Shown here: in pieces, positions 1 to 64,000 of the stretch
Layout of the letters: every line of letters starts with the position of its first letter
Numbering within the stretch: the first letter of the stretch is position 1
Source: an uncultured Bacteroidales bacterium
GTDB lineage: Bacteria > Bacteroidota > Bacteroidia > Bacteroidales > CAIXZF01
Assembly (NCBI GenBank): GCA_903923925.1
Contig: CAIXZF010000035.1
Location: 1-64,000, forward strand
DNA: 64,000 nucleotides
Reading direction: 5' to 3'
Position numbers and translations under genes: made by a program
Notes under the pieces: generated by a model
What the model was told of the DNA's origin: nothing
Databases searched by the model: none
Seen by the model: only the letters and a program-made list of their open reading frames with translations

Positions 1-640
1 AATGCCGGTAGTGGTTGTGCTGCAAGTCCGTACATCCTAACCAGAACATACAGAATTACCGATGCCTGTGGAAACTTTATTGATAGAAGTCATACAATAA
101 CTGTTATTGACGATGTTAATCCAACTGCAACAGCACCTGCTGATATTACTGGAATCAAATGTATTGCCAGTATTCCTGCTGCTAACGTAGCCCTGATTAC
201 TGATGAAGCTGACAACTGTGGAGCTACTCCAACGGTAGTTCTTCAAAGCGAAAGCAACAATGCTGGTAGTGGCTGTGCTGCTAGTCCGTACATCCTGACC
301 AGAACCTACAGAATTACAGATGCCTGTGGAAACTTTATCGACAGAAGTCATACCATTACTGTTGTTGATGATGTTAATCCAACTGCAACAGCACCTGCCG
401 ATATCACCGGAATCAAATGCATTGCCAGTATTCCTGCTGCTGATGTTAACCTTATCACTGACGAGGCTGACAACTGTGGTGCAACTCCAACAGTCGTTCT
501 CCAAAGCGAAAGCAATAATGCCGGTAGCGGTTGTGCAGCAAGTCCGTACATCCTGACCAGAACCTACAGAATTACCGATGCCTGCGGAAACTTTATCGAC
601 AGAATTCATACCATTACTGTTATTGACGATGTTAACCCAA
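1..640 (+). repeat. 258-bp tandem coding repeat, two full copies plus a partial third
   Basis: Near-identical DNA units start at 1, 259 and 517, each opening AATGC[CT]GGTAG and encoding 86 residues with the motif TRTYRITDACGNF. The third unit diverges after about 640. The exact 258-bp spacing keeps the reading frame. More copies probably lie left of the window. Confidence 0.92.
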
Positions 641-3600
641 CTATCAATACTCTGGCAGCAAATTTAACTGTTGACTGTGACGGAACAGGAAACACTATTC
701 AGTTAAATAATTGGTTGAATTCTCACGCAGGCGCATCAGCAACTGATAATTGTTCTGGCATTACCTGGTCACATAACTTTACCGCACTCTCCAATCTATG
801 CGGAGCTACAGGAGCAGCAACTGTTGTTTTTTCGGCAACAGATGCCTGTGGAAATTCATCAGCTACAAGTGCAACTTTCACAATTCAGGATAATACAGCT
901 CCAATAATCACAACCTGTGCTCCTATTCAAAGTGCACTAGCCAATATTAGTTGCCAGGCGAATGTACCCGACTTTATTTCCACGAGTTCTGCTAGTGACA
1001 TCTGCGGTTCTGTAATCATTTCACAAAGTCCGCCTGCAGGTACAACTGTTGGTTTAGGAGTTACCCCAATAACAATAACAGCTACTGATGAATGTGGTAA
1101 TTTTTCAACTTGTTCTTCTTCTTTCACTGTAAATAGCCTTACAATTAGTGGTACTGTTTTCGATGACGCGAATGGCATCAGTAACTCCCTTATTGATGGC
1201 TCAACCCTTGGTATCGCAGGAGCAAGTCAGCTTTACGCAAACCTGACCCAGGGCGGCTTGGTTGTTGGAGTTGTTCCTGTTAGCCATCCTTCGGGAAATT
1301 ATACACTGGATTGCGCAGAAGGAGTTGTTCCGAATACTTCTTACACTGTAATTCTAAGCTCTACCCAAGGGACAATTGGTATGGCTGTTGCAGCCTCGTT
1401 ACCACTTGGATGGGTTAATACTGCTGAAGGTACAGCAATTGGTGATGGTTTGGTTGATGGTAAAATTAATGTTAATATAACTACTTCAGTTATTACAAAT
1501 ACCAACTTTGGCATCGATCAACTGCCCACTCCTATCGCTGTTGACCCTGGAGCTCAGTTTAATCCTGGAGGTACTAACAATGTTATTGTTCCAGCTACTT
1601 CTTTCACTGGTACTGATCCTGAAAGCCCAGCAGGGTTTATCACTCAAATTCATATTTCTAACTTCCCGACAAATACTACTTCGATTACCATTAATGGAAC
1701 AACATATACTTCGGTTACATGGCCAGTCGGGGGCTTCTTGATCCCAACAAATGCTGCAGGTAATCCCACTCAGATAATAACAATTGACCCGTTTAATGGA
1801 AACGTTACAGCACAATTAGCTTTCAGCGTTTTGGATAATGCAGGTAAAGAATCTCCAACCACCAGTGTGGTGGATCTTGATTTCATTGATCTTACCTTAT
1901 CAGGTACTTTATACGATGATGCGAATGGTTTAATAGGCATTCCTGCCAATACTGTGGATGGATTTAGCATGAACCTTGGTAATGCGATGTATGTAAACCT
2001 GGTTAGTTCATCAAATACTGTTCTTACTTCAATATTAGCCAATATAAATGGAACTTACAGTTTTGGTACTGCAGATGGAATTTTAATGAATACTTCCTAT
2101 AATGTTATCCTTACTAATGGTTTAAATGCAGTTGGAAGCTTGTTAACATCAGCGTCTTTACCTGTAAACTGGGTAAGTACCGGCGAAAACATTGGTGCTG
2201 GTGCGGGTAATGACGGCAGTATTAATAGCGCTCTTAGCATTTCAGTTGTTGCGGTTTCAATTACGAATGCTAATTTTGGATTTGATCAACTACCTTTTCC
2301 TGTTGCTTCAGATCCAGCTCCTCAATTTAATCCCGGAGGTTCAAACAATGTAATTTTACCATCTTCTGCATTCAGTGGTTATGACCTCGAATCAGTGGGT
2401 TACATAACCCAAATTTATATTCAGTCATTCCCTTCCAATATCAATTCAATTACTATTGATGGTACAAATTACACATCAGGAAGCTGGCCAGTTGGAGGTG
2501 TTTATATTCCAACAAATGCCTTAGGAAACACTTCGGTACCTATTTCTATCGATCCTATCGATGGCAATACAACAGCACAAATTACTTTCAGTGTTTTTGA
2601 CAATGCCGGGAAAGAATCTGCTTCTACCGATGTATTGTATGTACAGTTCTATGACCTCACTATTTCGGGCCATGTTTTTGATGATGCCAATGGCTTACTT
2701 GGCGTTCCTGTTAACACTGTTGATGGAACATTAACAAATGCAGGAGGTAATATTTATGCAAACTTAGTCAATGCATCTAATGTGGTCCTCTTCTCTGCTT
2801 CAGTTACTGCAGGTGGATTATATTCATTTGGCAATGCGAACGGTGTTCAGATAAATACTTCATATAATGTCATTCTCACAAATGGAATAAGCTCAATTGG
2901 GACCACCCTTACAACAGCTACTTTACCTGTAAATTGGGTAAGTTCCGGTGAAAACCTTGGTGCGGGAACCGGTAATGATGGGAGTGTAAACAGTATGTTG
3001 ACCATTGCTGTGGCAACCGCTCCTGTTACAAACGCCAACTTTGGTGTCGATCAGCTGCCTTCTCCTATAGCTGTAAATCCTGCTCCTCAATTTAATCCTG
3101 GGGGTACAAACAATGTTACTGTTCCTGCTACTTCATTCAATGGTTCTGATCCTGAAAGTCCAGCTGGGTTTATCTCGCAGATTCATATTGTTAGCTTCCC
3201 CACAAATGCTACTTCGATTACAATTAACGGAACAACTTATACTTCTGCAACATGGCCTGCAGGCGGCTCTTATGTTCCAACAAATGCTGCAGGTAATCCC
3301 ACTCAGCTTATTACGATTGACCCTGATAATGGCAACCTAACTGCTCAGATAACTTTCAGCGTTGTCGATAATGCAGGTAAAGAATCAACATCTACCGGTG
3401 TAGTAAATCTGCTCTTCAATGATCTTACTCTGTCAGGTAACATATTTGATGATGCCAATGGATTGCTTGGAGTTCCTGTTAATACTGTTGACGGGATACC
3501 AACTAATGCAGGCGGACTATTATATGCTAACTTAGTTAATGGATCAAATCAAGTGATTGCTTCTGTTGCTGTTTCTGCTGGGGGAATTTATTCCTTTGGT

Positions 3601-6600
3601 ACTTCTAATGGTGTTCAGCTCAACACTTCATATAATGTAATCCTATCAAACGGTTTAGTTACTATTGGAAACACTGTTTTATCAGCAACTCTGCCTGCAA
3701 ACTGGGTTAGTTCTGGTGAAAACTTTGGTGCCGGCACCGGTAATGATGGAAGTGTTAACAGTATGCTAACTATCGCTGTGACCACCACTCCTGTTGCAAA
3801 TGCCAACTTCGGTATCGATCAGCTGCCAACTCCGATTGCAGTGGATCCTGCTGCTCAGTTTAATCCTGGTGGCACAAACAATATTACTGTTCCTGCTACT
3901 TCATTCACAGGTACTGATCCTGAGAATCCGGCTGGCTTTATCACTCAGATTCGTATTATTAGCTTCCCTACGAATACTACTTCGATCACAATTAACGGAA
4001 CAACTTATACTTCGGGAACATGGCCTGGAATTGGCATCTTTGTACCTTCAAATGCCGCCGGTAATCCTACTCAGATTATTACTATTGATCCGGATAACGG
4101 CAACCTTACTGCTCAGATAACTTTCAGCGTTGTAGATAATGCAGGTAAAGAATCTGCTACTTCAGACGTAGTAGATCTGCAGTTCAATGACATCACTCTT
4201 TCCGGTAATCTATATGATGATGCGAATGGATTACAAGGTATTCCAGCTAATACAGTAGATGGAACACCAACTAATTCGGGAGGAACTATTTATGCCAATC
4301 TGGTTAATGGAGCAAATCAGGTATTAGCTTCTGTGGCAGTTTCTGCGACTGGAACCTATATTTTTGGTACTGGAAATGGTATTCAGATAAACTCTTCATT
4401 TAATGTGATCCTCACAAATGGGATAAAACCACTTGGAAACACCCTTACTGCAGCTGATCTGCCGTTAAACTTTGTAAGCACAGGCGAAAATCTTGGTGCT
4501 GGTGTAGGTAACGACGGGAATGCAAATAGTATTTTGACTATTGCAATTGTAGGAAATCCTATTTCCAACGCCAACTTCGGTGTTGATCAGCTCCCTGATT
4601 CAAATCCAATAAGTGGCACTTATGTAAATCCTGGTGGAACAATAGCTTTAAGTGTGCCTCCAATAGGTGGATCTGATCCTGAAGATGGCTTATACGGCCC
4701 TGGAATGGCTATAAATATTGTATCGATCCCTGCTAATGGAATACTATATTACAATGGTTTACCTGTTATTGCAGGGCAAACTATATCAAATTACAACCCG
4801 GCACTATTGACCATCGATCCTCTGTTTAACGGAGCTGGCACAGTAATTTTTACTTATGCAGCTATTGATGCTGCCGGAAAACAAGATCAAACACCAGCAA
4901 TTGCAACAATCAATTTTACAAGTATAAACTTATATGGTCATGTTTTTGATGATGGAAATGGAATGGCTAATGGAGTTGTTGATGGATTACTAAATTATGC
5001 AGGGAATACTCTTTATGCCAACCTTGTTTATACAGGAACGGGAATTGTTGCTGATGTAGTACCAGTTACTCCAGTTGGTATTTACCAGTTTCTCAACCAA
5101 AATGGCAATAATTCTTATACAATAATCCTTAGTGATTTCCCAGGTACAGCCGGCAGTTTGGCTCCGGTTCCTAATTTGCCAACACCTTGGGTAAACACAG
5201 GGGAACATGCAGGTGCTGGACCAGGAAGTGATGGTCTGGTCAACGGAATGTTAAATGTAACAACATTGAATGTTGATGTTGCCGATTTGAATTTCGGTAT
5301 CGACAGAACACCGGCTGTTTATGATTACACAATGGCTGCTCAGTTTAATCCGGGAGGTCTCATGCAGATACCTGTTCCCTCAATAGCATTCAGTGGCAGT
5401 GATGCAGAAGATGGTGTTTATACCGGTTCATTAACTGGCAGAAATGTTATTCTTTATCCTGCTTTGAATGGAACATTATTCTACAATGGAATCCCCGTTG
5501 TTGCAGCAATGAATATTCCTTCATTTAATCCTAATCTTGCTTCGATTGATCCGGACAATGGCGATCTGTCCACATCTTTTACCTACACTGCCTTCGATAA
5601 TGCTAATGTAGCAGATCCAACCCCAAATACAATTAGTTTACCTTTCTTTGATATCAAGGTTTCTGGAACTGTTTTTGATGACGGCAATGGAATGCTTAAT
5701 GGTTTTGTTGATGGAACCGGGACTAATGCTGTCAGTACTCTTTATATTAACCTTGTTTCTTCTATCTCTGGTATTGTTTTTGCAACTGTCCCGGTAAATC
5801 CAAATGGAACATATCAGTTCAGCAATCTTGGTATTCCTTCAAATACAAACTTTAATCTCATCCTTAGCACAACTGCGGGTATCCCTGGAAACTCATCCCC
5901 AATTGCAAATCTCCCATTTAACTGGATTAACACAGGAGAACATCTTGGAGCAACTATTGGAAATGATGGAATAATTAATGGAACTTTATCAGTAAATACG
6001 GGTACTGCCAGCTTAAACAACGCTAATTTCGGAATAGATCAACTCCCTCAAACCTCAAATACTTCAGCCACTTTTCATAATCCCGGAGGTACAGCAACAG
6101 TTCTTGTTCCAACATTAAGTGGTTCTGACCCTGAAGATGGAGTTTTGGGAACAGGAATGACATTTGAGATTAATTCGATTCCTGCAAATGCTACACTTTA
6201 TTACAATGGTATTGCAGTAGTTATTGGCCAGATTATCACAAATTTTAACCCTGGTCTGCTCACATTAGATCCATTATTTGATGGTTCCGGATCTGTATCA
6301 TTTACCTATGCTGCAATTGATGCCGCAGGAAAACAAGATCCATCTCCTGCAACATCTACTATCATTTTTACTGGTATTAATCTCCTCGGCAATGTTTATG
6401 ATGACGCAAACGGACTTCAAAATTCAACTGTAGATGGTTTACCCACTAATGCTGGCGGCGTTCTTTACGTAAATCTGATTGATGTGAATACTAACCTTGT
6501 ATTAGGAGTGTCTTCAGTCAGTCCTGCGGGCACATACCAATTCCTTAATGTATTCGAAAACAGTTCATATAAAATTCTTTTAAGTTCAGTTTCAGGTACA

Positions 6601-9600
6601 ATTGGCACTTCTGCGCCAGCTGCAACATTAGCTTCTCCATGGCTTAATACCGGAGAAAATATTGGATCGGGTTTAGGAAATGACGGTACTGTTAATGGAA
6701 TTATCATTGTTAATTCACTGAACAGTGATATAAATAATATAAACTTTGGCATTGAACAACCACCTGCAGTAACCGACTATAGCGTACCATCACAGGTGAA
6801 CCCTGGGGGTATAATTCAGATCAATGTCCCAGCTGCTGCTTTCAACGGAAACGACTTTGAAGACGGTATCTACCCTCTTTCTCTTTCTGGAAGAAAAGTT
6901 CAGCTCTTCCCGGCAACAAATGCAGTACTTTATTACTTAGGTGTTCCTGTTCTATCTCCTCTGATTATTAATGCGTTCAATCCGAATATGGTTTCAATTG
7001 ATCCTGTTAACGGAAACACAACTGCTGCCTTTAATTATACAACCTACGACAATGCTGGCATTCAGGATGCCACACCAGGCATTATATCTTTGACTTTTAC
7101 TGGTATTACAATTGCCGGGAATGTCTTCGATGATGCAAATGGATTAAATAATAATCTTGTTGACGGAACTGGTACCAGTGTAGGCGGTTCACTTTTCATC
7201 AACCTTGTTAATGCAGGAACTGGAATTGTTGTTGCCGTAACTCCTGTTAATCCTGATGGATCATATATCTTCAGTGGGCCACTTGTAACATTAAATACAT
7301 CATTTAATCTCGTTTTGAGTATTAATTCTGGTAATATCGGAAATCCTGTTCCTACAATTGCCTTACCTGGCAATTGGACAAATACTGGTGAACACCTTGG
7401 AAATACTGTCGGAAATGATGGAGTCGCTAACGGCATTCTACCCGTTTTTTCCGGAATTACCAATACTGCTAACGCTAACTTTGGAATTGATCAATTACCA
7501 AATAGTAATAACGTTTTCGCAGCATATATTAATCCTGGTGGCATAAGTACGCTACCAATTCCTGCGCTTACCGGAACAGATCCTGAAGACGGAATTTATG
7601 GAACAGGCAGCACAATTGTTTTCACTTCATTACCACTTAATGGCACAATTTATTACAATAATGTTGCGCTAGTGAACGGTCAAACTATCTTAAATTACAA
7701 TCCTGCATTGTTAACTGTAGATCCATTATTTAATACCAGTGGATCAATTGTGTTCAATTATTCAAACGTTGATGCTGCTGGAAAACTTGATCCATCTCCT
7801 GCAATTGTAACAATTGATATCTATAGTTGTGCAAATAGCGTTGTTGTTCCCACTTCTCAAAACCAATGCGGTGCAATTGCTTTCAATCTGGATCCTCAAC
7901 CGCCTCTTGGGAATGTTACCTATTCATTGTCTGGTGCTACAACCGGAAGTGGTAATGGAACTGCAAGTGGTCATTTTTTCAACATAGGTTTAACCATTGT
8001 TTCATACACGATTACAGATATACATGGAAATATTATGACCTGTTCATTTACTGTGACAGTTATTGATATGCAACCTCCTTCAATTACCTGTCCTTCAAAT
8101 ATTACTGTAAATAACACAACTAATTTGTGCACAGGTATTGCATCTTTCATTGTTACTTTCAGTGATAATTGTCCTGGTTCAACAATTTCCCAGATTTCCG
8201 GATTGCCCTCAGGGGGATCTTTCCCTGTAGGGACTACAACGAATACTTTCAGGGCAACCGATGCTTATGGAAATTCTTCAACATGCTCATTTAATGTTAC
8301 TGTTATTGATAATCAGGCTCCTACAATAGTTTGCCCAGCGAATATCAGTAAATCAATTGATCCTACTCATTGTTTTGCAACACTAATTATTCCTGCACCT
8401 GTTGTTAACGACAATTGTGGCGTTTTGTCTTATTTCAATAATATTACAGGTTCTGGAAATGCTTCAGGTACTTTTGGTGTTGGCACAACCAATTTAGTTT
8501 GGACTGTGATAGATACTCATGGTAACACTGCCTCCTGTACTATGAATATTGTGGTTTATGATAATGAAATTCCAGTTATCGTATGTCCGGCGAATATCAC
8601 AAAGAATGTCAGTCCCGGTCAATGCCAGGCTACAGTTACAGTTCCTGCTCCAATGAAATCCGACAACTGTGGCATTGCTTCTGTAATCAATTCATATAAT
8701 GGTAGCAGCAACGCTTCTGGCGTCTACCCTGTTGGTTCAACCAATGTAACATGGACTGCTACTGATATTCACGGGAATACTGCAAGTTGTACTATGTCAA
8801 TTCTAGTCGTTGACAATCAAAATCCGGTTGTTATTTGTCCGGCAAATATTACTCAAACAAATGCTGCAGGATTATGCAATGCAGTTGTAAATGTTCCGGT
8901 ACCAGCAACTTCAGATAATTGCGGTGTTAATAACCTCCTGAATTCATTCAATAATACAGCTAATGCTTCCGGAACATATCCAGTTGGAAGCACTGTTGTT
9001 CTCTGGACTGTAACAGACATTCACGGGAATTCATCCAGCTGTTCAATGACTGTAACTATAACTGATTCACAAAATCCAGTAATTACCTGCCCGGCAAATA
9101 AAACTGTTAACACGAATCCAAATGCCTGTTTTGCCACCGGAGTTGTTCTGGGAACCCCGACAACAAGTGATAATTGTGGAGTTGCAACTGTAATAAGCAA
9201 TGCTCCTTCATCATATCCTAAGGGATTAAATACTGTTACCTGGATTGTTACAGACACACATGGGAATACTGCCAGTTGCTTGCAGACAGTCCTTGTAGTG
9301 GATAATCAAAATCCAGTAATTACCTGTCCTGCAAACATTACGACAAATACCAATTCCGGAACCTGCCAGGCAACAGGAATTAACTTAGGAGCTCCTGTAG
9401 CTATTGATAATTGCCCTGGTCTTACAGTAACGAATAATGCTCCGGGAGTCTATCCGCTCGGGAATACAACAATTACATGGACTGTAACTGATGGCTCTGG
9501 TTTAGTTGCAACATGTAACCAAATTGTTACAATTGTCGATAACCAGAATCCCGTGATCGTTTGTCCGGCAAATATCACTGCGAATGCATCTCCAGGATTA

Positions 9601-12600
9601 TGCTCTGCATCAGGTTTAAGCCTTGGAACTCCTGTTACAAGCGATAATTGCTCAGGAATCCTGACTATAACCAATAATGCACCTGCTTCTTTCCCTGTTG
9701 GACTTACCAATGTGATTTGGGCTGTAACAGATGCTTCTGGCAGAACTTCAACCTGTACTCAAACTATCACTATTGTTGATAATCAGGCACCTTCTATTAG
9801 TTGTCCGGCAAATAAAACAGTTAATTCTACAGCAGGCATTTGTGGTGCAACAGGTGTAAACCTTGGAAATCCTGTTACAACAGATAATTGTAGTGTTGCC
9901 ACAACTACCAATAATGCCCCGGGTATTTTCCCAATTGGTAACACAAACGTTATCTGGACTGTAACTGATAATCATGGTAAAACAGCAACTTGCTTACAAA
10001 CTGTGACAGTTATTGACAACCAGCTTCCTACTATAATTTGTCCTGCAAACAAAACAGTTTATACGAATGCCGGCCAATGCCTGGCAACTGGTGTAAGTCT
10101 TGGAACTCCAACAACAGGAGATAATTGCCAGGTAATTTCAGTTACAAACAATGCCCCGGCATCCTATCCATTAGGGTCTACAACTGTTAAGTGGATTGTT
10201 ACGGATGCTGCAGGTTTGACCGCCAGTTGTACTCAAAGTGTTTTTGTTGCCGATAATCAAGCACCTGTTATAGGACCAACCTTGCCTGTTATAGTTCAGC
10301 TTAATTCCAATTGCTCAGCAACTGGTGTAACTCTGATACCGCCTGCAGTTACTGATAACTGCGCAATTACATCTTTTGGAAACAATTCTCCTTTAGCTTA
10401 CCCTCTGGGTACAACAATTGTTACCTGGACAGCTGTGGATGCAAGTGGCAATAGTTCTTCTGCCACACAAACAGTAACAGTACTGGATAATATTCCTCCT
10501 GTAATTACATGCCCAGGACCTACTACTTTGTTTACTGATTCCGGCGTTTGTTCTGCTAACCCGCTTAATATTCCCGCTGCTACAGCAACAGATAACTGTT
10601 CCGGTGTAACAATAACCAATAACACTTCCGGAAATCTTCCTCTTGGTATTTCAACAGTAATCTGGACTGCAACGGATGCCTCAGGAAATTCGGCCAGTTG
10701 TGAATCAAAGGTAACGGTTATTGATAATCAGCCTCCAACTATCATCTGTCCTCCGAATATCACGCAGGTTGAAACTACCTTCGTTGTTGTTGATGCTCCT
10801 GTGGTTGGGGATAACTGTGGAATTGCAAGTGTGACTAATAACTTCAATAATTCGAATAATGCAACAGGTGTTTACCCTCCTGGTACAACCGAAGTTACCT
10901 GGACTGTTACTGACATTAACGGAAATTCATCTTCATGTTCACAGTTTATTGTTATCAATTGTCAATTACATGCATATAATGACACTACAACGATTATGAT
11001 CGATGATTCGGCACATGTTCATGTCATATACAATGATACTCTTTGTGGATCACCTGTTCAATGCAGCAATATAACAATTCTTGTCGATCCATATAATTAT
11101 TCCGTATATGTTGACAGCTTAACAGGTGCAATTGTTTGTATGCCACTTCCCGGATTTGTTGGATCCGATAGTCTTGAGTATGAGATCTGCTGTTCAATTA
11201 CAGATCCAATGCCATTAAACCCGAACGGGAGCTCTCCTGCACCTAATTCCTATACAGTTTGTGCAACCGCATGGCTTTTCCTTAATACAATACCGGCATC
11301 AACAGCAAGTATTTCTGGCAGTGCCACAATTTGCCAGGGAGGAACTGCTGCAATGTTGGTCAGCTTGACAGGTACACCACCATTTCAGATTAAAATCAGC
11401 GATGGGGGAAACATATGGACCTATTCTGGTATTTTATCTACTACCTTAACAATTCCTGTCAATCCAACAATCACTTCAACCTATCACCTTGTTTCGGTAA
11501 AAGATGCAAGTGGAATATTTGGTACAACTTCCGGATCTGCAACAATTACAGTTAATGTACTGAATACCTATGTAATAACTGGAGGAGGAAACTATTGCCC
11601 TGGTTCTGCCGGACTAATTATTGGACTGAGTGGCTCTGATCCTGGTGTTAGTTATCAACTTTTCAGAAACAATACTGCAGTTGGTGCCCCAACTATTGGA
11701 ACAGGCCTGCCACTCAATTTCGGATATCAGACTGCCGTCGGGATATATAGTATTATAGCAACTTCTGCAACTAATTTCTGTTCAAGAAATATGTCGGGAA
11801 ATACTACGATTAATATGTTCCCTGTAGTAAATCTCTTTAATGTAACTGGTGGAGGTGAATGCTGTTTTGGCTGCACTGATGTTCATGTTTACCTTAACGG
11901 TTCTGTTCAAGGTGTTGTGTATAATCTTTGGAATGGCACAACACTCATTTCAACACTTTTTGGAACAGGATTACCTATTGATTTCGGATATATGACAAGC
12001 AGCGGGTATTATACAATTAGCGGCACAAATGCATATGGATGCTCAGCATTTATGAATGGTGGCGCTGTTGTAGTACTTCATCCCCCTGCCGAAGGAGAAC
12101 TTCTTACTTCTGATACAACAATATGTCAGGGCCAGAGTATTACTTTGGGTATCGATCTCACTTCTGGTTCAGGACCATGGACAGTGGTTGTTTCAAATGG
12201 TTCAGGAAATATTACGTACGACAGTATCTGGTGTTCTCCATTCTTTTTTACTGTAACTCCTGATATAACAAGAACATATACACTTGTTTCAGTTTCAGAT
12301 GCTTTTGGTTGTTTTACCTTGGGATCAGGAACAACTACTGTTACAGTATTACAAATACCTGTAGTTAGCCATTTACCTGTTCAGGCTGTTTGCACCAATG
12401 CTCTTCCTTTTGCTGTATCTGGCGGGGTTCCTTCTGGTGGATTCTATATGGGACCTGGTATTTTAAATGGTGTATTTAATCCCGGATTGAGCGGAGCAGG
12501 ACTTTTTGATATCCTGTATACGGTTTCTTCAGGTAACGGATGCCAGGCAAGTACTATTGTTACGATAACTGTTAACTCCTTACCAGTAGTATCTTCTACA

Positions 12601-14727
12601 ACACTGAATCCTGTATATTGTCATAATGCTGCATCTGTCAATTTAATTGGGAACCACGCACCTTCCGGAATATTCACCGGACCGGGAGTTACCAATAACG
12701 GAAACGGAACTGCGGTTTTCTCCCCTATTCTTGCCGGCGAAGGCGGCCCGTATGCAATTTCATATACCTACACCAACAGTAATGGATGTACCGCATCTTA
12801 TAACCAAATGGTAGCTGTAACAGGAACAGGAACAGGATGTTCAATCGGGGTTCAGGCTTCTTACTGTTTATCCAGCAATAATTACCCCATTTATGGTTTC
12901 CCTGCTGGCGGCGTTTTCACAGGGCCGGGTATTGTAAACGGCAGTCTGTTTAATCCAGCAATTGCTGGACCTGGAATACATTCGCTTACCTACAGTGTCA
13001 ACCAGGGTGGTTGTGTTAATACAGCTACTCAATTTGTTACTGTTACGTCAACACCTGTTGAATTCCACATAACTGGAGGTGGCCATTATTGCGCTGGAAA
13101 TGCCGGAGTAGAAATCGGGCTAAATGGATCTCAACAAGGTATAACATATACTTTGTTACATGACAACACTCCAACGAATCAATCATCAACAGGAACTGGT
13201 AATCCAATAACCTTCGGATACCAGAACATTGAAGGTTCTTACACAATCTCAGCTACTCAGACAAGCAGTAATTGTGATGGAATGATGATTGGGTCTACTG
13301 TTGTCACCATGAATCCTTTACCAATCGTTACAATGGATTCACTTCCAGCAATCTGCTCAAATGCTGAACCAATAATTCTTTCCCAGGGTAATCCTGCTGG
13401 TGGATATTACAGTGGTATTGGTGTTACGGATAGCATTTTTGATCCAACAATTGCAGGTTTTGGAGACATTACTCTATTATATACATTCACTGACCAGTAC
13501 CATTGCTCAAGTTCTGCATCAAATATAATTCACATTGACTCATGCGGATTCCTGAGAATCTCCGGATCAGTGAACTATGATAATAGTGTGGCAACTCCAA
13601 TGAATAATACAAATATTATCCTTAAACGCGATGGTACTATTATTCAAACAACAGTTTCAAATAATTCAGGACACTATCAATTCACGAATATAACACCAGC
13701 CGTATATACAATTGAAGCAAACTGCAATAAACCATGGGGTGGAGTGAATGCAAGTGATGCATTGATGATAATGAAACACTTTGCTCATCTCACCTATCTT
13801 ACAGGTTTGGCAAAAGTTGCTGCCGACATTGATGGCAACAATGTAGTTAATGCTATTGACGCGCTGATGGTTTCAAAAAGATTCACAAACCTTATTGCCA
13901 GCTTCCCTACAGATGACTGGAGATTTGAATCACATACCATTACTATTAATGCTACAGATGGAATTGCAAATATCAAGGGCATTTGTTCTGGTGATGTTAA
14001 CAATTCATATCTTCCTCCTTCAGCAATGGTTGAACCAACGATTGATCTGGGACATGCCGGAACTATCAATATCCAATCCTTTGAATCATTCGAACTTCCA
14101 ATAACTACAAATACTCCATTAATAACAGCTGCCGTTTCAATGATTATGAAATACCCGGCTGATGAACTCGAAGTACTAGATGTCAGAATGCAGGGAAATG
14201 AAAACATCAGACCTGTATTTAATTCTGAAAACGGCGAACTTCGAATAGCCTGGTATAATAATGAGAATCCAATTGTACTAACAAGCGGAGATATCCTGTT
14301 CACAATACTGTTCAAAGCAAAAGATCTGGCAAATAGTACTGAAGGATATATCAATCTTGAACTTGACGGATCCAGTGAAATAGCTAATCAAAATGCTGCT
14401 ACCATAAGAGGTATTGAATTGGTAAGCCCAAAACTCATTGTTGAAAAACAAGTATTCACTACCACTATTAAACCTAACCCGGTCCGTAATCAGGCGGAAC
14501 TAACGTATACTATTCCTGCAAATGGTATTCTTTCGGTTCAGTTATTCGATATGACAGGAAATCTTGTAAAAATGCTTGCTGACGAAATCTCTCAGCAGGT
14601 TGGTTATCATACCATTACTATAGATGCGTGTGAATTACCAACAGGAATGTATATGTACAGGATGATTCTTCGTACTGAAAACGCTTACTATCAAACAACA
14701 AATAAGCTTATTATAAGCAAAGAATAA
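1..14727 (+). CDS. giant T9SS-secreted HYR/SdrD-B-like repeat protein, 5' end outside window
   Basis: The frame is open from base 1, so the gene starts left of the window; at least 4,908 residues are present. Order seen: tandem 86-residue Cys-containing repeats (codons 1-215), HYR-like domains, nine repeats of about 250 residues each opening with a G-x-[VIL]-[FY]-DD-[AG]-NG motif (codons 380-2600), about twelve HYR domains (P-x-I-x-CP-x-N motif, codons 2690-3650), Ig-like repeats opening with TGGG plus a Cys (near 3858, 3947 and 4358), then a carboxypeptidase-like domain, two dockerin-like segments (near 4581 and 4609, the second with DIDGNN), a cohesin-like domain and a C-terminal T9SS sorting domain (KPNPVRNQAELTY onward). 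HYR and SdrD-B-like domains are known adhesive or stalk modules; the T9SS tail implies export to the cell surface. No enzyme domain is visible. Probably an adhesin or surface filament. A terminator follows at once. Confidence 0.9.
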   Translation, partial: NAGSGCAASPYILTRTYRITDACGNFIDRSHTITVIDDVNPTATAPADITGIKCIASIPAANVALITDEADNCGATPTVVLQSESNNAGSGCAASPYILTRTYRITDACGNFIDRSHTITVVDDVNPTATAPADITGIKCIASIPAADVNLITDEADNCGATPTVVLQSESNNAGSGCAASPYILTRTYRITDACGNFIDRIHTITVIDDVNPTINTLAANLTVDCDGTGNTIQLNNWLNSHAGASATDNCSGITWSHNFTALSNLCGATGAATVVFSATDACGNSSATSATFTIQDNTAPIITTCAPIQSALANISCQANVPDFISTSSASDICGSVIISQSPPAGTTVGLGVTPITITATDECGNFSTCSSSFTVNSLTISGTVFDDANGISNSLIDGSTLGIAGASQLYANLTQGGLVVGVVPVSHPSGNYTLDCAEGVVPNTSYTVILSSTQGTIGMAVAASLPLGWVNTAEGTAIGDGLVDGKINVNITTSVITNTNFGIDQLPTPIAVDPGAQFNPGGTNNVIVPATSFTGTDPESPAGFITQIHISNFPTNTTSITINGTTYTSVTWPVGGFLIPTNAAGNPTQIITIDPFNGNVTAQLAFSVLDNAGKESPTTSVVDLDFIDLTLSGTLYDDANGLIGIPANTVDGFSMNLGNAMYVNLVSSSNTVLTSILANINGTYSFGTADGILMNTSYNVILTNGLNAVGSLLTSASLPVNWVSTGENIGAGAGNDGSINSALSISVVAVSITNANFGFDQLPFPVASDPAPQFNPGGSNNVILPSSAFSGYDLESVGYITQIYIQSFPSNINSITIDGTNYTSGSWPVGGVYIPTNALGNTSVPISIDPIDGNTTAQITFSVFDNAGKESASTDVLYVQFYDLTISGHVFDDANGLLGVPVNTVDGTLTNAGGNIYANLVNASNVVLFSASVTAGGLYSFGNANGVQINTSYNVILTNGISSIGTTLTTATLPVNWVSSGENLGAGTGNDGSVNSMLTIAVATAPVTNANFGVDQLPSPIAVNPAPQFNPGGTNNVTVPATSFNGSDPESPAGFISQIHIVSFPTNATSITINGTTYTSATWPAGGSYVPTNAAGNPTQLITIDPDNGNLTAQITFSVVDNAGKESTSTGVVNLLFNDLTLSGNIFDDANGLLGVPVNTVDGIPTNAGGLLYANLVNGSNQVIASVAVSAGGIYSFGTSNGVQLNTSYNVILSNGLVTIGNTVLSATLPANWVSSGENFGAGTGNDGSVNSMLTIAVTTTPVANANFGIDQLPTPIAVDPAAQFNPGGTNNITVPATSFTGTDPENPAGFITQIRIISFPTNTTSITINGTTYTSGTWPGIGIFVPSNAAGNPTQIITIDPDNGNLTAQITFSVVDNAGKESATSDVVDLQFNDITLSGNLYDDANGLQGIPANTVDGTPTNSGGTIYANLVNGANQVLASVAVSATGTYIFGTGNGIQINSSFNVILTNGIKPLGNTLTAADLPLNFVSTGENLGAGVGNDGNANSILTIAIVGNPISNANFGVDQLPDSNPISGTYVNPGGTIALSVPPIGGSDPEDGLYGPGMAINIVSIPANGILYYNGLPVIAGQTISNYNPALLTIDPLFNGAGTVIFTYAAIDAAGKQDQTPAIATINFTSINLYGHVFDDGNGMANGVVDGLLNYAGNTLYANLVYTGTGIVADVVPVTPVGIYQFLNQNGNNSYTIILSDFPGTAGSLAPVPNLPTPWVNTGEHAGAGPGSDGLVNGMLNVTTLNVDVADLNFGIDRTPAVYDYTMAAQFNPGGLMQIPVPSIAFSGSDAEDGVYTGSLTGRNVILYPALNGTLFYNGIPVVAAMNIPSFNPNLASIDPDNGDLSTSFTYTAFDNANVADPTPNTISLPFFDIKVSGTVFDDGNGMLNGFVDGTGTNAVSTLYINLVSSISGIVFATVPVNPNGTYQFSNLGIPSNTNFNLILSTTAGIPGNSSPIANLPFNWINTGEHLGATIGNDGIINGTLSVNTGTASLNNANFGIDQLPQTSNTSATFHNPGGTATVLVPTLSGSDPEDGVLGTGMTFEINSIPANATLYYNGIAVVIGQIITNFNPGLLTLDPLFDGSGSVSFTYAAIDAAGKQDPSPATSTIIFTGINLLGNVYDDANGLQNSTVDGLPTNAGGVLYVNLIDVNTNLVLGVSSVSPAGTYQFLNVFENSSYKILLSSVSGTIGTSAPAATLASPWLNTGENIGSGLGNDGTVNGIIIVNSLNSDINNINFGIEQPPAVTDYSVPSQVNPGGIIQINVPAAAFNGNDFEDGIYPLSLSGRKVQLFPATNAVLYYLGVPVLSPLIINAFNPNMVSIDPVNGNTTAAFNYTTYDNAGIQDATPGIISLTFTGITIAGNVFDDANGLNNNLVDGTGTSVGGSLFINLVNAGTGIVVAVTPVNPDGSYIFSGPLVTLNTSFNLVLSINSGNIGNPVPTIALPGNWTNTGEHLGNTVGNDGVANGILPVFSGITNTANANFGIDQLPNSNNVFAAYINPGGISTLPIPALTGTDPEDGIYGTGSTIVFTSLPLNGTIYYNNVALVNGQTILNYNPALLTVDPLFNTSGSIVFNYSNVDAAGKLDPSPAIVTIDIYSCANSVVVPTSQNQCGAIAFNLDPQPPLGNVTYSLSGATTGSGNGTASGHFFNIGLTIVSYTITDIHGNIMTCSFTVTVIDMQPPSITCPSNITVNNTTNLCTGIASFIVTFSDNCPGSTISQISGLPSGGSFPVGTTTNTFRATDAYGNSSTCSFNVTVIDNQAPTIVCPANISKSIDPTHCFATLIIPAPVVNDNCGVLSYFNNITGSGNASGTFGVGTTNLVWTVIDTHGNTASCTMNIVVYDNEIPVIVCPANITKNVSPGQCQATVTVPAPMKSDNCGIASVINSYNGSSNASGVYPVGSTNVTWTATDIHGNTASCTMSILVVDNQNPVVICPANITQTNAAGLCNAVVNVPVPATSDNCGVNNLLNSFNNTANASGTYPVGSTVVLWTVTDIHGNSSSCSMTVTITDSQNPVITCPANKTVNTNPNACFATGVVLGTPTTSDNCGVATVISNAPSSYPKGLNTVTWIVTDTHGNTASCLQTVLVVDNQNPVITCPANITTNTNSGTCQATGINLGAPVAIDNCPGLTVTNNAPGVYPLGNTTITWTVTDGSGLVATCNQIVTIVDNQNPVIVCPANITANASPGLCSASGLSLGTPVTSDNCSGILTITNNAPASFPVGLTNVIWAVTDASGRTSTCTQTITIVDNQAPSISCPANKTVNSTAGICGATGVNLGNPVTTDNCSVATTTNNAPGIFPIGNTNVIWTVTDNHGKTATCLQTVTVIDNQLPTIICPANKTVYTNAGQCLATGVSLGTPTTGDNCQVISVTNNAPASYPLGSTTVKWIVTDAAGLTASCTQSVFVADNQAPVIGPTLPVIVQLNSNCSATGVTLIPPAVTDNCAITSFGNNSPLAYPLGTTIVTWTAVDASGNSSSATQTVTVLDNIPPVITCPGPTTLFTDSGVCSANPLNIPAATATDNCSGVTITNNTSGNLPLGISTVIWTATDASGNSASCESKVTVIDNQPPTIICPPNITQVETTFVVVDAPVVGDNCGIASVTNNFNNSNNATGVYPPGTTEVTWTVTDINGNSSSCSQFIVINCQLHAYNDTTTIMIDDSAHVHVIYNDTLCGSPVQCSNITILVDPYNYSVYVDSLTGAIVCMPLPGFVGSDSLEYEICCSITDPMPLNPNGSSPAPNSYTVCATAWLFLNTIPASTASISGSATICQGGTAAMLVSLTGTPPFQIKISDGGNIWTYSGILSTTLTIPVNPTITSTYHLVSVKDASGIFGTTSGSATITVNVLNTYVITGGGNYCPGSAGLIIGLSGSDPGVSYQLFRNNTAVGAPTIGTGLPLNFGYQTAVGIYSIIATSATNFCSRNMSGNTTINMFPVVNLFNVTGGGECCFGCTDVHVYLNGSVQGVVYNLWNGTTLISTLFGTGLPIDFGYMTSSGYYTISGTNAYGCSAFMNGGAVVVLHPPAEGELLTSDTTICQGQSITLGIDLTSGSGPWTVVVSNGSGNITYDSIWCSPFFFTVTPDITRTYTLVSVSDAFGCFTLGSGTTTVTVLQIPVVSHLPVQAVCTNALPFAVSGGVPSGGFYMGPGILNGVFNPGLSGAGLFDILYTVSSGNGCQASTIVTITVNSLPVVSSTTLNPVYCHNAASVNLIGNHAPSGIFTGPGVTNNGNGTAVFSPILAGEGGPYAISYTYTNSNGCTASYNQMVAVTGTGTGCSIGVQASYCLSSNNYPIYGFPAGGVFTGPGIVNGSLFNPAIAGPGIHSLTYSVNQGGCVNTATQFVTVTSTPVEFHITGGGHYCAGNAGVEIGLNGSQQGITYTLLHDNTPTNQSSTGTGNPITFGYQNIEGSYTISATQTSSNCDGMMIGSTVVTMNPLPIVTMDSLPAICSNAEPIILSQGNPAGGYYSGIGVTDSIFDPTIAGFGDITLLYTFTDQYHCSSSASNIIHIDSCGFLRISGSVNYDNSVATPMNNTNIILKRDGTIIQTTVSNNSGHYQFTNITPAVYTIEANCNKPWGGVNASDALMIMKHFAHLTYLTGLAKVAADIDGNNVVNAIDALMVSKRFTNLIASFPTDDWRFESHTITINATDGIANIKGICSGDVNNSYLPPSAMVEPTIDLGHAGTINIQSFESFELPITTNTPLITAAVSMIMKYPADELEVLDVRMQGNENIRPVFNSENGELRIAWYNNENPIVLTSGDILFTILFKAKDLANSTEGYINLELDGSSEIANQNAATIRGIELVSPKLIVEKQVFTTTIKPNPVRNQAELTYTIPANGILSVQLFDMTGNLVKMLADEISQQVGYHTITIDACELPTGMYMYRMILRTENAYYQTTNKLIISKE
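1141..7830 (+). repeat. nine tandem ~750-bp coding repeats (SdrD-B-like plus Ig-like unit)
   Basis: Nine units can be recognised by the DD[AG]NG motif encoded near 1150, 1905, 2670, 3435, 4200, 4935, 5665, 6390 and 7120. Each continues with an ANLV or INLV segment, a W-[VITL]-[NS]-[TS]-[GA]-E motif and N-x-NFG-[IVF]-[DE]. Units 2 to 4 are the most alike at the DNA level. Units 5 to 9 alternate between two versions of the second half: one with a YYNG segment and DPLF, the other with a PNPN/PNMxSIDP-type segment. Confidence 0.85.
8062..10960 (+). repeat. array of about twelve HYR domains, ~250 bp each
   Basis: Each unit encodes [PA]-x-I-x-CP-[AS]-N near its start, an internal DNC, and ends in W-T-[VA]-TD followed by a small residue, G-[NKL] and a Cys. 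This is the hyalin (HYR) repeat signature, an Ig-like adhesion fold. The tenth unit (near 10262) lacks the usual CPAN cysteine. Confidence 0.85.
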
Positions 14728-14770
14728 GTCATAAAACAGATAGTTATATAAAAAATTCTTTCCTTTTAAC

Positions 14771-14815
14771 AATAACAAAAAAGAGGTGGTTTAATGCTAC
14801 CTCTTTTTTGTTATT
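14771..14815 (+). terminator. strong intrinsic terminator after the first giant gene
   Basis: A perfect 17-bp inverted repeat (arms 14771-14787 and 14799-14815, loop 11 nt) starts 43 bp after the stop codon. The right arm contains a run of six T. The A-rich left arm makes it potentially bidirectional. Confidence 0.9.
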
Positions 14816-15043
14816 AAATCGGTTGAAAAAAAATAGATTTTATTACTTCTTTTGCTATTTTCGTTGTAATTTGGTCAACTGAATATACGTAATCCCTTAA
14901 AAATTGTTAAAAATATGAGAAATATTGAAGCAGCCGAAACCAATTCATCGTAAATGCGTAAAATTGCATTATGATTTGATATATAAATATGGTATAAGGC
15001 AGGGTTCAGACAATGAAGCTGTTTTTATTATTTAATTAAAATT
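14816..15043. other. AT-rich intergenic stretch, nothing recognised
   Basis: No coding frame, tRNA-like fold or clear repeat is visible between the terminator and the promoter of the second giant gene. Confidence 0.6.
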
Positions 15044-15076
15044 TTTGTAATTTTTTGTTTAAAAAGATTAATTTTG
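15044..15076 (+). promoter_or_regulatory. Bacteroidota-type promoter for the second giant gene
   Basis: TTTG at 15044-15047 is followed after 21 bp by TAATTTTG at 15069-15076, an exact match to the TAnnTTTG -7 element with normal spacing. Transcription would start near 15082, leaving a leader of about 165 nt before the preferred start at 15248. This is a motif match only. Confidence 0.45.
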
Positions 15077-15247
15077 TTGCATATGGGCTATTTTTTTTAT
15101 TATTTTGCTCGTTAATTTGATGCTAATAAGGCATTTTTACATACAATTCGCCGGTTAAATCCTGTTAATCAATAGGTTATAAGCCTGTGATGCTATTTTT
15201 ATATGAAGAAAAGAGAAACAATAATTAATAACCAAAATCAATCACTT

Positions 15248-18200
15248 ATGAAAAGTAGAATCATTACGCTATTGTTCAGTGTCTTGCTGAGCTTTACTGC
15301 ATTTTCCCAAGGTGTGAGTTTATTAGGTGGCGGGCCCATCTGTTATCCTAGTACACCGACGGTTTCTGTAAACATCATGCCAACGGGGGCATGGAACATT
15401 GATCCAACGTTTACCGTTTCCTATAGTGCAGTCCCTGCACTTTTGGGATCCTGGGATATTGCAGGATTTGTTGATGCATTCCCTTATTCTGGAACAATGG
15501 CTACCTATACCCCGTCGATCCTTGACCCGACAGGTGCGGTAGTTGTTACAATTACCATTACAAAGACTGCAGGTACTTCACCTCCAGCAAATGCTACTGT
15601 TAGGTCAAATACTGTTGTTATTCAAATCAACCGGGATCCTGTTGTAACAGTTCCCAATGTTGATGTTTGTGGTGGACTACGTCCTGTTAACCTTACATCT
15701 TCTTCCACCGGTACACCTTCAACCAGACTTTGGGCTGCAGGCGACGGCGTTTTTACAAGTCCAGGTACGTTTAATACAGTTTATACACCTGGTGATTTCG
15801 ATAGTTTGAACCGCGTTGTTAACCTTGACATGTTCGTTCAGGATGTGAATGGATGTGCTGCTCACGGATATGGTACCTTATTTTTGACCACTCCTGCTAA
15901 TGCAGGTTATAATCAGGATAACTGTAACACAACTCAGGCTATTCTTCCTGGTAATGTTCCAACTGGTTTCGAAACCGTTCTATGGACATTTACTGGTACT
16001 ACTCCTCCAAGTGCTCATGTTCCTACATGGGTTCTTCCTCAAACACAACCTGTAACTGAAGTTAATGGTTTAGTTTATGGATTTACTTATAATTTTGATT
16101 ACGCTATAGATGGTGGTTTTATATCTGTTTGTCATGATGCAGTTTCTGTTACCCCATGGCAATTACCAACAGTCTCTTATGCAGGTCCTGATCAGGATCT
16201 CTGTTTTGCTGGTCCTTCTATAACCGTTACTCTAAATGCAAATGCTGCAGTTGTTGGAATTGGTCATTGGATTCAGGCTGCTGGTCCGGCTGCAACTATA
16301 AATTCACCGCTTAGCAGAAATTCTACTGTTACTATTACTGCTTCAGGTCCTTATGCTTTCCAGTGGATTATTGAAAATGGTCCTGATTGTGCTCCAAGTC
16401 TCGACAATGTCGATATTAATGTTTGGGCTCCTCCAGTAATTGTTAATCCTCCTGCAAATATTGAACTTTGCCGCAAGGTTATGTCAACACCTGTTACCGG
16501 TTCATGGACTGGTGATGCGATTGGTACATTATGGTATAGTACTGGTGATGGTTATTTTGATAATCCATTCCTGCCTAATACCACTTATCATATGGGTTTA
16601 GCTGACACTTCATTACCAAATCAGCAAGTAAATCTTACTTTCAATGTTCAGGGTCACTCACCTTGTACTGCTGCTGAAAAAACAATTCGTGTTTTCGTTG
16701 ATGAAACTCCTCCAGTTGTTATTACTCAAAATATCACTGTAAATCTTTCTTCATCACCAGCAAGCGGAGGTACAGTTACTATCACAACTGCCCAGATTAA
16801 CAATGGCAGCCACGATGCATCACCATGTTCAGGTCCATTAACCTTCGGCTTAAGCAGAACGGTTTTCACCTGTGCTGATGTTACCTGGCCAAACACACCT
16901 ATTACTGTTACTTTAACTGTTACAGATGATAACAATAACTCAGCTACTGGTACAGCTACAGTTACTGTTCGCGACGTAACAAATCCAACAACAGTATGCA
17001 AAAACACAACAGTAGACCTTAACCATGGCGGTACTGGTTCTATTGTTGCTGCTGATGTTGATAATTCAAGTACAGACAATTGCAGTATCACTTTCAGAAG
17101 TGTTACTCCAAATACATTTAACTGTGGAAACGTTGGTACTAATAATGTAACACTTCTTACAAAAGACTTAAGCACAAATTCTTCTTCTTGTGTTGCAGTT
17201 GTAACAGTTCGCGATTTGATCCCACCAGATCTTACCTGTCATAATATTACTGTTGATGTTTCTTCACTACCTGCTTTAGGCGGTTTTGTTGACATCACTC
17301 CTGCAAGTGTAACAACTTCAGAATATGATGCTTGCGGTATTGCTACAAGAGTACTTTCCAGAACACACTTCACCTGTGCTGATGTTACCTGGCCAAATAC
17401 TCCAATCACTATTACCCTTACCCTTACTGACGTAAACGGTAATTCAACACAATGTTCACCTACTGTTACAGTTCGCGACGTTACCAACCCAACAGCAACT
17501 TGCAAAAACATAACTGTTGACCTCAATCATGCAGGTACAGCATCTATTGTTCCGGCTGATGTTAATAATGGCAGCACGGATAACTGTTCAGTTACACTTA
17601 CTTCAGTTTTACCAAATTCATTTACCTGTGCTAACTTTGGTCCAAACACAGTTACTTTAAAGGTTACTGATCCAAGTACAAACTCAAATACATGTACATC
17701 TACTGTTACTGTCAGAGATTTGGTTCCACCTGATGTTACCTGTAGAAATATTACTGTAAATCTTAGTTCAGGTCCTCCTGCAGGCGGAACAGTAACAATT
17801 CTTGCTACTGATCTGATTTTAACAGACTTTGATGCTTGCGGTATTGCTACTAGAACACTTTCACGTTACACATTCAACTGTGGAGATATTTTTGCTCCAG
17901 TTGATGTACTTGTTACTGTAACAGATATTCATGCAAATACTTCAACATGCCATGCTTTTGTAACTGTAAAAGATATTACAGCTCCTACAATCACAGCATG
18001 CCCAAGTCCAATCGCAATTAACACTTTCCCGGCTAATCCTGGAATCTGTGGTGCATTAGTTACCTATGCTCCTATTACCTGGACTGATAACTGCAGTGCT
18101 ACTTCAGCATTAGTATCTGGTCAGAATTCTGGCACAATTTTCCCAGTTGGTACTACCCTTGTAAAATGGGAAGTAACTGACCTGGCCGGAAACAAATCAA

Positions 18201-21200
18201 CCTGCCAGTTTAATGTTGTTGTTACAGACAATGAGCCTCCTTTGATTATTTGTCCTCCAGACATTTTAGACGTAGCTGACCCTGGTGTTTGTTATGCAAC
18301 CTTAGTTATTAACGATCCATTCGTTTCTGACAATTGTCCGCTAACACCTCCTCCAACTGGTACATCAAATACATGGAGCACCTGTCCTAGTGCACTTCCT
18401 ACAACAGATCCTGTACATTTCCCAGTAGGAACTCATATTGTAACCTGGCATGCCCTTGATAACCATGGAAATTCAAGTACCTGCACTCAGACTATCACAG
18501 TCAACGACCTTCAGCCACCAACAATTATTACCTGCCCTGCTCCAAGAACAAAGGCACTTAATGCTGCTGGTCCATGTACATTAACAGTTCCAACAATTGA
18601 TTTGCCACTTGCTGATGTTTGGGATAATTGCGGAATCGCCACAATTGCCCAGTCTCCTGTAGCTGGTACTCAATTGTCTTCTGCTCATGGCATGACTCAT
18701 AATGTTACAATGATAGTTACTGATATTCATGGAAACAGTTCAACCTGTATTGTTGTAGTTACAGCACAGGATGCAACTAATCCAACTGCTCTTTGTAAAA
18801 ACATCACAGTAACATTAAATTCAGCAGGTGCTGCATCAATTGTTCCTGCAGATGTTAACAATGGCAGCTATGATAACTGCGTTTTCTCAGTGATTTCAGT
18901 TTCACCAAGTTCATTTACCTGCTCAAATGTAGGCGCGAACACAGTAACACTTCTGGTAAGAGACGCTGCTAACAATTCAGCAACATGTACTTCAACTGTT
19001 ACAGTTAGAGATTTAACTGCTCCTGCAATAACTTGCAAGAATATTACTGTAGATCTTGACATTAATGGTAATCATTCAATAGTAGGCGACGATGTTCTTT
19101 TATCAGCAACAGACGCTTGCGGAATTGCAACAAAAATTCCAACCCCATCAACATTTACATGTGCAAACGTTGGTACTCCAGTTTCAGTTAATGTTGTTGT
19201 AACAGATGTTAATGGTAATTCTTCTGCATGTATTGCAATGGTTACTGTAAGAGATTTAGTTCCACCAACAATTACCTGCCAGAACATCACTGTTAATCTC
19301 GATGCAACTGGTAATGCAACAATAGTTGGAAATGATGTTCTGCTTTCAAAGAATGATGCTTGCGGAATCGCTACAAAAATTCCTACTCCAAGTACATTTA
19401 CCTGTGCAAATGTTGGTGCAAATACTGTTAATGTTGTAGTTACTGATGTGAACGGAAATTCATCAGCTTGTACAGCAACCGTAACTGTAAGAGACGTAAC
19501 TGCTCCAGCTATTGTTTGTAAGAACATTACTGTAAACCTTAATGGTAGCGGAAGTGCTTCAATTGTTGGAAACGATGTATTGCTATCTGCTACAGATGCT
19601 TGCGGTATTTCAACAAGGATAGCTACTCCAAGTACTTTCTCCTGTGCTGACATTGCAACTTCACCAAGACCAGTTACTGTTGTTGTTACTGACATTAACG
19701 GTAATTCTTCATCTTGCGTTGCCTTTGTAACTGTTAAGGATCTTATTCCTCCTGTTGTTACATGTCACGCTAATATGACCTTATGTTCAGTTCCAAATTC
19801 ACTGTTAAGCTACACTCCTGTTAGCGGTATTGATCCAACTATCACAGATAACTGTACATGGACTTATACCCATACACTCACAGGTGCTACTTCAAATACT
19901 GGTGCTGGTACAGCAAGTGGATTAAACTTCAATGTTGGTTTAACTCATGTGTTATATACAGTTACAGATCAGGGTGGCAATATTGTTACTTGCGGGTTTG
20001 ATGTTAATGTTTATCAGTATCAGCAGGCAACTGCAGGTCCGGATCTTGACTTCTGCAATGCTGCAAATGCTTACCTGCTTGGTAATATTTACAATCCACT
20101 ATTATATCCTGGTGTAATTCCAGTAACCTACTCATGGATTCAGGTTCCTGTTTCCGGCACTCCAGCTGCAACAATCTATCAGGTTGAAAACGAAGCAGTA
20201 GCTGATGCTCTTGTACCAGGACATATTTACAAATTTGAATTCACAATGGCTTATGGCCCTTGCGTTTCAAAAGATACAATGACTATTTTCAACTGGGCTC
20301 CTCCAACTCCATCACTTGCTGGTTTTGATCAGAACCTATGCAATGCATCATCTGTAACCCTAAATGCTAATAATCCAACTGTTGGACAAGGCACCTGGAT
20401 TCAGAATGCTGGTCCTGCTGTAACAATTCCTGTTGGACAGTTACACCTGCCAAATGCAGTTCTTCCATTACCTTCAGCTGGTCAGTACAGTTTCATTTGG
20501 CAGATTGCCAACGGAATGTGTCCTCCTGAAAATGATGAAGTTGTAGTTACAAATTATGCTCCTGTTGCTGTAAATGCTGGCGCCGCGTTCACATTGTGTC
20601 CAACTGCTCCTTTCCATCAGTTAACCGGAACATCTGCAAGCAATTACTCAACTTTATTCTGGCAAGCAACTGGTACAGGCTATTTCAGCGATGTTACTGC
20701 AATTGCTCCTAAATATTATCCAAGTGCTTCTGACGTTACAGCTGGCACTGTTACTCTTATGTTAACCGGTTACGGAAACGGACCTTGCTCTTCAGCTATG
20801 TCAACAATGGTACTTACTATTAATGACTTTATCGCTCCAACAATTACCTGCCCTGCTAACGTAAATGTTAATGCTGATGCTGGTGTTTGTTATGCTGCTG
20901 TTGTTGCTTTAGGAACTCCAGTAACTGCTGACAACTGTTTAGTTGCAAGTGTTGTAAATAACCATCCTGCTCAATATCCTGTTGGCAATACCACAGTTAT
21001 GTGGACTGTTACTGACGGTAAAGGAAATACAGCAACCTGTAACCAAACTGTAACTGTTGTTGACAATCAATTACCTGTAATTACTTGTCCTGCAAATGTT
21101 ACTTTGAATACTTCTGCCGGTTTATGTACTGCTCCTGCTAGTTTAGCTGGTACAGCTACTGCTACAGATAATTGTCCTGGTGTTGTTGTAACAAGCAATG

Positions 21201-23713
21201 CTCCATCATTATTCCCTAAGGGAGTAACTTCAGTTATCTGGACTGCTACCGACTCTCATAGCCTGACTGCAACTTGTACTCAGACTGTAACTGTTGTTGA
21301 TAATCAGGTTCCTGTTATTGCATGTCCTGCTAACAAAACAGTTAATACAGACTTAAACCTTTGCACAGCTTCAGCAGTTGCTCTTGGTACTGCTACTGCA
21401 ACTGATAACTGCCCAGGCGTAGTCGTAACAAATAATGGACCTACAGTATATCCTAAGGGTCTGACAACTGTTACCTGGACTGCAACTGATGCAGCTGGAT
21501 TAACAGCAACTTGTACTCAGACAGTAACAGTTAATGATGTTCAACCTCCGGTTATTACATGTCCAGCTAATGCAACCGCAAATACTGGCGCTGGTGTTTG
21601 TACAGCTGCTGCTTCAAGCTTTACACTTGGAATTGCAACAGCAACAGATAATTGTCCTGGCCTAATTGCTATCACTAACAATGCTCCAACAACTTATCCT
21701 AAGGGAGTTACCAATGTAACATGGACTGCAACTGATGTTTCAGGAGTTTCTGCAGTTTGTATTCAAACCGTTACCGTTTTGGATAACCAGAATCCTACTA
21801 TTCTTTGTCATTCAAATGTGACACAGAATACAGATCTTGGTGTATGTTCAGCATTAATTACTGGTATTGCTCCTACAGTTGCTGATAACTGTCCTGGTGT
21901 AACTTATACATACAGTATTAATGGTGGTACAGCTGTTGCTGGTCCATTAAACAGCTATAACTTCCCTAAGGGAACTACTACTGTTTCTTTTGTAGCTACT
22001 GACCTTGCTGCCAGAACAGCTACCTGCAGCTTCACAGTATTAATAAAAGATATGCGTGCTCCAGTTATTACTTGTCCTCCACTTGCTATCTATGCAAGTA
22101 GTCTTGGAATGTGCGGTGCTGTAGGTCTTGTTCTTGATCCTCCAACTGTAGTTGATAATTGCAGTGCAGCTGGTTCAATTACAATTACTAACAATGCTCC
22201 ATATTTCTACATTTTTGGCAACAATTATGTAACCTGGACTGCTACAGATCAGGCTGGAAACGTTTCTACCTGTACTCAGGTTGTTGAAGTAATCGATACA
22301 CAGGCTCCTGTTGTAAACTGCCCTGCTAATGTTACTGTTACAATTAACCCAGGTCAGACTTCTGCTTTAAATGTATCAATTGGAACTGCAACTGCTACTG
22401 ACAACTGTTGGGTAGTTGGTGCTGTTACTAATAATCATCCATTAACCTCTTATAACTTAGGTGTTACTTTAGTTACCTGGAGAGCAACAGACGGTGTTTT
22501 CAACACTGGTACATGTGTTCAAACAGTAACTGTTGTTACTGGTGTAGGTCCTGCTGGTAGTGTTAGCGGTCGTTTCAGCTATGTTAATGCTGAGCAAACA
22601 GCTTTAAATAATGAACCAGTTACTCTTACCCAAAATGGCAGTGTTATTGCAACAAGTACTACTGATGTTGATGGTAACTTCTACTTCACTGACGTTCCTA
22701 CTGGTACATATACACTAGAAGGTGCTTCTACTGCTCCTTGGGGTGGTTCAAATGCAACTGATGCGTTAATCATTATGAAACATTTTACACAGGTAGTAAC
22801 ACTGCTTGATCTTCCAAAAGAAGCTGGTGATGTAAATGCTAACGGATTCATCAATTCTCTTGATGCTCTCTATGTTGCAAAACGGTTTGTAAACCAAATC
22901 AGTTCATTCCCTTCAGGTGACTGGACTTCATCGAATTCAACTGTTGAAGTTGGTAATGTTGGAGTACAGAGTGACCTTGGCGCAATTTGCTACGGCGATG
23001 TTAATGCTTCTTACTTACCTCCGTTCATGAAACCAGCTCCTACTGTTAGCCTAAGCACCGAAGGTGTTAAGTATATCAGTCAGAACGAAACCATTGAACT
23101 TCCTGTTTATACAAACTCAAGTCTGAATACTGGTGCTATTTCACTGGTAATCAACTATCCAGCTAATCTATTCGATGTAACTGGTGTTAAACTTGCTGAT
23201 GTAGATGCTGGTAATCTGGTTTACAACGCTCAGAATGGTGAATTAAGAATTGCATGGTATAACAATATCCCAAGCATCTTCAACAGCAATGAAGCTGTTA
23301 TCCTACTTACATTGAAAGCTAAAGCTACAACAGAAGGTCAGATTGCCCTTTCAGTTGATGGTTCAAGTGAAATCGCTAATGGATCAGGTTTAGTTGAAAT
23401 GGCTAACCTGACAATTCCTAAACTTGCATTCACGAATACAAACTTCAATGTAAATGTATACCCGAATCCTTTCAGGCATACTACTGAATTCACTTATACT
23501 TTACCTGTTGATGGTAATGTTACCCTCAAAATTTATGACATGATTGGCAATGAAGTATCAAACATCATCAATGGTGTTAAACAATCTGCCAATACTTACA
23601 AAGTAACTTTCGATGGTTCTACCCTGAAACAAGGTGTATACACATACAAACTAACTGCAACTTCCGCTAATGGCGATCAGGTTAAAGTTGGTAAAATGGT
23701 GATTACTAAATAA
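15248..23713 (+). CDS. giant T9SS-secreted HYR-repeat surface protein
   Basis: Encodes about 2,821 residues from the ATG at 15248. I prefer this start over the in-frame ATG at 15203 because it opens directly with a signal peptide (MKSRIITLLFSVLLSFTAFSQ). Order: Ig-like domains (to about residue 490); a long array of HYR-type domains with C-[KRH]-N-[IT]-TV-[DN]-L and TV-[RK]-D motifs (about 490-1510); further Ig-like domains; a second HYR block with CPAN motifs (about 1860-2430); a carboxypeptidase-like domain; dockerin-like segments (GSNATDALIIMKHF near 2499, then DVNANG); a cohesin-like domain; and a C-terminal T9SS sorting domain (YPNPFRHTTEFTY onward). The last 450 residues are homologous to the end of the preceding giant protein, so the two are paralogues at least in their C-terminal module. 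Likely a surface adhesin or structural protein. No catalytic domain is visible. Confidence 0.92.
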   Translation: MKSRIITLLFSVLLSFTAFSQGVSLLGGGPICYPSTPTVSVNIMPTGAWNIDPTFTVSYSAVPALLGSWDIAGFVDAFPYSGTMATYTPSILDPTGAVVVTITITKTAGTSPPANATVRSNTVVIQINRDPVVTVPNVDVCGGLRPVNLTSSSTGTPSTRLWAAGDGVFTSPGTFNTVYTPGDFDSLNRVVNLDMFVQDVNGCAAHGYGTLFLTTPANAGYNQDNCNTTQAILPGNVPTGFETVLWTFTGTTPPSAHVPTWVLPQTQPVTEVNGLVYGFTYNFDYAIDGGFISVCHDAVSVTPWQLPTVSYAGPDQDLCFAGPSITVTLNANAAVVGIGHWIQAAGPAATINSPLSRNSTVTITASGPYAFQWIIENGPDCAPSLDNVDINVWAPPVIVNPPANIELCRKVMSTPVTGSWTGDAIGTLWYSTGDGYFDNPFLPNTTYHMGLADTSLPNQQVNLTFNVQGHSPCTAAEKTIRVFVDETPPVVITQNITVNLSSSPASGGTVTITTAQINNGSHDASPCSGPLTFGLSRTVFTCADVTWPNTPITVTLTVTDDNNNSATGTATVTVRDVTNPTTVCKNTTVDLNHGGTGSIVAADVDNSSTDNCSITFRSVTPNTFNCGNVGTNNVTLLTKDLSTNSSSCVAVVTVRDLIPPDLTCHNITVDVSSLPALGGFVDITPASVTTSEYDACGIATRVLSRTHFTCADVTWPNTPITITLTLTDVNGNSTQCSPTVTVRDVTNPTATCKNITVDLNHAGTASIVPADVNNGSTDNCSVTLTSVLPNSFTCANFGPNTVTLKVTDPSTNSNTCTSTVTVRDLVPPDVTCRNITVNLSSGPPAGGTVTILATDLILTDFDACGIATRTLSRYTFNCGDIFAPVDVLVTVTDIHANTSTCHAFVTVKDITAPTITACPSPIAINTFPANPGICGALVTYAPITWTDNCSATSALVSGQNSGTIFPVGTTLVKWEVTDLAGNKSTCQFNVVVTDNEPPLIICPPDILDVADPGVCYATLVINDPFVSDNCPLTPPPTGTSNTWSTCPSALPTTDPVHFPVGTHIVTWHALDNHGNSSTCTQTITVNDLQPPTIITCPAPRTKALNAAGPCTLTVPTIDLPLADVWDNCGIATIAQSPVAGTQLSSAHGMTHNVTMIVTDIHGNSSTCIVVVTAQDATNPTALCKNITVTLNSAGAASIVPADVNNGSYDNCVFSVISVSPSSFTCSNVGANTVTLLVRDAANNSATCTSTVTVRDLTAPAITCKNITVDLDINGNHSIVGDDVLLSATDACGIATKIPTPSTFTCANVGTPVSVNVVVTDVNGNSSACIAMVTVRDLVPPTITCQNITVNLDATGNATIVGNDVLLSKNDACGIATKIPTPSTFTCANVGANTVNVVVTDVNGNSSACTATVTVRDVTAPAIVCKNITVNLNGSGSASIVGNDVLLSATDACGISTRIATPSTFSCADIATSPRPVTVVVTDINGNSSSCVAFVTVKDLIPPVVTCHANMTLCSVPNSLLSYTPVSGIDPTITDNCTWTYTHTLTGATSNTGAGTASGLNFNVGLTHVLYTVTDQGGNIVTCGFDVNVYQYQQATAGPDLDFCNAANAYLLGNIYNPLLYPGVIPVTYSWIQVPVSGTPAATIYQVENEAVADALVPGHIYKFEFTMAYGPCVSKDTMTIFNWAPPTPSLAGFDQNLCNASSVTLNANNPTVGQGTWIQNAGPAVTIPVGQLHLPNAVLPLPSAGQYSFIWQIANGMCPPENDEVVVTNYAPVAVNAGAAFTLCPTAPFHQLTGTSASNYSTLFWQATGTGYFSDVTAIAPKYYPSASDVTAGTVTLMLTGYGNGPCSSAMSTMVLTINDFIAPTITCPANVNVNADAGVCYAAVVALGTPVTADNCLVASVVNNHPAQYPVGNTTVMWTVTDGKGNTATCNQTVTVVDNQLPVITCPANVTLNTSAGLCTAPASLAGTATATDNCPGVVVTSNAPSLFPKGVTSVIWTATDSHSLTATCTQTVTVVDNQVPVIACPANKTVNTDLNLCTASAVALGTATATDNCPGVVVTNNGPTVYPKGLTTVTWTATDAAGLTATCTQTVTVNDVQPPVITCPANATANTGAGVCTAAASSFTLGIATATDNCPGLIAITNNAPTTYPKGVTNVTWTATDVSGVSAVCIQTVTVLDNQNPTILCHSNVTQNTDLGVCSALITGIAPTVADNCPGVTYTYSINGGTAVAGPLNSYNFPKGTTTVSFVATDLAARTATCSFTVLIKDMRAPVITCPPLAIYASSLGMCGAVGLVLDPPTVVDNCSAAGSITITNNAPYFYIFGNNYVTWTATDQAGNVSTCTQVVEVIDTQAPVVNCPANVTVTINPGQTSALNVSIGTATATDNCWVVGAVTNNHPLTSYNLGVTLVTWRATDGVFNTGTCVQTVTVVTGVGPAGSVSGRFSYVNAEQTALNNEPVTLTQNGSVIATSTTDVDGNFYFTDVPTGTYTLEGASTAPWGGSNATDALIIMKHFTQVVTLLDLPKEAGDVNANGFINSLDALYVAKRFVNQISSFPSGDWTSSNSTVEVGNVGVQSDLGAICYGDVNASYLPPFMKPAPTVSLSTEGVKYISQNETIELPVYTNSSLNTGAISLVINYPANLFDVTGVKLADVDAGNLVYNAQNGELRIAWYNNIPSIFNSNEAVILLTLKAKATTEGQIALSVDGSSEIANGSGLVEMANLTIPKLAFTNTNFNVNVYPNPFRHTTEFTYTLPVDGNVTLKIYDMIGNEVSNIINGVKQSANTYKVTFDGSTLKQGVYTYKLTATSANGDQVKVGKMVITK

Positions 23714-23728
23714 TCATCTGATTTTTTG

Positions 23729-23764
23729 AAAAAAGGCTGCCTCAAAAGGGCAGCCTTTTTTTTT
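23729..23764 (+). terminator. intrinsic terminator after the second giant gene
   Basis: A 13-bp perfect stem (AAAAAAGGCTGCC and its complement) with a 7-nt loop runs into a T tract, 15 bp after the stop codon. Confidence 0.92.
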
Positions 23765-23954
23765 GAGTTTATTTTTATTGAAACTCAAACAGGTTTTGGG
23801 TTGTGCAAGTGAATATCCGATTTTTCCCAACTTCAAATCTAATAACTTACACTAACATGTATAGTCCAGATGGCTTTAATAAAAATGAATGAATCATCGA
23901 ATTAAAAATAACCCACAATAATCTGAAACTTAACCCTAAACTTCAACCGATTCG
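23765..23954. other. intergenic stretch left of the insertion sequence, nothing recognised
   Basis: AT-rich, no supported gene. A reading frame on the minus strand here runs into the transposase gene and looks like chance. Confidence 0.5.
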
Positions 23955-23971
23955 CTCCTGACTTCGACACT
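23955..23971 (+). repeat. left terminal inverted repeat of the insertion sequence
   Basis: CTCCTGACTTCGACACT is the exact reverse complement of 25621-25637. Identity stops sharply on the outer side. Confidence 0.9.
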
Positions 23972-24021
23972 TTTTTAGACACTTTTTTTAACAGCCTCAT
24001 AAACAGGAGTGTATGTTTTTT

Positions 24022-24043
24022 GGGACACCGGGTTGGGTGTCCC
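24022..24043 (+). other. hairpin in the transposase leader
   Basis: GGGACACC and GGTGTCCC form an 8-bp GC-rich stem around a 6-nt loop, 27 bp upstream of the transposase ATG. GGGTGTCCC occurs again at 25612-25620, next to the right inverted repeat. The hairpin may limit readthrough translation from outside promoters, as leader hairpins do in some other insertion sequences, or may be a transposase-binding site; both are inference. Confidence 0.6.
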
Positions 24044-24070
24044 AGATAAAAAATTGGTATTTTTACTGGC

Positions 24071-25612
24071 ATGTTTATCCGGAAGAAAAAGAATCCAAGT
24101 GGTATCATAAGTGTCCAGATCATCGACAAGAGCAAAGGCAAGTACTGTGTTATCAAAACTATTGGCAGCAGTGCTGATTTAGCAACAATAGACACCTTAT
24201 ATCTACAAGGCAAACAATGGATATCCAGTCATTTAGGAGAACAGGATATTTTCGAGGCACATGATAAAGCTCTTGAAGAAAGGCAGGTTACCGAATATCT
24301 TATTAACAATGTCGAAAACATCTTGCTCAACGGTGTCCAATTGGTGTTGAATAACGTATTCAAAATAACTGGGTTTGATTCAATTCAAGACGATATTTTT
24401 CGGCAGCTGGTCATCGCCCGATTGAGCCAACCGATGAGCAAGTCCGCAACGGTTGAATACCTAAAATCGCACTTTGATGAAGATGCCCAGTTGCACAGTG
24501 TTTACCGTTACCTTGACAAGCTTTACAAAACGCAACAGGAAAAGATACAACAGATCAGTGTTGAGCATACCCAGCGGATATTGGGAGGGAAGATCGGGCT
24601 ATTGTTTTATGACGTTACCACCCTCTATTTTGAGGCAGATTATGGCGATGAATTGAGGGAGACGGGGTTTTCAAAAGACGGAAAACACAGCCAGCCACAA
24701 GTTGTACTCGGTTTATTGGTCAGCAAAGATGGCTATCCGCTTTCCTATTCGATTTTCAATGGTTCTCAATACGAAGGGCGCACCATGCTCCCTGTGGTAG
24801 AGGATTTTGTGCAACGGTTCAATTTGGATGATTTCATCGTTGTAGCCGATTCAGGTTTGATGAGCCAAAGCAACATAGCTATGCTCGAATCGGGCAATTA
24901 CAAATACATTATCGGGGCGAGGATAAAAAGCGAAAGCAATGAGATAAAAACATGGGCATTATCATTGGCAAAGCAGGATGGGACATTCAACGAAACCCCA
25001 AAAGGCCTGGCAAGGCTCATCGTGGGGTACTCCGACAATAGGGCACGAAAGGACAGGCACAACAGGGAAAAGGGCGTAAAAAGACTTGAAAAGGCTTATC
25101 GAAGCGGCAATATTACCAAAGAAAATATCAATAAACGCGGATACAACAAGTTCCTTGAAATATCGGACAATGTCAGGGTTGCCATAAACCAGGAAAAGAT
25201 CAAACAAGACGAACAATGGGATGGGCTTAAAGGATACCTGACCAATACCGATTTGCCAGCAAAAGAAGTGTATGAACAGTACAATGGCTTATGGTCAATC
25301 GAACGGGCGTTCAGGATCACCAAGGGCACACTTGAAATGAGGCCAATGTTCCATTTTACCCCAAAAAGGATCGAAGCCCATGTCTGTATCTGTTTTGTAG
25401 CATATAAGGTTTACAAAGAACTTGAAAGAGTGCTAAAAACTAGCCACATAAAACTGAGTGTCGATAAGGTGTTAGATATTGCAAAAACGATTACTACAAT
25501 AAAAGTTAAACTCCCAAACAGCGGCAAAACATTGACAAAGACTATGCTTCTAACGCAAAGACATAGATCGATCTCCCAATTGTTCGATAAAAACTTTTGG
25601 GAAATTCTTTAG
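24071..25612 (+). CDS. IS1634-family transposase
   Basis: A 513-residue DDE transposase, full length for the family. The N-terminus (MFIRKKKNPSGIISVQII) is typical of IS1634 members. Likely catalytic residues are D181 in LLFYDVTTLYFE, D260 in IVVADSGLM and E411 in WSIERAF, the last in the usual YREK-like region of IS4-type enzymes. It catalyses cut-and-paste movement of the surrounding element by acting on its inverted repeats. The stop codon lies 8 bp inside the right inverted repeat. No frameshift or internal stop is present. Confidence 0.93.
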   Translation: MFIRKKKNPSGIISVQIIDKSKGKYCVIKTIGSSADLATIDTLYLQGKQWISSHLGEQDIFEAHDKALEERQVTEYLINNVENILLNGVQLVLNNVFKITGFDSIQDDIFRQLVIARLSQPMSKSATVEYLKSHFDEDAQLHSVYRYLDKLYKTQQEKIQQISVEHTQRILGGKIGLLFYDVTTLYFEADYGDELRETGFSKDGKHSQPQVVLGLLVSKDGYPLSYSIFNGSQYEGRTMLPVVEDFVQRFNLDDFIVVADSGLMSQSNIAMLESGNYKYIIGARIKSESNEIKTWALSLAKQDGTFNETPKGLARLIVGYSDNRARKDRHNREKGVKRLEKAYRSGNITKENINKRGYNKFLEISDNVRVAINQEKIKQDEQWDGLKGYLTNTDLPAKEVYEQYNGLWSIERAFRITKGTLEMRPMFHFTPKRIEAHVCICFVAYKVYKELERVLKTSHIKLSVDKVLDIAKTITTIKVKLPNSGKTLTKTMLLTQRHRSISQLFDKNFWEIL

Positions 25613-25620
25613 GGTGTCCC

Positions 25621-25637
25621 AGTGTCGAAGTCAGGAG
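25621..25637 (-). repeat. right terminal inverted repeat of the insertion sequence
   Basis: Exact reverse complement of 23955-23971. The adjoining sequence (TTGCAAACC) is not repeated at the left end. Confidence 0.9.
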
Positions 25638-25707
25638 TTGCAAACCAGGGAAAGGCAAAATAATTATTTTGATAGTTCAAACAAAGGCAAGTTCATTGGC
25701 CTGCCTT

Positions 25708-28281
25708 CTATAGGTTCTCTTGTTTAAAATACTTCTGTATAGTCTCTTTTAAGATGGTGCTGTCAATAGGTTTGGAAAAATAATCGTTACAGCCTGATGA
25801 TATTGCCTTTTTTCTGTCACCGGATAGGCCATAGGCGGTTTGAGCAATAATAATAACTTCATTATTGAATTGCCTGATTTGCCTGGCGGCTTCGTATCCA
25901 TTCAGATCCGGCAACCGTATATCTAACAGGATCAGGTCAATATCAGGATTTTTGCGAACTGCTTCAACAGCTTCAATACCTGTTTTTGCATGGATCACTT
26001 CCCTGCTGATCATTTTAATTACATTGGTAATGTATAATTCAGAAGTTTCATCATCTTCTACAATTAGAATTTTCAGATCCCTGATTTGATCTGATATACT
26101 CTCAGTTGAATCAATTTCAGGAGCTGTTATTTGTAGGTTTTTCGACTTTTTATATGGAATGGTGAAATAAAAAACAGATCCTTTTTCAGGTTCACTCTCT
26201 AACCAGATTCTTCCACCAAGCATTTCTACATATGCTTTTGAGATTGATAACCCAAGCCCGGCTCCCTGATATGCTTTTATATCGGATATGTCAGCTTGAA
26301 TAAAACGTTCAAAAACTGCATCCTGCCTGTCAATTGGAATTCCAATTCCTGTATCTTTCACATAAAACAGCAGAATAGGTTCATCAATAGGCTCATCATG
26401 CCATCTTTTGACCAAGGTATAACCAAATTCAATAGTGCCTTTGATTGTATATTTAATGGCATTTTTAACCAGGTTGGAAAGGATAGCATCAAATTTATTG
26501 CTGTCGGTAATAATCTCTGCTTCTTTTGACGCTAATGCAATTTTATAAAAGAACTGTATTCCTTTTTTTTCAACCTCGGGTTTGAAAAAGCTATAAAATG
26601 TTTCGATAGCCGCATTTACATTTGTTCTGGATACTGATACTTCCATTTGCCCGGATTCAATTTTCGAAATATCAATAATATCATTTATTATGGAGAGCAG
26701 TCGTGTTCCGCTTTTTTCTATTATACCTACGTATTGTTGACGTTCGCTCTCTGTAATATTTTTGTCCTTTAATAGGCCTGTGAAGCCCAGAATTCCATTC
26801 ATCGGTGTTCTGATTTCATGACTCATATTGGCAAGAAAGGCTGATTTTAACCTGTCACTTTCCTCCGCTCGAACTTTTGCACCTATTAGTTCTTGCTCAG
26901 TTTGCTTTTGCTCAGTAATATCAATGAAGATTTCGAGCATAGCTATTTGCCCGTTAAAAATTATTCCAGTATGAAATACTTCGAAAATCTGACCTCCAAG
27001 AACCCCTTGGACTTCATGAACTTTAGTATCTCCAATTTTTATATCCGAATGTAATGGACAATTGGAACATTGTTTTTTGTCATCACGGTACAATTCCCAG
27101 CATTTTTTATTCTCGGTATTTTCACCTACAATCTTTAAAAAATGATCACTTAGAAACAGGATGTTTCCATATTCATCCACTATATCCATCCCAAAGGGGA
27201 TCGTTTGCAGTATTGATTTGTTAAAGTTGTAAATCGAACGCAATGCTTTTTCTGATTCTATTCTTTCCAACTCACCTGAAGCTCTCACTGCAACCAGTTT
27301 AAGAAGTTCTTCTGCCTGTTTCTGATTCTCGATCGGTTTCTTTTTAATAACAGCAATAAGCCCAATCGGAATTCTAGAATGGCTCCACAGAGTTACTCCA
27401 ATATAGCCTTCTGCCTCCAAATCCTGAAGCACAGTGTCTTTTGGAAAAAGTTTTCTCACACCTGCTGGAAAGCAACAGACTGAATTCCCGACAACATCGC
27501 CGCATGGCGTATCTTTTAGTGCATAAGCAGTATTGTCTTCGAAATCGCCATCGTTCCATACAGATAGTGTGCGTGCATTTAAGCCATCCCCATCAAGCTT
27601 GTCAATACAAACGAAGTTTGCATCCAGAGCTTGTGCCAGATATTGAGCAAGCAAAGGAAAAAAGTCTGCTTTCGATTCATTAGCACTGTATTGCGCCAGG
27701 AATGTTAAGGTTTCGGTGAATTGTTGTGCATTTTTCTCTGCCTGTTTACGCTCGGTAATATCAAAGGCTGTAATCAGGCAATCCTCAAGATTTTCAGCAA
27801 CCAGGCCGAAAAGTTGAATATGTATTTGTCCTTCATCATCATTTATTATGGTTACTTCGCATGATTCTGTGGCTTTGCTGGAAAAGACCTTCTCGAAAAA
27901 GAGGTTGAAAACCAATAAAGTATGCTCTGAAAGAAATAAATTAAATCGTCTTTTTAATAATTGCGAACGTTCTTCTCCAAGTATTTTGGCGCCTTTGAGG
28001 TTTAATTCAATGATATCACCTGCCCTGGAGAGGGTAAAATAACCCGTTGGTGCAAAATCAAATAACTGACTGTACTTGTCGAAATTCTTTTCTTCAAGCA
28101 TTTTCACCCTGGAGAGTTCTTCATTCTGCATCTCCAATTCAATCTGATGCACTTCCAGCTCATGAATAAGTGCCAATAAATCGACATCAGAAGCTACGAA
28201 TGCTGATTTGGATTTTTTTTTATGGAGCAACTCTTCTGCCTTTTGCCGAAGTTCTTCAGCAATTTCTTTCTCACTCTTCAT
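25708..28281 (-). CDS. hybrid histidine kinase, PAS-GAF-PAS-HisKA-HATPase-REC
   Basis: 857 residues, no membrane segment or signal peptide seen, so probably cytoplasmic. N-terminal helix, PAS (about 65-175), GAF (about 190-340), second PAS (about 350-460), HisKA with H488 in MSHEIRTPMNG, HATPase with N box (NLVKNAIKYT) and G boxes (DTGIGI, GAGLGLSISK), and a receiver with LILLDIRLPDLNG. It would autophosphorylate and pass phosphate to its own receiver. The second PAS holds a cysteine group (C394, C405, C408, ending in CSNCP) that could bind a metal or act as a redox sensor; this is inference. Last gene of the five-gene stack. Its start overlaps the stop of the preceding kinase by 4 bp (ATGA), which suggests translational coupling. 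A weak 6-bp inverted repeat (25684-25689 and 25702-25707) lies at the stop codon. Confidence 0.92.
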   Translation of the reverse strand: MKSEKEIAEELRQKAEELLHKKKSKSAFVASDVDLLALIHELEVHQIELEMQNEELSRVKMLEEKNFDKYSQLFDFAPTGYFTLSRAGDIIELNLKGAKILGEERSQLLKRRFNLFLSEHTLLVFNLFFEKVFSSKATESCEVTIINDDEGQIHIQLFGLVAENLEDCLITAFDITERKQAEKNAQQFTETLTFLAQYSANESKADFFPLLAQYLAQALDANFVCIDKLDGDGLNARTLSVWNDGDFEDNTAYALKDTPCGDVVGNSVCCFPAGVRKLFPKDTVLQDLEAEGYIGVTLWSHSRIPIGLIAVIKKKPIENQKQAEELLKLVAVRASGELERIESEKALRSIYNFNKSILQTIPFGMDIVDEYGNILFLSDHFLKIVGENTENKKCWELYRDDKKQCSNCPLHSDIKIGDTKVHEVQGVLGGQIFEVFHTGIIFNGQIAMLEIFIDITEQKQTEQELIGAKVRAEESDRLKSAFLANMSHEIRTPMNGILGFTGLLKDKNITESERQQYVGIIEKSGTRLLSIINDIIDISKIESGQMEVSVSRTNVNAAIETFYSFFKPEVEKKGIQFFYKIALASKEAEIITDSNKFDAILSNLVKNAIKYTIKGTIEFGYTLVKRWHDEPIDEPILLFYVKDTGIGIPIDRQDAVFERFIQADISDIKAYQGAGLGLSISKAYVEMLGGRIWLESEPEKGSVFYFTIPYKKSKNLQITAPEIDSTESISDQIRDLKILIVEDDETSELYITNVIKMISREVIHAKTGIEAVEAVRKNPDIDLILLDIRLPDLNGYEAARQIRQFNNEVIIIAQTAYGLSGDRKKAISSGCNDYFSKPIDSTILKETIQKYFKQENL

Positions 28282-30170
28282 ATTTCAATATTAGGTAGTG
28301 TAAACCTGAAAGTACTGCCAACTTCCTTTTCGCTATGCACGAATAATTTCCCTTTGTGTTTTTCGATGAAATCTTTACATAAAATAAGCCCTAGTCCGCT
28401 GCTGGGTTCGCCATTAGTACCCCTTCTGCTGGTGTGGGTATCAAGTCGGAATAATTCATTTAGCATTTGAGGACTCATGCCAATACCAGTATCTGTAACA
28501 GAAATTTCAACAGAATTGTCTGCCTCCTCTTTTGCTTTGAAAGTAATACTACCTCCATTTCGGGTGAACTTCACTGCATTCGATGCCAGATTCGTAATTA
28601 TTGATGTGAGCATATAATTATCAGCAAAAACCTTTATTCCTTCCGGAATTTCGTATCTTATTTCGATCCCTTTTTTAAGGGCCATATCTACAACCGGGGG
28701 CATACTTTCAACGATATTTGCTATCAGCGAAAATAAAGTTGGCTGAAAGGGAATAACCCCTCTCTGCAATCGAGACCATTCCAATAAGTTTTCGAGTAAG
28801 TGAAAAAGATTGGTTGCTGAATTTCGCATAATTCCGGCTAATTTTAAGATTTCCTCCTTAGTTAAATCCGGCATGTCGTCAGCCATAATTCTTGTTAATT
28901 CCAGAAAACCATTGAAAGGGCCACGCATGTCGTGGGCAATTATCGAAAAGAACTTATCTTTTTCGGCGTTAAGTTTAGCTAACTCAATAGATTTCTGTTT
29001 TATCTCTTCCTCTGCTATTTTACGCTCAGTGATATCGTGGATAATGGAGAATAGGATTTGTTTTTCCTTAAAATCGACAGGAGAGGAATGGACTTCTACA
29101 ATATGTACTTCTCCATTTGACAGCTTATGTGGGGAAATAAAATAGTTCTGTTTTTGATGTAAGGCTTCTAATCGTTCAATTTCAATATGTTTAGTGTCTG
29201 AAACAGTTATTTCATCGATATTCATCGAACACAAAGTATCAATGCTATACCCATAAAACCTTGCTGCCGCATCATTGGCATCTATAATAGTACCTGAAAC
29301 AGGATCAATAAGCATCATTATGGCATTGTGCCGGTCAAATAAAGATTTGAACCTGGTTTCGCTCTGCTTTAGCGCGATTTCAGTAAGCTTACGGTCGTTA
29401 ATGTCCGAATCTGTTCCCCGATATCCGGCCAGCTTGCCGCTTTCGTCCAGAATAGGGATCCCATTGGTTGTAACATAAATCACTTTCCCGCTTTTAGTAA
29501 CTACTCTATTTTCAAGATTTCTGAAAGTCTCTTTGCGGGCAAATACTTCAAAAGCTGCAATCTTGAACGATTCCCGTCCATCTTCGGGATGTAGGTCATA
29601 AAAATGTTTTTTACCTGTTATTTCCTCAGGCTTATAACAGAGCACAGTTTTTATCGTATTACTTACATATGTATAAAGCCCTTCGACATTCACCTCCCAT
29701 GTAATTACTCTGCTGTGTTCAGCAATCTGCTCGAATCTTTTCTCACTTTCTGTAACTTTGTCTTCTGCCTCTTTCCTGGCAGTAATATCGCGGCTGATTC
29801 CAAGAATACCAATCAGGGCTCCGTCTTCCCCCCAATATGGAGTTTTAAGTGTGTCAACCAGCATTTTTTTTCCATCCGGGAAAGTAATCCATTCTTCGTT
29901 ATGCCTGGGCTGTTGTTGTTTCAGCATTTCAATGTCAAAATGTCTGAAAAAACCGGCAACATCTGCATTGAAAAGGTCATAATCGGTTTTGCCAATAATC
30001 TCATCTTTTGATTTTCCTACAAAAAATGCAAAAGGTTGATTACAGCCAAGGTAAATGCCTTCAGTATCTTTGAAAAATACGATATCAGGGATTGAGTCGA
30101 GCAAAGAATTTATCAAACCCAATTGACTTGCATGATTCATTTTTGCTATTTCTCCGGCTGGCATGGTCAT
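28278..30170 (-). CDS. sensor histidine kinase, three PAS domains
   Basis: 630 residues with three PAS domains (about 15-135, 145-265 and 270-385, two ending in DIT-x-RK and one in DINDRK), HisKA with H414 in IIAHDMRGPF, and HATPase (VTDTGIGM, SGLGLILCKDF). No receiver and no membrane segment. The ATGA overlap with the next gene and the 11-bp gap from the previous one place it inside a co-transcribed kinase stack. The signal is unknown. Because it lacks its own receiver, it could pass phosphate to the receivers of the neighbouring hybrid kinases; that is inference. Confidence 0.9.
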   Translation of the reverse strand: MTMPAGEIAKMNHASQLGLINSLLDSIPDIVFFKDTEGIYLGCNQPFAFFVGKSKDEIIGKTDYDLFNADVAGFFRHFDIEMLKQQQPRHNEEWITFPDGKKMLVDTLKTPYWGEDGALIGILGISRDITARKEAEDKVTESEKRFEQIAEHSRVITWEVNVEGLYTYVSNTIKTVLCYKPEEITGKKHFYDLHPEDGRESFKIAAFEVFARKETFRNLENRVVTKSGKVIYVTTNGIPILDESGKLAGYRGTDSDINDRKLTEIALKQSETRFKSLFDRHNAIMMLIDPVSGTIIDANDAAARFYGYSIDTLCSMNIDEITVSDTKHIEIERLEALHQKQNYFISPHKLSNGEVHIVEVHSSPVDFKEKQILFSIIHDITERKIAEEEIKQKSIELAKLNAEKDKFFSIIAHDMRGPFNGFLELTRIMADDMPDLTKEEILKLAGIMRNSATNLFHLLENLLEWSRLQRGVIPFQPTLFSLIANIVESMPPVVDMALKKGIEIRYEIPEGIKVFADNYMLTSIITNLASNAVKFTRNGGSITFKAKEEADNSVEISVTDTGIGMSPQMLNELFRLDTHTSRRGTNGEPSSGLGLILCKDFIEKHKGKLFVHSEKEVGSTFRFTLPNIEI

Positions 30171-30181
30171 ATGTTATGCAA

Positions 30182-31354
30182 TTATTTATTTCTGGAGTCA
30201 TTAAAAACCAGACGCACGCTTGCTCCATTTGGTTTGGTATTTCTGACTTCAATCTGGCCTTTATGCAGATCAATAATTAGTTTAATGAGCGCCAGGTTGA
30301 GACCTGTATTTTTGTCGATGTGCTGGTTACCAACTGCAAATAATACATATGGTTTCACGAGTACCTCAGACAAAAAACCTGAGCCATTATCAATAAATTC
30401 ACAAATAATGGACTGGTTTTCAGGAAAGATTTTAATAATTACTGTATCATTGTCAGGTGAAAAATTAACAGCATTATCAGTAAGGTTGTCAAAACATATT
30501 TGTAGTAATTCTGCATCGCCCGGTATAGTTTCAAGGGATGGGTCTTTTTGAAGCAGGATAGTTATTCCCTTTTCCTGAACCTTATCATGAAGTTGAAGTA
30601 ATGTGTTATTTATTAGTTCCTGAATATGGACTTCCTGCAAATGCAACGTTCGGTTGCCAGTGAGCAATGCTGTAATATGTAGTGCCTGATAGGAGAATTT
30701 CTCGAGTCTTATTGCTGAAACTTCGATGTAATTCATGTATTTCAGGATTTCAGCTGATTCAATCAAAGGTTTCAGGATTTCAGTAAAACCTAAAATTCCA
30801 TTAAGTGGTGTTCTGATTTCGTGGCTGATTAGATTAAGAAAATCGACTTTAGCCTGATCGAGAACCATTAACTCCTTATTTGCATTTTCTAAATCGATGG
30901 TTCTTTCTTTAATTCTTTCTTCTAAAATTATATTGTGGTTTTCAATTAGCTGATAAAGGTAGGAGGTCTCGAGAAGATTTTTAATCCGAAGCGTTACTTC
31001 ATAAAGTTCAAATGGCTTAGAAAGAAAATCCTTGGCTCCCTCTGAAAGCGCCCGTTGTTTTGCTTCAGGTGTTATGTCGGCAGTAAGTACAAGTATGGGA
31101 AGGTAGGAATTTGGCAGGATTAATGAATTCAATAATTTCATAATCTCAAAACCATTGAGATGTGGCATCATTAAATCGAGTAGAATTAAATCAGGTTTAA
31201 TTGATTGGAACAAGTTAATTGCCTGTCTCGAGTCGTTAGTAGATGTATAATTCGTATATCCTAAATCTTCAAGAAGACTTTCCAGAATATCAATGTTTGA
31301 ATTCTGATCATCAACGATAAGAATTTTTGCATTTTTTAAATCAGCATTAATCAT
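30182..31354 (-). CDS. receiver-histidine kinase (REC-HisKA-HATPase)
   Basis: 390 residues. N-terminal receiver with phospho-acceptor D60 in LILLDLMMPHLNG, a short coiled linker, HisKA with H178 in LISHEIRTPLNGILGF, and HATPase with N box (NLTDNAVNFS) and G1 (DNGSGF). The second glycine box is weak (TGLNLALIKLI), so ATP binding may be altered. No sensor domain: input probably comes by phosphorylation of the receiver. The start overlaps the stop of the preceding hybrid kinase by 4 bp, so the two proteins are probably made together and may form a relay. Confidence 0.88.
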   Translation of the reverse strand: MINADLKNAKILIVDDQNSNIDILESLLEDLGYTNYTSTNDSRQAINLFQSIKPDLILLDLMMPHLNGFEIMKLLNSLILPNSYLPILVLTADITPEAKQRALSEGAKDFLSKPFELYEVTLRIKNLLETSYLYQLIENHNIILEERIKERTIDLENANKELMVLDQAKVDFLNLISHEIRTPLNGILGFTEILKPLIESAEILKYMNYIEVSAIRLEKFSYQALHITALLTGNRTLHLQEVHIQELINNTLLQLHDKVQEKGITILLQKDPSLETIPGDAELLQICFDNLTDNAVNFSPDNDTVIIKIFPENQSIICEFIDNGSGFLSEVLVKPYVLFAVGNQHIDKNTGLNLALIKLIIDLHKGQIEVRNTKPNGASVRLVFNDSRNK

Positions 31355-33882
31355 AATTTTGGATTGTTAACTGGTTTCGGAATCCAATCATCCACAGTCT
31401 TTAAAAACATAGTGATATCGAGTGGCTTTGTTAAATAATCGCAAGCTCCGGCATTCATCAGTGTTTCAATTTGTTTATTTGTTGCATCTGCACTAATAAT
31501 TACTACAGGGATAGTTTTTGTATTCTCATTTTCCTGCAGTTTTTTTAGAACGGAGATTCCCTGAGTGTCTGGTAAATCAAGATCAAGCAATATTAAATCG
31601 GGCTTACATTCAATTGCCATTTCTTCAGCATTCTTTCCGTAAATTGATGTAATGAGCTGAACTTCTGAAAAATGATTTTCGATAATTTCTTCGACCAATT
31701 CGGTGTTTTCAAGGTTGTCTTCGAAGTATAAAATAGTGAGGGTTTTTACAATTTCCTGTTTATCTGGTGATATCGCATTTTTTTCAACGTTCAGCAAATT
31801 GATATTTTCTTTTTGATCTTTCGGGATTAGTGGTTTAGTTAAGGGAAGGTCAATCCAGAATGTACTACCTTGGCCCTCAATACTATCAACTCCAACTAAT
31901 CCATGCATAACGTCAATAAGTTTTTTTACAATCGACAAGCCTAAGCCAGCACCTTCGGTTGAAGTATTTTCCGCTCCAATTCGTTCGAAGGGTATAAAAA
32001 GCTTTGGAATATCAGCAGAAGAAATCCCATAACCTGTATCTGATATTGAAATACGAACATAAACAATTCCTACCTCATTCTGGGGTATTGTTGTGGTAAC
32101 AATCCGTATAGATCCTCCTTGCCGGTTATATTTTACAGCATTGTTAAGCAGATTTATTAATACTTGTTTTAATCGTTTTCTGTCGGCAGCTACAAAATGC
32201 TGGTTCTCAAGTGAATTTTCAAATTCCAAGGTTAGCTGTTGGGCTAAGGCGAGTGGCCGAACAGTATCAATCATTTCATTGATTACTCCATTTAGATAAA
32301 CTGGTTCAGTTAGGAGGGAGAGTTTTCCTGCTTCTATCCGCGAAATATCTAGTACTTCATCAATTAAAGTAAGCAGATGCCTGCCGCTACCTAGTATGTG
32401 GTTGACTCCTTTCTTTTGCTTTACAGTGAGTTCTCCCATTCCCAATAATTGAGCAAATCCGAGTATTGAGTTCATGGGAGTACGCAATTCATGGCTCATG
32501 CGTGAAAGGAATTCACTCTTTGCCAGATTGGCTTTCTCGGCGTCTTTTCGGGCTTCGTTAATTTTTTCCTCTGCTTGTTTACGTTCTGTAATATCGGTGA
32601 GAAATCCATGCCAGAGAATAGTGCCATCTGTTTCCCTTTGTGGTTTAGCATTACCGGATACCCAGCGGATTATGCCATCATCAAACTTAACACGATAATC
32701 ATGTTTCCATAGTGTGAGGTCTTTTGCTGATGCTTGAATTGACGCAACAACACCGTCGAAATCATCAGGGTGGAGTCTGGTAAATACAATGGAAGCGTCG
32801 TAGCTTACCTTATCTGGAGTAGTCCTGTAAATCTCACTAATTCCATCGCTGGCATACGGAAAACAAGAAGTCCCATCAGGCCGTAACAAATACTGGTATA
32901 CCATTCCAGGAACGCGATCGGCAATTTTATGCAAGCGGCCAAGCGCTTCATTTAATGCAGTCCCAGTGGAAACATGTTCCTTGATTTCTTTTGTTAAATT
33001 AGAATTGATTTCGGCTAGTTGGATAGTGCGTTCTTTAACTTTAAGCTCAAGGCTCGCATTTAATTTAATTTTTTCTTCTTCCGATTGTTTCCGTTCAGTA
33101 ATATCTTCCTCAACAGCAAGGTAATGAGTTATTTTACCATGGATATCTGTAACAGGAGATATTGATGCCGCTACCCAATACAGATCGCCATTTTTCTTTT
33201 TATTATGAAATTCACCTTTCCATTCTTTACCAGAACTTATGGATTGCCAAAGAAAAGCATAGTCTTCAGCTGTATTATTGATTGAACTGAAGATTCTCGG
33301 GTTTTGGCCAATTAGCTCTTCCTTGGTATAACCCGTTATTTTCAGAACCTTAGGGTTGACATATTCTATATCTCCCTTGAGGTCGGTAATGCAAGTAATA
33401 ACAGGGCTTTGTTCTATAGCCTTCGAAAGTTTTGTGAGACTTTCCTCCGACCGTTTCCGCTCGGTAATATCCCTGTATCGCCACAAATGACCAGAGTATT
33501 TGTCATCAGAATACGTGGGGATGTAATCTCTTTCAAAGTAGCGGCCATCTGCTAATTCAAGTTCATCCTGATAAATTGCTACCTTATTTTTAAGGATAAG
33601 GTTTATGTCAAAAACAAATTTTTCCGGGTCTTTAAACAAATGTTTACTCTGTTCTGCCGACTCAGAACAATCTGCCCCGGTCAGAACTTCGGGAGGGGCA
33701 GGGATCGCAAACATATCACAGAATAGCTGATTCGTTAAAACAATCTCCCTTTTAGCATTTTCAAGCAGAATACCTTCCTGCAAATTAATTATCAGATTGG
33801 TAAGAATAGCCGATTCCTTCTTACTTTTATCATCACCCTCTTTCTGTATTTGGTCGCTATTTTCAGCTTCAGAACGTTGCAT
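31351..33882 (-). CDS. hybrid histidine kinase, three PAS domains, C-terminal receiver
   Basis: 843 residues: PAS-like domain (about 25-140), PAS (150-265), coiled linker (270-310), PAS fold-3 type (320-435), HisKA with H464 in MSHELRTPMNSILGF, HATPase (about 565-690; DTGYGIS, GAGLGLSIVKKL) and a receiver (about 715-835; LILLDLDLPDTQG). Soluble. It begins 60 bp after the CheB-CheR-PAS protein, which ends at the point in a PAS domain where a kinase module normally follows. It could therefore act as that protein's separate kinase partner; this is inference. Confidence 0.9.
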   Translation of the reverse strand: MQRSEAENSDQIQKEGDDKSKKESAILTNLIINLQEGILLENAKREIVLTNQLFCDMFAIPAPPEVLTGADCSESAEQSKHLFKDPEKFVFDINLILKNKVAIYQDELELADGRYFERDYIPTYSDDKYSGHLWRYRDITERKRSEESLTKLSKAIEQSPVITCITDLKGDIEYVNPKVLKITGYTKEELIGQNPRIFSSINNTAEDYAFLWQSISSGKEWKGEFHNKKKNGDLYWVAASISPVTDIHGKITHYLAVEEDITERKQSEEEKIKLNASLELKVKERTIQLAEINSNLTKEIKEHVSTGTALNEALGRLHKIADRVPGMVYQYLLRPDGTSCFPYASDGISEIYRTTPDKVSYDASIVFTRLHPDDFDGVVASIQASAKDLTLWKHDYRVKFDDGIIRWVSGNAKPQRETDGTILWHGFLTDITERKQAEEKINEARKDAEKANLAKSEFLSRMSHELRTPMNSILGFAQLLGMGELTVKQKKGVNHILGSGRHLLTLIDEVLDISRIEAGKLSLLTEPVYLNGVINEMIDTVRPLALAQQLTLEFENSLENQHFVAADRKRLKQVLINLLNNAVKYNRQGGSIRIVTTTIPQNEVGIVYVRISISDTGYGISSADIPKLFIPFERIGAENTSTEGAGLGLSIVKKLIDVMHGLVGVDSIEGQGSTFWIDLPLTKPLIPKDQKENINLLNVEKNAISPDKQEIVKTLTILYFEDNLENTELVEEIIENHFSEVQLITSIYGKNAEEMAIECKPDLILLDLDLPDTQGISVLKKLQENENTKTIPVVIISADATNKQIETLMNAGACDYLTKPLDITMFLKTVDDWIPKPVNNPKL

Positions 33883-33942
33883 TTACTCCTTGAATTTAGA
33901 ATTTTTTAACAGGGTTGAAACTTATCTGTCTTTATTTTTTTG

Positions 33943-36834
33943 TCAGGTTATGTTCGATATAAAGGCAATAATTGCCTTGTCATCGGGAAAGACGATCTCT
34001 GAAGAAACAACTGATACAGGAAATTGTGTGCCATCTAATCGTATTCCTGTAGTTGTAAATTCATTTAAATGTTCACCCTCAGGTGAAGATAGATTGTTGT
34101 TTTCATATATTTCATTTATCCACTTCTGTGCAAAATATCTATCAATATGTTTGTTGACAGCATCTGTGGAGCTTTTCAATCCAAAGATTTCTACGAACTT
34201 GTGATTTGCGTATAAACCGATTCCCTCGCGTGAAACAATGATGGCTAAAGGCGCACTTTCAAAGAGTATTCTGAATCGGGTTTCGCTTGCCTTAAGTTCT
34301 TCTTCAGATTGTTTGGCAATCGTAATGTCAGTAAATGTTATAACCAGTCCGTCAATTCGGTCGTCGAGAGTGCGATATGGCATTATCCGGATATTAAACC
34401 ATCGTCCATCTTGCGATGCAATTACTGTTTCAATAGAATAAAGCGTTTTTATTACTTGCTGGGCATGACTTTCAATTTCAGGATATTTCAAATTAGAAAC
34501 CTGATCGGTGAATGGCCTGCCGATATCAGTGTTGCGTAGTTTAATAATTTTTGTTGCTGTTTCGGTGTACCTTCTGATGTTCAACTCTTTGTCCAGAAAA
34601 AGGGTAGCAACCTCTGTTGAGTTCAACAGATTTTTCATGTCATTATTAGCCTGAACAAAATCACTGACCTTGCTCTGAAGTTCAGTATTTACCGTTTGAA
34701 GCTCCTCATTCAGGCTTTGCATCTCTTCTTTAGATGTAGTGAGTTCTTCATTGGTCGATTGCAGCTCTTCATTGGTCGACTGCAGCTCCTCATTTGTTGA
34801 TTTTAATTCCTCCTGAGATGTTTGCATCTCTTCATGCGTACTTTGCAGGTCTTCATTACAACGTTGCAATTTAATTTCCATCTCTTTTACCCGACCTGAC
34901 GACTTCTGCTTCCCCGTTTTCAAATTTGTTAACCCATTTTCAATAATGGCTGGCACATCGGTAAAAACAACGATTATCATATCTCTTATCACATCAGGAT
35001 TCTCAATGCGTTGAACCGTAATATCCACAAACTGAGTTCCTCCATTGGTGCCTACTTTGAGATTGCGAACAATCACCTGATTGGAATTTTGCATAGCTTT
35101 CCGGAAGGCGTTTGGTAGTGCTTCTCGTAAACCTTCCCGCGCCATTGCATAAATGTTAAGGTTGGCTTTTCCAGCAACTGGCTCAAGGTATTTTCCTGTT
35201 CGACCAGTAATAAAGATAATATCACCTTTGTTATTTACAAGTACACTTGCAGGCGCAAAATGTTGAATCATAAGCTGTTCAGCTACCGACTGAATATTCT
35301 CTGATACAGCAAAAGTTTCTTTTACTTTTGGAAATGTTCTTTTTGAGCGGGAAAAGGAGCTTGGGAAATCAATAAGTTCATGCATGATTGGACTTAAAGT
35401 GCGTTTGAAAAATTTTAATCTCGGATTAATCTCTTCAAACCCTTCTTTATAGTTCCCCAGGGTTTCTGCTGACCCTAACAACAGAACTCCACCCCGATTC
35501 AGGCTGTAATTAAAAAGTGCCATCAACTTTTCCTGCAATTCAGGTTCTACATATATCAGCAAATTCCTGCAGGTAAGCAGGTCAAGCTTAGTAAATGGCG
35601 GGTCTTTGATTACATTCTGAGGTGCAAAAACAACCATTTCGCGGATAGAAGTAACCATATTATAGCCCTCACCTGTAATATTAAAGAACCTGTTTAACCT
35701 TTCAGGTGACACATCAGCCATTATGTTCTTAGAATAATAACCCTTACGTGCTATTTCAATGGAGTCGTGGTCAAGATCAGTAGCAAATATCTGAAGTGTA
35801 AGGTTTTTATGATGTTTAATTTTTTCGAGAGCCTCCTGAAAAACAATCGCTAAAGAATAAGCCTCTTCTCCCGTCGAGCAGGCTGTTACCCAGGCACGAA
35901 GAACATATCCGTTAGGTAATCTGTCAAACAGATCAGGAAGTATCTTCTCTTTAAGCATTTCCCAGACATCGGGATCGCGGAAAAAGCTTGTAACACCAAT
36001 AAGTAACTCCTTGAAAAGGATTTCTATTTCCTTGGGATTATCTTGTAAATACCGGACATAATGCTGTATCTTGTCGAGTTGATGAACTCCTTTCCGCCTT
36101 TCAATCCGGCGGAACAAGGTAGTTTTCTTATACATTGAAAAGTCGTGGCCAGTTTGCTCACGCAGAAGAATAATTATTTTATCAAGGTTACTTTTGCTTT
36201 TACTATCAATTTCATCCTCGTAAATAAGAACTGGTACAAACTTAAGAAAATCGATTAGTTTGGAAGGCAATTCCTCAGCAGGGGCTACAATATCAGCTAT
36301 TACAGACTCACAGGCACTGTAAGGCATTCCGTCGAATTTTGCTGTTTCAGGACTCTGAACCACCACTATTCCATTTTTTTCTTTTATGGCTTTTAATCCA
36401 AGGCTGCCATCGGAACCCATACCTGAGAGAACGATTCCGATGCTCATTTCTTCCAGGTCAGCGGCCAGGGAACGAAAGAAAATATCAATTGGCAATCTCA
36501 GACCGCGCGATTCTACCGGTTCGAACAAATGAAGCGAGCCATTCAGCAACGACATGCTTTTATTTGGCGGTATTACATAAACGCAGTTTGGGAGCACTTT
36601 AAGCCTGTCGCTTGCCTGATGTACCTTCATAGTGGTAATACGCTGCAACAGCTCCGGCATGATCCCAACGTGGTTTGGGTCAAGATGCTGAATTACGACA
36701 AAGGCCATACCAGTGTCCTTAGGCATATTACCAAACAATTGCTCCAATGCTTCAAGTCCGCCTGCTGAAGCGCCAATACCGACAATAGGAAATAGATTTT
36801 TTCTGAGTTCTGAAGGAAGGTTTGTTTTTGCCAT
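33943..36834 (-). CDS. CheB-CheR-PAS fusion protein without kinase domain
   Basis: 963 residues. CheB methylesterase domain with its catalytic triad visible (S23 in GASAGG, H50 in VIQHLDPNH, D142 in GMGSDGS), CheR methyltransferase domain (about 210-480), a disordered stretch, a long coiled coil of repeated STNEELQ units (about 650-720), then two PAS domains. It stops inside the usual DITERK linker (ISNIT-stop), so no HisKA or HATPase is attached. Many relatives continue into a histidine kinase. No receiver precedes CheB. No chemotaxis receptor or CheA lies in the window, so the methylation target is unknown. First gene of the signalling stack, 139 bp downstream of gvpK. A weak promoter match (TGAGTTTG on the minus strand) lies in that gap. 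Confidence 0.92.
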   Translation of the reverse strand: MAKTNLPSELRKNLFPIVGIGASAGGLEALEQLFGNMPKDTGMAFVVIQHLDPNHVGIMPELLQRITTMKVHQASDRLKVLPNCVYVIPPNKSMSLLNGSLHLFEPVESRGLRLPIDIFFRSLAADLEEMSIGIVLSGMGSDGSLGLKAIKEKNGIVVVQSPETAKFDGMPYSACESVIADIVAPAEELPSKLIDFLKFVPVLIYEDEIDSKSKSNLDKIIILLREQTGHDFSMYKKTTLFRRIERRKGVHQLDKIQHYVRYLQDNPKEIEILFKELLIGVTSFFRDPDVWEMLKEKILPDLFDRLPNGYVLRAWVTACSTGEEAYSLAIVFQEALEKIKHHKNLTLQIFATDLDHDSIEIARKGYYSKNIMADVSPERLNRFFNITGEGYNMVTSIREMVVFAPQNVIKDPPFTKLDLLTCRNLLIYVEPELQEKLMALFNYSLNRGGVLLLGSAETLGNYKEGFEEINPRLKFFKRTLSPIMHELIDFPSSFSRSKRTFPKVKETFAVSENIQSVAEQLMIQHFAPASVLVNNKGDIIFITGRTGKYLEPVAGKANLNIYAMAREGLREALPNAFRKAMQNSNQVIVRNLKVGTNGGTQFVDITVQRIENPDVIRDMIIVVFTDVPAIIENGLTNLKTGKQKSSGRVKEMEIKLQRCNEDLQSTHEEMQTSQEELKSTNEELQSTNEELQSTNEELTTSKEEMQSLNEELQTVNTELQSKVSDFVQANNDMKNLLNSTEVATLFLDKELNIRRYTETATKIIKLRNTDIGRPFTDQVSNLKYPEIESHAQQVIKTLYSIETVIASQDGRWFNIRIMPYRTLDDRIDGLVITFTDITIAKQSEEELKASETRFRILFESAPLAIIVSREGIGLYANHKFVEIFGLKSSTDAVNKHIDRYFAQKWINEIYENNNLSSPEGEHLNEFTTTGIRLDGTQFPVSVVSSEIVFPDDKAIIAFISNIT

Positions 36835-36973
36835 TTATATTTAATATTGATTATTATTTTATTCTGTCTCTGGAAAGCCTGTCAAACTCAGATTGATTCT
36901 AAAGAGAATAATCAATAAAGGTAATAAAAAACTCAAATAAATGGTAATGCGATTTTTTACTGCTTATCGTAGG

Positions 36974-37318
36974 TTACATTAAATCTCCTAATGGACCAAG
37001 ATTAATGTTTAAATCCCTGTCGGTGAGATTAAAATGTTTTTTAAGTTCTTCCATTTTCATTTCGAGCTTCATCAATGTTTCACCAAGTCGTTCAATTTCT
37101 TCATCTGTTAATGATCCACCGTCAACCCTGCGCATTGCCTGTTTTTCAACTAATTTTCTGATCAACTCAACTAGAGTGAGCACCAGTTTTGCCAGACCAG
37201 AATCTGCATTTTCAGGTGTGAGTTTTAGCTTGGAATCATCGATGTTGGCAAGTTTTCCGATTTCTTCTGAAATAGTTTCAAGTGATCCGGTATTGAATAG
37301 AATTTTATTTTCACTCAT
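36974..37318 (-). CDS. gvpK: gas vesicle protein GvpK
   Basis: 114 residues. The core LTLVELIRKLVEKQAMRRV followed by GGSLTDEEIERLG is the GvpK family signature. GvpK is a minor protein needed for gas vesicle formation; its exact role is not settled. Last gene of the gas vesicle cluster, 7 bp after a GvpF/L gene. The charged C-terminus ends in LGPLGDLM. Confidence 0.93.
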   Translation of the reverse strand: MSENKILFNTGSLETISEEIGKLANIDDSKLKLTPENADSGLAKLVLTLVELIRKLVEKQAMRRVDGGSLTDEEIERLGETLMKLEMKMEELKKHFNLTDRDLNINLGPLGDLM

Positions 37319-37325
37319 CGGGAAG

Positions 37326-38081
37326 TTACTTAAGTGTTAATTCAACAAAACTATATGGAGGCCAGGGTCCGGTGAGTATGAAATTTAACCCCGGATGTTT
37401 CTTCTGTAAGGTCTGAATATTTTCAATTAGCAAAGGATCTTTCTCTTTTTCAAGCAGAAAAACAGAATCTATTAGTTGTTTCGCAGATGTCATTTTTGTA
37501 AACCTGCTATCTGTGCTTAAGCTGGAAAGGCAATCGGTGATTTCTGTAATAACAGTTTCAACGTAGCGCAATAGCATTTCCTCATACCTGTGCTCTTTGA
37601 GCTTTTTGTTAATGTAATCTGTAAAAACTGAATTTTTTGATTCTATTGATTTATGGGGTGGTGATACTTCTTTTACCTCAGATTTCTTTAAAAGATCTTG
37701 TTTTAACTTTTCCGCATCACAAAATATCTTCAAGCCGAATTCAACTTTATTTTCAACTTTCTGAAGATTTTTCTGAAATTCAGTGTAATTATTTTCCAGC
37801 ATATTTTTAATTGCTTCATTTGATTCCATTTTGGAGCCAAATCGCATTGGCAGGAGTGTGTATTTTTGAAGAAGTTTTTCAATTACACCAGCATAGGCAA
37901 TCACATCTAACTTGTCTGGAATTACATTCGTTTCGTTAATATTTCCAACAACTGCAGTAATCTCCTTAAATGGAACTGCGTATACCAACTCTTCTCTGAT
38001 ACCCTTGATGTCCTCAGGAATAGTATTTAAATTTCCTGAGCCAGGCTTTGTTTGCAATACGGCATAAATCAACATTGCCAT
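37326..38081 (-). CDS. GvpF/L family gas vesicle assembly protein
   Basis: 251 residues of the GvpF/GvpL family, with hallmark LLPMRFGS in the middle and the C-terminal motif GPWPPYSFVEL. Family members are accessory proteins; GvpF binds GvpA in other systems and several form early assembly complexes. It starts 2 bp after the GvpA/J/M family gene upstream, so it is almost certainly translated from the same message. One of five paralogues here; I cannot assign F or L. Confidence 0.9.
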   Translation of the reverse strand: MAMLIYAVLQTKPGSGNLNTIPEDIKGIREELVYAVPFKEITAVVGNINETNVIPDKLDVIAYAGVIEKLLQKYTLLPMRFGSKMESNEAIKNMLENNYTEFQKNLQKVENKVEFGLKIFCDAEKLKQDLLKKSEVKEVSPPHKSIESKNSVFTDYINKKLKEHRYEEMLLRYVETVITEITDCLSSLSTDSRFTKMTSAKQLIDSVFLLEKEKDPLLIENIQTLQKKHPGLNFILTGPWPPYSFVELTLK

Positions 38082-38083
38082 AG

Positions 38084-38293
38084 CTATTCAGCTTTTTTCG
38101 TTCCTGATTTTAATTGATCCATTGTTTCAACGGAACTCAACAATAACTTAACACCAAGGTAAACCAGATCAATATCTGCAACCGAAATTACGATATCTCC
38201 AGTCAGAATTACTCCTTTATTTAAAACCCTGTCGAGCAATTCAAGAATTGTGATGTCTTTAGATTGATCGATAACGTTATTGTTCATCTGCAA
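38084..38293 (-). CDS. GvpA/J/M family minor gas vesicle protein
   Basis: 69 residues. The core ILELLDRVLNKGVILTGDI then VADIDLVYLGVKLLL is the GvpA-type fold. The divergence from gvpA and the GDIVISVADIDL segment place it with the GvpJ/GvpM/GvpS branch rather than with the shell protein. Such proteins are needed in small amounts, probably for nucleation or the cone tips. It ends 2 bp before the next GvpF/L gene and follows the previous one by 3 bp. A second in-frame ATG lies two codons in. Confidence 0.9.
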   Translation of the reverse strand: MQMNNNVIDQSKDITILELLDRVLNKGVILTGDIVISVADIDLVYLGVKLLLSSVETMDQLKSGTKKAE

Positions 38294-38296
38294 TGA

Positions 38297-39079
38297 TTAT
38301 TTAATTGAAATAAAACTAAAAGGAGGCCAAGGTCCACTGGTTTCTAGTTTAAAACCAGAGCATTCATCACTTTTTTTAAGATCATTCATGGTCTTAAGGA
38401 ATTCGGAAACATTGCTTCTAAAGACAAGAAATGCTGCATTTAAAATCATTGTGTCGGTCCGCCCCGTGTATTCCTTGGGAAGAAGGTTATTTATACTGGT
38501 AATCTCACTCACACTTTCAAATGCATTATAATATTTCTGTCCGTAAAATTTGCAAAGTCTGTCCATCTCAGTTTCGACCATCTCAGTTTTTTTTCTTCTC
38601 AGAAGAAAGGCTTTGCCCGGAGAACTTGCCATAATTTGTTTTTCCAGTTCAGCGGATATTTCGCTAAGTTCGTCAATTTTCTCGCTCAGTTCTTTTCTGT
38701 CACAATATATTTTAACCGACCATTCTTCTTTATCTTTTATGATATTGAAATTTTGAATTATTTTTTCAGAATACTCGGTAACGAATTTTTTTAAATGCTC
38801 TTCTTCAGTATAAATAGTGCCAAAATTAAAAGGCATAACGTTAATTTGCAACATCAACTGGTTGATAACCTTCACGTGGTTCCGTGCATTTCCTTCAAGC
38901 CATATAATATCAGCTAAGTTCTTTTTCAGGTTTTCTTCTGAAAATTCACTTTTGGGAACATATTTTACAAATACATTCAAGGTACCGAAAGTCAGGACTT
39001 GTATTTCGTCCTGACCCTGGTTAAAGCCGGGGTCAGGCAAACTATCGGAAATGCAATACAGGTATATCAATTCGTTCAT
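38297..39079 (-). CDS. GvpF/L family gas vesicle assembly protein
   Basis: 260 residues from the ATG at 39079 (MNELIYLYCIS), which aligns with family N-termini. An upstream in-frame ATG at 39130 would add 17 residues and overlap gvpO, so I reject it. Motifs: MPFNFGTI in the middle, the usual arginine being replaced by asparagine, and GPWPPFSFISI at the C-terminus. Likely an accessory protein that handles GvpA during assembly, as known for the family. Confidence 0.88.
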   Translation of the reverse strand: MNELIYLYCISDSLPDPGFNQGQDEIQVLTFGTLNVFVKYVPKSEFSEENLKKNLADIIWLEGNARNHVKVINQLMLQINVMPFNFGTIYTEEEHLKKFVTEYSEKIIQNFNIIKDKEEWSVKIYCDRKELSEKIDELSEISAELEKQIMASSPGKAFLLRRKKTEMVETEMDRLCKFYGQKYYNAFESVSEITSINNLLPKEYTGRTDTMILNAAFLVFRSNVSEFLKTMNDLKKSDECSGFKLETSGPWPPFSFISIK

Positions 39080-39101
39080 TATGATATTATTTATTGCTGA
39101 T

Positions 39102-39374
39102 TTATTGGTCGTCGCTATCCACACCTGCAAAAGAACTCAATCTTTCAAAACTCGTAATCTCAAGGTTTTCATCCATTTTAACAGTATAAAAAAGGCGCAC
39201 CTGTTTAGGTGGAAGATTCATGGATTTAAGGAATGAATCATCTTCGTAAACTTCTGCAACAGCATTCCAGATTTCCTTTACCTTTTCAATTTTTACTACT
39301 GTTACATCATAACAGCTAATATTTTCTTTTAAAAAACTAACTACAGTTTTCTTGACATCAATAATATTACTCAT
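39102..39374 (-). CDS. gvpO: gas vesicle protein GvpO
   Basis: 90 residues matching the GvpO pattern: an N-terminal helix, a W-x-AVAEVYEDDSF strand region, then a tyrosine-containing VRLFYTVKMDENLEITSFERL segment. GvpO is essential for gas vesicle formation in haloarchaea, where it may bind nucleic acid or other Gvps. A good ribosome-binding site (GGAGGA) precedes the start. Confidence 0.82.
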   Translation of the reverse strand: MSNIIDVKKTVVSFLKENISCYDVTVVKIEKVKEIWNAVAEVYEDDSFLKSMNLPPKQVRLFYTVKMDENLEITSFERLSSFAGVDSDDQ

Positions 39375-39437
39375 TATTTTTCCTCCGATAGTTTATATAG
39401 TTTCAATGCAAGTCTGAATTCACTGATCTTTTTAATG

Positions 39438-39674
39438 TTACGCTTTTTTGTTTTTTTCTCTGATAGCGTTGAGTAGGTTCAATAACTCATCTTCTCTTCT
39501 GTCATATTCTTCTTCATCAATTTCATCCATTTCGAATTTCAATTGCAATGCCATAAGTCTTTCTTTGATCGACCCTTCATCAGAGAATTCTTTTTCAATT
39601 ACTTCATTTATTTTATCCGCAATAAAAAGCATCCCTTTGAACGGGGCAAGCAATAAATCGTCTAATAAAAACAT
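39438..39674 (-). CDS. gvpG: gas vesicle protein GvpG
   Basis: 78 residues. The N-terminus MFLLDDLLLAPFKGMLFIADKI and the acidic coiled-coil tail (DEIDEEEYDRREDELL) are diagnostic of GvpG, an accessory protein encoded beside GvpF/L in most gas vesicle clusters. Starts 1 bp after the upstream GvpF/L gene, so translation is likely coupled. Confidence 0.93.
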   Translation of the reverse strand: MFLLDDLLLAPFKGMLFIADKINEVIEKEFSDEGSIKERLMALQLKFEMDEIDEEEYDRREDELLNLLNAIREKNKKA

Positions 39675-39675
39675 C

Positions 39676-40458
39676 TTAAACTCCTTTCGTATTAATTACA
39701 AGATTCACGAAGTTATATGGAGGCAGGGTTCCAACGTATTTAAATGTCATGAAATGTCCATATTTCTCATCTAAATTATAGACAGCTTTATCAAAATCGT
39801 GTTCAGAAGTGTTTTTAATGAGAAATGCGGCATTCAGAATCATCATTTCACCGTAATTGTCATTTATTTTTAAATCATCTGAAAGCGGTGTTAAAACATC
39901 AAGTATTGTGTTTTTATGGGTTACAGTTTCTTTTTTAAGAGCCTCGGCAACCATTTCACCGATTTTCATTCTTTGGTAATGTGTTTTGTCAGCAGGCAGG
40001 TTTATTAGTTTTTCGCGCAGGCTTTTAATATCATCATACTTATCAATGATATTCTCGTACATAGCAGCTTCCTGGGCAAGAACTTTAAGTCCCAATTCTT
40101 TTTTTCCTTCCATTTTTGTTAGCATCTCATCAAATTTCCGATAATCTTTCTCAATAATTCGGAGAACTCCCTCGTCATCATTATGTTCAGAGATTGTAGA
40201 GAATCTAACAGGAAGTACTGTATAATGTTTCATTACCTCCTCAAGCACTTTTTCATGGGTTATCATATTCACTCTTCGTGCTTCATAAATAATAACCGGC
40301 GAGTTACTTACAATTGCAGTTATTCCTTTATAAATTATTCCGTAAACCAAATCAGCACGTTTACCCATGCCAATGTTTCCATAGTTAATTGGTTCGGAAT
40401 TTCTTATGATACCATAAATGTATTTTCCTTCTTTCTGAGTTTCAGGTTCGATGCTCAT
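39676..40458 (-). CDS. GvpF/L family gas vesicle assembly protein
   Basis: 260 residues. The N-terminus (GKYIYGIIR) and motifs VLPVRFSTI and GTLPPYNFVNL are those of GvpF/GvpL. It directly precedes gvpG, an order (F/L then G) common in other clusters, so this may be the GvpF counterpart; that assignment is inference. Confidence 0.9.
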   Translation of the reverse strand: MSIEPETQKEGKYIYGIIRNSEPINYGNIGMGKRADLVYGIIYKGITAIVSNSPVIIYEARRVNMITHEKVLEEVMKHYTVLPVRFSTISEHNDDEGVLRIIEKDYRKFDEMLTKMEGKKELGLKVLAQEAAMYENIIDKYDDIKSLREKLINLPADKTHYQRMKIGEMVAEALKKETVTHKNTILDVLTPLSDDLKINDNYGEMMILNAAFLIKNTSEHDFDKAVYNLDEKYGHFMTFKYVGTLPPYNFVNLVINTKGV

Positions 40459-40480
40459 AGTATTCTTTTAGCTGTTTGAT

Positions 40481-41254
40481 TTACAATTCCCATTTTTCAG
40501 GAAAAATTTTAAGGTCAATAAAATTGAAAATTGGCAATTGAGTCGCATATACAAAGTCGCAACGATTTTCATATTTGTTTCCAAGGTCCAACATAATATT
40601 ATCGAATTCAACTTCTCTTCCACTGTTTACCAGGAAAGCAGTATTCATAAACATGGAATCACCGTTTGTTTTGTTCAGTTTATACTCGAAAATGGAGCGT
40701 CGGAATGCATCAATTATTATATCTGATTCTTCTTCTTTTTTCTCAATTAACGCATGTTTTACAAGGTTTCCTGCTTCAACAATTTTAAGATTCCGCTGCT
40801 CTTTATCATCAATATTTTCAATTTCTGCCCGGATCTTTTGTAATTCTTCATGCTCTTTATCAATCTCCTTATAAATAACCCCCATATCCTTCCACATTCC
40901 CCTTACATTGAGCTCAACTTTATTCTCGAATTGTTTAAGCAATTCCATGAACTCACTGTATCTGCGATTTAAAAGATTCCGGATTTCGTCGGGAGTCGCT
41001 GCTATAGTGCCAAATCGGATAGGAAGTACACTTATAAACTCTTTCATTACTGTTTCCAAAACTTTCTGATGAGCAAGCATGTTTTCAGGGTTCACAACAA
41101 ATCTACTCAGCGGATGATCGCTTACAACCATACATAATCCATCAAAACCAATGGTAGATACTAAATCTTCTCTGCCACCAACCCCAATTGCTCCAAAATT
41201 TGCATCATAATCTGATGCTATTATACAATAAATATATTTTCCGTCACGCTGCAT
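40481..41254 (-). CDS. GvpF/L family gas vesicle assembly protein
   Basis: 257 residues. N-terminus GKYIYCIIAS, middle motif VLPIRFGTI, C-terminus TQLPIFNFIDLKI. A charged helical hairpin region lies between residues 120 and 170. One base separates it from the J-domain GvpF/L gene upstream. Confidence 0.9.
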   Translation of the reverse strand: MQRDGKYIYCIIASDYDANFGAIGVGGREDLVSTIGFDGLCMVVSDHPLSRFVVNPENMLAHQKVLETVMKEFISVLPIRFGTIAATPDEIRNLLNRRYSEFMELLKQFENKVELNVRGMWKDMGVIYKEIDKEHEELQKIRAEIENIDDKEQRNLKIVEAGNLVKHALIEKKEEESDIIIDAFRRSIFEYKLNKTNGDSMFMNTAFLVNSGREVEFDNIMLDLGNKYENRCDFVYATQLPIFNFIDLKIFPEKWEL

Positions 41255-41255
41255 A

Positions 41256-42296
41256 TTAGTCCTTTATTTTTACGAGTGTAAGACTTTTAATTACATCTTT
41301 CTTAGCCAGTGAAATTATTTCAGCATTTGAGGATTGCTTTACGGCGGCTGTATAATCCTGTAATGTATGATATGCCTTTTGAATCGTGTTAAACTTATCA
41401 CCATCATCTGTGTCCTGATAGGTGTCAGGATGGAACATTTTTGCCTTGCCCAGATATGCTTTTTTTATTTCACTTTCTGAAGTTTCTTCATTTAAACCGA
41501 GCTCTGCTTTAGCCCAGCTAACATGTTCAGGTAATAATTCCTTTACTTCTATTGTATAAAAACTATAGCATGGTAAAGGACCAACAATTTTAAAATTCAG
41601 CAGTCCATGGTAAGTTTCGTCCAGAATATCGATAAGATGTTCAAATTTTTCCTTTTTATTTCTATGGATCAGAAAAGCCGAGTTAAGTATCATCTGGTCG
41701 TTCATTACATCATGCGTATGGATATCAATACTAATCGATGTTAATGAATCAAGGATAGCTAATTCTACCAATTTATTTTTCTCGTCTATTTTTTCCTGAA
41801 CAAGCATACCAACCATTACCTGGTCAACCTGGGAAATGCTTGCTTTATTTGTCATCAGACTTTCTTTTAGTGTAACAATATCGGGATGATTAGCCAATTC
41901 CCTGAGCATTTCGGGAAAGTCTGCCCAACTTACTACCAGATCAATTTCTGTGAGGTACTCAATTTTTTTTAAGCTGTCGATAATCAGGTTGTAACCCTCA
42001 GAAAGAATTTTTAATACCTCTTCTTTTGAACTTCTTATGGTGCCAAGTTGCATGGGTATGAACATGGCAAAATCTTTACTCTGCAGTTCTTCAATTGTTT
42101 GCTGATGATGAACAAGCAAATGCCCAAGTGACTCACGGTCATGAAAATCCAGATCCATATCATCACGATCCGAGACAATTGCCGAAATGTTTTCGTAGGG
42201 TATAGTATAAACCTTGGTCTTTTCTAGCGACCTGAACATGTCCGGACTATAGAAGTTCGGTACAATCCCGTAAATATAAATTCCTTTTGTTCCCAT
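41256..42296 (-). CDS. GvpF/L protein fused to a C-terminal J domain
   Basis: 346 residues. Residues 1-255 are a GvpF/L domain (GIYIYGIVP, MFIPMQLGTI, GPLPCYSFYTI). Residues about 260-325 are a DnaJ-type J domain with the HPD motif at 289-291 (KMFHPDTYQ) between the expected helices. J domains stimulate the ATPase of Hsp70 (DnaK), so this protein probably recruits the cell's DnaK to GvpA or to another GvpF/L client. No dnaK is in the window. A separate DnaJ-type zinc finger is encoded in the same cluster. Confidence 0.9.
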   Translation of the reverse strand: MGTKGIYIYGIVPNFYSPDMFRSLEKTKVYTIPYENISAIVSDRDDMDLDFHDRESLGHLLVHHQQTIEELQSKDFAMFIPMQLGTIRSSKEEVLKILSEGYNLIIDSLKKIEYLTEIDLVVSWADFPEMLRELANHPDIVTLKESLMTNKASISQVDQVMVGMLVQEKIDEKNKLVELAILDSLTSISIDIHTHDVMNDQMILNSAFLIHRNKKEKFEHLIDILDETYHGLLNFKIVGPLPCYSFYTIEVKELLPEHVSWAKAELGLNEETSESEIKKAYLGKAKMFHPDTYQDTDDGDKFNTIQKAYHTLQDYTAAVKQSSNAEIISLAKKDVIKSLTLVKIKD

Positions 42297-42346
42297 CTTT
42301 CCAGCGCATTATTTAGTTATCAGTTTTATAATTGAGAAATTCTGAT

Positions 42347-44509
42347 TTAAAGCTTCTTTGTTGCATTTTGTTTCAAAACTAATTGAATTGCCAGGTCGAA
42401 GTGCGATTCCATGATAAATATTTCTCCTGTTATTTCTTCCCGTTTTTCCCGGTTTTTATCAATTAAGTCGCGAATTGCCAGCATTGCGGCCTTGCGGCAA
42501 ATAAACTCAATATCAGAACCAGTGAGGCTTTCAGTTTTTAATGCAAGCTTGCTAAGGTTCACTTTTTTACCCAGTGGTTTATTTTTTGTATGGATGCCGA
42601 ATATCTTTTCTCTTGTCTTTACATCTGGCAGTGGAAGTTCGAAAATCAGGTCAAACCTTCCGCTTCTTAGCAGGGCAGGGTCAATTAAATCGATTCTATT
42701 GGTGGCGGCAAGAACAATAACACCTTTAAGATCCTCAATCCCGTCCATTTCGGTAAGGAATTGTCCGATAACTCTTTCGATAACTCCGGAACCTGAACCA
42801 TCTGTACTCCGCCTTGGAGTCAGGCTGTCGATCTCATCAAGAAACAAGATACAGGGTGATGCCTGTTTTGCCATTCTGAAGAGTTCTCGGACACCTTTCT
42901 CAGATTCACCGATATAACGGCTTAGGATCTGAGGCCCTTTTACGGAAATAAAGTTAACGCCACTTTCGCTGGCCAGTGCCTTTGCCAAATACGTCTTACC
43001 CGTTCCAGGCCTGCCATGCAGAATTATACCCTTTGGGGGTTTTGTGTCTGCTTGTTTAAATAGATCAGCATACTGCAATGGCCATTCAACCGTCTCTTTT
43101 AATGCTTCTTTTATCTCATCCAAACCACCTACATCTTCCCATTTAACATCAGGAACCTCTACAAAAACTTCCCGGATTGCTGAGGGCTCAACCTCTTTCA
43201 TTGCATCCTGAAAATTATCCATGGTCACTTCAAGCGACATCAGAAGCTCGTACGGAATTTCGGATAATTCAAAATCAATTTGAGGCAGAATCTTCCTTAA
43301 AGCAGTCATTGCGGCTTCCCTTGCCAAAGCTTCCAGGTCTGCACCTACAAAACCGTGGGTAATTTCAGCCAATTTTTCCATATCTACATCTATAGATAAT
43401 GGAATACCTCTTGTATGAATATGCAGAATTTCAAGCCTGCCTTTTTTATCGGGTATGGAAATTGATATTTCACGGTCGAATCGTCCAGGCCTTCTTAAAG
43501 CTGGATCAATAGAATTTGGGATGTTGGTAGCTCCGATTACAATTACCTTCCCCCTCGATTCTAATCCATCCATTAAGGATAATAATTGGGCAACAACACG
43601 TTTTTCAACCTGCTTTTCGCCACCCATATCTTCACGTTTTGGTGCAATAGCATCAATCTCGTCAATAAAAATAATGGCGGGTGCATGTTGCTGGGCTTCT
43701 TCGAAAATTTTCCGGATGCGGCCTTCGCTTTCTCCATAGAATTTGCCCATTATCTCTGGACCAGAAATATTAATAAAATAGGCATCGGTTTCATGAGCTA
43801 CTGCTCGAACGATAAGGGTTTTTCCGGTTCCCGGAGGGCCATAAAGAAATACTCCTTTTGGTGGCTGCACTCCAAGACGTTCGAAAATCTCAGGATATTT
43901 CAACGGAAGCTCAATCATTTCACGAATCCGCTGAACCTGGTTCCCAAGTCCTCCTATATCTTCGTAGGATACTTTGCTCTTGCCTTCACTATCCTGTTTC
44001 GTTAATTCCAGTTGCAAAGATGTTTCAGGACCTATCAGTACTACTCCCTCTGGATTACATCCTGTAACTGTATAATTAACAGTCCTTGATCCAAACAAGG
44101 TGGCTTTTACCTTGTCGCCTTTCATCACTGGCAAACCATTAATCAGAGAGCCAATGTATTTTGCATCATCACTTTTAAAAAGGGAACCAGAGATTGTGTC
44201 TGGTTTAAGTTTTATTTTAACTGCCTTACGGCAAGTAGTTTTAATAATCTTAACTTTCTCGTCAATTCCTGCTAACGCATTTTCCCTGCTTATACCATCA
44301 ATCTGAATTATACTCTTATCTCTGTCCTCAGGATAACAAGGCATAACTTTAACCGGCGTCTGCCTTTTACCTTCAATTACAATAATATCGCCACTTTCCA
44401 GACCTATAAGTTTCATGTCTTTCGGGTCAATTCTGGCAATAGCGCGACCCACATCTTTTACAAGAGCTTCTTTAACACGAAGTATAGTATCATCTGATAT
44501 TTTGCCCAT
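42347..44509 (-). CDS. CDC48/VCP-type double AAA+ ATPase
   Basis: 720 residues. N-terminal double-psi barrel and CDC48 domain 2 (about 1-175), first AAA module with Walker A GPPGTGKT (224-231), Walker B IIFIDEID (279-286) and pore loop KFYGE; second AAA module with Walker A GRPGTGKT (499-506), Walker B ILFLDEID (554-561) and pore segment SRYIGESE. This is the organisation of archaeal and eukaryotic CDC48/p97 unfoldases, which pull proteins out of complexes. CDC48-like genes occur in some gas vesicle clusters. A role in remodelling or dismantling shells, or in clearing misfolded GvpA, is inference. It lies 6 bp downstream of the ArsA-like gene. Confidence 0.92.
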   Translation of the reverse strand: MGKISDDTILRVKEALVKDVGRAIARIDPKDMKLIGLESGDIIVIEGKRQTPVKVMPCYPEDRDKSIIQIDGISRENALAGIDEKVKIIKTTCRKAVKIKLKPDTISGSLFKSDDAKYIGSLINGLPVMKGDKVKATLFGSRTVNYTVTGCNPEGVVLIGPETSLQLELTKQDSEGKSKVSYEDIGGLGNQVQRIREMIELPLKYPEIFERLGVQPPKGVFLYGPPGTGKTLIVRAVAHETDAYFINISGPEIMGKFYGESEGRIRKIFEEAQQHAPAIIFIDEIDAIAPKREDMGGEKQVEKRVVAQLLSLMDGLESRGKVIVIGATNIPNSIDPALRRPGRFDREISISIPDKKGRLEILHIHTRGIPLSIDVDMEKLAEITHGFVGADLEALAREAAMTALRKILPQIDFELSEIPYELLMSLEVTMDNFQDAMKEVEPSAIREVFVEVPDVKWEDVGGLDEIKEALKETVEWPLQYADLFKQADTKPPKGIILHGRPGTGKTYLAKALASESGVNFISVKGPQILSRYIGESEKGVRELFRMAKQASPCILFLDEIDSLTPRRSTDGSGSGVIERVIGQFLTEMDGIEDLKGVIVLAATNRIDLIDPALLRSGRFDLIFELPLPDVKTREKIFGIHTKNKPLGKKVNLSKLALKTESLTGSDIEFICRKAAMLAIRDLIDKNREKREEITGEIFIMESHFDLAIQLVLKQNATKKL

Positions 44510-44515
44510 GGCTTC

Positions 44516-45466
44516 TTAATTGAATTGTTGACTTCCAAAAAGACCTCTTTTTAATCTGTTCAAGGATTCTAATCCTCTAATTTCTGTTTCAAAGACAGGA
44601 ACCTCAACTCTGTTCAATGACTGAAAATTATCGTTGATCTGCTCAAGATATTTTGACTGTCCTGCTTTTCTGTTCCTACAGAAAGCGCAATCATCAGAAA
44701 CCATAACATTGTTTACAATTATCTGCTGAGCAACTATTCCTGTGCTGTTTAAATCGGAAAGTAAACGATTTGTTTCTGAAATTGCCATTGATTCAGGAAT
44801 ACAAACCGGAATAAACTCGCATTTCGTTTTATCCCGCAATATGTTTTCAATCCGTTTAACGGTTTTTTTCAGGTTTAACAAAAATGTATCTACATCATCA
44901 GGTACATAAGACCCGGCAAAACTGGTTATCATGTAACGGTATTTCCATCTCATTTTTGCGGCTACTTTTATCCAGGCATCTAACATTTTTGGTGAAGATA
45001 TCAAACGCAAAGCATGACCAGTTGGAGCCGTATCCACAACATACTTTTCATAGTTTCCTTCTTCCATGAAATCAATAATTGTTTTAAAACTCATGATTTC
45101 ATCAATTCCCGGGATCGATAATGTTAACATTTCATCAATGTCATCCTTATCGAAATTGGAAGACGTCACTAATAATTTCTTTAATGCATTATGATGTGCA
45201 GCTTTGAAAATTGTCAGAGCTTCATCGGCAACAACCTCTATAGCAGAGAGTTTTGCTGCACCTGAAACTTTTACTACATTAAATCCGATTTGTTGCTCAA
45301 GGCAATCCGAAACAGAATGTGCCGGATCGGTAGAGATTAACAAGGTTTCAAAATTCTCTGATAAAGCAAGGGCTGTAGCAATGGCACAACTGGTTTTACC
45401 GACACCACCTTTCCCGCCGAAAATAATAAGTTTCAGCTCGTCGTTCCCCAAGCCAGTTAGTGCCAT
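44516..45466 (-). CDS. ArsA/Get3-family ATPase of the gas vesicle cluster
   Basis: 316 residues. Deviant P-loop GKGGVGKTS, switch I STDPAHS, switch II DTAPTGHALRL, and a CxxC motif (CAFCRNRKAGQ) like the pair that joins the two halves of Get3-type dimers through zinc. Single ATPase domain, as in Get3 rather than the duplicated bacterial ArsA. No arsenic genes are nearby. Get3 carries hydrophobic tail-anchored proteins, so a role in carrying the hydrophobic GvpA is plausible but inferred. Five bases separate it from the hsp20 gene upstream. Confidence 0.9.
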   Translation of the reverse strand: MALTGLGNDELKLIIFGGKGGVGKTSCAIATALALSENFETLLISTDPAHSVSDCLEQQIGFNVVKVSGAAKLSAIEVVADEALTIFKAAHHNALKKLLVTSSNFDKDDIDEMLTLSIPGIDEIMSFKTIIDFMEEGNYEKYVVDTAPTGHALRLISSPKMLDAWIKVAAKMRWKYRYMITSFAGSYVPDDVDTFLLNLKKTVKRIENILRDKTKCEFIPVCIPESMAISETNRLLSDLNSTGIVAQQIIVNNVMVSDDCAFCRNRKAGQSKYLEQINDNFQSLNRVEVPVFETEIRGLESLNRLKRGLFGSQQFN

Positions 45467-45471
45467 GACAA

Positions 45472-45990
45472 TTATTTTTTTATCCTGATTTCAAGAATTC
45501 CATTTGTAAATTTGTGCTGCAGGTTTGATTTGCTGACTTTAGAAGGAAGCAGAAGTTCTTTGCGGTATGTCCTGTTTTTGCTAACAGCAGCTATTTCCAG
45601 AATATCTTCTTTAAGATCAATTTTCAGATCGGTTTCTTCAATTCCCGGCATTTCCGCGATTACGACAATTTCATCATTCTCGTCAAAAATATCGGTGATT
45701 GGTTCACGCTCTTCATCAACTTTAGGGCCTTCAGGCGTTTTTTTAATATTGCCGAAAGTCTCTACTTTTGGAGTTCCACCTCCTGCAGTATTTATTGTGA
45801 AACCATAAACCCCTTTCATTCCCTTTTTAATATGATCTAGGTTGATAGATCCTTCTTTGCTCATGGCACCTTTATCCTCCAGCTTCCCGGCAAGGTCAAC
45901 AAGCTTTTCTATTCCACTGAACAATCCACCAAGTCCGAAAAGATCAAAAGCTGAGTCGTCTTTCTTATCCTTATTTGTATCGTTTTTCAT
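45472..45990 (-). CDS. gvpH: GvpH-like Hsp20 (alpha-crystallin) small heat-shock protein
   Basis: 172 residues. N-terminal part with a GLGGLFSGIEKLVDLAGKLE helix and a GVYGFTINTA segment seen in gas vesicle GvpH proteins, then an alpha-crystallin domain (about 95-172: PITDIFDENDEIVVIAEMPG, and NGILEIRIKK at the end). Hsp20 proteins hold unfolded clients without ATP, and GvpH binds GvpA in haloarchaea. There is no C-terminal IxI tail beyond EIRIKK. Confidence 0.88.
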   Translation of the reverse strand: MKNDTNKDKKDDSAFDLFGLGGLFSGIEKLVDLAGKLEDKGAMSKEGSINLDHIKKGMKGVYGFTINTAGGGTPKVETFGNIKKTPEGPKVDEEREPITDIFDENDEIVVIAEMPGIEETDLKIDLKEDILEIAAVSKNRTYRKELLLPSKVSKSNLQHKFTNGILEIRIKK

Positions 45991-46015
45991 TTTGGTTTAA
46001 ATTTAGGCTAACAAA

Positions 46016-46315
46016 TTAGGTCAGCTTGTTCATCGCTTCGAGTTTTTCCAGTCGGGCCTCCATAGCGCTATTTTGTTGAGTCAATTCTTTTTCTCTTGCC
46101 TTTGTTGATAGGTAAGTGTCTTCTTGCCACCAGTTGATCCCCATTTCCATGGCTTTATCCACTGAGGCCACCAGTAATCGTATTTTTATTGTCAATAGGT
46201 CAATATCTGCAATCTGGATTTTAATATCGCCTGCAATTACGATCCCTTTATCGAGCACTCTTTCCAGAATATCGGCAAGGCCGGTCGCATTAATTGAATG
46301 AGTTGGTTCAGCCAT
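46016..46315 (-). CDS. gvpJ: GvpA/J/M family minor gas vesicle protein, GvpJ-like
   Basis: 99 residues. GvpA-type core (LADILERVLDKGIVIAGDI, then IADIDLLTIKIRLLVASVDKA) followed by a longer tail with GINWWQEDTYLS and a charged C-terminal coiled coil. The longer tail is typical of GvpJ. Minor structural protein, probably involved in nucleation or shape. The F/L/J/M letter assignment is less certain than the family. Confidence 0.85.
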   Translation of the reverse strand: MAEPTHSINATGLADILERVLDKGIVIAGDIKIQIADIDLLTIKIRLLVASVDKAMEMGINWWQEDTYLSTKAREKELTQQNSAMEARLEKLEAMNKLT

Positions 46316-46334
46316 AACACATAGTTTTTGAAGT

Positions 46335-46649
46335 TCAGTAGTCTATCGACAATGTTTTAAAGTCCGATTTTATTTCTTCGACTTTTTTTTGCAAAGGTGC
46401 AATAATTTCTGCGGAATGCATCTGTCCTGCCTTTTCATCATTATAATCCTGAATTTCTTTCAACCTGCCCTGGATAATTTCCAACCTAAGAAGAATCCGG
46501 ATCTCTTCACTTTTCAAACGGGTCCTCTCTTTTTCATACATGTATAATTTAATGAAATCAGATTCCTCTTTATTGGGAATACCCGACTTTACAACATTCT
46601 GCATTGATTTAATGCTTTGAAGTCCTTTTATTGCGCTTGAGATTGGCAT
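46335..46649 (-). CDS. small coiled-coil protein of the gas vesicle cluster, unknown
   Basis: 104 residues, not recognised. Mostly charged helix (ERTRLKSEEIRILLRLEII and IAPLQKKVEEIKSDF), no Cys, no membrane segment. It sits between gvpN and gvpJ with short gaps (45 and 19 bp), so it is probably a true part of the operon, perhaps an accessory or scaffold protein. No function can be assigned from the sequence. Confidence 0.7.
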   Translation of the reverse strand: MPISSAIKGLQSIKSMQNVVKSGIPNKEESDFIKLYMYEKERTRLKSEEIRILLRLEIIQGRLKEIQDYNDEKAGQMHSAEIIAPLQKKVEEIKSDFKTLSIDY

Positions 46650-46694
46650 AACAGAATGATTTAATAATGTTTTTGAAAATGCTTTATTCCGGAT

Positions 46695-47612
46695 CTATGT
46701 GTATTGTTCAATTAACTCATTAACGATAAATTTTACTTTTTCCTGATTGGTCTTTGATCCTATCCTGCTCGTTTCTGAAGTAAGAATGTCCTGGCAAATT
46801 TTTCTGAACATTTCTTTTGATTCTGATGGTGATGTGTTCAGTGTTGCAAGGGTTTTTGCAATCATTATTGAACCTCGTATGGTTGGGTCAAATTCGGTTT
46901 TTCCCGATTCCCGAAGTCCCCTTACGATCTTTACAATCTTCTCTGTGTCGTCAAATGAAAGACTGGATTTTGCCATTGTGATCTGCAATTCAGTATCATA
47001 ATCAAAATGATCAAGGTCCATGGTTACCATCCTGTCGCGTAGCGCATCCTGGGTACGGTTAACACCGGCATATTCTTCAGGATTTGATGTAAAAATTGCA
47101 CGAAAATCTGGGTGCACTTTCATATAGTAATCCTCTTCTTTGGCAGCTGATGTACTTAGCATTCTCTCCTGAAGAATAGGAAGAAGAATATTATTCGCTT
47201 CAGGTCGCGACCTGGTAAATTCATCATAAATCAGAGTAAACCCGTTTTTTACTGCAATAGTAAGACGGTTGTTAACCCACTGTTTACTCATATCCTCCTC
47301 ATATTTATGAACAGAATGAATAAACTTGTCATCCAATCTTTTATATTTATAGCCTTGTTCACTGCCAATTAAATCCGATGTTTTGTACTCTGCATCTCCA
47401 TGTATTATTACAACGGGTCTGCCAATTTTGCTCGCAAGATGCATTGCCACTGTTGTTTTTCCTGTTCCTGATGGCCCTCTGAAATGCACTGGGAATCCGG
47501 CTTTTATATAGGTTAGTCCTCGGCTGGTTATGTCTTTTATATAATCAGTCTCCACAAAATTCGACATTGGCTTTAGTTCAAGCACCGTGTTCATTTCGTT
47601 ATTATTGCTCAT
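46695..47612 (-). CDS. gvpN: gas vesicle protein GvpN, MoxR-type AAA+ ATPase
   Basis: 305 residues. Walker A GPSGTGKT (46-53), Walker B in FTLIYDEFTRSRPE, sensor TSNPEEYAG, and arginines in QDALRDRMVTMDLDHFDYD. Full length for GvpN, which is needed for gas vesicles to widen to normal size and acts with GvpA or GvpC in other bacteria. Confidence 0.95.
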   Translation of the reverse strand: MSNNNEMNTVLELKPMSNFVETDYIKDITSRGLTYIKAGFPVHFRGPSGTGKTTVAMHLASKIGRPVVIIHGDAEYKTSDLIGSEQGYKYKRLDDKFIHSVHKYEEDMSKQWVNNRLTIAVKNGFTLIYDEFTRSRPEANNILLPILQERMLSTSAAKEEDYYMKVHPDFRAIFTSNPEEYAGVNRTQDALRDRMVTMDLDHFDYDTELQITMAKSSLSFDDTEKIVKIVRGLRESGKTEFDPTIRGSIMIAKTLATLNTSPSESKEMFRKICQDILTSETSRIGSKTNQEKVKFIVNELIEQYT

Positions 47613-47668
47613 TTTGCGTTTTAGTTTTAAGGGTTGATGCCTCTAGCGTTTGTGTTAATTTTGCAGTG

Positions 47669-47854
47669 TTATTTTTCAAATTCTGATTTGGGTAGTTGAG
47701 ACATTGTAGCCAGATAAATAATTCGGGCTTCTTCAATGTCTTTTATTATTTGTTCCTTTACTGCCAGGAATTCTGATTTTCTTGTGTTGAACTTAATAAA
47801 CGCTTCTTGTCTCTTAAGCAGGCTTTTCTTGATATTGAATCCCGGGTTATTCAT
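47669..47854 (-). CDS. 61-residue charged helical protein, unknown
   Basis: The open frame is longer (to 48043), but its upper part overlaps the zinc-finger gene and reads like out-of-frame noise. From the ATG at 47854 it encodes a 61-residue highly charged helix (FNIKKSLLKRQEAFIKF ... AVKEQIIKDIEEARIIYLA), 22 bp after the stop of the zinc-finger gene. Size, spacing and amphipathic pattern suggest a real small accessory gene of the cluster. Not recognised. Confidence 0.55.
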   Translation of the reverse strand: MNNPGFNIKKSLLKRQEAFIKFNTRKSEFLAVKEQIIKDIEEARIIYLATMSQLPKSEFEK

Positions 47855-47876
47855 GATGTAGGTGATATTTTTGCTC

Positions 47877-48188
47877 TTATTGCAACCCAATACCTTTGCA
47901 TCTTGTACATGGTAAACCATCACTCGATTTACCTGTACCTTTGCAATAAGTACATTTACTATTGCCTTGGCTGTAATTATTTCCCTTTCCACCACAAACA
48001 ATACATGGAACTCTTGCTCCAAGTGGGTTCTTGCCAGAACCATTACAGAAAATACATTTTTTCATAGGCTCTGAAACCTCTGTTGTTCCTGAACCACTAC
48101 AAACCATGCAATCCGAAATTGATGAAAGCAACTCAAAGGGATCCTTACCGGTCCCTTCACAAAATGCACAATTGATTTTTTTTGTCAT
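47877..48188 (-). CDS. DnaJ-type zinc-finger protein with six CxxCxGxG motifs
   Basis: 103 residues containing six CxxCxGxG-type motifs (CAFCEGTG, CMVCSGSG, CIFCNGSG, CIVCGGKG, CTYCKGTG, CTRCKGIG) and almost nothing else. DnaJ itself has four such motifs forming two zinc sites; six would give three. No J domain here: the only J domain in the cluster is fused to a GvpF/L protein. Probably a zinc-binding chaperone helper that holds unfolded polypeptide; this is inference from the DnaJ domain. It follows a long hairpin downstream of the GvpC-like gene. Confidence 0.82.
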   Translation of the reverse strand: MTKKINCAFCEGTGKDPFELLSSISDCMVCSGSGTTEVSEPMKKCIFCNGSGKNPLGARVPCIVCGGKGNNYSQGNSKCTYCKGTGKSSDGLPCTRCKGIGLQ

Positions 48189-48209
48189 GGCTGATTAAAA
48201 TTTGGAACA

Positions 48210-48261
48210 GCAGAGTTGAAATTATCCTTCTTCGAAAAAGTGAAGATTATTTCAACTCTGC
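48210..48261 (-). other. long RNA hairpin between the GvpC-like gene and the zinc-finger gene
   Basis: Perfect 13-bp arms GCAGAGTTGAAAT (48210-48222) and its complement (48249-48261), continuing into an imperfect stem (ATCCTTC against GAAGAT). It starts 14 bp after the stop codon at 48276. No U-run follows on the minus strand, so it looks more like a transcript-processing, stabilising or attenuating element than a simple terminator. Confidence 0.65.
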
Positions 48262-48275
48262 CATTCAGCTATTTG

Positions 48276-49484
48276 TTATTTAATCGGATAGTAAATGTTT
48301 TCTATTTTTTGAACTTTACCTTCGTCCAATAAGGTTTTTGCAGTAAATCCAAGTTTCATACGTGTTTCGCCCAGCGGTCCTTCCATTTCAGAAATCTTCA
48401 CTCCTTTGGGATGATTCATCAGGTAGGCCAGCATCTTTTGCTCAAGTGTTTTTGGTGCTTCCGGGACTATAACAGCTTTTGGTTCCTCTTTTACAACAAC
48501 AACTTCAACTGCTTTTACCGGGGTTTCCTTAATAACCTCTGCTGCTGCTTCTATTTTTACTTCTTTTTTCTCAACTTTTTTAGCAGCTTCTTTAGGTGCT
48601 TTAACGATTCCTGTCTTCCTCAATTGTGCAATGCTTTCTTGCATATTGTTCCAGGCATCAATTCCACCTTGTCTGTCTTGAGCAAAATCACCAATCATAC
48701 CGCTGGTGTTTTTCTGAATAGCTTTTACTTCATTCCGGATTCCTTTAATTGACTGATGAATCCCTTTCATAATACCATTATACTGACTTAGTCTCTCTAA
48801 TTCACCTTTGTTAAGGTCTTTTCTGAGATTCTGAGCCATTTTTTGGTTTTCTTTGCTGATCTCTGTTAATCTTTTCTGGAATCCATTCAGAAGCGTTCTG
48901 GTGTAGTCAACCCTTTCTGCAAGATTCTTAGATAACTCAGTTCTCAGTTCTGCTGACATTGCAAGATGTTCCTTTTCGAAGGTATCAAGCATTTCATTTG
49001 TTTCTTTAAAAATCGCAAGAACTTCATCGTTAATACTTTTAATATCAACGTTGATCTCTTTCATCATAGAATTAAATTCTTTCATCCTGATTTTCTCATC
49101 TTGTTTTCTGTCTGAATTTCCTTTTGCAAAGAATTTCTTCAAATCACCAGCCATTTCAGCTCTTTCAACAGAAAACTCGTTGATCATGTTAAAAGTGGAA
49201 TTCTGAATTTCCACAACTTCTTTCTGAATAGAATTGATTGTGTTATGGATACCTGACATTAACCCATTAAATGTACTCAGCCTTTCCTTTTCCCCAATGG
49301 CTAGGCCTTTTCGTAGAGAAGCTGCGTTGGCATTTAAAACAGCAGCCATTTCCTGATGGTCTTTTCTGAATCCATCGAGGGTTTTCTGTACGTCATTCAC
49401 AAGCTCCTCATTTTCTATGATACGTTGTTTGAATGAAGCAAGAATTTCTTCGCTCAAAGTTTTCATTTCTGATGTTAGTCCCAT
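48276..49484 (-). CDS. GvpC-like helical repeat protein with C-terminal winged helix
   Basis: 402 residues. Residues 1-280 are long helices with imperfect repeats: [FY]N-x-[LMI]M-x-x-I at 72-79, 137-144 and 235-242, and E/K-MA-x-x-L-type segments at 45, 110, 175 and 215. A Lys/Glu/Val-rich linker follows (about 290-345), then a compact domain (about 350-402) resembling a winged helix (MLAYLMNHPKGVKISEMEG). Position after gvpA, helical repeats, high charge and a good ribosome-binding site fit GvpC, the outer strengthening protein, but the repeats are not the 33-residue cyanobacterial type. The C-terminal domain is unusual for GvpC. Confidence 0.65.
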   Translation of the reverse strand: MGLTSEMKTLSEEILASFKQRIIENEELVNDVQKTLDGFRKDHQEMAAVLNANAASLRKGLAIGEKERLSTFNGLMSGIHNTINSIQKEVVEIQNSTFNMINEFSVERAEMAGDLKKFFAKGNSDRKQDEKIRMKEFNSMMKEINVDIKSINDEVLAIFKETNEMLDTFEKEHLAMSAELRTELSKNLAERVDYTRTLLNGFQKRLTEISKENQKMAQNLRKDLNKGELERLSQYNGIMKGIHQSIKGIRNEVKAIQKNTSGMIGDFAQDRQGGIDAWNNMQESIAQLRKTGIVKAPKEAAKKVEKKEVKIEAAAEVIKETPVKAVEVVVVKEEPKAVIVPEAPKTLEQKMLAYLMNHPKGVKISEMEGPLGETRMKLGFTAKTLLDEGKVQKIENIYYPIK

Positions 49485-49491
49485 TTTAGTA

Positions 49492-49497
49492 TCTCCT
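49492..49497 (-). promoter_or_regulatory. strong ribosome-binding site of the GvpC-like gene
   Basis: AGGAGA lies 7 nt before the ATG, within AATAGGAGAT, a 10-base match to the leader of gvpA. Strong Shine-Dalgarno sites are uncommon in Bacteroidota, so this supports high expression and the start at 49484. Confidence 0.7.
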
Positions 49498-49526
49498 ATT
49501 GATTAATAATTGTTAAGTTTCCTGCG

Positions 49527-50135
49527 TTAATTTATCTCCGTTATTATTTGATTTTGTAAACACCTGATATCTTTGATCTGAATCTGATCCCCCTTTTCAA
49601 TTAATGTTTCCAAACATTCCATCAATTTGTTGTGCATTTGTTGAAAATCCAAAATTGTTTTCATTACCGTTTCCTTTCTCATTTCCTGTTGTTTAGAAAT
49701 CAGCGAAAGTTGCTCTTTTACTATTGCTATTTTTTCACTGGCATCCGGTGAGCTTATATCTTTAATACCCAAAAGACTGTTTTTAAGCAATTGGGCAGTT
49801 TCTTTCTGAGTTTCAATAAAGTTCAGAAACTGGGTTTCAGCTTCTTTCTCTTTTGCATCAAGTGCGGATAAAATACCCGACATCATCATGTTATAATCTT
49901 TCTTTCTTAATGAACTATTTTTGGCAATAGTTTCACAAAGTGTTGTATTTATTACTTCTCTCTTCTTTCTGAGATCGGTTAAAGAGTTATGGACATTATC
50001 GAACAGAGAGTGAGATGATTCTGTTATATTTTCTGATGATTGGAAAGCATTCTGGATTTTTTGAATCCTGCTTTCATACGAGCTGATAATGTTGCTGAAA
50101 AAACCATCAATATTTAATTCTGTCCTGGTATTCAT
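49527..50135 (-). CDS. coiled-coil gas vesicle cluster protein related to the GvpC-like protein
   Basis: 202 residues, nearly all charged helix, no signal peptide. A LRKKDYNMMMSGI segment (76-88) matches the repeat motif of the neighbouring GvpC-like protein (ERLSTFNGLMSGI, ERLSQYNGIMKGI), so the two appear to share a repeat family. Located between gvpA and the GvpC-like gene. It could be a second shell-binding protein or an accessory protein; the function is not known. Confidence 0.7.
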   Translation of the reverse strand: MNTRTELNIDGFFSNIISSYESRIQKIQNAFQSSENITESSHSLFDNVHNSLTDLRKKREVINTTLCETIAKNSSLRKKDYNMMMSGILSALDAKEKEAETQFLNFIETQKETAQLLKNSLLGIKDISSPDASEKIAIVKEQLSLISKQQEMRKETVMKTILDFQQMHNKLMECLETLIEKGDQIQIKDIRCLQNQIITEIN

Positions 50136-50264
50136 TATTTTCGAATTGTTTTGATTTGAATTTACCTTTTGGTAGAAAAAAGAAATTCTTGGTAACTTAT
50201 GCTTTCTGATTCAGAACCCGAAAGGATATTTTAGCAAGAATAACTACTTAACTGCAATTAAACC

Positions 50265-50471
50265 TTATGCGGCTTTAGCAGTTAATCCAATTGCTTCAGC
50301 ATATTTCAGGTATGTTTCAACAGAGGCAACAACGATTCTTGCTTCAATTGCAAGTAGTTCGATACCTACTAATGATACTCTTACCCAAGCATCAACTACA
50401 ACACCTTTGTCAAGGATACGGTCAATTACTTCTACTAAACTTGACGATCCGATTGTCTTTTCTACTGACAT
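50265..50471 (-). CDS. gvpA: gas vesicle major shell protein GvpA
   Basis: 68 residues, near-canonical: [20 protein letters not shown], then [20 protein letters not shown] and [12 protein letters not shown]. It polymerises into the ribbed, gas-permeable, water-excluding wall. The helix-strand-strand-helix core is complete; the C-terminal tail is short (TAKAA). First gene of the cluster, with a strong ribosome-binding site and a sigma-54-type promoter. A 129-bp untranslated gap follows. Confidence 0.98.
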
Positions 50472-50480
50472 GATTTTAAT

Positions 50481-50486
50481 CTCCTA
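50481..50486 (-). promoter_or_regulatory. strong ribosome-binding site of gvpA
   Basis: AGGAG (in AATAGGAGAT) lies 9 nt before the ATG, fitting the very high expression expected of the shell protein. Confidence 0.75.
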
Positions 50487-50551
50487 TTTTTAATTAATGT
50501 ATACCGTGCTTGACATCTGAGGGACGGTTTACCTCATTTGAAAAGACTATT

Positions 50552-50567
50552 AGCAATAGGGATGCCA
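50552..50567 (-). promoter_or_regulatory. sigma-54 (-24/-12) promoter of the gas vesicle operon
   Basis: Minus strand TGGCATCCCTATTGCT against the consensus TGGCACGNNNNTTGCW: the GG and GC dinucleotides are present with exact spacing, and only the two bases after TGGCA differ. Transcription should start near 50541, about 70 nt before gvpA. The adjacent gene upstream encodes an NtrC-type activator, the kind of protein such promoters require. Confidence 0.82.
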
Positions 50568-50624
50568 AATAAATTTTAAGGTGGGGGAATAGGATGAAAA
50601 TAAGTCCTAAAATGCAGATAATGA

Positions 50625-50654
50625 GTGATAAAATAAATTAAAATAAATTATCAC
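50625..50654. promoter_or_regulatory. candidate activator site, GTGATAA inverted repeat
   Basis: GTGATAA (50625-50631) and TTATCAC (50648-50654) are perfect 7-bp arms 16 bp apart, centred about 99 bp upstream of the predicted start site. This is a usual distance for sigma-54 activator binding. An 8-bp palindrome CACATGTG overlaps the right arm (50652-50659). Confidence 0.45.
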
Positions 50655-50704
50655 ATGTGCAGAAAATATATTTGTTAGTTGGAATTAAAAAAGGTATTGA
50701 TGAA

Positions 50705-50728
50705 ATTTTCGCACGTCTGTGCGAAAAT
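50705..50728. promoter_or_regulatory. 10-bp-arm palindrome between the activator gene and gvpA promoter
   Basis: ATTTTCGCAC and GTGCGAAAAT are separated by 4 bp, 2 bp after the activator's stop codon and about 175 bp upstream of the predicted gvpA start site. It may be an activator binding site, or a hairpin ending the activator mRNA; the U tract after the stem is poor. A partial copy of the right half (GTGCAGAAAAT) occurs at 50657-50667. Confidence 0.5.
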
Positions 50729-50730
50729 AA

Positions 50731-52125
50731 TTACTGATCTTCAACCTTACTTACGGTAATATCATACTTTTTCATTTTCCGTATCAGAGCATCACGCGTG
50801 ATTCCCAAAAGATCCGATGCTGCTTTTTGATTGAATTCGCACTTTTGAAGTGCTTTGCGGACAATATTTATCTCAACCGTTTTCAAATCAAGGATCGAAT
50901 CCTGGCTTGAGGACGTTTCTTTCTTATGGGGTTTAATCCTGAAATCAGAAATTCCTAATAAGTTTCCTTTGCAGAGTATTATGGCTCGCTCGGTCATATT
51001 CCTTAATTCACGCACATTTCCGGGAAAATCATATTGGGCCAGAGTGTCAAACACTTCTTTCGAAAGGCTGATATTGGGTTTATTGAATTTTTGAGAATAA
51101 ATTTCAACAAAGTGGTTAATTAATGGCTTAATGTCTTCAGGCCGCTCCCGGAGTGATGGGATGTGAATATGAAGAGTATTGAGCCTGTGAAGAAGGTCGA
51201 GCCTGAATTGTTTATTCTCAACCCTTTTCTCAATGTCATGATTTGTTGCTGAAATTATTCTGAAGTCAGTGTGTATTAAATTGGTATCACCTACTCGCGT
51301 AATCACCTTTTCTTCAGTTGCCCGTAAAAGCTTTGCCTGAAGGTTGAATGGCATGTCTGCGATTTCATCCAAAAATAATGTCCCTTTATTGCATAGTTCA
51401 AAATAACCCATTTTGTCGGTAACTGCACCAGTAAAGGAACCTTTTTTGTGACCGAAAAATTCACTCTCAAGAAGAGAGTCTGTAATCGCACTGCTGTTAA
51501 CTGCACATAATATATGGTCTTTCCTTAAACTGGAATAATGGATAATACGGGCGATGTTTTCCTTTCCGGTTCCGCTTTCACCTGTTATGAGTACATTGGC
51601 TTCCGGATAGTTGGCTGCTGTTACTGCCTGCTCAAAAACTTCGAGTATCTGTGCACTAACACCTATAAATTGCCGCTCAATTTTTTCTTCCAGAGCTTTT
51701 GAAATCAGAGAGTTCTTTTCCTCCAGATGCTTTACCTTCCGTTGTACTTCAAGATATTTCTGAGTACGCTCAATCGCAATCTGGATATCAATATATCTGA
51801 ATGGCTTACGCAAATAGTCAAATGCACCAAGTCGCATTGCTTTTATTACTGTATCCATATCTCCGTGAGCCGAAACTATTATAACCTCCATAAACGGAAA
51901 TTGACTTTTAACTTCTTTAAGGATATCTAGCCCATTTACGCCTGGTAACCTAACATCCAGAATTAAAAGATCAATGTTATATTGGTTTAATATTTGCCTT
52001 CCTACTCCAACAGTATTGGCTTCATAGCAGTCTATTTCTGAATCGAGAAAAAATCCACTCAATTCTTCTGTAAATTGCTTCTCGTCATCAAGTATCAGGA
52101 TTTTAATCTTGTCACGTACAGCCAT
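50731..52125 (-). CDS. NtrC-type sigma-54-dependent response regulator
   Basis: 464 residues. Receiver with D57 (LLILDVRLPGVNG), sigma-54 AAA+ domain (about 152-380) with Walker A GESGTGKE (182-189), the sigma-54 contact loop GSFTGA (229-234), Walker B LFLDEIAD, and a C-terminal Fis-type helix-turn-helix (NQKAASDLLGITRDALIRKM). Phosphorylation should switch on its ATPase and open sigma-54 promoters. It lies 4 bp after the PAS sensor kinase gene and directly upstream of the -24/-12 promoter of gvpA, so it is the likely activator of the gas vesicle operon; that link is inference from position. Confidence 0.95.
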   Translation of the reverse strand: MAVRDKIKILILDDEKQFTEELSGFFLDSEIDCYEANTVGVGRQILNQYNIDLLILDVRLPGVNGLDILKEVKSQFPFMEVIIVSAHGDMDTVIKAMRLGAFDYLRKPFRYIDIQIAIERTQKYLEVQRKVKHLEEKNSLISKALEEKIERQFIGVSAQILEVFEQAVTAANYPEANVLITGESGTGKENIARIIHYSSLRKDHILCAVNSSAITDSLLESEFFGHKKGSFTGAVTDKMGYFELCNKGTLFLDEIADMPFNLQAKLLRATEEKVITRVGDTNLIHTDFRIISATNHDIEKRVENKQFRLDLLHRLNTLHIHIPSLRERPEDIKPLINHFVEIYSQKFNKPNISLSKEVFDTLAQYDFPGNVRELRNMTERAIILCKGNLLGISDFRIKPHKKETSSSQDSILDLKTVEINIVRKALQKCEFNQKAASDLLGITRDALIRKMKKYDITVSKVEDQ

Positions 52126-52129
52126 ATTC

Positions 52130-55100
52130 TTATTTCTTATGGATTTCGATTACTAATTCAACCTTAGTCCCGTTAATACTGTCACTGTCGATATTTATAG
52201 TACCGTTCATTTCTTTAATAATTTGATAACAAATTGATAATCCCAAGCCCGTGCCTTTACCTTCTTCTTTTGTTGTATAAAAAGGGAGCAGGATATTGTT
52301 AATATCGTCTTTGCTTATACCAATTCCATTGTCGGTAACTTCAACAATAAGGATTTGTCGTTTACTGTATGTTCTGATGCCCACTACCATGTCATAGTAT
52401 TCTTCTTGACTGTTCTTCTTTTCTATTACGGCATCTTTGGCATTATTCAGAAGATTTACAATAACCTGCTCAAATTTATAAGTGTTACCTACTATTGGAG
52501 GAATTAGTTTTTCAAGATTAAGAATTAATTGGATTCCGAGATGTTTAAACTGCTCCATTATCATTGAGGCAGCATTCTCCACACTTATGTTGATATCGAA
52601 GTCTGATGAAATATAATTGTTATCACTTCTCGAAAAATCCCTAATATGGTCTATAATATTGCGAATGCGGATTATATTGTCAAAAATTTTTGCCGATTTG
52701 GTTTTAATAAAATCAATGTCAATTACATCATTTCTATCGGCTTCAAAAAGAACTTTATCCATAACCATAGAAATGATATTCAGTGGTTGGTTTATCTCGT
52801 GGGCAATACCTGCTGCCATTTGTCCGAGATTTGCCATTCGATCTGCATGAAACTGCTTCGTTTCCATTAACTTTCGGTAAGAAATGTCCCGGATAATTAC
52901 CATGAATGACAATGGTTTGCCTTTCTGATCCTGTATTAAAGTGACACTTGTTTCAGTAGCAAGTATAGAATTGTTCTTTTTCTTAATTTTTAACTCAATA
53001 TTCTGGGCCAGTCCTTCATTTAATGTCTTGAAAAGAATTTCGCGTATCGTGTTCTTTTCCCCTGCCGGAACAAATTTAAAAAATCTGATGCCTACCAGGT
53101 CATCTCTGTTTATTGCACCAAATATTTCGAGCCCGATCTCCGAAACCTCTGTTATCATTCCTCTCAGGTCAATCAATACAATGCCGTCAGGGGAGGAGTT
53201 AAGGATCGTTTTATATTTTTCTTCAGTAATTTTAATACTTAAAGCTGCTTGCTTTAATTCTGTGATGTCTTCCGAAATACCCAGGAGATATTCAGGCTCT
53301 CCTGAAGCATTGAGAATAGGCACCTTTCTGGTGTGAAGTACACGTACACCCTTGTTTTTTGTTTGAATAAACTCTTCGGCAATGTCAATCTTCTCCTTTA
53401 ACTGTAATACACTTCTGTCTTTTTCTGTGAAACCGTCTGCTTCTGCTTTAGAAAAGAAATCATAATCACTTTTCCCAATAATTTCCTCTTTTGAAATACC
53501 CAGGAGTTCCTGTCCTGCCTGATTTAATCGTACAAATTTTAGTGTTTCTGCTTCCTTTATAAATATCATGTCAGGCAAATTTTCTACAATTGAATCCAGA
53601 AAATTATTCATCAAAAGAATCTCGTCCTGTTCTAACCTGCGCTGTGTAATGTCCTGAACAGTTCCAAAAATCTTTGTTGCCTTTCCTTTATCATTATATT
53701 CAAATTTTCCATCAGCGGAAAGATAATGAATTGATCCGTCCTTGTGAATTACCCGGTATTCAACAGATAGCGATTGGTAACCTTTAAGATTTAAGTTCAA
53801 GCTATTTGTGAACAGATCAACATCATCCGGGTGGATCAGGCTAAGGATGGATTCAGGTTTCTGATCAAATTCGCCTGGATTAACATCATAAACTCTGTAC
53901 ATCTCTTTCGACCAAAAAATTGAATCATCAATCAAGTCCCATTTCCAGCTCCCTATATGCGCTATCCTCTGAGCCTCTTCAAGATTATGCTCACTCTCAA
54001 TTATTGCAGTCTCAGCAATTTTTCGTTTTGTAATATCATGAACAACAGTATATCTGAATTCGGTATCCTGAACGCTTATATTCTCAGATGACAATAATAC
54101 ATGTTTTATATCTCCGTTTTTTGCTATCAAGTCGGCCTCAAGATTGTCTGTATGTCCTTGCTCATCCGATTTTGAAATGAGTAATTCTATGTTTCCGGCT
54201 GTCAATATGCCTAATTCAACTGGAGTGTGCCCAATAATTTCATCCTTTTCAAATCCGAATAATCTAATAAAGGCTTCGTTTACTTCAACATATCTACCTG
54301 TGCTGATTTCTGTTAATCCACATGCTGAAGGATTGATATAGAAAACTTTGGAAAACTTTTCTTCAGAATATTTAATCTGAGTAATATCTTTACTCACTCC
54401 GAAGATGGCAGGTTTCCCATTCCAGAACCCATGAGAGACCCTTGTTTCCACTGGAATTTGTAAACCAGATTTTGTAACAATTGGAACAGCACAAAATTCT
54501 GCCTTTTTGTTTAGCATGTCCTCGATAATCTGAGCAGCTTCATTTCGGCGTTCAGATGGATGAACTGTCAATACATTCTGTCCGGCTAAATCCTCCCAAC
54601 TATAGCCAAGGCGTTTAATTACTGTTGTATTTGTATGCTCAATTGCCCCTTGTTCATTCAAAACAAACAGAAAATCATCGATCGTATTAAAAAATGTTTC
54701 GTAATTATGCCGGGTTTGTAATACTAAATTCTCCGTTTCTTTTCGCTCTGTAATATCTTTTGTAAAACCTAAAAACCGTTTATCGGATAACTTGACCCAT
54801 TCAACAGACCACCATCGTTTTGTCCCATCCTTTTTAATAAATTCTAAATCAACTTTTGCCGCACCCTTCTCTATCAACTCTTTAAAGTATCGTAAACCTG
54901 CAGCAAGGGATTCTTCCGGAAGAAGGTCTTCAATAGTCATACCTAAGAGCTCCTCCGCTGAATAACCGGTAATTCTGCAGGCAGATTCATTGACTTCTAT
55001 ATAGCGACCCTTCTCATCAGCTACAAAAACACCATCCGGCGCATAACTTATATAACTACGGTATTTCTTTTCACTGATTTTAAGCGCAGCATTCAGTACT

Positions 55101-55540
55101 ATTAGTTCATCAGTGGCTTTCTCGAGAAGCAATGCATCTTTTTTAATTATCTGTTTCTGATTATACAGATCAAGAAATACATTGATTTTACTTAGCAGAA
55201 TACGATTCTGTACTGGTTTGTTTATATAATCGACTGCTCCATAATCATACCCTTTGTAAAGTTCTATATCATTGATGTGGCTGGCGGTTAAAAATATAAC
55301 AGGTACTTTCTCAATTTTACGACTTTCATTTAATCGCATTGCCAGTTCGTACCCGTTCATTTCTGGCATTCTTACATCAATAATTGCTAAAGCCAGATCC
55401 AATCCAACAGTCTTTTCAAGAGCCTCGATTCCTGAGGTTGCTTTAATAATGTTGACTTCTAATTTCTTTATGATAATCTCTATGAAAACTAAATTCTCTT
55501 CAATATCATCTACAATCAGCAGATTAACCAGTTGTTTCAT
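52130..55540 (-). CDS. NtrB-like sensor kinase, REC and six PAS domains
   Basis: 1,136 residues. N-terminal receiver (D55 in LAIIDVRMPEMNG), coiled linker, six PAS domains (about 155-890, most ending in DIT or DIS), HisKA with a histidine near 914 in GIAHEINQPLN, and HATPase (TDNGIGIS, GTGLGLSICYQI). The NtrB-style H box and the adjacent NtrC-type gene make them a cognate pair. No membrane segment, so the signals are probably internal (redox, oxygen, light or a small molecule); the ligands cannot be told from the sequence. The receiver at the N-terminus means other kinases could feed in. Confidence 0.92.
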   Translation of the reverse strand: MKQLVNLLIVDDIEENLVFIEIIIKKLEVNIIKATSGIEALEKTVGLDLALAIIDVRMPEMNGYELAMRLNESRKIEKVPVIFLTASHINDIELYKGYDYGAVDYINKPVQNRILLSKINVFLDLYNQKQIIKKDALLLEKATDELIVLNAALKISEKKYRSYISYAPDGVFVADEKGRYIEVNESACRITGYSAEELLGMTIEDLLPEESLAAGLRYFKELIEKGAAKVDLEFIKKDGTKRWWSVEWVKLSDKRFLGFTKDITERKETENLVLQTRHNYETFFNTIDDFLFVLNEQGAIEHTNTTVIKRLGYSWEDLAGQNVLTVHPSERRNEAAQIIEDMLNKKAEFCAVPIVTKSGLQIPVETRVSHGFWNGKPAIFGVSKDITQIKYSEEKFSKVFYINPSACGLTEISTGRYVEVNEAFIRLFGFEKDEIIGHTPVELGILTAGNIELLISKSDEQGHTDNLEADLIAKNGDIKHVLLSSENISVQDTEFRYTVVHDITKRKIAETAIIESEHNLEEAQRIAHIGSWKWDLIDDSIFWSKEMYRVYDVNPGEFDQKPESILSLIHPDDVDLFTNSLNLNLKGYQSLSVEYRVIHKDGSIHYLSADGKFEYNDKGKATKIFGTVQDITQRRLEQDEILLMNNFLDSIVENLPDMIFIKEAETLKFVRLNQAGQELLGISKEEIIGKSDYDFFSKAEADGFTEKDRSVLQLKEKIDIAEEFIQTKNKGVRVLHTRKVPILNASGEPEYLLGISEDITELKQAALSIKITEEKYKTILNSSPDGIVLIDLRGMITEVSEIGLEIFGAINRDDLVGIRFFKFVPAGEKNTIREILFKTLNEGLAQNIELKIKKKNNSILATETSVTLIQDQKGKPLSFMVIIRDISYRKLMETKQFHADRMANLGQMAAGIAHEINQPLNIISMVMDKVLFEADRNDVIDIDFIKTKSAKIFDNIIRIRNIIDHIRDFSRSDNNYISSDFDINISVENAASMIMEQFKHLGIQLILNLEKLIPPIVGNTYKFEQVIVNLLNNAKDAVIEKKNSQEEYYDMVVGIRTYSKRQILIVEVTDNGIGISKDDINNILLPFYTTKEEGKGTGLGLSICYQIIKEMNGTINIDSDSINGTKVELVIEIHKK

Positions 55541-55705
55541 GTTTTTTGCCAGGGTTGTTTGCTCTTTGAGAATTCTCTAAAGGAGGTAAATATAACCTTA
55601 ATTAATGTGGAGAGTATGATTTTTATTCTAATATCGATCATTAATGAATATGGTGCATTTTTCTTAACAAATACGTGACAATTCAAAAGAGCCTTCCCTT
55701 TTTCC

Positions 55706-57859
55706 TTATTTTCTGGACTCAATTAAAATATTGAGCATCTTAACAGCGCAATCAGGAATGGGAGTTCCTGGTCCGAAAATAGCTACTGCTCCAGTTTTGT
55801 AAAGGAATTCATAATCCTGAGCTGGTATTACTCCACCCACAATTACCATAATATCTTCTCTGCCAAGCTTTTTAAGTTCTTCTATCACCTGGGGAACAAG
55901 TGTTTTATGCCCTGCAGCCAGGCTCGAAACTCCCAGAATATGGACATCATTCTCTACTGCTTGCCGTGCCGATTCTGCAGGAGTCTGGAATAATGGTCCG
56001 ATATCAACATCAAATCCTATATCGGCATAGCCTGTAGCAACTACTTTGGCTCCGCGGTCGTGTCCATCCTGCCCCATCTTAGCAATCATAATTCTTGGCC
56101 GTCTTCCTTCTAAACCTGCAAATTTATCAGCTAATTGCCTGGCAACCTGAAAAATATCGCTTCCTCCTGATTCGGAGGAGTAAACACCTGAAATTGAACG
56201 TATCACAGCCTGGTACCTCCCGTATATATTCTCTAATGCATAAGAAATCTCTCCTAAGGATGCCCGTTTTCTTGCAGCATCTATTGCCAGTGAAAGCAGG
56301 TTTCCTTCTTTATTCTTTGCTGCTAAGGTAAGCGCTTCTAATGAAGCCGTTACTTCTGTCTCATTCCTGACGGCTCGCAATGCCTTTAGTCTTATAATCT
56401 GCGACTCTCTTACTGCTGTATTATCAACCTCCAGAGTGTCAATCGGGGCTTCTTTCATAAGCCTGAATTTATTCACACCTACAATTGTATCTATTTTGCT
56501 GTCAATTTTAGCCTGTTTTCTTGCTGAAGCTTCTTCTATTCGCATTTTTGGAATCCCTGTTTCTATCGCCTTTGCCATGCCTCCAAGCGATTCAACTTCT
56601 TCTATCAGAGTCCATGCTTTTCGGGCAATTTCATGTGTCAGAACCTCAACATAATAAGAGCCAGCCCATGGGTCAATTGCTTTACAAATATTTGTTTCTT
56701 CCTGCAAATAGATCTGCGTATTTCTGGCAATTCTTGCAGAGAAATCAGTAGGTAAAGCTATGGCCTCGTCGAGTGCATTGGTGTGTAAGGATTGAGTATG
56801 TCCAAGTGCTGCTGCAAGTGCTTCAACACAGGTTCGGGTAACATTGTTAAAAGGATCCTGCTCGGTGAGGCTCCATCCAGAAGTTTGACAATGTGCACGC
56901 AGAGTAAGTGATTTTGGATCTTTTGGATTGAATTGATTTACAATTTTAGCCCATAACATTCTGGCGGCCCGCATTTTTGCAATCTCCATAAAATGATTCA
57001 TACCAACAGCCCAGAAAAATGATAAACGGGGAGCAAATGAGTCAACCGGAATTCCTGCTGCAACGCCAGCCCTTAAATACTCAAGCCCGTCGGCTAAGGT
57101 ATAGGCGAGTTCAATATCAGCTGTGGCACCCGCTTCCTGCATATGGTATCCACTGATGCTGATATTGTTAAACTTCTTCATGTACATCGAAGTATACTCA
57201 AAAATATCAGCTATAATTCTCATTGATGGCAAGGGTGGATATATATAGGTGTTTCTTACCATGAACTCCTTAAGAATATCATTCTGAATTGTGCCCGACA
57301 ACTTCTCCATTGGAACACCCTGTTCCTCTGCTGCAACAATGTAAAATGCCAGAATTGGTAAAACTGCACCATTCATAGTCATCGAAACCGACATCTTCTC
57401 AAGTGGGATCTGATCAAATAAAATCTTCATATCAAGAATGGAGTCGATGGCAACACCGGCTTTTCCAACATCGCCTTCCACTCTTTCATGATCAGAATCA
57501 TATCCCCTGTGTGTGGCCAGATCGAATGCCACAGATAAACCCATTTGTCCGGCTGCAAGATTCCTCCGGTAAAAAGCATTCGATTCCTCAGCTGTTGAAA
57601 ACCCGGCGTACTGTCTGATAGTCCATGGCTTCATTACATACATAGTTGAATAGGGGCCGCGAAGGAAGGGTGCAAGCCCTGCTGCATAGTTCAGATGTTC
57701 AAGGTTCAGTAAGTCGTTTTTACCGTAAGCAGCTTTTATTTTAATCTGTTCAGCCGGTATCCATTCTTTTTTCTCACTATTGTTATTCTCCCAATCTTCG
57801 AAAGAACCTGAATCTGTTTTTCGGGGAATAAAGTCGATATCTTTAAAACTTGGTCGCAT
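55706..57859 (-). CDS. mutB: methylmalonyl-CoA mutase large (catalytic) subunit
   Basis: 717 residues, full length. N-terminal TIM barrel with the substrate segment [20 protein letters not shown] and [20 protein letters not shown], and a C-terminal B12-binding domain with D-x-H-x-x-G ([10 protein letters not shown]). It interconverts succinyl-CoA and (R)-methylmalonyl-CoA using adenosylcobalamin, in propionate production or use. It pairs with the small subunit gene 48 bp upstream. No epimerase, decarboxylase or MeaB-type chaperone gene is nearby. Confidence 0.97.
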
Positions 57860-57907
57860 AGTCTGTTGGTTATTGGCAGGTTAATATCTTCTTAATCTTA
57901 AGGTTTT

Positions 57908-59785
57908 TTAAATCCCAAGCAAATTCTGAAATTTTGTAAGCATTTCCAGTACATTACTTCGGATATGGATAAATTCATCCACACCTTCTGATCTGTAGTA
58001 TTCTATCTGATCTTTAGGAAAACCTGCTAATACTATTTTTGGTGGCTTTGAAGAAGCCTTCAGGGATTTGCATATAAGGGGTACGATTTCTGAATACTCC
58101 TCATCCGATGAACAAATAACCACAATATCCGGATTTACTTTATTTATTTCAGAAATCCCTTCATCAACAGTTTGAAAACCTGTATGGTCATCGATAACAA
58201 AACCTGTACACCCAAAAAAATTGGTTGCAAACATTGCACGTGCTTTACGCATGGCCAGATTTCCATAAGTAAACAGAAATACATGTGGTGAATGACCCGT
58301 TGTGAGTAAAAACTTTTCTGTGTTCAATCTTAGTATTTCAAATTTCTCACTTCCTCTGTAAAGTCTTAAGGCTTTAAATGGAGTATTATTTTCAGGTTCA
58401 TCGAATTCTGAATCAACAAAATCACACATCTTTTCATGCAGATTAGGATATTGATTGGTTCCAAGAATTGTTGTTCTTCTTGTCGAAACGTCTTGATCTT
58501 TCTGCTTTGCAGCATCTTCTATCTGATCCTGAATGCTTCCAGATTTAAAACAACTGATAAACCCCTCATTCTCTTCAATTTCTTTAAAAATCTTCCAACT
58601 GAATTCAGCAATACTATTGGTCAGGTTCTCAATGTAATACGATCCGGCAGAAATATCAGCTACTTTATTAAGCCATGTTTCTTCTTTTAATATAATTTGC
58701 TGGTTTCTGGCAATTCGCATCGAAAATTCATCAGGAATCCTGAAGGATACATCATATGGATCAACCTGCACAGAATCAGCACCTCCTATTGCAGCAGACA
58801 TCGCTTCTGTTGTCGAACGAAGCATATTAACATTCGGATCGTAAAGGGTTTTATTCCATTTCGATGATGTAGCATTTATATACATCTGCATACTCTCAAC
58901 ATTTTCAGGCACATACTGCTCTACAACCTTACTCCATAATAACCTTGCAGCTCTTAGTCTGGCAATTTCCATGAAATAATTTGATCCGATTGCAAAACTG
59001 AATTGCATTTTCTGAGCAATATCATCAATACTGAAACCCAGAGATGTTAATCCTGAAAGGTATTCATTAGCCATTGCAAGGCTGTAACCTAATTCCTCTG
59101 TGATTGTGGAACCGGCATTATGGAAATTTTGCCCGTTGATTGTCAAAACTTTGAAACCTGGCAAAAGGTCTGCATGTTTTATTAGTGTTGCAGCTTCCTG
59201 TAAATTATCTTCAAAATCCATCCAGAAATCACCATTTGTGACCAGATATCCAATTGGATCAAAGTTTAAAGAACCCCTGATTTTAGTAATATCAAATGAC
59301 TTGGAATCTGCGTAACGGATCAAATCGTGGAATAAGGCAGAATAGGATACTGAATGAGTTATATGTATTGCAACGTTCTCTAAATCAATACCTTCTAATA
59401 CTAATTGTAAGTCTTCATAATCAAGTACTCCACTGAAATCAACCCCAATCCCGTCAACACCTTTCTCAGAAATATCTCTGGCTATTTCATTGATTCTGAG
59501 GAGATTTTTCTCAAATATATCTTGGCGGATTTCCCAATTATTGTCATTTTCTTTGTTGCCCCTGATAAAAGGGAACTTCCCTGGCATTGTGTCAAGAAAC
59601 TCAATGCTCTCAAGATCTTCTTTTCTGTAATATGGTTTTACTGGTATGCCTTCGTAAGTCTTCCAAACTAATTTTTTATTATAATCAGCACCCTTTAAAT
59701 CTGAAAATATCAGTGATTCCCATTCTTCTGTGGAAATTGGAGGGAACTCATTGAACAGTCTTTGTTCATTTGGGTTTTCTTTCAT
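57908..59785 (-). CDS. mutA: methylmalonyl-CoA mutase small subunit
   Basis: 625 residues from the ATG at 59785 (MKENPNEQRLFNEF). The open frame continues to 59887, but a promoter-like -7 element falls inside that extension, so the shorter start is better. Same fold as the large subunit, but the D-x-H-x-x-G cobalamin motif is absent, as expected for the non-catalytic partner of the heterodimer. Transcribed before mutB as one unit, divergent from the epimerase gene. Confidence 0.93.
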   Translation of the reverse strand: MKENPNEQRLFNEFPPISTEEWESLIFSDLKGADYNKKLVWKTYEGIPVKPYYRKEDLESIEFLDTMPGKFPFIRGNKENDNNWEIRQDIFEKNLLRINEIARDISEKGVDGIGVDFSGVLDYEDLQLVLEGIDLENVAIHITHSVSYSALFHDLIRYADSKSFDITKIRGSLNFDPIGYLVTNGDFWMDFEDNLQEAATLIKHADLLPGFKVLTINGQNFHNAGSTITEELGYSLAMANEYLSGLTSLGFSIDDIAQKMQFSFAIGSNYFMEIARLRAARLLWSKVVEQYVPENVESMQMYINATSSKWNKTLYDPNVNMLRSTTEAMSAAIGGADSVQVDPYDVSFRIPDEFSMRIARNQQIILKEETWLNKVADISAGSYYIENLTNSIAEFSWKIFKEIEENEGFISCFKSGSIQDQIEDAAKQKDQDVSTRRTTILGTNQYPNLHEKMCDFVDSEFDEPENNTPFKALRLYRGSEKFEILRLNTEKFLLTTGHSPHVFLFTYGNLAMRKARAMFATNFFGCTGFVIDDHTGFQTVDEGISEINKVNPDIVVICSSDEEYSEIVPLICKSLKASSKPPKIVLAGFPKDQIEYYRSEGVDEFIHIRSNVLEMLTKFQNLLGI

Positions 59786-59829
59786 AGGACAGGTAGTTGA
59801 TGAAGTTTGGTAACAGTTCTCGTATTCAG

Positions 59830-59837
59830 CAAAGTTA
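59830..59837 (-). promoter_or_regulatory. possible -7 element for mutA-mutB
   Basis: TAACTTTG on the minus strand matches TAnnTTTG exactly, 44 bp upstream of the preferred mutA start. No good -33 TTTG is found at the usual distance, so this is weak. Confidence 0.3.
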
Positions 59838-59896
59838 GCTGTTTTTTCAGGAATAGACTTACCTTTAACCCGGAAAATGTTAACCAATCGTATCAG

Positions 59897-60754
59897 ATGA
59901 AAATTGCAATTGCTGGAGCTTCAGGATTTATAGGCAAAAATCTTATTAAAACGTTCTTAGAAAAAAACTGGCAGATTATTGAAATAAACCGAAAGGATTT
60001 TAGCTTAACACAAGATGAATTTATTGAGAAAATTGCTGATAGCGACTGTGTTATTAATCTTGCAGGTGCCCCTATTTTACGGAGATGGACTTTTTCCTAT
60101 AAAAAAGTATTGTTCGAAAGCAGGATCATCACAACCAGAAAGATAAGGCTGGCAATTGCAGCAATGAAAAATAAGCCTCAGCTGTTTATTTCGACCTCTG
60201 CAGTTGGCTTCTACCCCGAAGGTGGCCCCTTCTCTGAATCAGACAGATCCTATTTCCCTTCTTTTCTCGCCGACCTGTGCAGAGACTGGGAGAATGAAGC
60301 ACTCCTCATCGAAAATGATTGTCGCCTGGTGATTTTTCGCTTCGGCGTTGTTCTCGATAAATCTGATGGTGCTCTTACTAAAATGCTTCCAATGTTTAAA
60401 ATGGGAATTGGAGGAAAAATAGGCAATGGGCAGCAGGGTTTCTCATGGATACACATAAATGATTTAATAAATGCTTATGTTTTTGTGATCGAAAATAAAA
60501 CATGTAAAGGTATTTTTAACCTTACCGCTCCTGTTCCGATTAGTAATTCTGAAATGACGAAAGCACTTTCTGTTTCACTTAACCGTCCTGCTTTCTTCAG
60601 AGTACCAGCTTCTATTTTAAAACTGATTTACGGTGAAGCTGCAATAACCATTATTGAAGGTCAAAAGGTAATTCCAAAACGACTGCAGGAAGCAGGATTG
60701 GTTTTTTTATTTCCGGATATTGCCGGTGCTTTAAAGAATTTACTGAAGAACTGA
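59897..60754 (+). CDS. TIGR01777-family NAD(P)-binding epimerase
   Basis: 285 residues from the ATG at 59897 (MKIAIAGASGFIGKN), where the Rossmann GxxGxxG begins at residue 7. The longer frame from 59807 adds 30 residues with no family match. Motifs INLAGAPI, STSAVGFYP and RFGVVLD, plus a C-terminal DUF1731-type region, identify the SDR39U1/YfcH group. The substrate is unknown for the family. Five bases separate it from the next gene. Confidence 0.9.
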   Translation: MKIAIAGASGFIGKNLIKTFLEKNWQIIEINRKDFSLTQDEFIEKIADSDCVINLAGAPILRRWTFSYKKVLFESRIITTRKIRLAIAAMKNKPQLFISTSAVGFYPEGGPFSESDRSYFPSFLADLCRDWENEALLIENDCRLVIFRFGVVLDKSDGALTKMLPMFKMGIGGKIGNGQQGFSWIHINDLINAYVFVIENKTCKGIFNLTAPVPISNSEMTKALSVSLNRPAFFRVPASILKLIYGEAAITIIEGQKVIPKRLQEAGLVFLFPDIAGALKNLLKN

Positions 60755-60759
60755 TTCCT

Positions 60760-61881
60760 ATGCCAGGCTCTTTCCGATATTGTCTGATTACTTTTGTATT
60801 ACTTATTTCTGTGAGTTTTCTAAAGGCTCAGCAAACATTATCACCAAAACCGATTGCCTATCCTGAGTTCCGGTTTGCGTACGGTTTTGTAATTCGTCAC
60901 CATATAGATATGGGGCCTTATACTCAAACACATTTTCCTGCTTTTGAAATTTCATCTGTATTCCCTTTGCTTGGTGCCAAACGCTGGCATCAGGAATTTC
61001 ACTATCCGGAAGCAGGAATAAGCTATTGGTATTCAAACCTTGGAAATTCTCCGGTTCTCGGTGATGTTCATTCCTTGTTTACCTGGTTAAGGCTTCCATT
61101 TATCGAAAAACAAAAATTGCAATGGAATTACAGAATAGGAGTGGGGCTTGGCTACTTTAGAGAGAAATTTGATATACAGACAAATTATAAAAATCTTGCT
61201 ATTGGAAGTAATGTGAATGCCGCTATACAATTACTAACTGAATTGCGCTGGCAATTTTGCAGCCAATTCACGCTTTCTGGCGGTTTGGGTTGGGCTCATT
61301 TCTCAAATGGGACTATGATTTCCCCCAACTATGGAATAAATATGCCTAATATAAATACTGCACTTTCGTTCCATCCAAAAGGATTAAAAGAAAAACGGAT
61401 TATCACAAAATATCAGGAATCAGCCCCGTATAATTTTATCGAGTTAAATATCAGTCATGGGCTTAAAGAAATCAGACCATTGTTGGGCCCTCAGTATAAC
61501 GTTTTTTCTGGCTCAGTAATTTACTTTCACAGACTGAATATCCGTAAAAGTATCGGTGGTGCTTTTGACCTCTATTATGATGAATCTGAAAAACCTTTAC
61601 TTGAAAGAACAGGAACACCTGTAAAACAGAATATAGAACTGCTGAAACCTGGAATTTCCGGAAATTTCCAGGCTGACTTTGGCAATTTATCAGTATTGCT
61701 GTCGCTCGGAACATATCTTTACCAGAAAGAAAAAAGTGATGGCGTTTTGTATGACAAACTCGGCTTAAGATATTCCTTTATTGATAAGTACTTCCTTCAG
61801 CTTTATTTAAAAACGCATTACGCACGTGCTGATTATATTGGTTGGGGGATTGGTATGAAAATAAATACAACAAAGAATTGA
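60760..61881 (+). CDS. PagL-like lipid A deacylase / acyloxyacyl hydrolase family outer-membrane protein
   Basis: 373 residues with a signal peptide (CLITFVLLISVSFLKAQ). Alternating strands suggest a beta barrel. The motif WAHFSNGT (H180, S182) matches the catalytic His-Ser of PagL lipid A 3-O-deacylases, and Bacteroidota homologues are usually annotated as acyloxyacyl hydrolase. It would remove a fatty acid from lipid A in the outer membrane. Longer than enterobacterial PagL, as usual in this phylum. It overlaps the next gene by 4 bp. Confidence 0.78.
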   Translation: MPGSFRYCLITFVLLISVSFLKAQQTLSPKPIAYPEFRFAYGFVIRHHIDMGPYTQTHFPAFEISSVFPLLGAKRWHQEFHYPEAGISYWYSNLGNSPVLGDVHSLFTWLRLPFIEKQKLQWNYRIGVGLGYFREKFDIQTNYKNLAIGSNVNAAIQLLTELRWQFCSQFTLSGGLGWAHFSNGTMISPNYGINMPNINTALSFHPKGLKEKRIITKYQESAPYNFIELNISHGLKEIRPLLGPQYNVFSGSVIYFHRLNIRKSIGGAFDLYYDESEKPLLERTGTPVKQNIELLKPGISGNFQADFGNLSVLLSLGTYLYQKEKSDGVLYDKLGLRYSFIDKYFLQLYLKTHYARADYIGWGIGMKINTTKN

Positions 61882-62639
61882 AGTCTATCAGAATATTATC
61901 GCCTCTGTTTATTCTCGCAGTTGCATTATTGCTGTCGGTATTGGTATCTTCATGCAATAACGACCTATACGATTGCACAAAAAAAAGCGGTAAAATAATT
62001 AGAATAGAGAGGAAGGTGGCTGCATTCAAGGGACTTAGAATTGAAGATAACATTGATGTTGTTCTATTTCAAGATACATCTTCTGTTCTTGTTGTGGAGG
62101 CAGGAGAGCAGCTAATCAGTGGGATTGAAACTACTGTTTCCGATTGCTTGCTCATTTTGAAAAACACAAATTCCTGCAATTGGATCAGGAATGCAAAAAT
62201 ACCTGTTCGCGTTTTTGTGCCGGTGAACCATTTCAGAAATATTGACTACAAAGGCTATGGTAATGTTTTAACTATAGATACACTGCATCTTGCTTATATT
62301 CAAATTGATGCAAGAGATGGATCCGGAAGTTTCAGGCTGATGTTAGATGTTGATAGCTCTTTTCTAAATATTCATGAAGGTGTAACTGACATTACGCTTA
62401 CTGGGAAATGCGATTTTAACTATATCTACAACAATGGTATCGGTCCTGTTAATACAAATGCTTTCGATGCAAATGCTGTTGTATTGCATCATAAAGGACC
62501 CGGAAATTGCTACGTGAAGGCACTAAAAAGCCTGGATGTCACAATTGAATATTCAGGAAATATTTATTACGAAGGAAACCCTTCATTTATTAAATCAGTT
62601 GTAAGTGGAAGCGGTAAATTGATTAAAGTGGGAAAATAA
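61878..62639 (+). CDS. lipoprotein with head GIN domain (DUF2807)
   Basis: 253 residues. No ATG exists before the signal peptide. A TTG at 61878 overlaps the upstream stop as TTGA and gives a good lipoprotein signal (KSIRILSPLF ... LSVLVSSC, Cys at the lipobox), so I choose it over the TTG at 61842. The mature part is a repetitive beta structure (FKGLRIEDNIDVVLFQDT, VVSGSGKLIKVGK) typical of the GIN domain, sometimes called a putative auto-transporter adhesin. Function unknown. It ends 2 bp before the convergent gene. Confidence 0.78.
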   Translation: MKSIRILSPLFILAVALLLSVLVSSCNNDLYDCTKKSGKIIRIERKVAAFKGLRIEDNIDVVLFQDTSSVLVVEAGEQLISGIETTVSDCLLILKNTNSCNWIRNAKIPVRVFVPVNHFRNIDYKGYGNVLTIDTLHLAYIQIDARDGSGSFRLMLDVDSSFLNIHEGVTDITLTGKCDFNYIYNNGIGPVNTNAFDANAVVLHHKGPGNCYVKALKSLDVTIEYSGNIYYEGNPSFIKSVVSGSGKLIKVGK

Positions 62640-62641
62640 TC

Positions 62642-63031
62642 TCAATTATTCGTAGTGTCAGTATTTTTTAACAAAGAAGTAACTTCAAAAACTGTGAATA
62701 AAATATAAAGTAGCAGAAAAGAAATAGCAAATGGAATAGCATCTTTCTTATTCAGAAATACATACAAAGAGAGTACAATCACATACAACAAAAGTTTCAA
62801 AAAACTGGAAACCATAAACTGATTAATAAAGCTGTTTGCTCGCTTTTTGGAAGCTTTAATAAGAATGTTGAAAACAATAATGTTGATTGCATAGAAAAAT
62901 AGCAAAAGAAAGGGCAGAGCGGGCGAAAAATATGTTTGTGGAATTGAAAACCTGGCTACGACTACAATCAACCCTATAATCAGGGTAAAAAACGTAATTT
63001 TTTTTAAAAATTGAAGGAGTTGAGATTGCAT
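62642..63031 (-). CDS. AtpI-like small membrane protein
   Basis: 129 residues from the ATG at 63031 (MQSQLLQFLKKITF). The open frame reaches 63136, but that would overlap the atpZ gene. Four membrane segments are visible (about 10-26, 38-56, 72-90 and 97-114). Position behind a bactofilin and AtpZ matches the small hydrophobic protein that often precedes atpB in Bacteroidota, yet no atpB follows here. The family assignment rests mainly on context. Confidence 0.6.
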   Translation of the reverse strand: MQSQLLQFLKKITFFTLIIGLIVVVARFSIPQTYFSPALPFLLLFFYAINIIVFNILIKASKKRANSFINQFMVSSFLKLLLYVIVLSLYVFLNKKDAIPFAISFLLLYILFTVFEVTSLLKNTDTTNN

Positions 63032-63036
63032 AACTA

Positions 63037-63255
63037 CTATTTTTTCAAAAGATCCTTTATTGCAAGGTAGATTGCTAAAACAACCGATAAAGATAAAAGA
63101 ATCATAGTGAAAACCGGAAATTTGAAACCAGTCCACTTATCTATCCTTACACCCGCAAAAGCGCCTGCAAGCATTACAGCCAACATTTGAAAAGCCAAAC
63201 TTGAATACCTGGCGTAATTAGGCAAGGGATTTTTCCTTGGCCTGGATTGATTCAT
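63037..63255 (-). CDS. atpZ: AtpZ/AtpI family protein
   Basis: 72 residues, two membrane segments (about 20-36 and 46-66) with the family motif GVRIDKWTGFKFP between them. AtpZ/AtpI proteins are linked to F-type ATP synthase assembly and Mg2+/Ca2+ supply. The start lies 38 bp inside the bactofilin gene, so translation is probably coupled. Confidence 0.8.
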   Translation of the reverse strand: MNQSRPRKNPLPNYARYSSLAFQMLAVMLAGAFAGVRIDKWTGFKFPVFTMILLSLSVVLAIYLAIKDLLKK

Positions 63256-63628
63256 TTATAGTTGAAATTTTATTTTCCGGCATGTTGGCTCCGTCCATTC
63301 TGCATGTACCTGAGAAAACTGCACCTGGTTCAATAGCCAGTTTGTTGGTTTTAATATCTCCGACCAGTCTGGTTGATGCCTTAAGAGTTAAAAGTTCGGT
63401 TACAGTTACATGTGCTTTAATATTGCCTGAAAAATCGGCATTCTGACATATAATTTCACCTTCAACAACACCAGTTGGACCGATAACAACTTTCCCTTTG
63501 GAACTGATAGACCCTATCAAAGTGCCGTCGATCCTGAAATCTCCGGTCGATGTTATGTTCCCTTTTACAACAGTACCAGTACCGAGAAGGTTGATGGAAG
63601 GCGTTTCGACTTCTTGATTCTTTGCCAT
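63218..63628 (-). CDS. bactofilin (polymer-forming cytoskeletal protein)
   Basis: 136 residues. A right-handed beta-helix of short repeats (VVKGNITSTGDFRIDGTLIG, VVIGPTGVVEGEI, LVGDIKTNKLAIEPGAVFSG) flanked by short disordered tails, as in bactofilins, which polymerise into filaments that localise proteins or shape cells. Overlaps atpZ by 38 bp. Confidence 0.9.
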   Translation of the reverse strand: MAKNQEVETPSINLLGTGTVVKGNITSTGDFRIDGTLIGSISSKGKVVIGPTGVVEGEIICQNADFSGNIKAHVTVTELLTLKASTRLVGDIKTNKLAIEPGAVFSGTCRMDGANMPENKISTINESIQAKEKSLA

Positions 63629-63730
63629 ATTATGTTGATTTTGATAAATACGAATCTATGGGACTCATCACCCCCAGAATAGCAAAGATAAATAATAATG
63701 GTAAATCAGCAAAAGTTTCTAAGCAAAAGT

Positions 63731-64000
63731 CTATTGATAATTTGCTTTAAAAAATTCAAGGTATTTTTCAACATCCCTGCTTTTATACAAAATAGGATAG
63801 TTCTCCACTGAAATAACAAACGATGAAATACCCGTTTTATCGATGGTTGAGAAAACATATTGATTGTTTGATATGCCGGCGTAGTACATAAATGCCTTTT
63901 CCTTATTTTCAAAATTGCTCACAGTTATCATCTGGTGAGAATCGTCAAGAAAAATACTGCTGGTAGACAATTTTTCCAAACTGTTATATTTGATATTGAA
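63731..64000 (-). CDS. C-terminal end of a larger protein, possibly PorW/SprE-like
   Basis: The frame stays open to the right window edge, so only the last 89 residues are present. The end pattern (YYAGISNNQYVFSTIDKTGISSFVISVENYPILYKSRDVEKYLEFFKANY) resembles the C-terminus of PorW/SprE tetratricopeptide lipoproteins of the type IX secretion system, which are often encoded next to bactofilin and atpZ. Based on memory of the family and on context; the fragment is too short to be sure. Confidence 0.45.
   Translation of the reverse strand, partial: FNIKYNSLEKLSTSSIFLDDSHQMITVSNFENKEKAFMYYAGISNNQYVFSTIDKTGISSFVISVENYPILYKSRDVEKYLEFFKANYQ

Follow-up and report, generated by a model that had tools for sequence, protein, structure and literature searches.

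Gas vesicles are usually described as structures assembled by their own Gvp factors. A gas-vesicle (gvp) cluster of an uncultured Bacteroidales bacterium raises the question of whether the Hsp70 system of the cell takes part: one of its genes joins a GvpL/GvpF protein to a C-terminal J domain, and another encodes a free-standing DnaJ-type zinc finger. The initial annotation had suggested that DnaJ functions are split between the two genes, and had proposed the fusion to tie DnaK directly to gas-vesicle assembly.

The window, i.e. the whole stretch of 64,000 nucleotides that was analysed (C35:1-64000), belongs to a genome of 4.6 Mb in 117 contigs and contains a run of 20 minus-strand genes from gvpA to gvpK. 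For comparison, 84,980 genomes were scanned with an alignment covering the last 149 residues of the fusion. The scan gave 192 relatives, and the best 80 of these were analysed; together with the window they make up the 81 loci referred to below. These 80 loci were ranked on the J-containing part, and hence the presence of the J domain was selected for and the identity of its HPD motif was not. The genes and features of the cluster are as follows.

36974-37318, minus strand: GvpK
37326-38081, minus strand: GvpL/GvpF paralogue FL_e
38084-38293, minus strand: GvpA-family protein of 69 aa
38297-39130, minus strand: GvpL/GvpF paralogue FL_d; start as given by the ORF tool, 29-base overlap with the next gene
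39102-39374, minus strand: conserved gvp-cluster protein of 90 aa, no Pfam match
39438-39674, minus strand: GvpG
39676-40458, minus strand: GvpL/GvpF paralogue FL_c, adjoining gvpG
40481-41254, minus strand: GvpL/GvpF paralogue FL_b, no J domain
41256-42296, minus strand: GvpL/GvpF-J fusion of 346 aa; GvpF-like part aa 5-247, J helices within aa 256-320, HPD at 289-291, last strand 340-344
41259-41279, minus strand: conserved C-terminal tail TLVKIKD of the fusion, aa 340-346, predicted strand
41424-41432, minus strand: HPD motif of the fusion's J domain, aa 289-291
42347-44509, minus strand: CDC48/p97-family double AAA ATPase (TIGR01243, 914 bits)
44516-45466, minus strand: single-domain GET3/ArsA ATPase (TIGR00345, 253 bits)
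45472-45990, minus strand: Hsp20 small heat-shock protein
46016-46315, minus strand: GvpA-family protein of 99 aa
46335-46649, minus strand: conserved gvp-cluster protein of 104 aa, no family over cut-off
46695-47612, minus strand: GvpN AAA ATPase (TIGR02640, 347 bits)
47669-47854, minus strand: small ORF of 61 aa, flanked by gvpN and the zinc-finger gene; relatives of it in 33 of 80 loci (best 80 of 192)
47877-48188, minus strand: DnaJ-type zinc-finger protein of 103 aa (PF00684); six CxxCxGxG motifs, three zinc sites expected
48276-49484, minus strand: gvp-cluster protein of 402 aa (cc402), no family over cut-off, repetitive by eye
49527-50135, minus strand: gvp-cluster protein of 202 aa, no family over cut-off
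50265-50471, minus strand: GvpA-family protein of 68 aa, the main shell protein by sequence

The cluster thus comprises three GvpA-family genes, five GvpL/GvpF paralogues, gvpG, gvpK, gvpN, the genes for Hsp20, the GET3/ArsA ATPase, the CDC48-family ATPase and the zinc finger, four proteins without a family over the cut-off and one 61-aa ORF. Given the small gaps between these genes (-29 to ~130 bases) on a single strand, the run probably forms one operon. A promoter scan was uninformative (48 sites found versus 45.8 expected); terminator-like sites numbered 17 versus 9.7 expected. Just upstream of gvpA, two further minus-strand ORFs (50731-52125 and 52130-55540) resemble, by eye, a response regulator of the sigma-54 type and a sensor kinase with multiple PAS domains, which may control the cluster. 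Several of the accompanying genes recur in the 81 loci (best 80 of 192 plus the window), many of which are cut by contig ends: close to gvpA, the 402-aa protein is conserved in 56 of them and the 202-aa protein in 54, and the CDC48-family ATPase was present in 75 and Hsp20 in 63. To our knowledge, CDC48/p97-family proteins are unusual in bacteria.

Within the fusion, the Pfam scan placed GvpL_GvpF (PF06386) at residues 5-247 (152 bits, over the cut-off) and DnaJ (PF00226) at residues 266-315 (46.9 bits versus a cut-off of 27.8); these were the only two Pfam families in the chain, with neither a zinc finger nor a DnaJ C-terminal domain. AlphaFold2 (mean pLDDT 91.5, pTM 0.82) modelled the protein as a GvpF part followed by a three-helix J domain (helices at 256-266, 274-288 and 296-320) and the strand at 340-344, with HPD falling between helices II and III. 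Searching the model with Foldseek retrieved the GvpF crystal structures 6l5d (E 1.6e-14) and 4qsg (E 1.2e-13) for the first part, and the J-domain structures 4j7z, 9dvi and 2dn9 for the second, the latter with a probability of 1.00 and E-values of only ~0.01-0.03. With both families over their cut-offs and HPD in place, the analysis confirmed that the gene at 41256-42296 (minus strand) encodes, as the initial annotation had it, a GvpL/GvpF protein bearing a J domain in its C-terminal part. Chance similarity or an assembly error as the source of the fusion was ruled out by its conservation across the 81 loci (best 80 of 192 plus the window).

In its fold and family match (aa 5-247), and in the company of gvpA, gvpG, gvpK and gvpN, the protein resembles established members of the GvpF/GvpL family (PF06386; 6l5d, 4qsg). 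Relative to GvpF chains with solved structures (250 and 253 residues), however, the J domain and the conserved tail strand are additional, and the four GvpL/GvpF paralogues of its own cluster possess neither. Class C (type III) J-domain proteins are defined by a J domain that comes without a zinc finger or a DnaJ C-terminal domain. The fusion is like them in bearing an HPD-containing J domain on an unrelated protein devoid of those two domains, and the genome's TerB-J protein is another representative with the J domain at its C terminus; what sets it apart is the domain joined to the J domain, which is an assembly factor of gas vesicles. As far as the open-access literature shows, the sequence would make it a class C J-protein of previously undescribed make-up.

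That literature, beyond whose scope lie most subscription papers and all preprints, yielded no description of a J domain on a Gvp protein among the matches listed. The accessible part of PMC2963123, from whose main text the word DnaJ is absent, describes ArsA and Hsp20 as members of the Polaribacter irgensii and Pelodictyon luteolum gvp clusters; the cluster of P. irgensii 23-P treated there is our locus L120 and of the same type as that in the window. Gas vesicles and DnaJ are both mentioned in PMC2405808, PMC4046663 and PMC2270826, whose available portions do not describe the fusion; the resemblance of GvpC to DnaK and DnaJ stated in PMC2270826 is a different matter. Because both Pfam families match, domain databases may well list the GvpL/GvpF-DnaJ combination.

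In the J domain, HPD was intact in 80 of the 81 fusion loci (best 80 of 192 plus the window), and H289, P290 and D291 were among the 20 invariant columns of a 65-row fusion alignment, from which L112 (HPD lost), L122 and L131 (both incomplete) and near-copies of >78% identity were omitted. Across the same 81 loci (best 80 of 192 plus the window), position 278 in helix II was Lys or Arg in 79 and position 281 was Tyr in 71, both of which we take to be DnaK contacts, and position 266 was Leu in 80. The residue following Tyr281, a position that is commonly basic in J domains, was Leu in 50 of the 81. The 15 residues preceding HPD carried a net charge of +2 in the window fusion and likewise in the genome's own DnaJ, and of +1 or +2 in 58 of 80 fusions. 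The tail, which contains the predicted strand, followed the consensus LVKIK[ED], with Val342 in 68, Lys343 in 70 and Ile344 in 68 of 80 fusions. All seven relatives scanned with Pfam had a J domain over the cut-off, the weakest scoring 28.0 bits. As to deviating copies, the fusion of L112 has LPE in place of HPD, and L075, a second locus of the same genome, keeps HPD; the fusion of L057 reads YPD and is truncated. L112 also contains three ORFs matching the 402-aa protein, and gvpN was not found at this locus; it is perhaps a decaying or repurposed copy.

The initial annotation had suggested looking for the same fusion in other gvp clusters, and it was found in many, including ones far from the window's own lineage. 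Taxon labels among the best 80 of 192 relatives include Bacteroidota (Polaribacter irgensii, P. filamentus), Chlorobiaceae, Ignavibacteriae, Spirochaetales, Kiritimatiellaeota, Phycisphaerales, Elusimicrobia, Desantisbacteria, Omnitrophota and Patescibacteria; as most of these are metagenome bins, an individual label may be mistaken. The fusion also occurs on a complete plasmid of the alphaproteobacterium Octadecabacter arcticus (29% identity over 92%, HPD present), where its J domain scores 28.0 bits versus the Pfam cut-off of 27.8. Closer to home, the full fusion was found in the window's own genome and in G013 among 98 genomes, namely its relatives and itself. In a sample of 395 genomes of the phylum, rich in Chlorobium types, 30 matched the fusion at E ≤ 1e-10, 20 of them with matches reaching the J region and 10 with the GvpF part only. 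HPD was kept in 20 of the 21 ORFs from these two surveys, the window included, the exception being that of L057.

A survey without selection for the J domain, in which 393 genomes of the window's order were searched with the paralogue FL_c (E ≤ 1e-10), gave 14 genomes with a match, of which 12 have a fusion with HPD (G000, G013, G493, G526, G606, G617, G674, G687, G700, G726, G736 and G750, with two copies in G674); the fusion was not found in the other two, G014 and G055. As these genomes mostly overlap the best 80 of 192, the survey serves as a check on selection and not as independent data. The J domain is thus not generally needed, given the 10 of 30 phylum matches confined to the GvpF part and the two of 14 order genomes without a fusion.

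To place the fusion among its paralogues, a maximum-likelihood tree was built from the GvpF parts of 93 proteins from 25 hand-chosen loci, with the L131 fusion left out as too short. All 17 J-bearing proteins formed one clade (support 100/99), which was recovered in 100% of 200 bootstrap trees. These GvpF parts come with eight phylum labels, and a single fusion event followed by spread is the simplest reading. Gene order around the fusion was almost constant in the 81 loci (best 80 of 192 plus the window), save for contig-cut ones; rearranged loci include L095, L140, L141 and L147. At L136, from a bin labelled 'Bacteroidia', J region and tail are identical in reading to those of the Chlorobiaceae locus L138, and L136 is probably a contamination of its bin.

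The other member of the supposed pair likewise proved to be what had been described, namely a separate 103-residue gene with six zinc-finger motifs. In the ORF scan it matched PF00684 with 36.6 bits versus a cut-off of 32.7, whereas a six-frame search scored the same place at 23.1, under the cut-off. A profile search for this zinc finger matched the DnaJ zinc fingers 1exk (E 7.5e-6), 6jzb and 2ctt, while its structure model (pLDDT 90.6) gave 11 weak Foldseek matches, including DnaJ, anti-TRAP and BSD2, none of them under E 0.001. Related ORFs numbered 43 in 42 of the 81 loci (best 80 of 192 plus the window), L110 having two. Six CxxC motifs were present in 41 of the 43, and the stricter CxxCxGxG pattern occurred six times in 29, five times in 12 and four times in two. 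All 12 cysteines were invariant in a 40-row alignment, which omits L069 (long start), L106 (cut) and one of the L110 copies.

With respect to its distribution, 54 fusion loci show both genes that flank the zinc finger (those of cc402 and GvpN); it is present in 39 and absent from 15, the latter including all nine Chlorobium-type loci of the 54 (L136 counted among them by sequence). Ten of the 393 order genomes have the zinc finger, each time among gvp genes; in G027, which has it, the contig ends after six gvp-type genes, so the place expected for a fusion is not covered. In the phylum sample, the window's own genome was the one of 20 fusion genomes with a zinc finger at E ≤ 1e-5. A widespread housekeeping role was rejected, as the 395 phylum genomes gave, at this threshold, the window's genome and G211 only, the match in G211 (45% over part of its length) lying on a 3.2 kb locus that shows no gvp gene by eye. 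The zinc finger was not found in 10 J-less loci; nine of these are smaller or cut clusters, and both flanking genes can be seen in L157 alone. L157, from G014, is of the same cluster type and is without the fusion, the paralogue FL_b and the zinc finger together, with the remainder in order. Where the status of the fusion is known, the zinc finger is always accompanied by it, but the fusion is often found without the zinc finger. The zinc finger is therefore more readily understood as a helper than as the obligate half of a split protein: most likely a separate assembly chaperone, and an optional one, belonging to the gvp cluster.

Is DnaJ split in this organism? The genome encodes a complete DnaJ of 382 aa that combines J domain, zinc finger and C-terminal domain and has an ORF that we take to be GrpE as its neighbour; DnaK (863 bits) and the TerB-J protein with its C-terminal J domain are encoded as well. 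In 16 fusion-bearing genomes of our choice, DnaJ exceeded the NCBIfam cut-off in 15, with only a fragment in G617. A split in the sense that no whole DnaJ exists was therefore rejected, and the corresponding claim of the initial annotation did not hold up; nor are J domain and zinc finger an obligate pair, given the 15 of 54 loci having the one without the other. A widespread free-standing DnaJ that complements loss of the fused J domain had been named as an observation that would refute the initial reading; of its two halves, the presence of a free-standing DnaJ is the one found, in 15 of 16 fusion genomes. The cluster resembles a type I DnaJ insofar as it encodes both a J domain and a DnaJ-type zinc finger; in contrast to type I, these lie on separate genes, no DnaJ C-terminal domain was detected among the 18 cluster proteins scanned, and a complete DnaJ is located elsewhere in the genome. 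Thus, 'split DnaJ' is wrong in its main sense, though cooperation of the two proteins in trans is possible.

J domains stimulate Hsp70 through HPD. That the fusion ties DnaK to gas vesicles, the remaining claim of the initial annotation, was strengthened: HPD is intact in 80 of 81 loci (best 80 of 192 plus the window), helix II has the same +2 charge as that of the genome's own DnaJ, and DnaK is encoded in the genome, from which it appears very probable that the fusion recruits DnaK. We consider it moderately probable that the fusion is a dedicated Hsp70 co-chaperone for gas-vesicle assembly, i.e. a class C J-domain protein with the GvpF/L domain as its client-binding part. In such a scheme, the GvpF-like part would bind hydrophobic GvpA-family subunits during their synthesis, and the tethered J domain would engage ATP-bound DnaK via HPD and helix II and trigger ATP hydrolysis. 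DnaK would then clamp the same subunit and keep it soluble, until the subunit is handed to a putative nucleation complex (GvpG, the other GvpF/L paralogues and GvpN) and enters the shell; GrpE would reset DnaK. For haloarchaea, the available text of PMC7688916 reports GvpF to be the only GvpA partner by split-GFP, and its authors suggest that GvpF may keep GvpA in solution. Similarly, for the system studied in PMC11445434, the main text of which makes no mention of DnaK or Hsp70, it was proposed that GvpF transiently chaperones the shell protein GvpA2. This partner evidence stems from other lineages, and, with five GvpF/L paralogues in the cluster, the fusion may bind another GvpA-family subunit or none. 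Also in favour of a co-chaperone role are the confident model of a J domain on a GvpF fold, the single clade, the near-constant gene order and the Hsp20, GET3-like and CDC48-like proteins encoded alongside; against it count the gvp clusters that do without a J domain, the loss of HPD in L112 and L057 and the Leu that mostly follows Tyr281. More tentatively, and on balance doubtful, this cluster type may encode a shell proteostasis line of its own, in which the fusion would act as a holdase summoning Hsp70, alongside the triple-zinc chaperone, Hsp20, the GET3-like ATPase (for hydrophobic segments) and the p97-like unfoldase, with this chaperone-assisted route inherited and exchanged as a block across many phyla.

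Other readings of the two proteins have to be weighed against this. Besides the ordinary DnaJ, gas-vesicle proteins could be served by a type I-like one composed of two pieces, the fused J domain and the free zinc finger, that act in trans. The DnaJ-like character of the zinc finger (PF00684; 1exk), its position within gvp clusters in 10 of the 10 order genomes having it, the joint loss of fusion, FL_b and zinc finger at L157, and the lack of the zinc finger from all 10 J-less loci, though only L157 among them shows both neighbours of the usual site, are consistent with such a partnership. Yet complete DnaJ accompanies the fusion in 15 of the 16 genomes tested, 15 of the 54 informative loci have the fusion by itself, as do all but one of the 20 fusion genomes of the (Chlorobium-rich) phylum sample at E ≤ 1e-5, the two genes are non-adjacent, the zinc finger has six motifs instead of four, and the DnaJ C-terminal domain is missing from the 18 cluster proteins scanned; we hence regard action in trans as quite unlikely. 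Plant BSD2 is an assembly chaperone that consists solely of a DnaJ-type zinc finger, with four motifs and two zinc sites. A free-standing chaperone of this kind, acting on gas-vesicle subunits without Hsp70, is a plausible identity for the zinc finger, at somewhat less than even chances: like BSD2 and other free-standing DnaJ-type zinc fingers it is a small protein made solely of CxxCxGxG modules, none of its 12 cysteines varies in 40 rows, its 11 weak Foldseek matches include BSD2 (6ekb) and anti-TRAP, and in all 10 order genomes having it it sits in gvp clusters. It differs from BSD2 in its six motifs and three expected zinc sites and in its gas-vesicle context; moreover, the structural match is weak (6ekb at E 0.33 and probability 0.14, nothing under E 0.001), and 15 of the 54 loci do without it. 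A BSD2-like zinc finger can coexist with a fusion that serves as Hsp70 co-chaperone.

For the fusion itself, an alternative to assembly is clearance: the targets to which it would bring DnaK, along with Hsp20 and the CDC48-like unfoldase, would be shell protein that is misassembled or in excess, or vesicles under dismantling. J-proteins also serve disaggregation, and the frequency of the CDC48-family ATPase (75 of 81) and of Hsp20 (63 of 81) at the loci (best 80 of 192 plus the window, many contig-cut) fits this reading. The available parts of PMC11445434 and PMC7688916, however, place GvpF at early steps of assembly, and on the Octadecabacter plasmid, whose gene table is incomplete, the cluster combines the fusion with Hsp20 while neither CDC48 nor ArsA is listed; clearance is unlikely in our estimate. 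Alternatively, the J domain may have ceased to work with DnaK and persist as a structural relic or docking surface. The prevailing Leu after Tyr281 (50 of 81; best 80 of 192 plus the window), the loss of HPD in L112 and L057 and the Octadecabacter J domain barely over the Pfam cut-off (28.0 versus 27.8 bits) would agree with such decay. Against it stand the retention of HPD in 80 of 81 loci of distant lineages (best 80 of 192 plus the window) and in the Octadecabacter plasmid copy, as well as a helix II charge equal to that of the genome's own DnaJ, which together render a relic very improbable.

A GvpF/L protein acting as Hsp70 co-chaperone would bear on how cells keep the very hydrophobic shell protein in solution and deliver it during gas-vesicle assembly, a process for which GvpF has already been proposed as shell-protein chaperone (PMC11445434, PMC7688916; accessible text). 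The J-domain link is easily missed, since the one annotated copy inspected, that of Octadecabacter, is named merely 'GvpL/GvpF family gas vesicle protein'. If the proposed role is true, engineers who express gas vesicles in foreign hosts may find that some clusters need a matching DnaK. A conserved, apparently functional Hsp70-recruiting domain on GvpF/L offers a one-residue handle (HPD) on the involvement of Hsp70, and suggests that building gas vesicles relies on the folding machinery of the cell.
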